Source: a virus
Virus record (IMG/VR): IMGVR_UViG_3300047629_000021
Location: 1 to 41,307 of that record
DNA length: 41,307 bases
Reading direction: 5' to 3' (one strand)
The notes below the pieces were generated by a model that was not told the DNA's origin, made no database searches, and worked only from the letters and a program-made list of their open reading frames with translations. The translations under genes and the position numbers were made by a program. Shown here in pieces: positions 1 through 41,307 of this stretch; within the stretch, counting starts at the first letter, position 1; every line of letters starts with the position of its first letter.

Positions 1-127
1 TCATGGAACTCATGATTTTCCAGGAGGATTTCTCCGAATTCGTAGCCCCGGAGGACGTGAAGCGGCTCGATATGTGGAGGGAGAAAAAATTATGGCTGGT
101 ATAGCCTCAGCAATTGCGGCGGGAGCG
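1..127. repeat. Terminal overlap, left copy (identical to 41181-41307)
   Basis: The first 127 bases are identical to the last 127. The repeat covers the end of the cupin-like gene and the start of the first internal virion protein, so both genes are intact only when the ends are joined. A length of exactly 127 is a common assembler k-mer size, so this most likely reflects a circular assembly graph (circular or circularly permuted DNA) and not a biological terminal repeat. Unit genome length is 41,180 bp. Confidence 0.95.
3..104 (+). CDS. 3' end of cupin-like virion-region protein (complete copy at 40829-41284)
   Basis: This fragment encodes the last 33 residues of the 151-residue cupin-like protein, which is complete at the right end. 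It appears here only because of the terminal overlap. Its stop codon (102-104) overlaps the start of the next gene (ATG at 92) by 13 bases. Confidence 0.85.
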   Translation: MELMIFQEDFSEFVAPEDVKRLDMWREKKLWLV

Positions 128-1492
128 GCGGTGGCGAGCGCGGGCGTTGGAATCGCCGGGGCGGCGGGTGCTTTTGGCGGAAGCCTTGCGTCCATGGGAT
201 TTAGCCCGGACCAAATCGCGGCCATCGAGCAGGCACAGGTCAACATGACACTGGCGGCCGCTCCCGAGCAGGCCATTCTCAATGCGGCTGCGGCGGCCGG
301 ACTCAAGGCGATTGCGCCGGGCTATACCGCGCAGACTGTTTACAACGATCCTCGCGTCAAGTCCCAGCAGGACGCCGTGACCCGGCTCCAGCAGCAGCTT
401 GCAGGGACTCCCAAGGCGATCCCGAATCCCGGCCAGAAGGGTGCGAACATGCTGAATCCGCAGTGGAGCGCGATTCAAAATCAACTCAACACCGCGCAGC
501 AGAGCCTCACGACGGCAGTAAGCGCGATTCCGGACATTCAGGCCCCAACAAAGCTTTACTACGATTCTCAGGGCAATCAGGTGACTCCCGCCCAGGCGCA
601 AGTCGATTTCTCCGGGTATTCCCAAGGCGATGTCAACAACGCGAACAATTTGACTCAGGCTAAAGGCCAACTTGCTCTTGAGCAGCAATTCGGCCCGCAA
701 CTGATATCCGAACAGCTGGCACTCCAAAAGCTGGCCAACCCCGAGGGAGTGGCCGCGCGCGAAAAGGAAAATCAGCTCATCCAGGATCAAATCGCGCACC
801 CGCCGGACCTGACGATGGCGAACACGATGCGGGACCAACTTCAAACCGGGCTCGACGCCGGGACGAAGCTGGACCCCGTGACGCTCCAGCAGGTGACCCA
901 AGAGGCCCGGCAAGCGGAGGCTGCGCGCGGTAACCTGTTTGGCGAAGCTCCCGCATTCGGCGAGGCGATGACAGCCGGGCAGGCGGGAATCAACCTCCAG
1001 AACCAGCGGCAACAGAAAGCTTTGGCATTCCTGACGAGCGGGGCTACCCCGACCGACATCAACTACCGATTTGGCCAGCAAAACATCGGCAATCTGGCGA
1101 GCTTCCTATCGGGACAGACGCCGCAGGCCCAATTCGGCCAGTTGTCCGGGTCGGGGGCCGGACTGGCGCCACCGCCTCAAACGACCTATGGCGCCACGCC
1201 GCTGAACCCGAATTCCACGGCCAGCACGGCAGCGAATCAGGCGGATAATCTCGCGGGGTTGGCCTATAGCGGGGCGAGGAACACGCCAAATCCATGGTTG
1301 GCGGGGCTTTCGTCGATTCTCGGCGGAGTCAATAATCTCAGTGCGAATAACAACGCCGGATTTAACGCGATTGGAAATCTATTCAGCCGGCTGAATCCAT
1401 TTAGCTCTCCAACAGGATCGCCCGCTCCAATTTCATCGCCAGGGTCAACAGCGGGCGGACCACCGGCGAATGCGCCTCCGGGAACGGATTGA
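92..1492 (+). CDS. Putative internal virion / DNA-ejection protein (466 aa)
   Basis: Ala/Gly/Gln-rich protein. I chose ATG 92 over the in-frame GTG at 74 because a purine-rich GGAGGGAG (about 77-84) sits at good spacing before ATG 92. Residues 1-40 are a small-residue hydrophobic stretch that could insert in or cross a membrane; the middle is a Gln-rich helical region, and the last 100 residues are Asn/Pro/Ser-rich. It lies after the tail nozzle and cupin-like genes and before two more long helical proteins, the position of ejection proteins in podoviruses such as T7 (gp14-16) and P22. No specific family is recognised; the role is inferred from position and composition. Confidence 0.55.
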   Translation: MAGIASAIAAGAAVASAGVGIAGAAGAFGGSLASMGFSPDQIAAIEQAQVNMTLAAAPEQAILNAAAAAGLKAIAPGYTAQTVYNDPRVKSQQDAVTRLQQQLAGTPKAIPNPGQKGANMLNPQWSAIQNQLNTAQQSLTTAVSAIPDIQAPTKLYYDSQGNQVTPAQAQVDFSGYSQGDVNNANNLTQAKGQLALEQQFGPQLISEQLALQKLANPEGVAAREKENQLIQDQIAHPPDLTMANTMRDQLQTGLDAGTKLDPVTLQQVTQEARQAEAARGNLFGEAPAFGEAMTAGQAGINLQNQRQQKALAFLTSGATPTDINYRFGQQNIGNLASFLSGQTPQAQFGQLSGSGAGLAPPPQTTYGATPLNPNSTASTAANQADNLAGLAYSGARNTPNPWLAGLSSILGGVNNLSANNNAGFNAIGNLFSRLNPFSSPTGSPAPISSPGSTAGGPPANAPPGTD

Positions 1493-1495
1493 TTT

Positions 1496-2785
1496 ATGCC
1501 CACCTACGCAGATTACAATATGGCGAACGATGCCCTTGGCGGCATCCGGCAGACGATCCTCCATAATGCGATGCTGAAACAGCAGCAGAAGCAGCAGGAG
1601 ATTCAGAACGAACTTGCCGAGCGGATGCAAGATTTCAGGGAAAAGCACGGGGATCAACAAATCACTTCGGCGGACTTGAAGACGGAGGTTGCGCGTCAGG
1701 TTGGACTGGCCAAGGTCGATGCGATGAACAATGCGACGGCGCAGCGGGGCAAAACGGCAGACGCAAATTCTCAGGTGAGGCTTCGGCAGATCGAACTCGT
1801 TTCCAAATTCAATGGCGACAAATTGCGGGCGATGCAGGATGCCGCAGCGAATACGAACGATTACCGGGCCAAAAAGCTCCTCGATGGTCAGGAGAAATGG
1901 GCAGTTCAGGCAAACGCCTCCGGACTCGATCATTGGATGAAAGTCGGTGCCGATGACGATCAGGCGAAGGAAATCGGCCAATCGGTCAGCGTGATGGACC
2001 CGGATAATCTCGCGCTGATAAAGGCGAAGGACCCGGCCAGTTTCGCCCTGATGATGCGGCTTCAAAAGTTTGCCAATGGCGACGGGAATAATCCGCTCCC
2101 GCGGAAGTCTGAGTCGCAGGTGGGCATGATGCAGGACGATCTCAGGAATGAGACAGATCCGACCAAACGGGCGCAGCTTGAGGCTGAGATTCAAAAAGCG
2201 ATTGCGCCGCCGAAGCTTCCGCCCGCCCCGATGATTTCACAGACCGAAACGGGGCCAGATGGAAAGAAGAACGATGTCAAATACCCGTCCACTCCTGAGA
2301 ACATTGCCAGAATGAGGAAAGGGTTGCCGCTTGTGCCAGGGCAACCAGCCGGGTCAAATGCCCCACAAACCGCCGCTCCGGCGAATGGTCCAACCACACC
2401 GCCCAACCCGCAAACGCCTGCCAGCGGGCCAACGGCTGCGCCAAATGCGCCTTCTGGTGCGACACCAGAACCGGACTTCGACCCGATTTCAGGAAATCAA
2501 TCTCCCCCGCCGCCAGCATCGACGCCAGGCGCTAATGTCCCGCCTGCTGCGCCAACCATAGCCGCGACGGGGGTTTCTCCTTTGTCTCAGTCGTTGGGTG
2601 CGCCTGCTCCATTGGTGCAGCCGACCACTAGCCCGACGCAGACGGCGCATCCCGCAGCAGACCAACTGCCTACCCCGGCGAGTCAGGCGGAATTTGACGC
2701 CTACCCGCCGGGGACCCGGTTCAAAAACCCGAAAGATGGCCGGGTATTGGTGAAACCTCAGAAATCGCCTCAGCCAACGCAATGA
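1496..2785 (+). CDS. Putative internal virion protein, helical with Pro-rich tail (429 aa)
   Basis: It starts 3 bases after the previous stop. Residues 1-230 are strongly helical and Gln/Lys/Glu-rich, with a coiled-coil look around residues 28-55. Residues 240-400 are a low-complexity Pro/Ala/Thr/Asn linker, and the last 30 residues are charged. It is sandwiched between two other putative ejection proteins, so it probably belongs to the same set delivered into the cell on infection. No enzymatic motif is seen. The function is inference from context. Confidence 0.5.
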   Translation: MPTYADYNMANDALGGIRQTILHNAMLKQQQKQQEIQNELAERMQDFREKHGDQQITSADLKTEVARQVGLAKVDAMNNATAQRGKTADANSQVRLRQIELVSKFNGDKLRAMQDAAANTNDYRAKKLLDGQEKWAVQANASGLDHWMKVGADDDQAKEIGQSVSVMDPDNLALIKAKDPASFALMMRLQKFANGDGNNPLPRKSESQVGMMQDDLRNETDPTKRAQLEAEIQKAIAPPKLPPAPMISQTETGPDGKKNDVKYPSTPENIARMRKGLPLVPGQPAGSNAPQTAAPANGPTTPPNPQTPASGPTAAPNAPSGATPEPDFDPISGNQSPPPPASTPGANVPPAAPTIAATGVSPLSQSLGAPAPLVQPTTSPTQTAHPAADQLPTPASQAEFDAYPPGTRFKNPKDGRVLVKPQKSPQPTQ

Positions 2786-2786
2786 C

Positions 2787-5700
2787 GTGGACCCGCTCGA
2801 TTTTAGCGCGGTAGCGGAGCCCGAACCGCTGGATTTCTCGGCGCAGTCCGGGCCTTTGGATTTTTCTGGCGTTGCGCAGCCTGAATGGTCGACAAGCCTT
2901 GCGTCTCAGTCTCCTGAAGTCGTCACGCCTTTCCGCCGCGGGCAGATGCGTGAGGATTTGGAGGCGTCTCAGGGTGCCGGAATACTGCGTAAAATTCAGC
3001 AGACGGCTGCCACGAGGCCAATCACCGACTTTTCGGGCGGCGATTTCACAACCGGCACTCCTGCGGAACGTGCGGCCAGGAATACCCAGATCAGGACCGG
3101 ACTCGATGACATCAATGCGCGATTTGCCTCAGATCGTTACGCGCAGCTTGACGAGGCTCAACGGTGGGAAGACTCAGAGGCAGTGAAATCCGGTAAAGCC
3201 ACCCCTGAACAGGCGATGCGGTACCTGAACCGATTCGCTCCTGCGGGTGGGATACTCAACCCGCCACAGATGACCCCGCAGGAGGTTGGAGGCGAGACGA
3301 CGGCCAGGATAAACAACGCAGCGGCCGGACTTGTGAGCGGGGGCACCAGCCCGGAGGCTCTTGTCACGATGGCACTCCCAGGGGGACTACCCGCCAAGCT
3401 AGCGACCATCGGTTGGAGTGCCTTCATGATCGACTCGGCCATGAAGCAGATCAATGAACTTTCCGAACGTTGGGGCGACATGAGCGAGTTTGAGCGGAAG
3501 CAGGCCATGGATTCGCTCGGATTAACGGCAGTATTTGCCGGTCTCACTGGCGCGCATGTCGGAAAGGTGGAAGCGCCGAAGGCCGATCTTTCGAACATCA
3601 AACCGTCCAAACCGTTACAACTCACCCGCGAGGAACTTCAACAGCTCAAATCGTCGCTCGAAAACCGTAATCCGTTCCAACCCAAGGTACCAAATGAAAC
3701 CCCAAATGCTACGCCCGCAACTCCAACCGAAGCCCCAAATGCCGCCAGCACCACGTCCGCCGAGGCAAACGCCATTCCCGGCAAGTCCGGGGCTGCAACT
3801 ACCGAAATCCCCACCGCCTCTCAACCCGAGCGTGCTGCAACGCCGAATGGGCCAAATGTTCCCACCGGGGAGGGGCAAGCCAGCGTTCCCGCCGCCGAAA
3901 GCGATGTAGGTAGGCAAAATGTTCCACGTGGAACAACTCGGGAAAAACCTTCCGAAGCTTCCGAACCACTTGACTTTGCGTCACAAAGTGAGCATGTTCC
4001 GGAGAGTGAAAAACCGGTTCCCAGTGCTGAAACGGCGAAATTGGAGGTTCAGCCTCCCGGTGAACCCGCGCCCGCGCCTGGTCCCGATGTGGGACGTCGA
4101 ACTGGACAGGGACGGGTATCCGAGAATGGTCCTGAGGCTTCTGCCGTCGAAAACCCTCCTACCTCGGTAGGTCCCGGCGCAGCTTCTCCCGAACAACTCC
4201 GCGCAGACCGAATTCGATCCATGGACGCCGCAATGCGCGAGCGCGAGGCCAAATCCGAGCGGCAGGATTTCGAGGATGCCCACCGCGAACAGTTCCCCGA
4301 TGCTGATCCCGCCGAAGTCGAGCGTGACTGGCAGGACTACCAGCGCGCCCGACAGGCTCAAAAGGTCGAAGGCACGAAACCGATTGCCGAAGCGGCAAAT
4401 GAGGCGGTTGGGATCAATCAAAAGCCCCCGGGCGAGCCTAAGCAAACGTCGATTAAAAAGCGAATCGTGAATCAGGAGCGGGCTGCGCGTGGAGTAGAGC
4501 CGCTTGAGGACGCTGTACGGAGACCGAACCCGGAGACTTGGGACGCGGCCACCCGCAAGCTCGCAGATGATCCGCAAGCGGGCGCAAGGCTGATGGCGGA
4601 ACTCGCAGCAGATCCCGAACGGGCGCCCACTGCCGAGGAGGAGGCGATTCTAGCGCATGAGAAGATTGGGCGCATGAATGAGGCGGCGGAACTCGAAAAG
4701 GCAGCTCAGGAGGCCAAAGCGGCTGGAAATGATGCCTTGGTAGACGAATATCGGAGGCGGCTGGCGGTCAACGAGGCCGAACAAGCGGCGATGGACCTTT
4801 TGACGCAGCGTGGAGGCACGGCGCTTGGGCGCGGGCTTCAATACCGCAAGGTAATGTACGAGAATGACTACTCGATCACGAGCCTTGAGCGTAAGGCCCG
4901 GACGTCCAAGAATTTCGAGCCGTTGAGCAACGCTGACAAAGAGGAGATTCGGCAGCAACATGATGCCCTGTTGAAAAGCCAGCAGGCAATCGACGAGGAA
5001 GCGGCCAACATGCCAGCCGAGTACCATCGCGAGGCAGATAAACTTTTGCGGCAGGAGTCGGCCAAACCGGAGTTTCACCCGTCGATTCTCGCCCAGGCGG
5101 AAGCCATCGTTAAACGTTGGGAGGCTAAGGCGGACGCAGCCCGCGCAAGATTGGCCGGCAAACTGTTTTCTCCGACGCCGGAGATGATAAAGGACGTGGT
5201 GACCATCACGGCGGCACGCATGGCTCGCGGTGGATTGGAAATCGCCAAATGGACAGCCGAACAGGTTGCGCAGTTTGGCGAAGGATTCAAGCCATACGCA
5301 GATCAGATTTGGAAGGACGCGGAGAATTCACTGAAACGTGGACCCGAAGGCGAGGCGATCGCGCCCAGAGTCGCACGCGCAGTTCGCAACGCCGATTTGC
5401 CGGAACGGATCACCCGCGCCCAAGAGGCGATCAAGGCGAAGGTGGAGACTGGGCGCGCAGAGGAGATTCACCCTATCGTTCAAAAGCTGGCCCGAATGAT
5501 CGTGGAACGCGACAAACTTGGAATCGGCGATAGGGATGTTTTGATCGACAAAATCCACGACGAATTGAAGGCGTTCATTCCAGACATCAGCCGGAGAGAG
5601 GCAGCGGAAGCCTTGAGCGGGTACGGCGATTACACGGTACCCGCGCAGGACGTGGTTTCCAAAACCATCCGGTCTATCAAATCGCAGGTTCAAAAGGTCT

Positions 5701-7805
5701 TGGGTATTGAGGATATTCTCAAGAAAGGTAGCGCCGAGCGCACGGGGCCCCAACGTGACGCAATGGACCAGCCAAACAGGGCACTCTCGAAACAGGTTCA
5801 GGAGGCGAAGAAAAAAGCTGCTACGGCAGGAATTCGACCGACCGGCGACGGTCTCAAGACCTACCTGCAGACGAAAGAGACGCGGCTGACGAATCGAATC
5901 AGAGATTTGCAACAGGAAATCGCGGACGGTAAGCTTTCGCAGAAGCAGAGGACGCCGGGAGCGACGAACGAAAGGATTCAGGCGCTCGAAAAGGAATTGG
6001 AATCCGTAAAAGCCGAACACAACGCAATTTTCGGCAAGCAAATGGACGACGCGGCGCGGCTCCGTTCGGCTGAGTCGATGGCCGAACGTAATGAGGCCGC
6101 GTGGCAGCGAAAGCTCGACCGGGCGAAGACCGGGGACTTCGGGCCGGAGCCGACAGCGCCGAAACAGAAATCAGCCAAGCTTGATGCCATTCGTCAACGA
6201 ACGGAGGCGATGAAGGCAGAGCGGGACGAGTTAAAGGCGCTCGCAAATCCTAAAGCCACGCCAGAGGAAATCGCGATCAAACGCCGGGTGACCCAGTTGC
6301 AGAATCAACAGGCAGATTTGGCCGACCGGCTGGCGACCGGGAATTTCGAGTCGAATCCGCGCAAGGCTCCGGTGAGGAATGATAAAATTGACCGACTCTT
6401 GCAGGAAAACGCCGGGATTAAACTGGCGATTGACCGGGCGAACGCACAGCGCCGGGTTGACACGATGACCGGCGGAGAAAAAGCCGCTCGTGTCGCACTA
6501 AAACTTCGAAGGGCATCGATACTCTCCGGGCCGGGAACGCTTGAAAAACTCGGAACTGCCGTCGCGTACAAGGCGGTTCTGAATCCATTGGTTGATTACG
6601 TAGGCACGGCGATTGGCCATATTCCTGGGCTTCGACAGATCGCGGCCAAGGCTCAATTCCAAGGCGGATCACTTTCACTTAAGGCTGAAGCGTCAATTGC
6701 GCTGCGTTCTTTCAAAACGGGAATGTCCGATGCACTCCATAGCCTAAAAAACCGCGACAACCCGCTGAAACTTCAGTACGGTAAGGATGTCGTCGAGCCG
6801 CGGTCATGGCTGGACTACATGGGGAAACTGCATGAGGCGATAAAGGCCCCTTTGCTGCGACTCTCCTTTGAACGCGCCTACGAAAAGGGGATGGAGCATG
6901 AGATTGCCAACGGTGGCAATCCGCATGATTTGGAAACGCAAATGCGCGTTGGACTTGGGGCGTACAAATACGCGGAGAGGCAGATTTTTCAGCAGCCGAA
7001 TTCATTCTCGAAAGCGATAGATGCTGGAATCGCGACGCTTGAAAATCGCGGGCACACCGGAACGGCATTCGTGGCAAAAGCCGAGTTGCCCGTCAAAACA
7101 GTTCCGTTGAATATTGCTGGCGAAGTGCTGGAACACGCCTTTGGATTGGTGACCGGATCGCGACGCGTGGCGCGAGCGTACCGCAACGGACTCGAAACAC
7201 TTTCACAGGAGGAAGCCGACATCATCATGCGCCAATTGAAGAATGGCGCGGTCGGAAACGCAGCCATTGCGCTCGGATTCCTCGCCCCGCAATTCTTCGG
7301 TGGGACATTCCAGAAAGGCGAGAAGCGACCGAAGGAAGACGTTCAGCCCGGAGAGTACCGAATAGGTGACGTACGGATCCCGCTGAACATGGCGCACAAT
7401 CCACTTGTCCGCGCCTCACAGATGGGCGCCGACTTTGCCCGCGTGGCTAATGAGGAATGGCTCAAGAATCACCCAGAAGACAAAAAGGGATACCTGGCAG
7501 GATTATTTCAGTCCGGGGAAGGACTCGCATTTGAAACCCCGGTTTTCCACGAACTCACAGGTGGCACCCCGGATTTCAGCCGGAAACGCACGCCGGAAAC
7601 TTGGCTTGGAAATCGGGTTCGCGATATTGCTGTACCACAGGCAGTCCAGCAGCCCGCGAAATATTTTGATCAGCCGCCGGGGAGTTTCGGAGACATTGGG
7701 AACTGGATTCACCCCAACACGATTCAGCGCAACCCTACGAATTTCTGGGACGCGATCAAGACTGGGATTCCTGGAGCGAGGGAGACGGTGCAGGAGAGAA
7801 AATGA
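2787..7805 (+). CDS. Giant putative internal virion / ejection protein (1672 aa)
   Basis: This is the largest gene and the last of the late operon. It begins with GTG one base after the previous stop. Visible parts are three PLDFS motifs at residues 3-7, 14-18 and 23-27, a related PLDFA at about 394-398, a Pro/Thr/Glu-rich linker at about 285-470, then about 1000 residues of charged helical sequence with coiled-coil character (about 1090-1240). More globular, partly hydrophobic sequence follows near residues 1500-1530. Size and position resemble T7 gp16 or other ejection proteins, but I see no lytic transglycosylase motif. A parS palindrome is embedded at residues about 378-383. The stop at 7803-7805 is one base from the stop of the opposing gene. 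Confidence 0.6.
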   Translation: MDPLDFSAVAEPEPLDFSAQSGPLDFSGVAQPEWSTSLASQSPEVVTPFRRGQMREDLEASQGAGILRKIQQTAATRPITDFSGGDFTTGTPAERAARNTQIRTGLDDINARFASDRYAQLDEAQRWEDSEAVKSGKATPEQAMRYLNRFAPAGGILNPPQMTPQEVGGETTARINNAAAGLVSGGTSPEALVTMALPGGLPAKLATIGWSAFMIDSAMKQINELSERWGDMSEFERKQAMDSLGLTAVFAGLTGAHVGKVEAPKADLSNIKPSKPLQLTREELQQLKSSLENRNPFQPKVPNETPNATPATPTEAPNAASTTSAEANAIPGKSGAATTEIPTASQPERAATPNGPNVPTGEGQASVPAAESDVGRQNVPRGTTREKPSEASEPLDFASQSEHVPESEKPVPSAETAKLEVQPPGEPAPAPGPDVGRRTGQGRVSENGPEASAVENPPTSVGPGAASPEQLRADRIRSMDAAMREREAKSERQDFEDAHREQFPDADPAEVERDWQDYQRARQAQKVEGTKPIAEAANEAVGINQKPPGEPKQTSIKKRIVNQERAARGVEPLEDAVRRPNPETWDAATRKLADDPQAGARLMAELAADPERAPTAEEEAILAHEKIGRMNEAAELEKAAQEAKAAGNDALVDEYRRRLAVNEAEQAAMDLLTQRGGTALGRGLQYRKVMYENDYSITSLERKARTSKNFEPLSNADKEEIRQQHDALLKSQQAIDEEAANMPAEYHREADKLLRQESAKPEFHPSILAQAEAIVKRWEAKADAARARLAGKLFSPTPEMIKDVVTITAARMARGGLEIAKWTAEQVAQFGEGFKPYADQIWKDAENSLKRGPEGEAIAPRVARAVRNADLPERITRAQEAIKAKVETGRAEEIHPIVQKLARMIVERDKLGIGDRDVLIDKIHDELKAFIPDISRREAAEALSGYGDYTVPAQDVVSKTIRSIKSQVQKVLGIEDILKKGSAERTGPQRDAMDQPNRALSKQVQEAKKKAATAGIRPTGDGLKTYLQTKETRLTNRIRDLQQEIADGKLSQKQRTPGATNERIQALEKELESVKAEHNAIFGKQMDDAARLRSAESMAERNEAAWQRKLDRAKTGDFGPEPTAPKQKSAKLDAIRQRTEAMKAERDELKALANPKATPEEIAIKRRVTQLQNQQADLADRLATGNFESNPRKAPVRNDKIDRLLQENAGIKLAIDRANAQRRVDTMTGGEKAARVALKLRRASILSGPGTLEKLGTAVAYKAVLNPLVDYVGTAIGHIPGLRQIAAKAQFQGGSLSLKAEASIALRSFKTGMSDALHSLKNRDNPLKLQYGKDVVEPRSWLDYMGKLHEAIKAPLLRLSFERAYEKGMEHEIANGGNPHDLETQMRVGLGAYKYAERQIFQQPNSFSKAIDAGIATLENRGHTGTAFVAKAELPVKTVPLNIAGEVLEHAFGLVTGSRRVARAYRNGLETLSQEEADIIMRQLKNGAVGNAAIALGFLAPQFFGGTFQKGEKRPKEDVQPGEYRIGDVRIPLNMAHNPLVRASQMGADFARVANEEWLKNHPEDKKGYLAGLFQSGEGLAFETPVFHELTGGTPDFSRKRTPETWLGNRVRDIAVPQAVQQPAKYFDQPPGSFGDIGNWIHPNTIQRNPTNFWDAIKTGIPGARETVQERK
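3920..3935. promoter_or_regulatory. parS: Perfect parS centromere site, TGTTCCACGTGGAACA
   Basis: A 16-bp perfect palindrome that matches the bacterial chromosomal parS consensus TGTTNCACGTGNAACA at every fixed position. ParB (a CTP-dependent clamp) loads at such sites and ParA or SMC then segregates the DNA. Here it lies inside a coding gene, in the low-complexity linker of the 1672-residue protein, where it encodes part of NVPRGTT. With equal base frequencies a match is expected about 1.5e-4 times in 41 kb. No ParA or ParB is encoded in the genome, so the binding partner would have to be the host protein. The site is seen; its use is inferred. Confidence 0.8.
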
Positions 7806-7806
7806 T

Positions 7807-8073
7807 TCATTTATCTGGACGGCGCAACGGGCACCATTCGGGTTGATCCTCTGTGCGGCCAATGTCGCGGCCACCCCATATCGTGAAGTGCCGCGCCTGC
7901 ATCACGTTCACCCGGTCATCGTCCGACTTCTCAAACGCATCGGGGTGCGTGCATTGAAATTGAGCCCAACTAATTCCGCCTGGGGGACCGCATAGCTTGC
8001 CAGTGCATTGGTGAAACTCGCACGGTTCGCAGACGCGTTTTAATACCGCTGGAATGGTGAATTCGTGTGGCAT
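7807..8073 (-). CDS. Small Cys-rich protein, possible zinc binding (88 aa)
   Basis: Last gene of the early operon. It has a strong ribosome site (AAGGAGG) ending about 5 bases before its ATG, and its start overlaps the stop of the upstream gene (TAATG). Cysteines at residues about 16, 19, 24 and 29 (CEPCEFHQC and GKLC), a further Cys near 41, and WCPL near the end suggest a small metal-binding fold. I recognise the PEWCPLR-type ending from small phage Cys-rich proteins, but no function is known to me. Confidence 0.65.
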   Translation of the reverse strand: MPHEFTIPAVLKRVCEPCEFHQCTGKLCGPPGGISWAQFQCTHPDAFEKSDDDRVNVMQARHFTIWGGRDIGRTEDQPEWCPLRRPDK

Positions 8074-8303
8074 TAGTCCTCCTTTGGATCACGCTCACAT
8101 GGTTCAAAGCGGTCTGTCCATTTCACGCGAAAGGTCTTTCCGCGACCGGTCCCGGTCTTCCTGCGAAACCTCGTCAGGCACATTGCGCAGGACGATTTTG
8201 AAGGAAACATTGTGGCCTGCATTTCTGCGCTTGGAACATTGTTCGGACGGCACCAGACGCGGAACTCTTTAGGAATCAGGAGGTGAATGATTGGAGCACC
8301 CAT
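8073..8303 (-). CDS. Small basic protein of unknown function (76 aa)
   Basis: I chose ATG 8303, one base after the HNH gene stop, with GAGG about 8 bases upstream. An in-frame ATG 12 bases earlier (8315) would add MRID. The protein is basic with three Cys (CRP, CAMCL) and no recognised domain. Its TAA stop overlaps the ATG of the next gene, so it is translated as part of the same coupled operon. Confidence 0.6.
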   Translation of the reverse strand: MGAPIIHLLIPKEFRVWCRPNNVPSAEMQATMFPSKSSCAMCLTRFRRKTGTGRGKTFRVKWTDRFEPCERDPKED

Positions 8304-8304
8304 A

Positions 8305-8760
8305 TCAATCCTCATGCTGCCTGTCTTGTTTTTGTTTTTCCGCCTCTAATTCAATCCATGCCGCATCGCGTCTAGATGCCATTTCGGCGAAAGCGTACGC
8401 CAGTTTGAGCGGATCATTGAAGTCCAGCCCGACTTTGAGCGCCGCGTTGAACACTCGGAAAGATTGAGGCGACAGTTTCCGGAAGACGAAGCGCCGGAAG
8501 TTGCGTAGCTCGGAGTGAAGTGATTGGTGGCACTCCCGACACAACAGGGCGACATCCTCTGCGTCCGACTCCCATATCGGCTTGTCCTTTTCGTAGCTGA
8601 AGTGGTGAACGTGAATTTCCTTGTTTGATTGCTTGCAGCATTCGCAGAAGTTTCCACGCTCGCGCCGGATCGATCGAGCGAATGATTTCCATCGTTCATC
8701 GTCGTATTGAGACGACCAAGTTCCAGCGATATTTCCGATAGCTTGCAGGGCTGTTTTCAT
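8305..8760 (-). CDS. HNH endonuclease-like protein (151 aa)
   Basis: The start at 8760 forms an ATGA overlap with the stop of the DUF1376 gene; an upstream in-frame start exists but lies inside that gene. The HNH fold is visible: CECC at residues 39-42, HVHH at 50-53, then LCRECHQ at 72-79 and H82, a zinc-bound HNH of the type with paired CxxC-like ligands. HNH proteins are DNA nicking or cutting enzymes used in phage packaging, homing or host DNA breakdown. Its place behind a replication gene, not next to terminase, suggests DNA metabolism or a homing remnant. Residues 85-151 are helical and unassigned. Confidence 0.8.
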   Translation of the reverse strand: MKTALQAIGNIAGTWSSQYDDERWKSFARSIRRERGNFCECCKQSNKEIHVHHFSYEKDKPIWESDAEDVALLCRECHQSLHSELRNFRRFVFRKLSPQSFRVFNAALKVGLDFNDPLKLAYAFAEMASRRDAAWIELEAEKQKQDRQHED

Positions 8761-9698
8761 GCCATTTGACAAATACGGGTGTTGATTTCGCGGATCTCTT
8801 TCCAGAGGTTTTTCCACTCCTTCCGCTTCTCCTGATCGTTCCATTGGGTGCCCATGGCGACCTCACTGGCGTACTGGTTTTTAATCTCAAGTGCAGCGGT
8901 CTTTTTTGCCTCCATGATGTTGCGCAAGTCCATCACGGAAAACGGCCTTTCGCCGTTCAGGACGGCGTTTTGACGCTTTGTGGGGGGTCCCGTAGGCCTT
9001 CCGTCAGCCTCCCATTTTGTCCGGACCCTGGCGAGCGCTGACTGCCAGTGGGCGACAGGTCGGCTTTTGTGATCGAGCCAGCCGCACGCCTCCATTTCCT
9101 GCCACCAATCCGTGGCCTTCCATGGCGCCAACCCAATCCGATCGGCGTAGGCCAACACGTCGTTTTCGCTCGGCCTTTCGGCGTCGTGTGCTCCTCGCGC
9201 GTGCGGCTCTCTCTCAGCATCGGGTAAATAAGCCGACGAAGGAGGCTTCTCTGACTCTGACTCTGACTCTGACTCTGACTCTGAATGCGATCCGTTTGCG
9301 ACGGTTTTGCGAATCGCAAAATGATCCGTTTGCGATCCGTTTGCGATCCGTTTGCGATCCGTTTGCGACTTCCAACGCTCCTTATTTCCAGCGTGGCCGG
9401 CGGCGGACCTTTTGGAGATCAGAGCCTCCACTTTGGCACGCTCAATCTCCAACCGTGGGTTTCGCAGGTTACCGTCTGGTCCGACTCGGAACTTGGTTTG
9501 TAGGAGAACGGAGGCGATGGCCGGAGTTGTGCCAACGAGCTTGGCGGCCGCCTTCGCATCTGGAGCAATGTATCCTTGGGACCATTGGTAACAGAGGAGC
9601 CGGACGTAGGCCCCGAACACTCCGCAGGACATGGTTGCGCACGACACCAGGATGTCGGCTACGTAGAGGGGAAAATACGGAAGTTTGTCATCAGGCAT
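8757..9698 (-). CDS. DUF1376 replication-initiation-like protein (313 aa)
   Basis: The N-terminus (residues 1-90) is a typical DUF1376 (YdaU-like) domain: a PYFPLYVADI start, GAYVRLL, then a winged-helix-like segment. These proteins sit where phage lambda O-type initiators sit. Residues about 100-150 are low complexity, encoded by 11-bp and 6-bp tandem DNA repeats (Gln-Thr-Asp-Arg-type units, then Ser-Glu repeats). Residues about 180-230 resemble the C-terminal part of phage replication proteins (WWQEMEACGW, HWQSALARVR). I chose ATG 9698; a GTG at 9725 is possible, and neither has a good ribosome site. The DNA repeats inside the gene may be the origin. Confidence 0.75.
   Translation of the reverse strand: MPDDKLPYFPLYVADILVSCATMSCGVFGAYVRLLCYQWSQGYIAPDAKAAAKLVGTTPAIASVLLQTKFRVGPDGNLRNPRLEIERAKVEALISKRSAAGHAGNKERWKSQTDRKRIANGSQTDHFAIRKTVANGSHSESESESESESEKPPSSAYLPDAEREPHARGAHDAERPSENDVLAYADRIGLAPWKATDWWQEMEACGWLDHKSRPVAHWQSALARVRTKWEADGRPTGPPTKRQNAVLNGERPFSVMDLRNIMEAKKTAALEIKNQYASEVAMGTQWNDQEKRKEWKNLWKEIREINTRICQMA
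9250..9285. repeat. TCTGAC hexamer tandem repeat, 6 units
   Basis: Five exact TCTGAC units followed by one variant (TCTGAA) on the plus strand. On the coding minus strand they encode alternating Ser-Glu. The tract directly adjoins the 11-bp iteron-like repeats and is a likely slippage site. The in-frame period keeps the gene open. Confidence 0.9.
9288..9366. other. Candidate replication origin: 11-bp iterons with an inverted repeat
   Basis: GATCCGTTTGC (minus strand GCAAACGGATC) occurs once at 9288-9298 and four times in tandem at 9323-9333, 9334-9344, 9345-9355 and 9356-9366. Between them is an inverted repeat TTTTGCGA/TCGCAAAA with a one-base centre (9305-9321). An 11-base period is not a multiple of three, so the protein repeat is only seen every 33 bases. 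Iterons plus an inverted repeat inside a replication gene is the arrangement of the lambda origin in gene O. The repeats are seen; origin function is inferred. Confidence 0.5.
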
Positions 9699-9822
9699 GG
9701 AAGTGGAAAGAAAGCCCAACCGCACGCACGCCCATCGAGGTGGCCGAAATGGCGCAATGGGGGATTGCGACTAGCCTGGGCGTACGTGCGGTTGAATTTT
9801 CAGTTGAGTTCATTTCGTTCAT
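9691..9822 (-). CDS. Possible short ORF, 43 aa, unknown
   Basis: A 43-codon frame starting at ATG 9822, ending 8 bases inside the start of the DUF1376 gene. It fills an otherwise empty stretch between the methyltransferase stop and DUF1376. It has no ribosome site and no recognised domain, so it may only be leader sequence. Confidence 0.25.
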   Translation of the reverse strand: MNEMNSTENSTARTPRLVAIPHCAISATSMGVRAVGLSFHFHA

Positions 9823-9860
9823 GTGGCTCGAACCACAATCGCCTTTTCAGCGACGCACAA

Positions 9861-9888
9861 AATCTACAGGGTTTTCACTCTTTGTCAA
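9861..9888 (-). promoter_or_regulatory. Candidate minus-strand promoter for the DUF1376-HNH genes
   Basis: On the minus strand TTGACA (9888-9883) is followed by 16 bases and TAGATT (9866-9861). The -35 box is a perfect sigma70 match and overlaps the last codons of the methyltransferase gene. It would let the five genes below 9822 be transcribed independently of the upstream operon. Prediction only. Confidence 0.4.
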
Positions 9889-11170
9889 TACGGTCGAGAA
9901 GAATGCTAAACGCGAGCGCAGCGCAGAGAGGTACGACTCCATTTCCACCGCAGCGCAACTGATCGGCTCTGCTCTCGTCAGCCACCACGGAACACCCATC
10001 AACCAGCACACAAAGGCCGGGTTCAATCGCCGGCGCAAGGTGTGGGTCGTTGGCGATAATGGCTGGCCATCGTTGTGACTTAGGACCGGGTGCAAAAATA
10101 TCTGTTCGGTCGCCTCGTCCAATTGGCCCCGGCGCTGACCATGCCTTGCGCTGCCCTTGCTGTCGTTCGCACCCGAAGTCGGCCTGGCCGACTTCGCCTG
10201 ACTGCTCAACCATGCTTCCGTTTGTTCCACCAGTGACTCGCTGAAATCCTCCCGCGTCGTTCCCGTAGATTTGTTCGCTGCGGGAGTCTTCCATTGTTTC
10301 ACGGCCTGATTTGCCAGACTTGTTTCTCCGTTTACCTTGTTGCTGTTTAGGTTCGGTGCCTCCGGTGCCGTGCTTGGCGTCTGCCAATTGTTCGCCTCGC
10401 GATTCAAGTCCCGGTGACGACCGAGCATCGCTGGTCCCGGCGATGCTTCTTTTGACCTCGCTTGGGGTGTTGCCCATTTCGACGTGGCGCCCGTCAGACT
10501 GTCCGTCGACGACGGGTGATTGCCGCAACTCTCCGAATCCTCGGCCCGTGGTGACGGCCAATTCACCGCCGCGGAAAGTCCGTTCCGTGGATCGTTGCCA
10601 ATGTCGCCGCGTTTCTCGGAATCGTTTCCCCGGCAGGTAGGCCATGACGAAGACTCGCTCGCGCTTGTGAGATGCGCCAACCGCCGCCGCAGTGAGGAAG
10701 AACGGCGAGCAGAGTTCGTAACCCATTCGGCATAGTTCTTCGCCAAAGTCTCGGAAGTATCCTCCCCGAATCCAGGGAGGTACGTTCTCGAAGAACACCA
10801 CGGCGGGACGACACTCGGAAATGATTCGGGCTGCGTTCGGAATTGGACCGTTCCCATCCCCCCAGCTTCGCGCGTCTGAGTTGCCCTGCCTTGATCCTGC
10901 TGTGCTGTATGGCTGGCATGGCAACCCCGCAATGAGGATGTCCACCATTCCAAGAAAGCACTTCGCGTCGAATCCTCCAAGGTCGCCGCACCAAATAGGA
11001 GCTTGCTCCATGCTCGCTTCTTCCATCCGCGCCAGGAGAGCGGTCGCGGCGTAACTTTCCCACTCAACGAAACACGCAACGCGGCTGTGTGGCAGGACCG
11101 TACGCACGGCAATGTCGAGCATCCCAACGCCTGCGCATAAGCTGAGGACAGTCGGTTTGGAATTATCCAC
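9875..11170 (-). CDS. DNA (cytosine-5) methyltransferase (431 aa)
   Basis: A complete C5 methyltransferase. Motif I (LCAGVG, residues 11-16) binds S-adenosylmethionine; motif IV (GLPCQPYS) carries the catalytic Cys85; motif VI is ENV at 128-130; motif VIII is HKRERVF around 168-174; motif X is GGNGVVP near 408-414. Residues about 200-390 are the variable region with the target-recognition domain, so the recognised site cannot be read from the sequence. No restriction partner is adjacent, so it is probably a self-protection enzyme that masks phage DNA from host restriction. GTG start, overlapping the upstream DnaA-like gene by 8 bases. Confidence 0.9.
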   Translation of the reverse strand: MDNSKPTVLSLCAGVGMLDIAVRTVLPHSRVACFVEWESYAATALLARMEEASMEQAPIWCGDLGGFDAKCFLGMVDILIAGLPCQPYSTAGSRQGNSDARSWGDGNGPIPNAARIISECRPAVVFFENVPPWIRGGYFRDFGEELCRMGYELCSPFFLTAAAVGASHKRERVFVMAYLPGKRFRETRRHWQRSTERTFRGGELAVTTGRGFGELRQSPVVDGQSDGRHVEMGNTPSEVKRSIAGTSDARSSPGLESRGEQLADAKHGTGGTEPKQQQGKRRNKSGKSGRETMEDSRSEQIYGNDAGGFQRVTGGTNGSMVEQSGEVGQADFGCERQQGQRKAWSAPGPIGRGDRTDIFAPGPKSQRWPAIIANDPHLAPAIEPGLCVLVDGCSVVADESRADQLRCGGNGVVPLCAALAFSILLDRIDKE

Positions 11171-11171
11171 A
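11163..11171. promoter_or_regulatory. Consensus DnaA box (TTATCCACA)
   Basis: An exact 9-base match to the DnaA box, read on the plus strand, lying over the stop codon of the DnaA domain IV-like gene and the start of the methyltransferase gene. One exact 9-mer is expected about 0.3 times by chance in this length on two strands, so only its position makes it notable. Confidence 0.45.
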
Positions 11172-11525
11172 TGCTTTCAGCCTCTGCTCAACCGCGTTCT
11201 GGATCTTCACTACCCGATCCCATTTTCTGCTTTTCGTTTCCTGCCAGGAGCGGACTTTTCTGCTCGCGTATCCTGCCGCACTCGATTCGTATCTGCCAAA
11301 CAACAACGCTGCCCGCTGTCGCGTCAGTTGGTCAGAAAGAAGCGACTGACAGGTCATTCGCGCGTCGCTTACCCATTCGCCGCCATGGCGCCCACGGGTC
11401 AGACTCTCAAAAATAGTGTCTATCGGAATAGCCCACCAGCGCGATACCTCGGCGATGATAATCACGGTTTTCAAGCGCTCATCAGGTGGAAGGAGCGTTT
11501 GGATTCGTTGGGCGATTTGGGTCAC
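11163..11525 (-). CDS. DnaA domain IV-like DNA-binding protein (120 aa)
   Basis: Residues about 25-95 resemble the C-terminal DNA-binding domain of the replication initiator DnaA: a first helix with VSRWWAIPIDTIF, a basic stretch SLTRGRHGG, then the ARxxxxxLL helix (SDARMTCQSLL) and a turn-helix with GRYESSAAGYASRKV, equivalent to the GGRDHTTV signature region. The ATPase domain is absent, so it cannot load helicase alone. It may bind DnaA boxes to recruit or block host DnaA. GTG start overlapping the upstream stop (GTGA). Domain call from pattern recognition. Confidence 0.6.
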   Translation of the reverse strand: MTQIAQRIQTLLPPDERLKTVIIIAEVSRWWAIPIDTIFESLTRGRHGGEWVSDARMTCQSLLSDQLTRQRAALLFGRYESSAAGYASRKVRSWQETKSRKWDRVVKIQNAVEQRLKACG

Positions 11526-11725
11526 AGCTTTGGAACTTGTTTGAGGATTAGCTCAAGTTCGGATAACGCTACCCGTATTTCGGTGATCGCATCACGGGTT
11601 GTGATTGTTCCAGAATCGATCGCGAGTTTGACCGCCTCAACGCGGATTGCCACATCGTTCAACCTCAACCCGACGCTGATCGCCTTTTTGTTTTCGTCGG
11701 ATTTCATTTCAGCGCCGGATTTCAT
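11522..11725 (-). CDS. Small helical protein of unknown function (67 aa)
   Basis: Short acidic/basic helical protein. Two in-frame ATGs (11725 and 11707) arise from an 18-bp tandem duplication over the start region, so the true protein may be 61 residues. Its stop overlaps the GTG start of the DnaA-like gene. No recognised domain. Confidence 0.55.
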   Translation of the reverse strand: MKSGAEMKSDENKKAISVGLRLNDVAIRVEAVKLAIDSGTITTRDAITEIRVALSELELILKQVPKL

Positions 11726-11734
11726 TTCAGCGCC
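11699..11734. repeat. 18-bp tandem duplication over a start codon
   Basis: GGATTTCATTTCAGCGCC occurs twice head to tail (11699-11716 and 11717-11734). The copy carries the ATG and upstream bases of the 67-residue gene, giving it two equal start sites. It looks like a recent slippage or duplication. Confidence 0.9.
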
Positions 11735-12204
11735 TAGCTCGGAAGATAGTCAAACCCCACACGATTCATCACGCGGTCGATTGATTCGTGATCCTCCAAG
11801 CTCACCACGTCTTGAAGGCGTTCAAGCTCGTTTCGGTAGATGACGGATTCGCGCTTCAATCCTGCGTTATCGATTTCCAGCCGATGGTTTTCCGCCATGA
11901 GCTTGCGCAGCGTTTCCTCGCGGTCGGAGAATCCTTTTTCGATTCGGGCGTTCTCGTCCTTGAGTGTGGTGACCTCCGCTTTGAGGGTGTCGCGTTCTTG
12001 GATTATCTTGCTCGCGGTCCATACAACATCGGCGTCCAATGGATCGTTTGGAATCTGGCCTTTTGACACTAGCGACTGAATCGACATCACAGCCTCCGCG
12101 CACCGGATTACAGTGAGCGCGTTGCGGAAGAACACGAAATCACGATCAGAGTCTTGGGATTTAGCCTCCAACTCCTTTAGCTTTTCGATGGTCTCGCGGG
12201 TCAT
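11734..12204 (-). CDS. Coiled-coil protein of unknown function (156 aa)
   Basis: Start in an ATGA overlap with the upstream gene. Residues about 70-135 form a clear coiled coil (LKAEVTTLKDENARIEKGF and following heptads). The N-terminal 60 residues are helical. No catalytic motif is seen. It is encoded amid early nucleic-acid genes and may be a scaffold or binding protein; the function is unknown. Confidence 0.7.
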   Translation of the reverse strand: MTRETIEKLKELEAKSQDSDRDFVFFRNALTVIRCAEAVMSIQSLVSKGQIPNDPLDADVVWTASKIIQERDTLKAEVTTLKDENARIEKGFSDREETLRKLMAENHRLEIDNAGLKRESVIYRNELERLQDVVSLEDHESIDRVMNRVGFDYLPS

Positions 12205-12563
12205 AGATTATCCTCGGTGCGAAGGAAGGCTTCGCAGCGTTGTGGGGCGGTGGCGTGAGTGATGAAAGTGCCATCACGTTCACAAATCCGTTTTAGGCGA
12301 GATTCATATAGTTTCCATTTTCGATTTAACGGATGACTGATTGGGAGTGTCATAATACCCAACGTCTTTTCCATCTCATGGCAGGCGTTGAGGTCTTCGG
12401 GGTAGTTTGGTGGAACGTTTTGATTTGCTCGTTGATAACAACCAAGCGGGGACATCCATCCATGTTCTTTGTGAAGAGCTCCAGAAAACCCTCGCACATC
12501 AATAGAATGTCTTTTCCATTCACAAGCCTCCGCCACCGCAATTCTGATTTGTTCGGGGGTCAT
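12201..12563 (-). CDS. Phage ABA-sandwich-like early protein (120 aa)
   Basis: I chose the ATG at 12563, just after the stop of the 62-residue gene, because the longer in-frame extension would run through that gene in another frame. The segment PPNYPEDLNACHEMEKTL resembles the small phage domain family with a P-N-Y-x-x-D-L-N-A motif (phage ABA sandwich domain). Those proteins are of unknown role and widespread in phage early regions. Its stop overlaps the next start (ATGA). Confidence 0.65.
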   Translation of the reverse strand: MTPEQIRIAVAEACEWKRHSIDVRGFSGALHKEHGWMSPLGCYQRANQNVPPNYPEDLNACHEMEKTLGIMTLPISHPLNRKWKLYESRLKRICERDGTFITHATAPQRCEAFLRTEDNL

Positions 12564-12567
12564 AGCG

Positions 12568-12756
12568 TTAGCTTGTCGGAGGCTCTCCAAAGCATGGATT
12601 TCCGTGGCACTTCGGACACGGTTTGTAGTCAGCCCCAAAATACGATTCAAAATCAGCGGTTGTAACACGACCTTCACCTTGGCATTCTTCACACCAATCA
12701 GGATCATTGAACGGGTCGTATTCTTGTTCCTCGAATCGATCACGCGACTCACTCAC
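12568..12756 (-). CDS. Small DnaJ-type zinc finger protein (62 aa)
   Basis: Two CxxC pairs with glycine spacing: CEECQGEG near residues 22-29 and CPKCHGNPC near 47-55, as in DnaJ zinc-ribbon repeats. The acidic N-terminus (DPFNDPDW) precedes the finger. The start overlaps the stop of the upstream gene (ATGA). It probably binds zinc; partner unknown. Confidence 0.7.
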   Translation of the reverse strand: MSESRDRFEEQEYDPFNDPDWCEECQGEGRVTTADFESYFGADYKPCPKCHGNPCFGEPPTS

Positions 12757-13079
12757 AACTCCCCCTTTCGCTTCGGCGCGGATGGAAGTTCGCGCCAGTG
12801 GGTGATTCGATTTAGCTTAAATACCTTGGTAGCATCGCTATAGAACACACCGTCGTAAACAAACGCCTCACGGCCAAAGCTCCCAGTCTCAACCCATACA
12901 CGGCCAGCCCAATCTGGCGGCTCACTCACCGGCCTCCACTGCGCGGCGTCGTGCGCTTCTATGGCGCACTCAACACAATCTTGAATGAAGGCGCGGCCAA
13001 TGTTCGTAATCGTCGGGCCAAGTTTCATCTCTCGAACGATGGCTTGTTGAGCCTCTAACGCCTGTTTTGAAATGGTCAT
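12753..13079 (-). CDS. DUF551-like protein (108 aa)
   Basis: I chose ATG 13079, which forms an ATGA overlap with the VRR-NUC gene stop. The C-terminal half has the DUF551 pattern: QWRPVSEPPDWAGRVWV, then YDGVFY and the terminal THWRELP motif. This family is common in phage and prophage early regions and its function is unknown. Residues 1-50 are a separate helical part. Confidence 0.7.
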   Translation of the reverse strand: MTISKQALEAQQAIVREMKLGPTITNIGRAFIQDCVECAIEAHDAAQWRPVSEPPDWAGRVWVETGSFGREAFVYDGVFYSDATKVFKLNRITHWRELPSAPKRKGEL

Positions 13080-13591
13080 AGTATCAGCAGTGCTTTGATT
13101 GCTTCGTCGAGAGAGTGAACTACCGCCCATTTACCCCCACTCGCTTGGATTCGTTGCGCGTGCACGGTTTGTTCGGAGGTTGGCAGTTCTCCTGGGCGCT
13201 TGACTTCAAGGGCGATAAACTGTGCTGGCCGCGTGATTCCAAATCCGGCGTCACCCACACAGGGAGTGCATGGCCGACAGATGACAAAATCCGGCGTTCC
13301 CGGCTCCGTGGTCGTCTTGCGGTCCATGCGCGAGCGGACGAAGTAAATCGAATTCAGGCGAAGATATTTCTCGATGTCATCCTGAATCTCCTTTTCTGGA
13401 ACGTCACGGAGCGTATTATTTTTCATAGATTGTTTCACGCGATGCGGCTTCACATTCTCCCGCGCCTGCAAATCGATCCACGCCTGAGATTCTTCAATGG
13501 ACTGAGTTACGAGCAGCTTCCGCCGTCTCGCGGCTTCAGTGCGCTCCCTCATCTGAGCGAATTCGAGTGCTGAGATTGTCATTTGGACCAT
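13076..13591 (-). CDS. VRR-NUC domain nuclease (171 aa)
   Basis: Residues about 65-171 carry the VRR-NUC fold of the PD-(D/E)XK superfamily: helix EKEIQDDIEKYL, the GTPDF motif with catalytic D101, the ALEVKRPG motif with E129 and K131, and Q141 downstream. Such nucleases cut Holliday junctions or flaps. It fits the recombination module with the ERF and RecE-like proteins. The start is uncertain: ATG 13591, 13582 or 13552, because the N-terminus overlaps the small membrane gene upstream. Confidence 0.8.
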   Translation of the reverse strand: MVQMTISALEFAQMRERTEAARRRKLLVTQSIEESQAWIDLQARENVKPHRVKQSMKNNTLRDVPEKEIQDDIEKYLRLNSIYFVRSRMDRKTTTEPGTPDFVICRPCTPCVGDAGFGITRPAQFIALEVKRPGELPTSEQTVHAQRIQASGGKWAVVHSLDEAIKALLIL

Positions 13592-13694
13592 TTAGTGGTG
13601 AAAAGATCAAAGGCAAAACGGCAAGAGCGGAAAATATTGCAGTCCACAGCAAAATCATCATAGCCCAAAACAGCCTTTCGAATACAAGTTTCAT
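13536..13694 (-). CDS. Small single-pass membrane protein (52 aa)
   Basis: A 52-codon gene supported by its ATGA overlap with the ASCH gene stop. Residues about 8-32 form one hydrophobic segment (LFWAMMILLWTAIFSALAVL), followed by a short polar tail. Its end overlaps the long form of the VRR-NUC start by 56 bases. Early membrane protein, perhaps in superinfection exclusion or membrane attachment; function not known. Confidence 0.55.
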   Translation of the reverse strand: MKLVFERLFWAMMILLWTAIFSALAVLPLIFSPLNGPNDNLSTRIRSDEGAH

Positions 13695-14212
13695 TTCTCA
13701 ATCCTTCGAAATGTGATGGCCCAAACCCATGGATTGGCGTCCCATGACGTCTCACCGCTGATCGATTCCCAAAGGAATTGAAAAAGCTTTTTGTCACTGA
13801 GGGTTTCGTCGGCATCAGGATGTTCCCGGATGAAACCACCGCCCTCCGCCTTCGCATCCTCCTCCGAAATATCCTGCACCCGTTGAACACGCACTTCCGT
13901 TATTTCGAGCGTGATGCGCGAGGCCCAGCGGGGCATAAAGATGGAAGGCTTCCATTTATGGCAGCTCGGCAATTCGTCTCCAGTGGATCGATAAAACGGG
14001 GTTCGATCGGTTGCGTTCATCTGCGGGCAGAATGTCTCGCGCACCCAAAGCCGGTCGCCGGGAACGCCGTAGGGGCAGCCTGGAACCATGGATAATCGCA
14101 TTGATGGGGCTACGCAATGATTGGGCTTAATAATACGACGGGTCTGCGTCTTCGTGCCATCAAGCAATGCTCGGACCATTGGCGCGCTGAATAAGATTGG
14201 CCTTTCCTTCAT
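13691..14212 (-). CDS. ASCH-domain-like protein (173 aa)
   Basis: I chose ATG 14212, with GGGGGG about 8 bases upstream and an ATGA overlap with the preceding stop. Motifs of phage ASCH proteins are present: MKERPILFSAPMVRALL, GTKTQTRR, PGDRLWVRETF, and a final NPWVWAITFRR. The ASCH domain is a PUA-like RNA-binding fold; phage versions are widespread and poorly characterised, sometimes proposed to act on modified nucleosides. The rest matches the family from end to end, so it seems intact. Confidence 0.75.
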   Translation of the reverse strand: MKERPILFSAPMVRALLDGTKTQTRRIIKPNHCVAPSMRLSMVPGCPYGVPGDRLWVRETFCPQMNATDRTPFYRSTGDELPSCHKWKPSIFMPRWASRITLEITEVRVQRVQDISEEDAKAEGGGFIREHPDADETLSDKKLFQFLWESISGETSWDANPWVWAITFRRIEK

Positions 14213-14394
14213 TTCGATTCCCCCCGGATCGGTCGGCGGAATTGGCAACCCAACCACGAAGTGCGGGCAGCGCGTTGGACGATTGTGCATGGAATCCAAA
14301 TTCCAAATCCTCCCTGCGGATGCGGAAACCGAATCTGATCTCCTTCGCGCACCTTGCCTCGCGTGATCGGTTTGAATTTTGGTTTGGATTTCAT
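14209..14394 (-). CDS. Small basic protein of unknown function (61 aa)
   Basis: It is joined at both ends by ATGA overlaps (start with the RecE-like stop, stop with the ASCH start), which is the main reason to accept it. It is Lys/Arg-rich, with a possible small beta-barrel pattern (GKVREGDQIRF, WIPCTIV). No family recognised. Confidence 0.55.
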   Translation of the reverse strand: MKSKPKFKPITRGKVREGDQIRFPHPQGGFGIWIPCTIVQRAARTSWLGCQFRRPIRGESK

Positions 14395-15425
14395 GGAATT
14401 AAATCGGTTTCAGAATAGGGGTCGGGCGGAACTACGAGCTTGCCGTAGATCTCTTCGGCGTTCGGCATCATCCACGGTGCTGGTAGCACCTCCATCCAGC
14501 CAGTATCCGTCATCAGGCTGGATTCGTATCCCGGCCAGTTCCCGCTCTTGAGGCACTTCGCGTACTTGGATAGAGCGGCCTCGACGCGGACGCGACCAGC
14601 CATCAGGAAATCGTCCCCGAGCGTGTAGCGGGCGGTTTGGTATGGTGCCGCGTTCTCCGAGACCAAATGCGCAAAGTTGTTTCGCTCCTCGCCCGTGGCC
14701 GCGTTGAACAGCGCCAAACTGAGCGAAGCCTGCATGTCGTACGCGCGATCAAACACCACGCGGGGCCAGAGCCCAGGGGATCCGTTGCGACCGGTTTTAA
14801 GATCCCACAAATTCTCAAAGCTTCTCGGGACGCCGTCAATGAGGCATTTGACCGGAACCACAATCCCGGTTTCCTTGTTATGGTATTCGCCGACGATCAT
14901 TACTTGAAAATCCGAATCGTCCACGAGTTCAGCGATGACTGGATCCGCGCGAAGAGCCGCAACCGCCGCCTCGCATTCCATGACGATCGTTTGCTTGACG
15001 ACGGTTTTGCCTTCTTGGGCTTCAGCCCATTTCATGCATTCGGTAGCGTTGTTGTTCCATGGCTTCGCTGTTTGGTATTCGAATCGTTCGCAATTGCATT
15101 TCCGGCAGGTCATCGAATCTGTCTCAGATCCGCACTTTGGGCACCTCATCACCTTAATGCCATACTCAGCCGGCTCAACCGCGTACAACTCCGGAAACGC
15201 TTCCCTGCACGTCAACAGGCAGTCAACCAGCGATCCCCATTCCGTCGCGTCCGTGTCGTCCTGCTTGTATCCAGCCTTCCACCTCGCCGGGCACCGCAGG
15301 AATTCCATCAGGTCCGAACGGGACATCACGTAGCCCGGATTTCCACGTTTCACGCCGGGTTCTTGCCGCAGGTAGGTTGCGGTCGGAACCGGGCCGGGAA
15401 TCAGCTTTGCGTTGTGGAATGTCAT
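14391..15425 (-). CDS. RecE-like PD-(D/E)XK exonuclease with zinc ribbon insert (344 aa)
   Basis: Start in an ATGA overlap (15425). The N-terminus has the family signature MSRSDLMEFLRCPARWKAGY, followed by EWGSLVDCLL. Nuclease residues are visible at D197 (LIDGV), D208-L-K210 (WDLKT) and Q232 (YDMQASL). Inserted at about residues 95-112 is a zinc ribbon with C95, C98, C107 and C110. RecE-type exonucleases trim one DNA strand from ends to give the 3' tail used by an annealing protein; here the ERF protein is encoded just upstream, so the two probably act as a recombination pair. Confidence 0.75.
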   Translation of the reverse strand: MTFHNAKLIPGPVPTATYLRQEPGVKRGNPGYVMSRSDLMEFLRCPARWKAGYKQDDTDATEWGSLVDCLLTCREAFPELYAVEPAEYGIKVMRCPKCGSETDSMTCRKCNCERFEYQTAKPWNNNATECMKWAEAQEGKTVVKQTIVMECEAAVAALRADPVIAELVDDSDFQVMIVGEYHNKETGIVVPVKCLIDGVPRSFENLWDLKTGRNGSPGLWPRVVFDRAYDMQASLSLALFNAATGEERNNFAHLVSENAAPYQTARYTLGDDFLMAGRVRVEAALSKYAKCLKSGNWPGYESSLMTDTGWMEVLPAPWMMPNAEEIYGKLVVPPDPYSETDLIP

Positions 15426-15925
15426 AGTTCCAACCATTCGTAAACCTCAACACCTTCACTCAGTGAAATACTCACCATTTCATCTGTTTTAGCGTCGTAT
15501 TTACGCCACGGGTTTTCAGAGACCGATGTCCCGTAGAGCCCGATCGCCTCAACGGATCTGTTTTCGTCCAACCATTTCGCCCACGCCGGAAGGTGGTCAA
15601 CACGCCCAGGCACTGGATATTTTTCAGCGAACAGCATCAAATCACTGGCGAGTCTAGAAAAGTGTTCGCGCCTGACGTAAAACAGATCGAATGTGAAGGC
15701 GTGAATCGCCCTTTCAAACATTGGAAGATCCTTGCGCGTTGCCAAATCCCAAAGGCGGCGGTCGTCTCCGTTGTCAGAGATCCACGAATCGTATTTGTGT
15801 TTCTTTGGAACGTGGGCCTTGAACAATGAATCCCAAATGCGGGCAGAGCCACCCCAAGCGTTGCAGAATTCAATGCCATCCTGTGGTTTTCCTGATACGA
15901 ATGGAATTAGTTCACAGTGACTCAC
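15422..15925 (-). CDS. Conserved-looking early protein of unknown function (167 aa)
   Basis: It sits between the ERF and RecE-like genes with ATGA-type overlaps on both sides, so it is probably part of the same module. It is rich in aromatic residues and His (FERAIHAFTFDLFYVRREHF) and has no Cys cluster, signal peptide or known catalytic motif. I do not recognise the family. Confidence 0.7.
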   Translation of the reverse strand: MSHCELIPFVSGKPQDGIEFCNAWGGSARIWDSLFKAHVPKKHKYDSWISDNGDDRRLWDLATRKDLPMFERAIHAFTFDLFYVRREHFSRLASDLMLFAEKYPVPGRVDHLPAWAKWLDENRSVEAIGLYGTSVSENPWRKYDAKTDEMVSISLSEGVEVYEWLEL

Positions 15926-16704
15926 AATTTTCCTTTCACTTTGCTTATGGCCAACCGCAATTCATCCGCCGACATCTTGTTAACCGGAACGTCAATCGCG
16001 CATTCGTCAACGAGCCAGCGTTGGGCGATTTTCCAGTTGTCCTGGTCGCCGCGGACGGTCTCAAGGGTCTCCCAGAGTTCAGTGAGCAACGCTTTTGTGT
16101 CACCGGGGACGGTTTTCCGTTTCATCGGGTCGCCCTTGATCTGGGGAACCTGCCCGTCCTTATCCTCTCCCGCCGTGTGAATCCCGAAGGCGTTGCAGAA
16201 GGCATACCGCTTGGCGAACGTCAATGCCCCGGCAACAGCCTGCGCTGGACTCATGAGCGTATTCCGTGAATCAATTGGCACCCGTGCCCGGCTGGTCTCC
16301 GCGTGGCACCCACCCTGTCCGGAATGCTTGACGATGATAATCGCTGTGGCGCTTGTGTTGTCGCAATCGGAATCGAACGTGTACGAAAAGCCGTGTTTTG
16401 AGAGCATGGGCTTGACGGTCACCACGATATGATCGAGTGGGGCGAACGAATATTTATTCTGGGCACCGGCCACCGTCCGGAGGATAACCGGGCATTCAGC
16501 TTGGAACGCCGCCATCGCGTCGTCAAATTCGCGTTTCGCCTGAGCGGCCTTTTCCGCAACGTGGATCTCCCGCAGCCCGCGAATCGTCTCCACTGTGCAT
16601 TTGCCTTCAATGGCCATTCGGTAAAGCTGCATCATTCCGGACGACTCCGGCTCACCGCCGCTTGGTTGAACGGCGAGAGATTCGCGTTTTGCCAGGTCGT
16701 TCAT
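15922..16704 (-). CDS. erf: ERF-family single-strand annealing protein (260 aa)
   Basis: The ERF core spans residues about 55-190: FQAECPVI, KYSFAPLDHIVVTVKPML, GFSYTFDSD, and the signature SPAQAVAGALTFAKRYAFCNAFGI followed by a GEDKDG loop. ERF proteins (prototype in P22) coat single-stranded DNA and anneal complementary strands; in P22 this recircularises the genome by recombination. With the RecE-like exonuclease this gives a RecET/Red-type system. The C-terminal 60 residues are a variable helical tail. The start is in an ATGA overlap with the 56-residue gene. Confidence 0.85.
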   Translation of the reverse strand: MNDLAKRESLAVQPSGGEPESSGMMQLYRMAIEGKCTVETIRGLREIHVAEKAAQAKREFDDAMAAFQAECPVILRTVAGAQNKYSFAPLDHIVVTVKPMLSKHGFSYTFDSDCDNTSATAIIIVKHSGQGGCHAETSRARVPIDSRNTLMSPAQAVAGALTFAKRYAFCNAFGIHTAGEDKDGQVPQIKGDPMKRKTVPGDTKALLTELWETLETVRGDQDNWKIAQRWLVDECAIDVPVNKMSADELRLAISKVKGKL

Positions 16705-16871
16705 GGTTTTTGTACGGTGAGAACAAACACAACTCGGCTTTTGGAGGCATCGAAGAAAGCCTCGACATCGACAATCTTTTCTCCTTTTTCGTGAGGCTTG
16801 AAGTCCTTTGCGAAGTACCCGGCGACTTTCTGAAAATCGACAGCTTCGATCTTGCGGTAGAATTCACTCAT
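16701..16871 (-). CDS. Small protein before erf (56 aa)
   Basis: A 56-codon gene beginning MSEFYRKIEAVDFQKVAGYF and ending with a TGA that overlaps the erf ATG (ATGA). Alternating hydrophobic stretches (KIVDVEAFF, RVVFVLTV) suggest a small beta-alpha fold. No family recognised. Translational coupling suggests a role linked to the annealing protein. Confidence 0.6.
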   Translation of the reverse strand: MSEFYRKIEAVDFQKVAGYFAKDFKPHEKGEKIVDVEAFFDASKSRVVFVLTVQKP

Positions 16872-16904
16872 AGTGTTAAAATGCCAGCCAGCATCCGGTC
16901 TCTG

Positions 16905-17225
16905 TCAACGCCTCGATGTGAGCGGGTTCTGTCCGGGGATGCTAGATGGCAAAATGGATTCACTTAATCGCCCTCCTGATCTGGATTCGGAACAGCCTGA
17001 ACTCGCCGTTGAGTTCAGCCCAGCGGCGAAACACGCCTCGCTACCCGACACACCAGCAAATTGAATCACGGAAGCGGGCAGGATTGGCCTGCCGAGAAAA
17101 AACCGGAGCGACCCGGCTGGTTTCGCGCAAACCTCGCCGCTCCGTGAAATCATCATGACCGCCGCGATAAAACTCCCCGTCATCGCGAGAAGGATCAGGA
17201 ATAGGATGAAGTCGAAAAGTTTCAT
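16905..17225 (-). CDS. Putative small membrane protein (106 aa)
   Basis: The start at 17225 forms an ATGA overlap with the stop of the repeat-containing gene. Residues about 4-26 form a transmembrane helix (FILFLILLAMTGSFIAAVM). The C-terminal half is Ser/Gly/Arg-rich and does not look well structured, so the true end product is less certain than its start. No SD is seen. Confidence 0.45.
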   Translation of the reverse strand: MKLFDFILFLILLAMTGSFIAAVMMISRSGEVCAKPAGSLRFFLGRPILPASVIQFAGVSGSEACFAAGLNSTASSGCSESRSGGRLSESILPSSIPGQNPLTSRR

Positions 17226-18565
17226 GTTTCAATCTCCGGTGCGTATTCTTCGCCGCGTTTGCCGAATGTGCTCGCCACGGCGTTCCTCGCCGTCATGCGC
17301 TGAGGTTCTCCAAAAACCGGCGTTGGCGTGATCCGCAAGAGCGGCCTCAAATCCGGATGCACGCGCAGGAAATAATCTTTGAACACGGGCTCCGACCCGC
17401 AAACGCATTGTGCCATCGGATCGTCTGATTCATCAGTATCAAACTGTACCGTTTTCAACATTCCGCATTTAGCGCAAGGCTCAGGCGTAGAATTGACGAC
17501 CTTGACCATCACCATCGGTTCGTCTCCGGGCATCTCTTTCCGGTACAAGACACCGAAATCGTCTGTGTGAACCTCAGTAGCTCCAGAATCGACCAAATAT
17601 CTCGCCTGGCCGTAACGCTCGATCATTACCCGCCGAACTTCGGCGTTTTGTTGCGCGTCGATCTCCTGCACGGTGATCATCTCGGGCTTTTGAATCACCC
17701 AGGCGGGCAAACGAACTCCATGCGAAGCGAACACACCCCAACCGTCGGCGAACCCAATGGCGGGACCTTTCAGGTTGTGGAGACGGTTTTGAGAGTCGCG
17801 ATGGATCTCGGTTGGACTCGCACAGAAAATAACGATTTCGGAAAACGTCCAGCAAAACGCGCAGGAATTGGCAACCTCGATCAAACCATCAAGTTTAGAA
17901 AATTGGCAGTAGTCTCTGAGTGCCTCGAAATAGGATAGCCATAAGGAGTCGTTCAATTGACCTGGCAGCCACCAATAAAACCAAGACGAATTGGCGAATT
18001 CGCTAATTGATACCAAGACCTGATCGCTGACCTGATCGCGGACCTGAGCGCTGACCTGAGCGCTGACCTGATCGCTGACCTGATCGCTGACCTGAGCGCG
18101 GACCTGAGCGCTGACCTGATCGCTGACCTGATCGCTGACCTGATCGCTGACCTGAGCGCGGACCTGATCGCGGACCTGAGCGCTGACCTGAGCGCGGACC
18201 TGATCGCTGACCTGAGCGCTGACCTGAGCGCGGACCTGAGCGCTGACCTGAGCGCTGACCTGATCGCTGACCTGATCGCTGACCTGATCGCGGACCTGAG
18301 CGCTGACCTGAGCGCGGACCTGAGCGCGGACCTGATCGACGCTACCATTGGCCAATATTCCGCACGCGAGTATCGCCGTATACGGCGAATCCATCCACAC
18401 GCACAACTTGGGCTCAGCGCGGCCAGCCAATCGGTACGCCTTTTTGATCCCCGCCCATGCGCGCAATTTGTCGCCCGGCTGAACCGTTCGCAGGCCCGTT
18501 GCCAACCATTTGTCGCGAATGGCTGGCAGCATCGCCGCCGCCTTTTGTGGAAGCTCGGTAATCAT
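17222..18565 (-). CDS. DUF6745-like protein with 27 tetrapeptide repeats (447 aa)
   Basis: Residues 1-76 are globular; residues 77-184 are 27 consecutive four-residue units [AD]QV[RS] (the last is DQVL); residues 185-447 resemble the DUF6745 family, with WFYWWLPGQ, GPAIGFADGW, HGVRLPAWVI, and NAEVRRVMIERYG. Near the C-terminus CAKC and CVC may bind metal. The family is of unknown function in bacteria and phages. The next gene upstream encodes a GHAH-motif protein that I recall seeing beside such proteins. The repeat DNA is a coding minisatellite and probably varies in length. Confidence 0.65.
   Translation of the reverse strand: MITELPQKAAAMLPAIRDKWLATGLRTVQPGDKLRAWAGIKKAYRLAGRAEPKLCVWMDSPYTAILACGILANGSVDQVRAQVRAQVSAQVRDQVSDQVSDQVSAQVSAQVRAQVSAQVSDQVRAQVSAQVRDQVRAQVSDQVSDQVSDQVSAQVRAQVSDQVSDQVSAQVSAQVRDQVSDQVLVSISEFANSSWFYWWLPGQLNDSLWLSYFEALRDYCQFSKLDGLIEVANSCAFCWTFSEIVIFCASPTEIHRDSQNRLHNLKGPAIGFADGWGVFASHGVRLPAWVIQKPEMITVQEIDAQQNAEVRRVMIERYGQARYLVDSGATEVHTDDFGVLYRKEMPGDEPMVMVKVVNSTPEPCAKCGMLKTVQFDTDESDDPMAQCVCGSEPVFKDYFLRVHPDLRPLLRITPTPVFGEPQRMTARNAVASTFGKRGEEYAPEIET
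18014..18337. repeat. 27 x 12-bp coding minisatellite with two variable positions
   Basis: Plus-strand units follow GA[T/G]CGC[T/G]GACCT: the first choice decides Asp or Ala, the second Ser or Arg. All four combinations occur in irregular order over 27 units (324 bp). Thirteen units carry GATC, one per Asp unit. All other positions are essentially fixed, which points to recent expansion or to homogenisation by recombination. Confidence 0.95.
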
Positions 18566-18566
18566 A

Positions 18567-18899
18567 TCAGTCGGCGACGTTTCTGATCACGGCAGGTGAA
18601 TACTCCATTTGGCGGATGACGCGGTGTTCACCCCGCTTGAGCGGGATCCTTCCATGCTCGTCATGGGTCAGCGCAGCCATGGCTTTCGCAATGTCCAGGA
18701 CGGTGACGCCAGATTCGGTGACGCCCATTTCGACATCTGTGTCGGCGATCGCATGCGCATGGCCGGTTACCTCACCGTGAGCGAGTATCACGCGCCCGTT
18801 TTCGCGCGCAATTGGCGTGACAGCCTCATTGATTTTCGCGATGCGCTCAACGAGCACGTCACCTTGGCGGTACTGGCCTTTGATTCTTTTGGTTTTCAT
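18567..18899 (-). CDS. Conserved GEVTGHAH-motif protein (110 aa)
   Basis: A small protein whose conserved parts are YRQGDVLVERI at the start, AHGEVTGHAHAI in the middle, LTHDEHGRIPLKRGEH, and RQMEYSPAVIRNV at the end. The His-rich motif suggests a small cupin-like or metal-binding beta fold. I recognise it as a widespread family without known function, often beside DUF6745-type proteins as here (from memory). The ATG overlaps the stop of the RHH gene (ATGA). Confidence 0.7.
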   Translation of the reverse strand: MKTKRIKGQYRQGDVLVERIAKINEAVTPIARENGRVILAHGEVTGHAHAIADTDVEMGVTESGVTVLDIAKAMAALTHDEHGRIPLKRGEHRVIRQMEYSPAVIRNVAD

Positions 18900-19069
18900 T
18901 TCATTCCTTTTTTGTGTGCTTCATCGACCGCGAAAAATGCGGTCAAAGCGCGGTTGACCGTCTCCGAGAGCCTGCCCCAAACTCGCGCCTCAGCCCTGAG
19001 CCGCGCGCGGATTTGTGGAGTCGGTTGGAAGGTCACGAGCCTTGGTTTCTTTTTGAAGTGGCGTTTCAC
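18896..19069 (-). CDS. Ribbon-helix-helix-like DNA-binding protein (57 aa)
   Basis: A 57-codon gene with GTG start at 19069 and an ATGA overlap with the GHAH gene. The pattern is an N-terminal basic arm, a beta strand RLVTFQPT, then helix IRARLRAEARVWG and helix SETVNRALTAFF, as in Arc/CopG ribbon-helix-helix dimers. Such proteins usually repress their own promoter through short palindromes; a 12-bp palindrome lies about 50 bases upstream. A likely early-region regulator. Confidence 0.6.
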   Translation of the reverse strand: MKRHFKKKPRLVTFQPTPQIRARLRAEARVWGRLSETVNRALTAFFAVDEAHKKGMK

Positions 19070-19079
19070 TGGTGACAGA

Positions 19080-19108
19080 ATGTTACAAAACGGTTTTTAA
19101 TTCAACAA
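19080..19108 (-). promoter_or_regulatory. Candidate minus-strand promoter for the RHH operon
   Basis: On the minus strand TTGTTG (19108-19103), 17 bases, then TAACAT (19085-19080). It lies in the only sizeable gap (94 bp) of this part of the minus-strand operon, directly before the RHH gene. The distance to GTG 19069 is short, so the mRNA would have almost no leader. Confidence 0.4.
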
Positions 19109-19120
19109 CTATTTTCAAGT

Positions 19121-19136
19121 TACCGTACGGTATACC
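19121..19136. promoter_or_regulatory. Candidate operator: overlapping palindromes TACCGTACGGTATACC
   Basis: TACCGTACGGTA (19121-19132) is a perfect 12-bp palindrome, and GGTATACC (19129-19136) is a second palindrome overlapping it. They lie just upstream of the candidate promoter of the ribbon-helix-helix gene, a usual place for a self-regulating operator. Confidence 0.45.
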
Positions 19137-19163
19137 TGAAAACATTGGTCGGAATGCCTGTTT

Positions 19164-19547
19164 TTATTTACCGCCAAGCGCAGCGCGGGCTTTGTTGAGC
19201 GCCCAATCGCGATTTCTTTGGGTGGTGTAAATCTCAACGCCGTCAGTCAATACGGTTCCGGCGAGCGCTGATGCGCACGCCTCCAACGCCTCCCTCAACT
19301 TCGCGTTCTCGGCGACAAGGCGGTCGTGGTTGTTGCAGGCGAGGACGATGAAGGCGCGGTATTCGTCCGTCGTTTTGTCAGTGAGTCCGCTCAGGTAGTG
19401 ACTGGAAAAGACAACGTGATTGTCGATTCGAAGCTCCTGCTTGCGCGGGGATCTCGGGTCAAACTGATTCACGCGTTCTATGATGATCTGGCAGCGCCCG
19501 ACTTCGCGGGCGGGTTGTTCACTTTTCATGGTTTTCATGGTGTTCAT
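19164..19547 (-). CDS. Early protein of unknown function (127 aa)
   Basis: It begins with three closely spaced Met codons (MNTMKTMKSEQ), so the start is uncertain within 18 bases. It has a central helix NNHDRLVAENAKLREAL that looks like a short coiled coil and a C-terminal RNRDWALNKARAAL helix. No known domain. It ends before the 94-bp gap that holds the RHH promoter region. Confidence 0.6.
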   Translation of the reverse strand: MNTMKTMKSEQPAREVGRCQIIIERVNQFDPRSPRKQELRIDNHVVFSSHYLSGLTDKTTDEYRAFIVLACNNHDRLVAENAKLREALEACASALAGTVLTDGVEIYTTQRNRDWALNKARAALGGK

Positions 19548-19549
19548 GC

Positions 19550-19894
19550 TTAAGCGGCCACCGCGTATCCGTCCTCATCACCGCCCATCGTGTTTCCGCG
19601 CACGACCATTCCGCCGTGGTTATGCAACCGAAACACCGGCCCGCGAGGGTCTCCGCCGATGACTGCTCGGAGGTGGAATGGCTGAAGGATTGTATTCGCT
19701 TTGAACGTTAGACGTTCTTTGAGTTTTTCAAACGTCTCCTGTGTGATGTCACCATTGCACAGCGCGACGGCGATCGATTGCGCCCGTGTCGCGAGCCGCG
19801 ACAGTTCAACGCATGTTTTCGCCGTCGTGTAAACGGACACGTTTTCCATACGACGGCCAAGCATGACGGCGAGTTCTGCAAGTTCTTGTTTCAT
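19550..19894 (-). CDS. Early protein of unknown function (114 aa)
   Basis: I chose ATG 19894, in an ATGA overlap with the upstream gene; a longer in-frame reading would overlap that gene entirely. Residues 1-75 are helical (MKQELAELAVMLGRRME and following), and residues 80-114 are Gly/His-rich (FRLHNHGGMVVRGN). I do not recognise the family. Confidence 0.6.
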   Translation of the reverse strand: MKQELAELAVMLGRRMENVSVYTTAKTCVELSRLATRAQSIAVALCNGDITQETFEKLKERLTFKANTILQPFHLRAVIGGDPRGPVFRLHNHGGMVVRGNTMGGDEDGYAVAA

Positions 19895-20220
19895 GTTTTG
19901 ATTTCGATTATTGCGGCTTCTCCAGCCGCTCGGATTGCCTCCAGGATCTCCGACAATCGCGCCGGGTCCAGGAGGAAAGTGCGTGGATGAACCGAGTTCC
20001 GCCGACAATAGTCGGCCAGCGGATAAGAGGAAGCCTGCATGAGCACGATCTCCGCAAGCTGCTCCTTGGGCGCCAAGTCGCGGTAATGCGCGTTCACCGC
20101 GGCTTTCACGTCGGATTTGAGGGTCAGGGTGATCATAGTCCACTCTCCGTCACTGACCCATCGCGCAATCCCGAGCAACAATCGCAGTGTGCGTGCCGAT
20201 AGTACGCCAGGCCGCGTCAT
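19891..20220 (-). CDS. Early protein of unknown function (109 aa, or 81 aa from an internal start)
   Basis: ATG 20220 overlaps the stop of the 42-residue gene (ATGA), but an internal ATG at 20136 has a better ribosome site (GGAG) and would begin MITLTLKSDVKAAV. The shorter form is a helical protein with AHYRDLAPKEQLAEIVLMQA and YCRRNSVHPRTFLLD. No known domain. Confidence 0.55.
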   Translation of the reverse strand: MTRPGVLSARTLRLLLGIARWVSDGEWTMITLTLKSDVKAAVNAHYRDLAPKEQLAEIVLMQASSYPLADYCRRNSVHPRTFLLDPARLSEILEAIRAAGEAAIIEIKT

Positions 20221-20345
20221 GTCGTGGCGTACTGCCGGCCCAAATGGTCACGCATGACGATTTTACCTGCATCCATCTTGGCGTTGCACGCCGAGCAGAC
20301 GTAGATTTCTTCTCCGGGGCCAGACTGTAGTGTGATCAATTTCAT
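20217..20345 (-). CDS. Tiny Cys-containing protein (42 aa)
   Basis: A 42-codon gene with a good ribosome site (GGGAAGG just before ATG) and an ATGA overlap at its stop. It has a single CSAC pair and a basic C-terminus (KIVMRDHLGRQYA), half of a zinc ribbon, so it may act as a dimer. It is the first gene after the inverted-repeat region at 20367-20434. Confidence 0.55.
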   Translation of the reverse strand: MKLITLQSGPGEEIYVCSACNAKMDAGKIVMRDHLGRQYATT

Positions 20346-20366
20346 ACCTTCCCTTTAGCGCCATCC

Positions 20367-20434
20367 GTGCCAATCAATTTTGAGAATCGTGTTTCGTTGT
20401 GGTTACAATAACTTATAAAGGTTGGCACGATTCT
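20367..20434. promoter_or_regulatory. Compound inverted repeats, candidate operator
   Basis: AGAATCGTG (20383-20391) is inverted at 20426-20434 (CACGATTCT), and GTGCCAA (20367-20373) is inverted at 20422-20428 (TTGGCAC). On the right the two elements are fused as TTGGCACGATTCT; on the left they are separated and in the other order. An AT-rich stretch (ACAATAACTTATAAAG) lies between. It sits in the 135-bp gap before the 42-residue gene and is a likely binding site for a regulator. Confidence 0.5.
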
Positions 20435-20480
20435 TGTTTCGCGGTTTAGATTCGCAAACGTGAGAATGCGATGAGATTTC

Positions 20481-20969
20481 TCAGGAATGAGAATCCTGAA
20501 TCCGATCCGCGCGCGCAGTGTCCCCGGCGGCTAGCGCTGCGCAATACTGCGTCTCGCCCGGCAGCGGAGTGCCTGGCCGCGAGAGCCGGCGCCGAGCTTT
20601 TTTCACGGCGCGCTGCTGCGCCATCCAGCGCGCCTTGTAGCCGCGCCGAAAAATCTCCTGCATCTTGTCCTGATACTTTTGGCCGTTCAAAATCAGCCAT
20701 CCTTCCGGGGTCCGCGCAATCCGGCGTCCTTCGTGTGGCTGGTCCGAGTTTCGACGGTCTGGTGACTCAAGGACATTGATCGCCGCGCGTACGTCATCAA
20801 GCGCAAGGTTCGCGGAGCGTGCCGCGCCTTCGATGGTTTTGCAGCGAAAAATATGATCTCTGTCCTTGAGCGAAAGCATCGTCAAAAAAACAAGTCTTGT
20901 CGCTGCGGATTCCTCCCAAAGAGAGGAGTTTATGACCGGGGAGAAAATCGGCACAAATGACTCAGTCAT
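20481..20969 (-). CDS. Winged-helix-like early protein, possible regulator or replication organiser (162 aa)
   Basis: First gene of the minus-strand arm. I chose ATG 20969 because a reading from TTG 21005 would run through the -35-like TTGACA. Residues 1-95 resemble a family of phage winged-helix proteins: FSPVINSSLWEESAATRLVF, MLSLKDRDHIF, then SANLALDDVRAAINVLESPD, and a beta hairpin ending WLILNGQKYQDKM. The C-terminal 60 residues are very basic. Such proteins occur near replication genes or as regulators; its promoter-proximal place suits either. Confidence 0.65.
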   Translation of the reverse strand: MTESFVPIFSPVINSSLWEESAATRLVFLTMLSLKDRDHIFRCKTIEGAARSANLALDDVRAAINVLESPDRRNSDQPHEGRRIARTPEGWLILNGQKYQDKMQEIFRRGYKARWMAQQRAVKKARRRLSRPGTPLPGETQYCAALAAGDTARADRIQDSHS

Positions 20970-21130
20970 GAGCGTAAATGTCAACCAAACATCGACGACT
21001 GTCAACCGTGGACTTTAGTGTATATCTTAAGCTGAAGCTGAAGCTTTACACTACAGGTGGTGGTTTCCAGCCTGAAAAATATTGTGCGAATACCTCTTGA
21101 CTCCCCATAAAATCGGGTGTAATTCGCAAG
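20970..21130. promoter_or_regulatory. Divergent early/late control region
   Basis: On the minus strand there are two TTGACA boxes 21 bases apart (one at 21005-21000) just before the winged-helix gene. On the plus strand TTGACT (21097-21102) and TGTAAT (21118-21123) with a 15-base spacer could drive the late genes. Between them TAGTGTA (21016-21022) is inverted as TACACTA (21047-21053), and enclosed in this is a GCTGAA tandem (21031-21045). This is the one place in the genome where the two transcription arms diverge. Confidence 0.5.
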
Positions 21131-21132
21131 CA

Positions 21133-21594
21133 GTGATCGCCAAATCCATCAGCCTCGCTATCGCTCGCGCTATCTGCGCTGATATCGTCCTCGGTGTATC
21201 CGCTAGGGTCTCCTGCGCTGCTCATGGCATCGATGATGGTACATGGTCGCGACTCACGGGTACAGGGCCAGGATCTGACGACACTCTGAGACAGCTACGC
21301 GCGCGAGCCCGCCGAGACCTCTGTGCCAGGCTGCTCGCACTCGCTGAGTCCGGAGGCAAGGGCTCCGCTGCTGCGATGTGGACGCTGGAGCGAGTGATGC
21401 GAGAGGACTACGGTCGCCAGCCTGATGTGCAGCTAGCACTCAGCCAGACTATGCTTGCGAGCGGCAACAGTGATCCGACCGCCGAGCAGATCGCTGCGGT
21501 ACTCCGCAAGCTGGCCCAGGACGAGATTGCTGGTGCATCGCGGGTGCAAATCGACGTAAAGTCTTCCAGTTCCAACGAAACTAACGGAATATAA
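21133..21594 (+). CDS. Putative terminase small subunit (153 aa)
   Basis: It lies two positions before terminase large subunit in the usual order. The N-terminus looks like a helix-turn-helix (VLGVSARVSCAAHGIDDGTW), then an arginine-rich helical oligomerisation segment (LRQLRARARRDLCARLLALA) and EESGGKGSAAAMW-type features common in small terminases, which recognise the packaging site. No ATG start is available: GTG 21133 follows the candidate promoter; TTG 21082 would add 17 residues. Neither has a ribosome site. Confidence 0.6.
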   Translation: MIAKSISLAIARAICADIVLGVSARVSCAAHGIDDGTWSRLTGTGPGSDDTLRQLRARARRDLCARLLALAESGGKGSAAAMWTLERVMREDYGRQPDVQLALSQTMLASGNSDPTAEQIAAVLRKLAQDEIAGASRVQIDVKSSSSNETNGI

Positions 21595-21783
21595 GTGATG
21601 TTGTGCGAATATGAGTGAATATACCCAATTCAGTCCGTCGGCCAGTCTGCCACACCGGCTCTCTCACCTAGCGCGGGCTGTCAGGGCGTGGCGCCGGGCC
21701 ACCACCCGAGGGGCACCCCCACCGGCCCATGTCGAGCGTACAGGCATCCCCTCTCAAATTTTTTCACAGCCAAATTCAAGGGA

Positions 21784-21857
21784 CGCAGGTGAATCGGACG
21801 GCTCAGATGCGAGTCTCATAAACTCGATAACCGGTTCGACTCCGGTACCTGCAACCA
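21784..21857 (+). tRNA. tRNA-Met-like (anticodon CAT), CCA encoded
   Basis: The cloverleaf can be folded by eye. Acceptor CGCAGGT pairs with ACCTGCA except for the first pair, C1 opposite A72, as in bacterial initiator tRNA. The anticodon stem is CGAGT/ACTCG around loop CTCATAA, with CAT at 21817-21819. The T arm is ACCGG-TTCGACT-CCGGT. Discriminator A and CCA are encoded. The D stem is weak (ATC/GAT), position 8 is G where T is usual, and the three G:C pairs typical of initiator anticodon stems are missing. A real but divergent tRNA is likely. Confidence 0.65.
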
Positions 21858-21865
21858 ATTTCAAC

Positions 21866-21953
21866 AGGGCGGTAGTGCAAATCCAGCACGCGGGGCAGCC
21901 AATTTTAGACGAATGGCCCCGAGATGGTGGTGAGAATCCATCCTGCCCTGCCA
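21866..21953 (+). tRNA. tRNA-like structure with enlarged anticodon arm, CCA encoded
   Basis: Starts 8 bases after the previous tRNA. Acceptor AGGGCGG pairs with CTGCCCT (one G-T), followed by discriminator G and CCA. TA at positions 8-9 and a D stem GTGC/GCAC are normal, but the D loop lacks GG. The T stem is GGTGG/CCATC around TGAGAAT, a non-standard loop. The anticodon arm is 31 bases, with CGGGG/CCCCG closing a 21-base loop that contains TTTAGAC (possible anticodon TAG, leucine). The anticodon is therefore uncertain; it may be a degenerate tRNA or a tRNA mimic. Confidence 0.45.
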
Positions 21954-21959
21954 ATTTAA

Positions 21960-22025
21960 CCGCCGACATGGTAGCAGGCACGCACGGGTTACAGGACCGA
22001 GAAGCGACTGCGAGAGTATCGGCGG
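21960..22025 (+). ncRNA. Inverted repeat before terminase, possible RNA structure over the ribosome site
   Basis: CCGCCGA (21960-21966) and TCGGCGG (22019-22025) are perfect complements separated by 52 bases, about tRNA size, but no CCA follows and the inner arms do not fold well. The right arm overlaps the GGCGGGGA that forms the ribosome site of terminase large subunit (ATG 22036). It may be a decayed third tRNA or a translational control element. Confidence 0.35.
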
Positions 22026-22035
22026 GGATTTTACA

Positions 22036-23472
22036 ATGAGCGTCAAATCCCACCTATTGCCATCGACGTTTGCACGGAAGGTTTTGCGCCTACCGCTGTA
22101 CCCGATTCAGCAGGAGATTGTGGACGCGTTTTATTGGGATGGCACGAAGGACAGAGTGCAGGTGACGTGTCGGACGTGCAACGAGTCGGGGAAGACGACG
22201 CGGTTACTGCCGACAGTGATTTGCGAGCATATTTTGAAGTTCCCGCGGGATCAAAGGGGGGGTGGGGTGGTTTGCACGTCTGGATCCTGGAACCAAATCG
22301 AGTCGCAGTTGATGCCGGCGCTTCGGTCCATGATTGAAGCGACACCGGCGATGGCGGGGTACGAGGTGCAGGCGACGAAGATCATGTATCGCGGGATGCC
22401 GCAGTTAGTGGCGTTTTCGACGGATAATCCGCTGGCGGCAGAAGGTTTTCATGGGAACAAGGACCGGCCATTGATGGTGATCGAGGATGAGGCGAAGTCG
22501 GTTCCGGACCCCGTGGCGTTGGCGTTGGATGAAAGGTGCAATCCGCAGAAGATTGGGTACTTCAGTTCGCCGGGGGCGGCGGAGGGGCATTTTTACCAGT
22601 CACACACGGATCCGGCGTGGGCGGACTGGGTGAGGTTCAAGGTTCCGGCGTCGATGTGCCCGCACATCACGAAGGAGTCAATTGAACGGAGGATTCGGAA
22701 GAACGGGGAGGAATCGCAGATTGTGCGGTCGGCGATCGACGCGGAATTCATGGAATTTGTGGAGGGGGGAATTTTCAGTTTGAAAGACGTCGAATTGTGC
22801 TGGGAACATCCGCCGGAGAGGAATGGAACAGATCGGAGCGCGTTTTTGGATTTCGCGGCGGGGATTGATGAAAACGTGATCGCGTTTCGACGCGGTAACA
22901 TGGTTTGGATTGTGGACTCCTGGGTGGACAAGGACACCGATCGGGCAACGATGCGGTTTTTGAATGGGTTGAACGAACTCAAGCGTGTTCACGGGTTGCG
23001 TCCGGAAGAGGTTGAAGGGGACGACGACGGTATTGGTAAACTTTTCATCAACACGTTGGCGGCTAATGGGTGGCCGATTGGAAGGTTCCATGGGAACTCG
23101 GCGCCAGTCTCCGGCGACATGTACGCCAATCGGATCACGGAGAACTGGATTGCTGGGGCGGACAAGGTACGGAAATGCCAGGTGATTTTACCGCGGGACG
23201 AGGAATTAAAGGGGCAACTACTCAATCGCCGGTCGAAAGGGAAAAAGGTGGGGAACGAGGTCCGGCTGGCGATGGAGACGAAGGAGGAATTACGGGCGCG
23301 CGGGGTTCAGTCACCGGACCGGGCGGACGCGGTGCTGGGAGCCTTGGGCGTGAGGCCGTTCGTCGGGAATTTCAATTTGGCGCGGCAACCTGCGGAGGAG
23401 TACGAAGGCAAGGAATATTTGGACTCGCCGCAGCGATACGAGCCCATGGAAGTGGCGGGTACAAGGTGCTAA
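22036..23472 (+). CDS. terL: Terminase large subunit (478 aa)
   Basis: DNA-packaging motor. The ATPase part has the P-loop CNESGKTT with K53, an unusual variant lacking the first Gly of the Walker A motif, and Walker B LMVIEDEAK with D151 and E152. The C-terminal RNase H-like nuclease has D272 (FLDFAAGID), an acidic cluster at 329-331 and SPDRAD near 453-458. GGGGA 7 bases before ATG is a good ribosome site. Length is normal for the family. It packages DNA into the procapsid together with the portal encoded directly downstream. Confidence 0.93.
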   Translation: MSVKSHLLPSTFARKVLRLPLYPIQQEIVDAFYWDGTKDRVQVTCRTCNESGKTTRLLPTVICEHILKFPRDQRGGGVVCTSGSWNQIESQLMPALRSMIEATPAMAGYEVQATKIMYRGMPQLVAFSTDNPLAAEGFHGNKDRPLMVIEDEAKSVPDPVALALDERCNPQKIGYFSSPGAAEGHFYQSHTDPAWADWVRFKVPASMCPHITKESIERRIRKNGEESQIVRSAIDAEFMEFVEGGIFSLKDVELCWEHPPERNGTDRSAFLDFAAGIDENVIAFRRGNMVWIVDSWVDKDTDRATMRFLNGLNELKRVHGLRPEEVEGDDDGIGKLFINTLAANGWPIGRFHGNSAPVSGDMYANRITENWIAGADKVRKCQVILPRDEELKGQLLNRRSKGKKVGNEVRLAMETKEELRARGVQSPDRADAVLGALGVRPFVGNFNLARQPAEEYEGKEYLDSPQRYEPMEVAGTRC

Positions 23473-23473
23473 T

Positions 23474-25342
23474 GTGAAAACCCTCCACGAACTCATTCTT
23501 CAAACGCTTACGCAGCGGATTGAGTGGGAGAACCGCCAGCGGGTGTGGTACCAGATGATCCACGAGGGATTGCGGCGCCGACGTCCTCCATTTGCATTTG
23601 CAGCGGACATGCACTTTCCGTTGGCGGATGGGATATTGAAGAAATTCCTGCCGTTTTTTTACAACCAGATTTTTCAGGAGGAACGGATCGCGGAATTCAC
23701 GGCGCAATCGGCGGAATTGTCGTCGCAATGCGAATCGGCGGCGGACTTTTTCAACTGGGAAATCCGGCAGAACACGGATTTCGAGTTCAAGTTTTCGACG
23801 GCCATGTTCCACATGCTCAAGGCCGGGCGCGGGATTCTCAAGTGCTACTGGGATCCGTTCAAGAACAAGCTCGTGATCGAGGCCAAGGACCCGCTTTATT
23901 TCATCGTGCCGCGGCGGACGGACTCCATCGAGGAAGCTGACTGGTTCGTGGACGTAAAGGTTTTGACGCGCGGCCAGTATGAACGGGAACCGCGCTACAA
24001 CCAGGAGAAGGAGGTGATCAAACAGATCCTGGGCGGCCAGAATGACGGAAGCCAGCGGTCGGCGGACCAGGACAAGGCATTTCGCGAGGGGCTTACGTAT
24101 TCGTCGAATGAGGACGAAATAATCGTCTGGGAAGTATACGAAAAGACGAAAGGCGGCTGGACGGTCTACACCTATAGCCCGACGCGCCCAAAACTTGAGT
24201 TACGAAAACCTTTCGGAGTTCCGTACAAAATGAATGGCGAATATTTCCCGCCATTCGAGAGCTTCCAGATGGAGGTGAAGGATGAGGGCTGGTACTCGCC
24301 GCGCGGCGTGGTGGAATTGCTGGCGCCATTCGAATCTGCGCTGTGCAAGCTCTGGAACCTGATTTTCGACTGGCTTGAGTACAATTCCAAGCCGCTATTC
24401 ACTTCGGAAGACCCGGTTCCGCCGAACATGGTTAATTTCCGGTTGGGACCAGGTGAACTACTTCCCAAAGGAATCAAGCCCGCAGTCATGCCTCCAGTGC
24501 CACGGGAGATCATAGAGCAAATGCAGATTGTCCGATCAACTGCGGAGCAGTACGTGAGTGTTCCGGATGCCGGTCTGGCGCCGGATGAACTCAAGGGGAA
24601 TCGCGGTGGCGACAAGAGCGTAACGGCCACGCAGGTGAACTATCAGGCTGGGCTGGGGCAAACTCAGATCGAAATGCCCGCGCGGTTCGTGCGGAAGTCC
24701 TGCGCGAAATTCTTCCGCAAATGCTGGGCGATATTGGTGCAGCACAAGCAAGGCGAGATTGCCTACTATTCGGCTGGCAATCGCCAGGTGCTTCCCCGCC
24801 AGGCGTTGGCCGAGTCGTATATGATCGAGCCGGATGGGTCCCCGGATTCATGGAACAAAAACACGCGGGTACAACGGGCGACGGCGAGGCTTCAGCTGTA
24901 CCGTGGCGATCCGGCGATCAATCAGGACAACCTAAAAAAGGACGTGTTGACGGCGGACGATCCCCGGCTGGTGAAATCCCTGTTTATCGGCCAGGACGTC
25001 GGCCTACAGCAAACCGGAATGGATCAAATCCTGAAAATCCTCGTGATGACGGAGGGCTACCCGGTGCCGGTCTCGCCGAACGACAATCACCAGGTCTGTA
25101 TCGAAATGGATTTGATGTGGCTGCACAAACAGGCGTCTGAAAACGTTCCGCATGATCCGGCCATCCATCAGGCGATTGTGGCCAACGCCACGCAGCACTT
25201 TTCTTATTTGCAGAAGCAGAATCCAGCGGCTTCGAAGCAACTCATCCCACAAATCAAACAACTTGAATCGATGGGCGCGCAACCTCCCGGCGTGGTGCAG
25301 ATGCCCCAATCGATTCAAGGCCAACCAGCAGCACTCCAATGA
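23474..25342 (+). CDS. Portal protein (622 aa)
   Basis: GTG start one base after the terminase stop. The sequence shows features of podovirus portals: an N-terminal helical part with FAADMHFPLADGILKKF, an Asp/Trp-rich wing, DWLEYNSKPLFTSEDPV in the stem region, the GDKSVTATQVNYQAGLGQT segment, and a long C-terminal Gln/Pro-rich helical crown. It forms the ring through which DNA enters and leaves the capsid. The order terminase-portal-scaffold-capsid supports the call. Confidence 0.85.
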   Translation: MKTLHELILQTLTQRIEWENRQRVWYQMIHEGLRRRRPPFAFAADMHFPLADGILKKFLPFFYNQIFQEERIAEFTAQSAELSSQCESAADFFNWEIRQNTDFEFKFSTAMFHMLKAGRGILKCYWDPFKNKLVIEAKDPLYFIVPRRTDSIEEADWFVDVKVLTRGQYEREPRYNQEKEVIKQILGGQNDGSQRSADQDKAFREGLTYSSNEDEIIVWEVYEKTKGGWTVYTYSPTRPKLELRKPFGVPYKMNGEYFPPFESFQMEVKDEGWYSPRGVVELLAPFESALCKLWNLIFDWLEYNSKPLFTSEDPVPPNMVNFRLGPGELLPKGIKPAVMPPVPREIIEQMQIVRSTAEQYVSVPDAGLAPDELKGNRGGDKSVTATQVNYQAGLGQTQIEMPARFVRKSCAKFFRKCWAILVQHKQGEIAYYSAGNRQVLPRQALAESYMIEPDGSPDSWNKNTRVQRATARLQLYRGDPAINQDNLKKDVLTADDPRLVKSLFIGQDVGLQQTGMDQILKILVMTEGYPVPVSPNDNHQVCIEMDLMWLHKQASENVPHDPAIHQAIVANATQHFSYLQKQNPAASKQLIPQIKQLESMGAQPPGVVQMPQSIQGQPAALQ

Positions 25343-25677
25343 AACTATTCGGAATCACACTCACCCCGGAACAGGTAACGCATTTGATCCTCGGTGGCAC
25401 CCACGTGCTCACCGACGCGCTGCCGCCTGACGCCACCTTTCAGCGGGCGTTCGTTAAGGACACTGGCGAACTGGCGCTGGCTTTTGTATCGCACGCGACG
25501 CCGGACGAGCCGGGGGTTGACCATATGGTGCCGGTGGGTTCCACGGTAACACCGAACCCGGCACAGGTAGTCGCGGGCGCGACGCTTGATAAAACCATCG
25601 ATCAGGTCATTGCGCCGTTCGTTGCGGGAACGGTGCCAGACGCGCAGCCAACGCCGCCAGCCGCACCCGCCCAATGA
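25339..25677 (+). CDS. Small late protein of unknown function (112 aa)
   Basis: ATGA overlap with the portal stop. It starts MKLFGITLTPEQVTHLI and ends in a Pro/Ala-rich tail. No domain recognised. It lies between portal and scaffold, where small head-assembly proteins are often found. Confidence 0.6.
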   Translation: MKLFGITLTPEQVTHLILGGTHVLTDALPPDATFQRAFVKDTGELALAFVSHATPDEPGVDHMVPVGSTVTPNPAQVVAGATLDKTIDQVIAPFVAGTVPDAQPTPPAAPAQ

Positions 25678-25829
25678 AATGGGAATACAAAATCGAGTAT
25701 TTCGGGACCCCGGATCTTCTGGCGCTCAATCTGTTGGGTCGCGAAGGATGGGAACTCGTTGTGGTTATACCCACCGGAGCATGGATTTTCAAATGCCCCG
25801 TGAAACCTGAACCAAAAAGGAATAAATGA
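25674..25829 (+). CDS. Small DUF4177-like protein (51 aa)
   Basis: A 51-codon gene with ATGA overlaps at both ends. The pattern KWEYKIEYF, LNLLGREGWELVVVIP and GAWIFKCP is like DUF4177, a short family with a GWElv strand. Function unknown. Confidence 0.65.
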   Translation: MKWEYKIEYFGTPDLLALNLLGREGWELVVVIPTGAWIFKCPVKPEPKRNK

Positions 25830-26344
25830 TCGGCCTTATTGTCATGCTGCTATTCGTACTTTGTCTGATAGCGACTGTCTGCATTTTCTGCGTCTCGTCC
25901 GTGAGGGATAAGGAAAATTTGATGGTGATTACCGAGCTTCATTCAAAAGCGGTACGCGAACGGGCCGACGCCGAGCAGGCACTCGCCGACGCACGGCGGG
26001 ATCTGTTCCCATTCGGAACCGTGGAACAGCCCGAGTGGAGCACCGATCTTGACGTCGAGGTAAACCGGTTTTTTAAGCACACCGAGGCTGGATCAAAGCT
26101 GATGACCGCCCTTGAATATCTTGAGCAATATCAGAATCGCCGCGCCGTATTGTCCCATCAAAATACTCCCTACATGAGCGGGTACGCTGCCGGGTGGCAC
26201 GGGTGCGTGGCATATCTCAAATCACTTTCCAGCAAGTCCACGCTGCAAGACGGACAACCACCGGACAAGGCCGCTCCGCAACCCGGCCAAAAACAGGAGA
26301 CCGATGCAGGCGCATTCGATCCCGCTGAACATTACGCGCCATAA
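25826..26344 (+). CDS. Membrane-anchored late protein of unknown function (172 aa)
   Basis: ATGA overlap at the start. Residues 2-24 are one transmembrane helix (IGLIVMLLFVLCLIATVCIF); the rest is soluble, with a helical segment NRFFKHTEAGSKLMTALEYL and GYAAGWHGCVAYLKSLS, a pattern I know from small phage proteins near the head genes. The C-terminus is Pro/Gln-rich. Function unknown. Confidence 0.6.
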   Translation: MIGLIVMLLFVLCLIATVCIFCVSSVRDKENLMVITELHSKAVRERADAEQALADARRDLFPFGTVEQPEWSTDLDVEVNRFFKHTEAGSKLMTALEYLEQYQNRRAVLSHQNTPYMSGYAAGWHGCVAYLKSLSSKSTLQDGQPPDKAAPQPGQKQETDAGAFDPAEHYAP

Positions 26345-26358
26345 AACAAACAGGAACC

Positions 26359-27285
26359 ATGTCATTCGATACCTTCGAAATTAACGCATCGCCGGATGAA
26401 CTGGCCACGATGACCGCGCAACTTGACGCGGCAGAGAGCCGGGACTTTCCGAATGCCAGTGCGAACGACGGGGACCGCACCCCCGAACCGAAGACACCGG
26501 AAGCCAAGGTGCCTGAAACGCCCGAAGCCCAAGCCGAAGCCAAACCCAAAGACAGTTCCAGCACACCAGACGCCAGCAAAACGCCGGAAACCAAACCGGC
26601 TGATGATCCAAACGCCAAAAAGAGCAATTACGCCAGGGAAATGGACCGGCGCGATAAATCGTGGAAGGCGCTCAACGAGGAAAAGGAAGCGTTCAAGGCC
26701 CAGCAGGCCGAACTTGCGCAGCAACGCCAGAAGTTCCAACAGGAACGGGAAGCCGCGCTCGCCGCTGAACCTGAATTCACGGCGGAGCAGTACCTGATTG
26801 CCGCCAAGAAATTCGGCGAGGAAGGCAGGATTGATCTTGAACAGGAGGCCATTGAACTGGCCAACCATATCAAGGCCAATCCTCCGGAACTCGCCGCAGT
26901 GCAGCGAAAGCAGGCCGCCCGAATCGGGGCGCAGCAACAGGAATCGCTTGCTCGCGCGCTCGGCCAGACGCCCGACTTGGGAAAGCCGGGCACGCCGCTC
27001 AACCTGGAGGCGCAGAAGATTGTCAGTGAAGACCCTCACGTTTGGAACACGCATCCCAATGCGTGGGAGCATTTGGCGCGCGTGGCCACCGCTCGTTTGC
27101 AGGCGGCTCGTGTGCCGGAATTGGAAAAGGATTTGTCCAAGGCGCAGGCGCGGGTAGCAGAACTGGAAAAGCTGACGAGCGTCGGACCGCAAGGAGGGCC
27201 TGCCGGCCAACTCCCGGAAACCAATCAACCCGATGACGAAGGCGCAATCCGCGCCGCCGTTCGGGCCGCAGACGCCGGACGCTAA
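26359..27285 (+). CDS. Putative capsid scaffolding protein (308 aa)
   Basis: Directly upstream of the capsid gene, acidic and highly helical. Residues 40-90 are a Pro/Glu/Lys linker; residues 95-150 are a coiled-coil-like Gln/Lys/Glu region; residues 260-280 are another helix. Composition, size and position fit phage scaffolding proteins, which guide capsid assembly and then leave. AGGA before ATG is a modest ribosome site. No protease domain is seen. Confidence 0.7.
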   Translation: MSFDTFEINASPDELATMTAQLDAAESRDFPNASANDGDRTPEPKTPEAKVPETPEAQAEAKPKDSSSTPDASKTPETKPADDPNAKKSNYAREMDRRDKSWKALNEEKEAFKAQQAELAQQRQKFQQEREAALAAEPEFTAEQYLIAAKKFGEEGRIDLEQEAIELANHIKANPPELAAVQRKQAARIGAQQQESLARALGQTPDLGKPGTPLNLEAQKIVSEDPHVWNTHPNAWEHLARVATARLQAARVPELEKDLSKAQARVAELEKLTSVGPQGGPAGQLPETNQPDDEGAIRAAVRAADAGR

Positions 27286-27302
27286 ACCAGTCCCCAAAAC
27301 AC

Positions 27303-28328
27303 ATGGCAACACAGACACTTACCAATCCAGCAGACGTGGCAAATAGGTTGCAGACCTATTTTTCGCGCAAACTGCTTGATCCCATCGAAAACACGCTGGT
27401 CCTGGACCAGTTCGCACAGACGGAGGACCTGCCTGCCAACATGGCGGCGAAAACAATCCGATTCTTCAGGCGCCGGCAAGCAGGGGCAAATGCCAATCCG
27501 CTTACCGAAGGCGTCGCAATCGCCGCTTACGCTGAAGTGGCATCAGGCTATGTCGATTGCACGCTCTCTCAACGCGGCGAGGCGGCGAAGCTCTCGGACA
27601 TCCTGCAATGGACGGACATCTTCAACTGGCTGAATCAGAACGTGGACACGCTGGTCGAGGACGCCGCCCTGGACTTCGACACCATCACCCGCAACGCCAT
27701 TGTCACCGGGTTGAATAACTCGAATGGCAACTACGAACGGTTTTCCGGCGTCCAAAACACCGGTAACAGTGCCGCCGACTTCACGTCACTCGCCGGGTTG
27801 TCTCCGGCCGCCGGGGCCTCGTTCTCGCGCAACGCCGCGCTGGCCTGTGCCACGCAATTGATGAGCCACAAGGTGCCGCGCATGAATGGCGGATATGTGG
27901 GAGTACTGCCACCGCAGGTGATGCATGACGTGCGCAAGGATCCGACCTGGATACTCTCCGCGCAGTACGGAAAGCAGGAGACCTTATACAAACACGAGGT
28001 TATCACCCTGGACGGCATCCGCTACGTGGAAGGAACCAATCCCTTCGTCGAATCTGTCTACGGAACCTACAATTCCGCCGGGTCGATCTTTACGACCATG
28101 ATTATCGGAAGGGGCGCCTATGGGACTCCGAAGCTCACCAAGACAACGAGCCCGATGAAGCCCCAGATCATCATCAACAATAAGCCGGACAAATCCGACC
28201 CGTTGAACCAATTCACGACCCTCGGCTGGAAAGCCTACTGGGGCGCCGTGGCGCTCATCACGAACCTGGCGGTGGGGGATGATCCGCCTCACTTCGTCCT
28301 GTACCGGTCGAAATCCAGCTTCGTGTAA
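27303..28328 (+). CDS. Major capsid protein, N4-gp56 type (341 aa)
   Basis: Pattern of the N4 gp56-like HK97-fold capsid family: an N-terminal RKLLDPIENTLVLDQFA, KTIRFFRR, the TEGV loop (NPLTEGVAIAAYAEVASGY), KLSDILQWTDIFNWL, and a C-terminal GWKAYWGAVALITNLAV. Forms the shell. Typical length for the family. No signs of a cleaved pro-domain. The downstream gene is the first of the signal-peptide genes. Confidence 0.85.
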   Translation: MATQTLTNPADVANRLQTYFSRKLLDPIENTLVLDQFAQTEDLPANMAAKTIRFFRRRQAGANANPLTEGVAIAAYAEVASGYVDCTLSQRGEAAKLSDILQWTDIFNWLNQNVDTLVEDAALDFDTITRNAIVTGLNNSNGNYERFSGVQNTGNSAADFTSLAGLSPAAGASFSRNAALACATQLMSHKVPRMNGGYVGVLPPQVMHDVRKDPTWILSAQYGKQETLYKHEVITLDGIRYVEGTNPFVESVYGTYNSAGSIFTTMIIGRGAYGTPKLTKTTSPMKPQIIINNKPDKSDPLNQFTTLGWKAYWGAVALITNLAVGDDPPHFVLYRSKSSFV

Positions 28329-28361
28329 ACCGAACAGACCAGAATTCAACTGAACACGAAT

Positions 28362-29039
28362 ATGAAAATCATCAAAATCCTCATCACGGCGGCACTGGCA
28401 ATGCTCGCCCTCGAAACGCAATCGCAAGTTGTCTCCCTCAAATCATTCGGGGTGGGAGGCACGGCGGTCAACACGAACCTCATGTATGCGGTCGTCCCTC
28501 CCGGCGAGGGGCGGCCCGTTGTGACGTTTATCAGCGCAAGCTCCGATCAGGCGGCAGCGCAGACTGGAGCAGGAACGGCGGTCACCGGCGGTGTGTTGAA
28601 GCTTTACAGCATCAACGAAGCCCAACCCGTGACATTGGCCAGCGCGGTGGCGACCAATCAGGTACAGGTGACGATTGGCACCAACTTCGTGAGCAACACG
28701 GTCTGCATTTACTACTCGATGACCGGGACGAACGCGAATACGTACCAGCGACTGGTTGCAAATACCAACACGAGCGTCACCAATGTGACGTTTTCGAGCA
28801 ATACCACGGGCGCCACAGGGCCCGGCGACATTCTCTACCGGTGCGCCCTGGTGAGCACGATACCGATTGGTAGCGGGACCATCAACCTTGGGAATGGAAC
28901 CGGGCCAATCTGGTCACTCCCAGTTGCCGCCGGGACAACGCCACCGGTATCGTGGCCGATGCTCATTGAGTCATCCGGAATCGGTACGAACGTCATCAAT
29001 ATCCACGTTTCAGGAAACTACGTGAGACCAAGCCAGTAA
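28362..29039 (+). CDS. Secreted or virion protein with signal peptide (225 aa)
   Basis: Residues 1-22 are a Sec-type signal peptide (MKIIKILITAALAMLALETQ, cleavage near SQ). The mature part is Asn/Thr/Ser/Gly-rich with beta-strand character and no Cys pair. It follows the capsid gene, where head decoration proteins lie, but a signal peptide is odd for a protein that must assemble in the cytoplasm. A strong hairpin lies after its stop. Function unknown; head decoration or exported fibre-like protein. Confidence 0.6.
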   Translation: MKIIKILITAALAMLALETQSQVVSLKSFGVGGTAVNTNLMYAVVPPGEGRPVVTFISASSDQAAAQTGAGTAVTGGVLKLYSINEAQPVTLASAVATNQVQVTIGTNFVSNTVCIYYSMTGTNANTYQRLVANTNTSVTNVTFSSNTTGATGPGDILYRCALVSTIPIGSGTINLGNGTGPIWSLPVAAGTTPPVSWPMLIESSGIGTNVINIHVSGNYVRPSQ

Positions 29040-29046
29040 GCAACAT

Positions 29047-29074
29047 GGCGGCGGGTGCAACAACACCCGCCGCC
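29047..29074 (+). terminator. Strong hairpin, possible terminator or mRNA stabiliser
   Basis: GGCGGCGGGTG, a CAACAA loop and CACCCGCCGCC form an 11-bp perfect stem. Only a weak T-run (GATTTTA) follows 12 bases later, so termination would be partial. It separates the head genes from the next gene (ATG 29092) and could set capsid mRNA level. Confidence 0.6.
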
Positions 29075-29091
29075 TCAACCCAAACGATTTT

Positions 29092-29463
29092 ATGAGCAAA
29101 CCAGGATTGGCAATCGCGATCGGCGTCCCGAAGGACGGCGACGAAGGCGAGAAGGACGGCAAAGATGGAGGCATGGATGAAGTCGGAGAACTGTGCCTCC
29201 CTCAAGACACGGTGGCGACCGCGAACGAGCGGGACGAGAAGGTGGCTCCCGAAGTTGGGGACGAGGTCCGGTTCGATTGCGTGGCGAAGGTTACCAAGGT
29301 GGAAGGCGGGAACGTCTACGTTTCGCCCACCGAGGTAAACGGCCAGCCAGTCGGCGACGAAAACGAGGAGCCCGATAAAGGCCCGGACGCGGACAACGAG
29401 GATTCAATGCGGAACATGGCTCAGAGCGCCGACACGGCGGCATCCGCGCAAGGAGGGTACTGA
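29092..29463 (+). CDS. Acidic late protein of unknown function (123 aa)
   Basis: Very acidic: DGDEGEKDGKDGG near the start, a small beta part VGDEVRFDCVAKVTKVEGG near residues 55-75, and an acidic Asp/Glu-rich tail. It lies in the head gene region and could be a minor head or decoration protein. No signal peptide. Family not recognised. Confidence 0.6.
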   Translation: MSKPGLAIAIGVPKDGDEGEKDGKDGGMDEVGELCLPQDTVATANERDEKVAPEVGDEVRFDCVAKVTKVEGGNVYVSPTEVNGQPVGDENEEPDKGPDADNEDSMRNMAQSADTAASAQGGY

Positions 29464-29464
29464 T

Positions 29465-29911
29465 ATGTTGAGAACTTCATTAAAAGACGATGCGATGCCA
29501 TTTGCGCTGTTGATCGCGTGGATCGCAGCAATGGTATTTTTAGCGGTATGGATGCCCGACAAGGCCCGCGCGCAAGTTGCCGGATCGCCGACCGCGACAG
29601 TATCCAGCACGGCGGTTGGCGGAACATTGATCGCCTTCAAGGGCTACTGCACGGGCTACAATCTGGTTGCCTATAGCACGAACACAACGGCTACGGTTTA
29701 CATGCTCGTGTTCGACACCAACGCTGTTCCGGCCAACGGTACAGCCCCAACCCTGCCACCGATCAAAATGGTTGGAAACCAGACGGCCTCCTACACCGTG
29801 GATGGTGGCGTGAGATTCACGAATGGGATTGTGATCGGGCTATCGACAACGGACATCACGTTTACGGCGACCAACTGCGGGTGGTTCAACGCGGTGTACC
29901 TGGCGCAATGA
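29465..29911 (+). CDS. Secreted beta-rich protein (148 aa)
   Basis: A strong ribosome site (AAGGAGGG) supports ATG 29465. Residues about 11-37 form a signal peptide (MPFALLIAWIAAMVFLAVW then ARAQ). The mature part is a short beta-rich domain with two Cys (residues about 60 and 138) that could bond in the periplasm. Resembles the C-terminal parts of other fibre-like proteins in this block. Function unknown. Confidence 0.6.
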   Translation: MLRTSLKDDAMPFALLIAWIAAMVFLAVWMPDKARAQVAGSPTATVSSTAVGGTLIAFKGYCTGYNLVAYSTNTTATVYMLVFDTNAVPANGTAPTLPPIKMVGNQTASYTVDGGVRFTNGIVIGLSTTDITFTATNCGWFNAVYLAQ

Positions 29912-30984
29912 AAACTTTACTGCTATTGCTCGCGATTCCGGTGATTGCATTTGGACAGGTGAATGTGGTTCCACCTTCGTTTACGCAGTCCACCAACATC
30001 GTCACGCAGTCACTCGGCTCACTGAATGTCACGAACTCGACGGCTACCGGGAGCCTTATTGTCACTAACGGGGCTCAGTTCCAGTCCGGCGGAACGTTCG
30101 ATAATGTCGTGGTGACCAATGCCTCGAAATTGAATGGATCAACGACTACGGACAATCTGACGGTGACCAATGCGACGACGCTGAAGGGGACCGGGACCTT
30201 CCAAGGAGCGGTGACGGAAACCAGTTTCGTTTCCACCAACGCGAGTTCGGTCAACGCACTGCTGTCCGTTGATAGCCTGACTTCCACAAATGCGAATACG
30301 TTAAAAGGCGCCACGACCGCTAATAGTCTAACGGTATCCAATGCGGCAGCATTTCAAACCGCGATCACTGCCGCCGGGGCCACGCTCACGAATGCCAGCA
30401 GTGTCAATGCCTTGCTTTCGGTGGATAGCCTCACGGTTACCAACGCCGTGATTAACAAGGGAACCACCACGATGAACGGTGCAGCGACTACACCAAGTCT
30501 TGTGGCGACCAATTCCCTCAAGCTGCTGAACGCCACCGCGTCACAGATTGCCGTGATTGCCGCAGACCAGACAGTCACGAATGGAACCACAACTGCAAAT
30601 CTGGTGCTCACGGCTGGATCTTTGGACACCGCGCAGACCGTCCAGACGACCGGCAAGCCGACCTACGCGAATGTGTACCTGAATCAATCGACGCTGACCT
30701 ATGCGGCTACTGTGACGGTGGACTTCTCCGGGGACGGTTTCAAAACTCTGGCCTTGACGGGAAACGAGACGTTCGCGAGTTCGAACCTCGCGGCAAACCG
30801 GGCGGTGACCATCAAGATTCTCGCCGACAATTCCTCGCGCAATTTCACGTTCCCAGGCGGCTGGATTTTCGTCGGCGCAGCGGCCCCAGCGTCCATCGCC
30901 GCGAACAAAACCGCAATCCTGAGCCTCACGGCCTATGGCGCGGCGGACGCCAACGTTGTGGCCGCGTACGCAGTCCAGCCATGA
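29908..30984 (+). CDS. Fibre-like protein with signal peptide and TNA repeats (358 aa)
   Basis: ATGA overlap fixes the start at 29908. Residues 1-16 are a signal peptide ending AFGQ. Residues 35-240 repeat a pattern like LTVTNATTLKGT about every 20 residues, as in triple-helical beta fibres of phage tails, and TNASSVNALLSVDSLT occurs twice almost unchanged. The C-terminal 90 residues (DFSGDGFKTLALTG, ILSLTAYG) look like a globular fibre tip. It is probably a trimeric fibre, exported or displayed. Confidence 0.65.
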   Translation: MKTLLLLLAIPVIAFGQVNVVPPSFTQSTNIVTQSLGSLNVTNSTATGSLIVTNGAQFQSGGTFDNVVVTNASKLNGSTTTDNLTVTNATTLKGTGTFQGAVTETSFVSTNASSVNALLSVDSLTSTNANTLKGATTANSLTVSNAAAFQTAITAAGATLTNASSVNALLSVDSLTVTNAVINKGTTTMNGAATTPSLVATNSLKLLNATASQIAVIAADQTVTNGTTTANLVLTAGSLDTAQTVQTTGKPTYANVYLNQSTLTYAATVTVDFSGDGFKTLALTGNETFASSNLAANRAVTIKILADNSSRNFTFPGGWIFVGAAAPASIAANKTAILSLTAYGAADANVVAAYAVQP

Positions 30985-31925
30985 CACGTTTGCTGACATT
31001 ATTTCTAGCGGTATTCTGCGCGGTCTCGCATGGGCAGACGCAGACGACTCGGGATCTGGCGTTTCTCGGGAGCGTAACCCCGGCGGCTGGCGGTACGCTT
31101 TTCCTGGACACCTACTCGACGAACACGAGCAGCGCCTACGCGACTATCCTGCTTCGGACGGCGTACACCGGTCCACTCGTCAGGATTCGCGAGAGCGGCG
31201 GGAACACGGAAAAAGATTTCTACCAAGGCGCCACCGTCGGTTCCCTGAACGCGACGCGCGGCGGCGGCGGACAGGACGCCCTGACTTTCTGCGCCGGGGT
31301 GAACGGCCTGCTTCCCCGAATTTACGCTCAGGACACGAACGGCTCTCCGACGCTCGACATGGTTCAGGCGACCGCCGGAAGCCAGCCGGTGATCATCAGC
31401 GGTGGTGCGTATGTGGCGTTGCAGAACTCGATTCCGGGCATCGGATTCACGAACGCCTTCATGACGGTGACGAATGCGAATGCCTACGCTGCTCCGGCGA
31501 ACTACCACGTTTTCACGGTGGCTAAACAGACAGCGGCAATCGCCTACATGGGAATATTTCACCCGGACAACATGACGACCGGATGGGGGCTGCTGGAAAA
31601 GGGCGCTGGTGGACAACTCGGAATTGAGCGCGCCAACGCCGCAAAGTTCCAAACGACTGCTCTCGTAAATGGAACCATTTATCTTTTCGACGCTAGCTAC
31701 GACGGCACCGATCACCTTTTCAAAAACGGTAGTGCGGACGAACAGGCTGTCACGGATTCCGGCTATGGAACCAATCCAGCGGCATTTGGGACCGGGTACA
31801 ACAACAACACCGCACAAGGCTGGAACGGGTTGGTCTGGTGCGTGATCACATTTAGCAAGGCGCTCGGTAACAACGCCGCCGGAGCCCGCACCGCCCTGGA
31901 CAACATCTACACCGGAATCCCATGA
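30981..31925 (+). CDS. Secreted lectin-like (ConA/LamG-type) protein (314 aa)
   Basis: ATGA overlap at the start. Signal peptide at residues 1-19 (LLTLFLAVFCAVSHGQ). The mature N-terminus SAYATILLRTAYTGPLVRIR resembles the segment found before ConA-like or arabinofuranosidase-B-type domains in tail proteins (SLRkLyTGplIRVR), and ATAGSQPVIISGGA followed by IPGIGFTNAFMTV fits the LamG/ConA-like fold to the C-terminus. Probably carbohydrate binding. No catalytic residues are identified. Confidence 0.6.
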   Translation: MTRLLTLFLAVFCAVSHGQTQTTRDLAFLGSVTPAAGGTLFLDTYSTNTSSAYATILLRTAYTGPLVRIRESGGNTEKDFYQGATVGSLNATRGGGGQDALTFCAGVNGLLPRIYAQDTNGSPTLDMVQATAGSQPVIISGGAYVALQNSIPGIGFTNAFMTVTNANAYAAPANYHVFTVAKQTAAIAYMGIFHPDNMTTGWGLLEKGAGGQLGIERANAAKFQTTALVNGTIYLFDASYDGTDHLFKNGSADEQAVTDSGYGTNPAAFGTGYNNNTAQGWNGLVWCVITFSKALGNNAAGARTALDNIYTGIP

Positions 31926-32245
31926 AAACCTTCCTCGCATTCTTTTTCGTGTGCCTAGCCTGCCAAGCGCAGGTCAAGGCTCAGTCGGTCATCGCCACCA
32001 ACTACAACGTGCTCACCTTCGCCTCGTGGAATCTCGCGACGAACCGGAGCGCGCAGATTGCGACGGCCGCCGGGTGCGGGCAGGACCCGAAAGATGGCAC
32101 CAAGTTTTGGTTCATGCCCGTTACCAACGGGGTCGCCTGCGGGCTGCTCGTGCCGCTGGCGGAGACCAACAAACTGACGACGATTGAGCGTGCTGCGCTT
32201 GTGCCTTACACCACCAATTTCACCAATTCCGTCAACCCTCCGTGA
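31922..32245 (+). CDS. Small secreted protein (107 aa)
   Basis: ATGA overlap at the start. Signal peptide at residues 1-20 (MKTFLAFFFVCLACQAQVKA). The mature part has Asn/Thr-rich strands and two Cys (about residues 52 and 73) that could form a disulphide. Its stop is directly followed by the ATG of the receiver-domain gene. Function unknown. Confidence 0.55.
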   Translation: MKTFLAFFFVCLACQAQVKAQSVIATNYNVLTFASWNLATNRSAQIATAAGCGQDPKDGTKFWFMPVTNGVACGLLVPLAETNKLTTIERAALVPYTTNFTNSVNPP

Positions 32246-32701
32246 ATGACGCTTTTCAACATCGAAAACCTGAACCTGGGATCGCTTCGATTCTGGCGGC
32301 GAAAAACCATCGTGGTTTACATCGACGACGCGCGCGAGTTGCTCAAGTTGTCGGAATTGCTGGTTCGCGGAACACGGTGCCAGATATTTCCATTCAGCAA
32401 CGGACCCGATGCGTTGGCGTTCATGGAGTCATTCAGCGGTCAAATCGATCACGTTCTTTTGGACATGGCCATGCACGGGATGGACGGAATCGAAGTGTTC
32501 CGCCGACTTCGCACGGAACCGCTTGCGGAGAAACTCGCGGATACTCCGGTGACCATTCTCAGTGCTGCGGCTTTGGACGATACTCAATGGTCGGCACTGG
32601 AACGCTACGGTGTATGCAGCTTGGTGCGGAAGAATCCCGCTCAGGATCACATGTTTCTGAGAATCCTGGAGCATTTCAAGTTGGTAAAACGTCGGCGATA
32701 G
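32246..32701 (+). CDS. Stand-alone response-regulator receiver protein (151 aa)
   Basis: A CheY-type receiver domain fills residues about 20-148. All key positions are present: acidic pair D27/D28 (VYIDDARELL), phosphoacceptor D73 (VLLDMAMHGMDG), the Thr/Ser switch at S106 (VTILSAA) and K129 (LVRKNPA). There is no output domain and no kinase gene nearby. It is placed between exported fibre-like genes and the holin-like genes. It could intercept a host histidine kinase or phosphotransfer signal; this is inference. Very unusual for a small phage. Confidence 0.85.
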   Translation: MTLFNIENLNLGSLRFWRRKTIVVYIDDARELLKLSELLVRGTRCQIFPFSNGPDALAFMESFSGQIDHVLLDMAMHGMDGIEVFRRLRTEPLAEKLADTPVTILSAAALDDTQWSALERYGVCSLVRKNPAQDHMFLRILEHFKLVKRRR

Positions 32702-32710
32702 GGAGCGATT

Positions 32711-32962
32711 ATGGGCGAAACGACATTTCAAACTAAAAATGATCGGATTGGATTTTCGATCGCGAGGGTCGGCGGACTGGCATTCATCGCCGTCACGCTC
32801 GGTGGCCTGTTCATCTGGCTCGCGGGAATTCCGCTTCGGATTGAGGCAGCCGAGAAGAAAATCGAGGCGTTGGAAATGCGTTCCAAGGCGAGCGAGGACA
32901 TGCTTTCGCGAATTGACGAGCGAACTAAAATAATTCTGGAACGGATTGGAGGCCAGCGATGA
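32711..32962 (+). CDS. Small membrane protein with C-terminal coiled coil (83 aa)
   Basis: GGGAG ribosome site. Residues about 18-40 are one transmembrane helix (VGGLAFIAVTLGGLFIWLAG), followed by a charged coiled coil (EAAEKKIEALEMRSKASEDM). This is the layout of phage inner-membrane lysis accessory proteins such as i-spanin or holin partners. It ends in an ATGA overlap with the next membrane gene. Confidence 0.6.
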   Translation: MGETTFQTKNDRIGFSIARVGGLAFIAVTLGGLFIWLAGIPLRIEAAEKKIEALEMRSKASEDMLSRIDERTKIILERIGGQR

Positions 32963-33264
32963 CCGACGACACAAAACAATTTGTGAAGGATGAGATTCAG
33001 AAGTCCGCCATGGATATCTGCAAGGAGCATTTCGGGAAATGGAATGTCACCTACCTCAAATACCTCGCCATGCTCTCAACCGGAATGGCCGCGATCATCG
33101 TTGATTTCTTCCATGGCACGGCGTTTTTGTGGACGGATTGGGCGTCATTCGGCGGCAAGGTGCTCGCCGTCTTTGGGTCCGTCACAACCGCTTTTATCGA
33201 TTCCACGTACACCGACACAAAAAAGGGCGCGGCCCCTATCCCGCCGCAAGAACCACCAAAATGA
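32959..33264 (+). CDS. Putative holin-like membrane protein (101 aa)
   Basis: ATGA overlap at the start. Hydrophobic stretches near residues 33-52 (YLAMLSTGMAAIIVDFF) and 60-80 (SFGGKVLAVFGSVTTAFI) could be two membrane segments, with a charged N-terminus and a Pro-rich tail. Size and position between a spanin-like gene and a lipoprotein gene suggest a holin. No match to a specific holin family is claimed. Confidence 0.5.
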   Translation: MTDDTKQFVKDEIQKSAMDICKEHFGKWNVTYLKYLAMLSTGMAAIIVDFFHGTAFLWTDWASFGGKVLAVFGSVTTAFIDSTYTDTKKGAAPIPPQEPPK

Positions 33265-33734
33265 AAACACTGATCCTATTGTTAATCGTCGCCCTGACCG
33301 GGTGCTCAACCCACGGACTTTTGCAGAAGCCTCCGGTGGCGCACAGCGTAACCGGGACTATGAAAGTGCAAAAAATAGCGCTGTCTCAGAACCCGTTGAC
33401 GGGAATGTACGAGGCTGGAATTCAATGGGGGCAATTCTCATTCGCGGTAATGCCAATTGTCTACACGACGAATTCCAGCGGTGCGATAATCGATTATGTC
33501 GTACCCGATGGCATCACGCGGGCGGAAGACAAGGCCGGAAATGGAATATTTGGACGCGCCGGAACCACATGGACATTCGCAATTGGAAAAACAGCCGTTC
33601 AACAGCTACTTGGCGGAGCGGCAGTTTCGATCAATCAGAATACCGATGTCAGTGTGAGTAATCCGCACTCGCCACAGCCGCCGACGACCACGCCATCTTC
33701 GGCCACCAACACGCTTCCGGTGAAACTGCCGTGA
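33261..33734 (+). CDS. Putative lipoprotein of the lysis region (157 aa)
   Basis: ATGA overlap at 33261. Signal peptide with lipobox LTGC at residues 13-16 (MKTLILLLIVALTGCS), so the mature protein is predicted to be an outer-membrane lipoprotein. The middle is beta-rich and the last 30 residues are Pro/Thr/Ser-rich. It could be an outer-membrane spanin, but it is larger than usual o-spanins and may have another envelope role. Confidence 0.6.
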   Translation: MKTLILLLIVALTGCSTHGLLQKPPVAHSVTGTMKVQKIALSQNPLTGMYEAGIQWGQFSFAVMPIVYTTNSSGAIIDYVVPDGITRAEDKAGNGIFGRAGTTWTFAIGKTAVQQLLGGAAVSINQNTDVSVSNPHSPQPPTTTPSSATNTLPVKLP

Positions 33735-34678
33735 GAAAAACGCTCACCATCGTCATTCCGGTCTACAACATGGCCGGGCTTTTGCCGCGGTGTCTGGACG
33801 CCATTAAGTCGCAGACCCGTATCCCTGATTGCGTCCTTATCATAGACGACCATTCCGTTGATGGTTCGCTGGCCACCGCCATTCGTTACGCGACGGGACA
33901 TCAACAATTCGATGTCCTTCCGATGCCTGAAAATGCGGGGGTAGTGTGCCGGATGAATGACGGGTTGGAAATGTCCGAAACCGACTACATCTATTTCGCC
34001 GCGGCAGATGACCGGATTGAACCGCGCTTCGTTGAGACGCTGATGGCCGCAGCGGAATCTAACCCGGACGCGCCAATGGTCCACTGCCGATCAATCTTCC
34101 GCGAAGTGGAAACCGGATTCGCGTGGAAGGCAGGAAGCAAAACGCAACCCGCGAGCAATGCCACGATTTTCAAAACGTCGGCGCTCAAGGAACTCGGTGG
34201 ATTCGATACGGAGTTGAAGTGGCATTCGGATTGGATGGCCTGCCAGGGGCTTTCGAGTGGCGCTATTTTCGTTCCGGAAGTGATCGCGACGGCGAATATT
34301 CACGCGGATGGGTATTGCTCAAAAGGGAGGAATTCCGAGGAGCAAAAGGAAGTGTTGGCGAGACTCATCCTACGGTGCGCGGCATGTGGTGTTCCGATCC
34401 GCCGACTCTGTATTTTCGGTTGGCCAGTAGTAGCCGCTGCGGAACTTCATGGCGGATTTACTTGGCCGGTTATCGCCCGCTGCGCCACCCACTCCTTATG
34501 CGTCACCGCCAAAAACTGCCTCGCGTGGCTGATTCCGAAATTGAGATTCACATTCGCTCTCCTGGTCGCGCTGCCAATCGCCGTGTGCGCCCTGGCCTTG
34601 TGGTCAATCGGCTGTTTGGTCGCCCTTTGTTGCCGAGGATTCTACGAAGGTCAGATTGAGGAGCACCCGAGATCATGA
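33731..34678 (+). CDS. Family 2 glycosyltransferase with C-terminal membrane segments (315 aa)
   Basis: GTG start overlapping the previous stop (GTGA). The GT-A fold is clear: TIVIPVYN at 6-13, VLIIDDHSVDGS around 35-46, and ADD at 92-94 for nucleotide-sugar and metal binding. Around residues 190-215 is the region before the acceptor site (GGFDTELKWHSDW). Hydrophobic segments near 270-305 would anchor it to the membrane. It would add a sugar to a lipid, polysaccharide or protein; a role in serotype change against superinfection is an inference. Confidence 0.85.
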   Translation: MRKTLTIVIPVYNMAGLLPRCLDAIKSQTRIPDCVLIIDDHSVDGSLATAIRYATGHQQFDVLPMPENAGVVCRMNDGLEMSETDYIYFAAADDRIEPRFVETLMAAAESNPDAPMVHCRSIFREVETGFAWKAGSKTQPASNATIFKTSALKELGGFDTELKWHSDWMACQGLSSGAIFVPEVIATANIHADGYCSKGRNSEEQKEVLARLILRCAACGVPIRRLCIFGWPVVAAAELHGGFTWPVIARCATHSLCVTAKNCLAWLIPKLRFTFALLVALPIAVCALALWSIGCLVALCCRGFYEGQIEEHPRS

Positions 34679-35391
34679 AAGACGGACTCATAGCAATCTG
34701 CTCGCAGTTGAGCTTGGACGTTTACCGCGCGCCCGGCGAGGACGATGCCGCGTGCGAACTCCGATTCCGACACCAGCACGGTCACCGGGGATCAATCGCA
34801 TGGATTCATGAGCTATCCACCGATACCCATTGCGTGGTGATCTTCGGAAAGGACTACACCTTTTGCGGATTCCGGGGAACGGAATCGTTCAAGGTGGCGA
34901 TGATTGATGCGGATTGCCTTGTGACTGACCAAGGGTGGCATGATGGGTTTGACCGGGCGTGGAAGTCCGTTTGCGAGCGTGTTTTGAATCTCGTCTCGTT
35001 CTGCGTTCCTCCGTTGGTGCTATGGGGCCATTCCGCAGGCGGGGCGATCGCTGTCCGCGCGCAGTGGGATCTCAAACCCGCGCATATTCGCACTTTCGGA
35101 CAGCCTCCGGTCGGCGTTGGCCGAGTCGTGGACAACATCCGAAATTGTTGTCTCTCCTGGATTCGCGGAGTGAACTATTTGGACATCGTTCCGCGGTCGA
35201 TCATTTTCCTGCCGCACCGGGGAGATGTCATTGAATGGGATGGACACGGGCGCCCGCACTGGAATCCAGGATGGCACTGGCGGCTTGCGCTATGGATTCG
35301 AGGACTCTGGCGGGCGGCCATAAAACATCGCGACGAATTGTTGCGTGACCACCACGCGGCGACCTACGCGAGATTGGGGGCGTCGTTTTGA
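34675..35391 (+). CDS. Class 3 lipase-like alpha/beta hydrolase (238 aa)
   Basis: ATGA overlap at the start. The class 3 pattern is present: the oxyanion segment FRGTES at 67-72, WHDGF at 88-92, the nucleophile elbow GHSAGG with S120, the acid D170 in NYLDIVPR, and a His in DHHAATY at 225-231. No signal peptide, so access to a lipid membrane depends on lysis or on a membrane surface. It may attack membrane lipid or acyl groups to help lysis; no peptidoglycan hydrolase was recognised nearby. Confidence 0.8.
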   Translation: MKDGLIAICSQLSLDVYRAPGEDDAACELRFRHQHGHRGSIAWIHELSTDTHCVVIFGKDYTFCGFRGTESFKVAMIDADCLVTDQGWHDGFDRAWKSVCERVLNLVSFCVPPLVLWGHSAGGAIAVRAQWDLKPAHIRTFGQPPVGVGRVVDNIRNCCLSWIRGVNYLDIVPRSIIFLPHRGDVIEWDGHGRPHWNPGWHWRLALWIRGLWRAAIKHRDELLRDHHAATYARLGASF

Positions 35392-36386
35392 AAAGATTAT
35401 TTCCAGTCGTCGCCCTCGTGATTCTCGTTGGCTGCGCGATCTACGCTCAGTCCACCGGTGGCCGCATCGGCAAGTTCGAGCGGTTCAACCCAGCGCAGTT
35501 TTCCCAGAATCAGGAGGTCATTGGGATTGGTAGCGGTGCCGCGTTCACGAATCTGGTTCTTGTCACGCCGGTCATCACGTTTACGAATGGAAGCTCGCCG
35601 ATTTTCACGAATGCTATCGATGGGAATCAGTTTACGTACGACACCAAGCTGCACGCCAAGAGCGGGATTATCCTGACGAATTTGGACGCGAGGGATGCCG
35701 CTGGCGACATTGGAAGCGTGCAAGTAGGCAATCGTGCTGTATCAGGACTGAATGGAACCGCCGTCGGAGCCGCTGCGAACGTCGGGGCAGGAGCTACGCA
35801 CGGCGCGGCGTTTGGAGCCACGTCAATTGTTTCCGCGAATCACAATAATTCCTCTGCGTTTAATGATGGGATCACAACCGCTGCCCATCAAATGCGCATG
35901 GGAACATCGCTCGATGATCTGAACGTTCCCGGCACTCTGACTATCACAAACACCACGCCAACGACCATGGCGGCGTTCAACGGATCACGGCAGGTATCAA
36001 GTTCCACTCCGGACGCGAGTCAATTCGTTTTCGATGCGAATGGTCTGCACCATATTAGCGGATCAAAGAGTACAAACGCTAGCCTCACGGGAACAACCCT
36101 GCTTCCAGCCGTTGGTGACAAGTTGAGTATCAAAGAGGGCGGCGGCAGCTATACCAGCAATGCCAGTATGGGGGCGAACGCTCTGTCTGCTGGAACGATG
36201 ACCATTGCCAGCACAACGGTTACGGCGAACACCAGGATTTTCCTATCGGTTGCTGCCAAGGGTTCGAATCCGCTCGGCATTCCGTACATTTCCGCCCAGA
36301 CGGCAGGCGTTTCGTTTACCGTTACCAGCACCGCCGCAACCGATAATGCCATCATCGCATGGCTCCTCGTTGAACCTGGACCTTAA
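35388..36386 (+). CDS. Lipoprotein-like fibre with YadA-type head repeats (332 aa)
   Basis: Starts at TTG overlapping the lipase stop (TTGA), giving MKRLFPVVALVILVGC with a lipobox-like Cys16 and a second possible cleavage at YAQ. Residues about 110-170 show the trimeric autotransporter head pattern (QVGNRAVSGLNGTAVGAAA, AAFGATS, HQMRMGTS). The last 90 residues (TMTIASTTVTANTRIFLSV, DNAIIAWLLVE) look like the globular C-terminal domain of tail fibres. A trimeric fibre or surface adhesin is likely. Confidence 0.65.
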   Translation: MKRLFPVVALVILVGCAIYAQSTGGRIGKFERFNPAQFSQNQEVIGIGSGAAFTNLVLVTPVITFTNGSSPIFTNAIDGNQFTYDTKLHAKSGIILTNLDARDAAGDIGSVQVGNRAVSGLNGTAVGAAANVGAGATHGAAFGATSIVSANHNNSSAFNDGITTAAHQMRMGTSLDDLNVPGTLTITNTTPTTMAAFNGSRQVSSSTPDASQFVFDANGLHHISGSKSTNASLTGTTLLPAVGDKLSIKEGGGSYTSNASMGANALSAGTMTIASTTVTANTRIFLSVAAKGSNPLGIPYISAQTAGVSFTVTSTAATDNAIIAWLLVEPGP

Positions 36387-36387
36387 T

Positions 36388-36684
36388 ATGCCACTTTACG
36401 ACTACCTCAACACGGAAACGGGACTGATCGAGGAACATTTCCGAACATGGCAGAATCGCGATTCTGTTCCGCCGTATCTGGTCCGTCAGGCGGTCTCCCG
36501 CATCTACGGACATCGGAAGCTCGATAATCCATCGGATGTCGATCAGGCCATGCCGCGCGCACTCCGGGAATTGGAGTGTAATCAGCCTTCACAGCATTTC
36601 GACAAGTTCGAACGCGAGCATGGATTTTCAAAGGATCACCTCAAGAGAGTGTGGAGCAAAGAGTGGACGAGCACTGTACCATGA
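36388..36684 (+). CDS. FmdB-like small protein without the zinc cysteines (98 aa)
   Basis: It begins MPLYDYLNTETGLIEEHF, like FmdB zinc-ribbon proteins (MPxYxYxC), but Asn stands where the first Cys is expected and no CxxC pairs are present. It may therefore only share the start pattern. ATG 36388 is one base after the fibre stop. The stop overlaps the next ATG. Function unknown. Confidence 0.55.
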   Translation: MPLYDYLNTETGLIEEHFRTWQNRDSVPPYLVRQAVSRIYGHRKLDNPSDVDQAMPRALRELECNQPSQHFDKFEREHGFSKDHLKRVWSKEWTSTVP

Positions 36685-37916
36685 AAACATTTCTGAAATA
36701 CGCGGCAATCGGTGGCCTGACGGCCTTTCTTCTGTCGAAAGCATATGGTGCCGACGTCTCGCCGGGACTTCCGCTGGGCCGTCCACTCCAAAATGGGGAC
36801 AACATCAATGCCGCCGTGCTAAACGGGTCCCTGAACGGGACCATCAATCCCAGCTTCTACACCGGGAAGGCGTTCCAAGGGAATCCGAGTTCCGCAAACG
36901 ACATCATTCTGATGTTCAACAATTCAAGCGGGATTTACGAGTATACCACTTATGGTCAATTTCTGGTAAATACCAATTTGATTGCGGGGCGCACGCCTTA
37001 TACCAGTGGAATTTCGAATAGTTTCAGCCTCCTTGTTTTGGACAATGCAGGGCAGATCCTCGGGCAGACGACGATTTCAAATCTGCTCTACTACGGTCTA
37101 CAGATGAACACCAACCAGTTTGCGCTGGCGACGAATTCTATCGGCACGTTCACTCTTTACTCGATCAGCAACGCGGTGTTTACGAATGTCCTGATAACGA
37201 ATTTTGTTTTCCAGGGCAATGTGACGAACGGCACTATGTCAGGGACTACGATTACCAATTGCTCAACGTCCAACTACTTTACAATTGGGGGAAATTCGAG
37301 CGGCAAATCTTCTCTCAGATTTTACGATAGCAGCGGGGCTGCCGGAGCTAGGGCGTGGGATTGGTCCCTCAATACAGGTGGACAGATGATGCTAAATGTT
37401 TGGGACGACGGTTTTTCTAATCCCGGAGGAGCTATAATGACTATCACGCGTGGGGTTGGAAATACCAATGTTCAGGCCGTTAATTTCACCATTTCAAGCA
37501 ATGGCGTGAACCAGATATTTCAAATCGTTCCTGCTGGAGTTTCAATTGGATCAGGAAACGCGATAGCGCAGGTCAACACCTACGATTCAGGTACAAATAA
37601 CGCGATTCCTGCGGCTGGGGGTGCGGTCACGAAAGCTCACGGTTTCCCGCTCTGTCCTACGGAGGTGAGGGCTGTATACGTCAACGTGACGGGTGAACTC
37701 GGATATTCAGCCGGGGATGAAATCGACGTCAAAGACTGCCTTGAAAAAACTGTGTCCTACCAGATTTTCCAAGTGGTGTGCGATGGAACCAATGTCACGC
37801 TGAGAAGGAAATCCACGGCGACTACCATTGAGGTGCTAAACAAAGGGACTGGCGTGATTGGTGACATGACTGAAGCAAATTGGAAAATGCGTATCTACGC
37901 CAAATACGTGAAGTGA
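36681..37916 (+). CDS. Secreted fibre-like protein (411 aa)
   Basis: ATGA overlap fixes ATG 36681. Signal peptide at residues 1-23 (FLKYAAIGGLTAFLLSKAYG). The N-terminal part has PLGRPLQNGDNINAAVLNG, a segment typical of tail-fibre starts; the body is Asn/Thr/Ser-rich beta sequence with TNA-type motifs, and the C-terminal domain ends MTEANWKMRIYAKYV, like several phage fibre tips. Predicted fibre or adhesin; the signal peptide is the odd part. Confidence 0.65.
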   Translation: MKTFLKYAAIGGLTAFLLSKAYGADVSPGLPLGRPLQNGDNINAAVLNGSLNGTINPSFYTGKAFQGNPSSANDIILMFNNSSGIYEYTTYGQFLVNTNLIAGRTPYTSGISNSFSLLVLDNAGQILGQTTISNLLYYGLQMNTNQFALATNSIGTFTLYSISNAVFTNVLITNFVFQGNVTNGTMSGTTITNCSTSNYFTIGGNSSGKSSLRFYDSSGAAGARAWDWSLNTGGQMMLNVWDDGFSNPGGAIMTITRGVGNTNVQAVNFTISSNGVNQIFQIVPAGVSIGSGNAIAQVNTYDSGTNNAIPAAGGAVTKAHGFPLCPTEVRAVYVNVTGELGYSAGDEIDVKDCLEKTVSYQIFQVVCDGTNVTLRRKSTATTIEVLNKGTGVIGDMTEANWKMRIYAKYVK

Positions 37917-38917
37917 TGAACCTCGCCGCGCTCGCAGCCTACGTTTGTGGAAAAGTCCGGGCCAACGACCCGAATAGCATCGCGCTATGCAAGGGCTTTC
38001 TGTCGGCTCGGTATCAGATGATTTGGGACAACGATCTTTGGCGGGATTCGCTGGTTATCCTGACGGCCACCTTGGACCCAACAAACGCGGCGAACAATAA
38101 CGGGCTGGATGCCATCGGGGTGTGGCTGCTCCCGGCCATCGCGGAAAAGGTCATCGCCGTGCGGGATCACAGCCGGGGCTACACCGTGACGAGTCCGGAG
38201 GAGTATTTTCAGAATGATCTGGATGATTTTCAGGTGTCGGGGACGGCGCTTTCGTTCTACATTCTGCCAAGGTGCGTGTTGGCATGGGGCACTCAGCAGC
38301 CACCGCTCTACGCTGTCAATGGCACGTTGGGAGGCGCTGCACAGGACGTTGGCCAGACCTGCCACGCGCGTAGCGTAGACTCCAGTTCCAATGTGCTTGA
38401 TTTGGATCTGACTTTCACTGCGACATCGAATGTCAACGGAATTGGTATCACTAGCAACTTGATAGAACTCACGAGCTTCACCAAGCAGGTCACAGCAGGT
38501 CCGGTATCGGTGATGACGCAACCGAATAATAATCCGGTCAACTACCTTACGCTGGCGCCAAAGGACACATCAGCACTGCTCCGTTGCAGGATTCAGTTGA
38601 TGGAGACGCCGCTGAACGCTATCAACCTGCGGGCGCTGGTCAAACGAACCATGTCGCCTTTCGTGAAAGACGAAGATGTTTCGGCGCTACGCGGCATGGA
38701 CAATGTTCTGATCGCTCTTGCCCAAGCGGACATGCTTCAGGAACAACGGCAGTACGCCAAGTCTCAACTTCTCATACAAGAAGGGTCCGGTCTACTTTTG
38801 GAGGCTAAAAAGGCCGAAGTCTACCAGCAGGCCGCGCACCCGAGAATAATCCCTGCCGTCGAACCGCCGAACACAGCGTACAACGCGGCTGGCTTCCAGC
38901 AGAAAGGATACTGGTGA
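37916..38917 (+). CDS. Putative head-tail connector / adaptor protein (333 aa)
   Basis: The start overlaps the fibre stop by one base (TGATG). The N-terminus (SIALCKGFLSARYQMIWDNDLWRDSLV) matches the style of podovirus adaptor or tail-ring proteins, with a beta-rich middle domain and a helical C-terminus (NVLIALAQADMLQEQRQYAK). It lies directly before the tail nozzle gene, as adaptors do. The family is not named with certainty. Confidence 0.6.
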   Translation: MNLAALAAYVCGKVRANDPNSIALCKGFLSARYQMIWDNDLWRDSLVILTATLDPTNAANNNGLDAIGVWLLPAIAEKVIAVRDHSRGYTVTSPEEYFQNDLDDFQVSGTALSFYILPRCVLAWGTQQPPLYAVNGTLGGAAQDVGQTCHARSVDSSSNVLDLDLTFTATSNVNGIGITSNLIELTSFTKQVTAGPVSVMTQPNNNPVNYLTLAPKDTSALLRCRIQLMETPLNAINLRALVKRTMSPFVKDEDVSALRGMDNVLIALAQADMLQEQRQYAKSQLLIQEGSGLLLEAKKAEVYQQAAHPRIIPAVEPPNTAYNAAGFQQKGYW

Positions 38918-39132
38918 AAAACTGGAACAAACGGCACCGGCGTGGTAATCCTCTTTCGCGTTCTACGGGTGGTAGCGTCGTTGGCTTCCGCCTCGGAGAC
39001 GTGCCGAAGGCGCTCGATAATCCGACGCTGAATAACCTTGCGGTTTCGGCGAGTATCGAAGGCTGGATGTACGCGGGGCCGGGCGCCCGGATGGCGACAC
39101 GATTCGGACTTCAGGAGGAACGATGCCGCTGA
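38914..39132 (+). CDS. Small basic late protein of unknown function (72 aa)
   Basis: GTG start overlapping the connector stop (GTGA) and an end that overlaps the nozzle gene by 10 bases. Basic N-terminus (NWNKRHRRGNPLSR) and no recognised domain. Its spacing supports a real gene. Confidence 0.6.
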   Translation: MKNWNKRHRRGNPLSRSTGGSVVGFRLGDVPKALDNPTLNNLAVSASIEGWMYAGPGARMATRFGLQEERCR

Positions 39133-40832
39133 TCAACATCGAAACGCTCGATGACCCGGTGCAACTGGAAAGGGTGCAGACTTTCCGTGGCGGGATGAAT
39201 TCCTTCGACACCCCGGAAAATCTGCCGTCAGACACCTCGCAGATTCTTGAAAACATGCTAGTGCCGGATAATCTCGTAGTACGGACACGGGAAGGAGCGG
39301 ACCCGATTGCCGGGAACAACGCACCAACTGGCGGTATTATTCAGGGGCTATTCTGGTTCAACCCACCGGCGTACTCCCCCGGAATCGTGGCAATCTGCAA
39401 CGCCATCTTTTCATCGTACGTCGGAGGCGCATGGTCCGCCGTGACCGTCACCGGTGGATCCAATTGGGGATCGACAACACGGATGGCGATTGCCCAAGGG
39501 GTGGACAAACTTTACGTCAGCGACGGCGTTGACGGACACCCATGGGTTCAGTGGACCGGGACCGGAAACGCCACGAAGCTCGGCACGAATGTTGGCACAG
39601 GTGGAAACATTGGTGACCCTCCAATGGGGGCCGGTGTCATTTTCTGGATTGGAAGCAGGATGTTCGCCACGGCGTTCCCGAATGGATTGACAAATTACAA
39701 CAACGACACGCTCTGTTGCTCGCTGGTGCTAGCCGCTGGAAATGCCTCCTGGGATAACGTGATCTGGAGCGTTCGAATCGGAGGAGGGGATGGGGACCCG
39801 ATCATCTCGGCTATCCCCATGCAGAACAATTGGATTTTGGTTCTGAAACAGAAATCGCTCTGGTTGGTCTACGCCGACCCGACTGCGACAAGCGCGGCGG
39901 GATGGACGGTACAGAATCTGACGCGCGAAATCGGGTGTGTCGGTGCGCGAGCAGCCACGATCAATGGCAATGACATCATGTTTCTGGCGAAGGACGGCAT
40001 TCGCAGTGTCCGGCGCATGGCCATCGGCGTGGACGAATACGAGGTTGTTCCGCCTGCCTCTGAACACGTCAAAAGTATAACCGATCGCATCAACTGGCAG
40101 TACGCGAACCTGGTCAGTGCGTGGCGCTATAAACAGTGGATTTTATTTTCGCTACCATTGGACGGGGCAACCACGAATACCGGGGTGCTGGTTTTCAACA
40201 CCCGGACTCAGACTTGGATGGGGCTTTGGAACAATCCGCAAAGCCCGACGTGGAATGTGACCCAATTCGCTACGGCGTACGGAATTGGTGCCAATAATGC
40301 GGACGTTCTACTGCTGGGGGATACCTCCGGCCACGTCAACAAGTGGAAGGACGATCAGGATGCCACGCTTGCGGCCACGTTTTTGGACAATGCATTTCCC
40401 TACCAGTCCCGATTAAGATCCCGGACATTTCAGTTTCAAGACACGGTGGCTACCAAGGACGCTTGGTACATGGAATTACGATTGCTGAATGTTGCTCCGA
40501 ACAATAGTGGCGGATTCACGATCAATGTGAATCTTTTCACGGATGACAATCAATTTCCGTCAGTGGTTTTGGCGCCGACAATCACAGCGGCCATCCTCGG
40601 CCAGATCGTGCTCCCGTTCGTATTGGCGGGAAATTCGCCGTATACTACCCGTGTGCCGCTCGACGTCCTACCAGATTTCAATCAGCTTTACGTGGACTTT
40701 GTGGCTCCCGTGGTGACAACCGTTCTCCCCGGTGGCAGGATTGTTTATACCGGTGGCGGATTGATTGAGATCAAGAATTTTACGATTGCCGCTTTCCTGA
40801 ACACAATATCGAACGACAGCAAGAGCCCGTGA
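39123..40832 (+). CDS. Tail nozzle / tail-stabilisation protein, P22 gp10-like (569 aa)
   Basis: A strong ribosome site (AGGAGGAAC) supports ATG 39123. The pattern is that of podovirus nozzle proteins: FRGGMNSFDTPENL near residue 21, QILENMLVPDNLVVRTREG, then repeated beta-propeller-like strands (KLYVSDGVDG, WILVLKQKSLWLVY, DIMFLAKDGIRSVRR, WKQWILFSLP-type) to about residue 420. A beta-sandwich C-terminal part follows. It closes the tail and guides ejection. Family placement by pattern, not by search. Confidence 0.75.
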   Translation: MPLINIETLDDPVQLERVQTFRGGMNSFDTPENLPSDTSQILENMLVPDNLVVRTREGADPIAGNNAPTGGIIQGLFWFNPPAYSPGIVAICNAIFSSYVGGAWSAVTVTGGSNWGSTTRMAIAQGVDKLYVSDGVDGHPWVQWTGTGNATKLGTNVGTGGNIGDPPMGAGVIFWIGSRMFATAFPNGLTNYNNDTLCCSLVLAAGNASWDNVIWSVRIGGGDGDPIISAIPMQNNWILVLKQKSLWLVYADPTATSAAGWTVQNLTREIGCVGARAATINGNDIMFLAKDGIRSVRRMAIGVDEYEVVPPASEHVKSITDRINWQYANLVSAWRYKQWILFSLPLDGATTNTGVLVFNTRTQTWMGLWNNPQSPTWNVTQFATAYGIGANNADVLLLGDTSGHVNKWKDDQDATLAATFLDNAFPYQSRLRSRTFQFQDTVATKDAWYMELRLLNVAPNNSGGFTINVNLFTDDNQFPSVVLAPTITAAILGQIVLPFVLAGNSPYTTRVPLDVLPDFNQLYVDFVAPVVTTVLPGGRIVYTGGGLIEIKNFTIAAFLNTISNDSKSP

Positions 40833-41284
40833 ATGACGTGATGCAAATCAGGCCAGTGGAACAAGTCATCCAAGCGATGATGGCTTTTCCACCGATTGAA
40901 TGCCCAGTGGCGCACCGGTTCACGCCGGGGCTCTATATCCGAACGGTGTTCATGCCGCGAGGCACTTTCGTGGTTGGAGTGAAATATCGCGTGGAACACC
41001 CGTTCACGTGCTATCGCGGAAAGGCCACCGTCTGGCATGAGACTGGCGAAGGTCGAATTGTGGAAGGTCCTGCCTTCGGCGTTACGGAGGAAGGAACGCG
41101 ACGGTATTTCCTGATTCACGAAGACACTTTCTGGTCAAATACCTATCCCAATCCTGAAAATGAGAAAGATCCGGATAAGATCATGGAACTCATGATTTTC
41201 CAGGAGGATTTCTCCGAATTCGTAGCCCCGGAGGACGTGAAGCGGCTCGATATGTGGAGGGAGAAAAAATTATGGCTGGTATAG
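40829..41284 (+). CDS. Cupin-like virion-region protein (151 aa)
   Basis: GTG start overlapping the nozzle stop. Conserved phage-cupin pattern: HRFTPGLYIRTVFMPRGTFV, then YRVEHPFTCYRGKATV, EEGTRRYFLIHEDTFW, and a His/Asp-rich end. Small cupin-fold proteins of this kind are found next to tail genes in many phages; the role is unknown (perhaps a virion cap or a metal-binding assembly factor). The end is duplicated at 3-104 by the terminal overlap. Confidence 0.7.
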   Translation: MNDVMQIRPVEQVIQAMMAFPPIECPVAHRFTPGLYIRTVFMPRGTFVVGVKYRVEHPFTCYRGKATVWHETGEGRIVEGPAFGVTEEGTRRYFLIHEDTFWSNTYPNPENEKDPDKIMELMIFQEDFSEFVAPEDVKRLDMWREKKLWLV

Positions 41285-41307
41285 CCTCAGCAATTGCGGC
41301 GGGAGCG
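41181..41307. repeat. Terminal overlap, right copy (identical to 1-127)
   Basis: Exact copy of bases 1-127. It includes the final codons of the cupin-like gene and the first 36 bases of the internal virion gene (ATG at 41272). Remove one copy before gene counting. Confidence 0.95.

Follow-up and report, generated by a model that had tools for sequence, protein, structure and literature searches.

Genes and signal sequences in the late block

The window analysed here, a stretch of 41,307 nucleotides from an IMG/VR virus record, carries terminal repeats of 127 bp that mark it as a complete podovirus genome, and its host is probably a bacterium of the Verrucomicrobia. Tailed phage particles are regarded in textbooks as products of the cytoplasm. 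An earlier note on this DNA reported that eight genes in a late block (28.3-37.9 kb) begin with signal peptides, and the open reading frames and starts of all eight were confirmed (Table 1), seven of the N-termini being recognised by a scoring rule and that of 29465 by its hydrophobic core, cleavage site and orthologues.

Table 1. Genes of the late block and context genes of the window (a slash marks the predicted cut)
Product	Position	Strand	Observations
Major capsid protein	27303..28328	+	Context; phrog_1357, 3e-37; used for the tree
Family A protein, 225 aa	28362..29039	+	Signal ~1-21/25; rule score 11.1; beta-rich; first gene 3' of the capsid gene
Acidic protein	29092..29463	+	No signal; between families A and B
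Family B protein, 148 aa, jelly-roll domain	29465..29911	+	Long signal, predicted cut after residue 36 (ARA/Q)
TN-repeat fibre-like protein, 358 aa	29908..30984	+	Signal cut AFG/QVNV; rule score 12.5; 4-nt start/stop overlap
314 aa protein	30981..31925	+	Signal cut ~SHG/QTQ; rule score 11.4; possible ConA-like C-terminal half
Small protein, predicted to be exported, 107 aa	31922..32245	+	Signal cut VKA/QSV; rule score 12.0
Possible inner-membrane lysis protein	32711..32962	+	One membrane span, then coiled coil; from sequence
Small membrane protein, possible holin	32959..33264	+	From sequence
Lipoprotein	33261..33734	+	Lipobox LTG/C; SPII rule score 15.3
Fibre or spike, 332 aa	35388..36386	+	Signal with LVG/C and IYA/Q; C-terminal K1-lyase-type domain
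Small protein	36388..36684	+	No signal; directly 5' of fibre gene 36681; kept in relatives
Family F tail fibre, 411 aa	36681..37916	+	Signal cut YGA/DVSPG, then N-terminal docking-type domain, then tail-fibre C-terminus
Tail stabilisation-type protein	39123..40832	+	Context; no signal; tblastn to phage stabilization protein, 3e-15
Short tail fibre protein	40829..41284	+	Context; no signal; phrog_12032, 1e-22

Our rule combines n-region charge, a hydrophobic core and an AxA or lipobox site, and flags a gene at a score of at least 9. Run over the window genes, it flagged 28362, 29908, 30981, 31922, 33261, 35388 and 36681, all within the block (7 of 15 genes, against 0 of 35 outside; Fisher p = 6e-5), and signals were absent from the core virion genes. 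Shuffling of residues 2-45 in 400 sets gave a mean of 1.3 flagged genes and a maximum of 5, against the seven observed. The features of Sec and signal peptidase I substrates, namely a positive n-region, a hydrophobic core and an AxA-type site within about 15-40 residues, were found by the rule in 28362, 29908, 30981, 31922 and 36681, from the sequence in 35388 (at its IYA/Q site) and by eye and orthology in 29465. The last escapes the rule on account of a long, almost uncharged n-region (MLRTSLKDDA); it possesses a 19-residue core, the site listed in Table 1 and a strong AAGGAGG 5' of its start.

For calibration, the rule flagged 0 of 37 genes in T7, and in lambda Lom, Bor and Rz1 together with two signal-anchors (Rz and RexB) and zero virion proteins. 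Since Rz and RexB were flagged, the rule alone cannot tell signal peptides and membrane anchors apart, as would suit the scenario that the earlier note had named as its refutation, in which the hydrophobic N-termini stay uncleaved and anchor the proteins in the virion; anchoring in the membrane while particles assemble is a variant of it. The long cores of 29465 and 35388 would fit this too, but most cores in the window span 11-13 residues, AxA or AxA-Q sites persist, Gln is enriched at +1 and the domain begins at the cut, so that anchoring is disfavoured on these sequence features and appears improbable. No clear second membrane span was found in the mature parts, 35388 being borderline (KD 1.66 near its signal). 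Cysteine parity was also tried as a mark of periplasmic disulfides and was rejected: most window proteins have an even count, yet across the clade odd counts are about as frequent as even ones.

Six of the starts overlap the stop of the preceding gene by 4 nt, and near the cut no internal start was found that has a ribosome site and would give a signal-less form; the signals are therefore taken to be translated. Chance, or an annotation artefact in which starts were extended N-terminally over hydrophobic codons, is very hard to credit. The gene calls are automatic, and a small number of those flagged in relatives are clear errors (L201:4715, a terminase whose start is extended; L242:15913, an acidic protein; and some holin-like genes), but the six overlaps and one strong ribosome site support the window starts, every full family A orthologue has a signal, and the clades differ very strongly in signal frequency (see below).

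Of the two lipobox proteins of the earlier note, 33261 is clear, while the signal type of 35388 is ambiguous because its LVG/C is accompanied by IYA/Q. Fibre features were borne out for the C-terminus of 35388 (K1-lyase type, PF24146, E 2.2e-20), similar to C-termini of Streptomyces phage minor tail proteins, and for residues 301-407 of 36681, which resemble the tail fibre of Pseudomonas phage Bitten (37%, 2e-8). The suggested YadA-like head and ConA-like domain had no Pfam match in the window: none of the eight proteins matched a YadA head or anchor, in a search that could miss divergent heads, and 30981 gave no Pfam hit. The product of 33261 is probably an ordinary late-block lipoprotein of lysis or the surface, outside the fibre set; its PHROG matches to Cor and spanin-like families are weak and mostly cover the signal region (phrog_1119, E 0.018, residues 1-63). 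A family match was sought for the products of 32711 and 32959 and none was found.

Families with and without signals

Family A carries a signal in every full orthologue (L179:9369, L201:11203, L242:15293, L175:8235 and L198:7341). Its structural model is of low confidence (pLDDT 66), and matches to parts of phage tails and tailspikes are only partial. The acidic protein 29092 is conserved alongside these families, and in three relatives (L173, L174 and L243) it forms a fusion with family B. Family B gave a confident jelly-roll model (pLDDT 90), with weak PDB fold matches (Z 6-6.6, including KHP40 cement and HFTV1 turret at Z 6.4 each) that lie below the level that stands out. Orthologues of 29465 carry textbook signals in L201:12210, L198:8604 and L175:9453, and signal-less homologues occupy the same place in L242, L171, L177, the marine L188 and others.

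Family F likewise occurs with and without a signal in syntenic positions among relatives. Its N-terminal domain (an HMM with 26 members) is common to signal-less podovirus tail fibres (marine IMG/VR contigs L213, L199 and L187, and L171 inside the clade), and the gene order before the tail genes matches that of podovirus tail fibres; the L171 fibre lies in the same place as 36681, after the same small gene. These signal-less fibres begin with Met at the domain itself, unlike 36681. Comparison of L179 (...VGA/ADITPGYTF) with L171 (M/ADITPGYTF) revealed that the signal ends exactly where the signal-less homologue starts, and in the docking-type domain L179 and L173, both with signals, are each identical to L171 at 33 of 45 positions. 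Judged from these junctions, removal of the signal would leave an ordinary fibre N-terminus. Families F and B are each single-copy in all six long records searched, the complete window included, and no second, signal-less copy of either was found there. Homology, position and predicted fold point to F and B as probable virion proteins.

Distribution among relatives and host-like cleavage sites

A direct search of IMG/VR with the capsid or tail proteins of the window gave no match, and relatives had to be found through alignments. In the capsid tree the signal-rich phages form a well-supported clade, in which 55 of 244 genes (22.5%) bear signals against 4 of 606 (0.7%) in marine sister phages (p = 2e-27; the genes are non-independent and the 55 include a few false ones). 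Signals are kept even among orthologues merely ~22-33% identical. Gln is enriched at +1 of the phage cuts (11 of 49, p = 3e-6), and it takes this position in 6 of 31 and 11 of 45 cuts in two sampled Verrucomicrobia MAGs; given this shared enrichment, the phage sites resemble those of the likely hosts. The Akkermansia phages Chambord and Chantilly showed no signal-bearing tail genes, indicating that the trait is not general to Verrucomicrobia phages, and in a portal relative in Geminisphaera TAV2 (L248) the genes at the fibre position are signal-less, so that no cultured host carries the trait so far.

One relative, in a contig from a Verrucomicrobia MAG, has bacterial genes next to it, as would be expected if the proteins were lysogenic-conversion cargo (morons), host-like secreted proteins with which a prophage alters the cell surface; the signals and their rate also resemble those of Verrucomicrobia genome genes. 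However, the genes are embedded in the stretch from capsid to tail genes, share its direction and have 4-nt overlaps, their signal-less homologues are conserved late genes, and no integrase was recognised among the subset of early genes searched, which leaves cargo as an improbable explanation.

Probable export and possible attachment to particles

Computation here established the signals and how they are conserved, the exact position of the junctions, the single copies and the clade restriction. Export through Sec is very likely, as predicted from conservation of the signals in orthologues, the +1 Gln bias like that of Verrucomicrobia MAGs and the exact fusion at domain starts. Together the data suggest that fibre-like parts are made outside the cell interior and then either attach to the virus particle or work at the cell surface, which is undescribed for tailed viruses in the literature searched; that literature yielded no tailed phage with exported virion fibres, few subscription papers or preprints being covered. 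The earlier note left the choice open between export of fibres, assembly in the periplasm, adhesion and the blocking of receptors. Export is well supported. Comparison with relatives speaks for virion appendages with a passage through the periplasm, since in sister phages members of these families are signal-less, syntenic and single-copy. A dedicated surface-display system, also raised in the earlier note, is conceivable on these data. We put the probability that these are real virion appendages, exported by Sec, cleaved and attached to particles at lysis, at roughly 45%.

The main rival is action at the surface without incorporation into the virion, as secreted depolymerases, adhesins or decoys on the infected cell, debris or surroundings, the decoys masking receptors to save progeny from being wasted or to exclude competitors. 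Carbohydrate-active or binding C-termini (the K1-lyase domain of 35388, and LamG and Ig domains found in relatives, such as the signal-bearing LamG protein of L173, 1.8e-9) would suit such a role, and Porphyromonas gingivalis phages encode exported proteins that their authors read as possible outer-membrane modifiers (PMC10367356). Against it, the docking-type N-terminus of family F is kept behind the signal, no signal-less second copy was found to supply the particle, a route across the outer membrane is unexplained, and decoys would hinder the phage's own progeny too. We regard surface action as rather unlikely.

The reading as virion appendages corresponds to a tentative model of two-compartment maturation, with cytoplasmic cores and exported, peptidase-trimmed fibres or decorations joined at lysis. 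We give somewhat less credence to its fuller form, in which a whole clade would build its particles in this way and single-copy virion proteins would repeatedly have acquired or lost their signals. In the model, production and assembly of the capsid, the portal, the tail core and the internal proteins would take place in the cytoplasm, as is usual. The appendages (the F fibre, the B jelly-roll protein, family A, the TN-repeat and other fibre-like proteins and the K1-lyase-type spike) would be exported by host Sec, cleaved by signal peptidase I and folded in the periplasm. Opening of the inner membrane by the holin would then let particles meet the appendages, and decoration would take place before or at rupture of the outer membrane. 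Actual export, binding of the mature proteins to particles and the timing of binding are what we infer. A point against the two-compartment model is that appendages freed at lysis would dilute fast unless binding is rapid. The benefit, at a guess, may be modification of the proteins in the host envelope, or sparing the cytoplasm from tips that are sticky or enzymatic.

If true, a clade with precisely fused, host-like export signals on single-copy fibre- and decoration-like genes would break the rule of cytoplasmic assembly, add decoration at inner-membrane opening as a new lysis step, and offer a route by which envelope modifications could reach phage fibres. Where virion proteins are assumed to be signal-free, receptor-binding proteins risk being dismissed in annotation as host-like secreted proteins.

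Comparison with known systems

Filamentous phage coat proteins are virion proteins with cleavable signal peptides that are assembled in the membrane during extrusion; a cleavable signal on virion proteins would be common to both, but the virus type is unrelated. Lambda Lom and Bor, T5 Llp and Cor are exported late or accessory proteins that are not virion parts and occur one or two per phage; they share phage-encoded export with the window set but, unlike it, lack fibre domains. The Porphyromonas gingivalis Nixviridae phages likewise encode proteins with Sec signals, fitting their host's Q-rule, although their five exported genes are possible surface modifiers and are not shown as fibre homologues with signal-less relatives (PMC10367356). 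Phyla related to Bacteroidetes are stated to lack the Q-rule (PMC5837995). Gln directly after the cut is enriched in the signal-rich phages studied here and the two Verrucomicrobia MAGs, as in Bacteroidetes Q-rule substrates, at ~20-25% here, far less than the 59-77% reported for Porphyromonas species (PMC5837995).

Signal peptides in the late gene block

The window is a complete genome of podovirus type, 41,307 bp long, whose terminal repeat is exact and spans 127 bp; its capsid protein matches phrog_1357 (3e-37). The earlier note had described eight late genes with Sec-type N-termini; all eight were found, and all start in this way. An in-house rule scoring n-region charge, hydrophobic core and an AxA or lipobox site flagged seven of the eight and zero genes outside 28.3-37.9 kb (Fisher p = 6e-5), as against a mean of 1.3 and a maximum of 5 in 400 sets of shuffled N-termini. 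The unflagged gene, 29465 (genes are named by start coordinate), has a long n-region, and its orthologues carry clean signals. Six of the eight genes have a four-base overlap between their start and the stop codon before it, and a strong ribosome site marks the 29465 start, indicating that the signals are translated. The rule was calibrated on lambda, where it flagged Lom, Bor, Rz1 and the signal-anchors Rz and RexB but no virion protein, and on T7, where it flagged nothing.

Coordinates of features in the window and in records of other viruses
Record	Position	Strand	Feature
Window		minus	Early genes, among them Erf-like annealing protein, exonuclease VIII, DNA methyltransferase and primosomal protein
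Window		plus	Late block: terminase, portal, scaffold, capsid, signal-bearing genes, tail stabilisation, short tail fibre
Window	1-7.8 kb		Internal-type proteins, to which the late block wraps round
Window	17222-18565	minus	Hypothetical protein with long run of QVSAQVRDQVSDQ-type repeats
Window	21784-21857		Predicted tRNA-Met inside ORF 21611-22039, immediately ahead of terminase gene
Window	33731-34678		Family 2 glycosyltransferase (1e-20), within late block
Window	34675-35391		Class 3 lipase-like protein (1e-5), within late block
L171	10067-11563		Large signal-bearing late protein
L242	16676-18283		Large signal-bearing late protein
L173	16722-19307		Large signal-bearing late protein
L175	10500-11699		Large signal-bearing late protein
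L240	11850-19106		Seven flagged late genes
L004 (MW202801.1)	27247-28632		Signal peptide on 461-aa fibre-position gene, annotated hypothetical

Likely host and predicted cleavage sites

Among assembled genomes, two Verrucomicrobia MAGs contain portal relatives (40 and 42%), as do one Acidobacteriia, one Methylibium and one Opitutae MAG and the isolate Geminisphaera TAV2. For the terminase, the named phages that match best are Akkermansia phages. A Verrucomicrobia host is therefore likely. Of 49 phage proteins, 11 have Gln right after the predicted cut, where 4% would be expected (p = 3e-6), giving independent support to these cuts as working cleavage sites. The same residue was found in 6/31 and 11/45 proteins of two Verrucomicrobia MAGs and in 0/11 of TAV2. 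Bacteroidetes follow a Q-rule at the cleavage site (PMC5837995); the enrichment seen here is similar, but weaker. The phage signals fit the likely hosts.

Nature of the proteins

The C-terminal end of 36681 (family F) resembles a Pseudomonas phage tail fibre (2e-8), and that of 35388 is a K1-lyase-type domain (2e-20) also present in Streptomyces phage minor tail proteins. Family A (28362) is beta-rich, its poor model in part like tailspike and tail-tube parts. Family B (29465) was modelled with confidence as a jelly-roll (pLDDT 90); its good matches are to uncharacterised phage proteins, and those to cement/turret proteins are weak (Z about 6.4). LamG and Ig-like domains were seen in relatives. 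The lipoprotein 33261, a neighbour of small membrane proteins, is better filed with lysis or surface genes. The four large proteins tabulated from relatives, possibly spikes or enzymes, have no clear Pfam matches, apart from a weak LamG match in one.

Distribution among relatives

Profile searches of IMG/VR recovered relatives with capsid proteins 35-48% identical, as metagenomic contigs, i.e. genome fragments. The genes 3' of the capsid gene are again signal-rich in L173, L201 (grouped with L011 and L200), L170 (the same virus as L242), L171/L172, L175, L198 and L179 (the same contig as L010). In one clade of the capsid tree (support 100/99), 11 of the 13 members have at least two signal genes in the stretch searched, as does a single row outside the clade, L240; the trait requires 3 label changes (shuffled mean 10.3; 0/500 as low). 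Over the fetched stretches, 55/244 genes were flagged in the signal-rich set, L240 included, versus 4/606 in putatively marine sister phages, where genes of one virus are not independent and the 55 include false ones (a terminase with extended start, the L242 acidic protein, holin-like genes). This contrast is not in doubt; the sisters are called "marine" because their contigs are signal-less relatives that lie in a single region of the tree. L240 is a separate lineage on that tree, suggesting an independent origin of its signals, and the distant GenBank podovirus L004 is a possible independent case.

Presence or absence of the signal, and its possible consequence

The conserved N-terminal domain of family F, found in 26 proteins, is preceded by a signal peptide in the window, L179, L201, L242 and L173, and begins within the first few residues in L171 and other signal-less phages. 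The junction is exact (L179 ...LIVGA|ADITPGYTFTSGEKNITHTKLN versus L171 M|ADITPGYTFASGEKNITHTKLN), with 33 identities among the first 45 aligned residues, and signal-bearing L173 likewise shares 33/45 with L171. The family B signal is present in the window, L201, L198, L175 and probably L179, a weak member; it is absent in L242, L171, L177 and sister phages, and in L173, L174 and L243 family B is fused to a signal-less acidic neighbour. In both families the two forms occur with gene order unchanged.

Signals, conservation, exact junctions, single copies and clade restriction were all computed here, and we infer that the signal-bearing late proteins are very probably exported and cleaved. They would then join particles, most likely as the inner membrane opens at lysis; for this whole chain, later attachment included, our tentative estimate is about 0.45. 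The presence of F in signal-less relatives suggests that the particle needs it, and if so the exported copy would be the sole supply, because each of six long records, the complete window included, holds a single copy of F (and of B). The main rival, that the exported proteins have lost their virion role and work instead at the cell surface or around the cell, seems rather unlikely, and anchors, morons or an artefact are less likely readings. In open papers, we found no precedent for exported virion fibres of tailed phages.

L170 comes from an IMG/VR contig that matches bases 2-37936 of JAJPJM010000094.1 (L242) at 99.995%. As this 42,678-bp Verrucomicrobia MAG contig carries bacterial-type genes past 38.9 kb, the virus is possibly a prophage, or else the assembly has joined separate sequences. 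The left end of L011 carries a GGTVQSV repeat comparable to the repeat run of the window's hypothetical protein.
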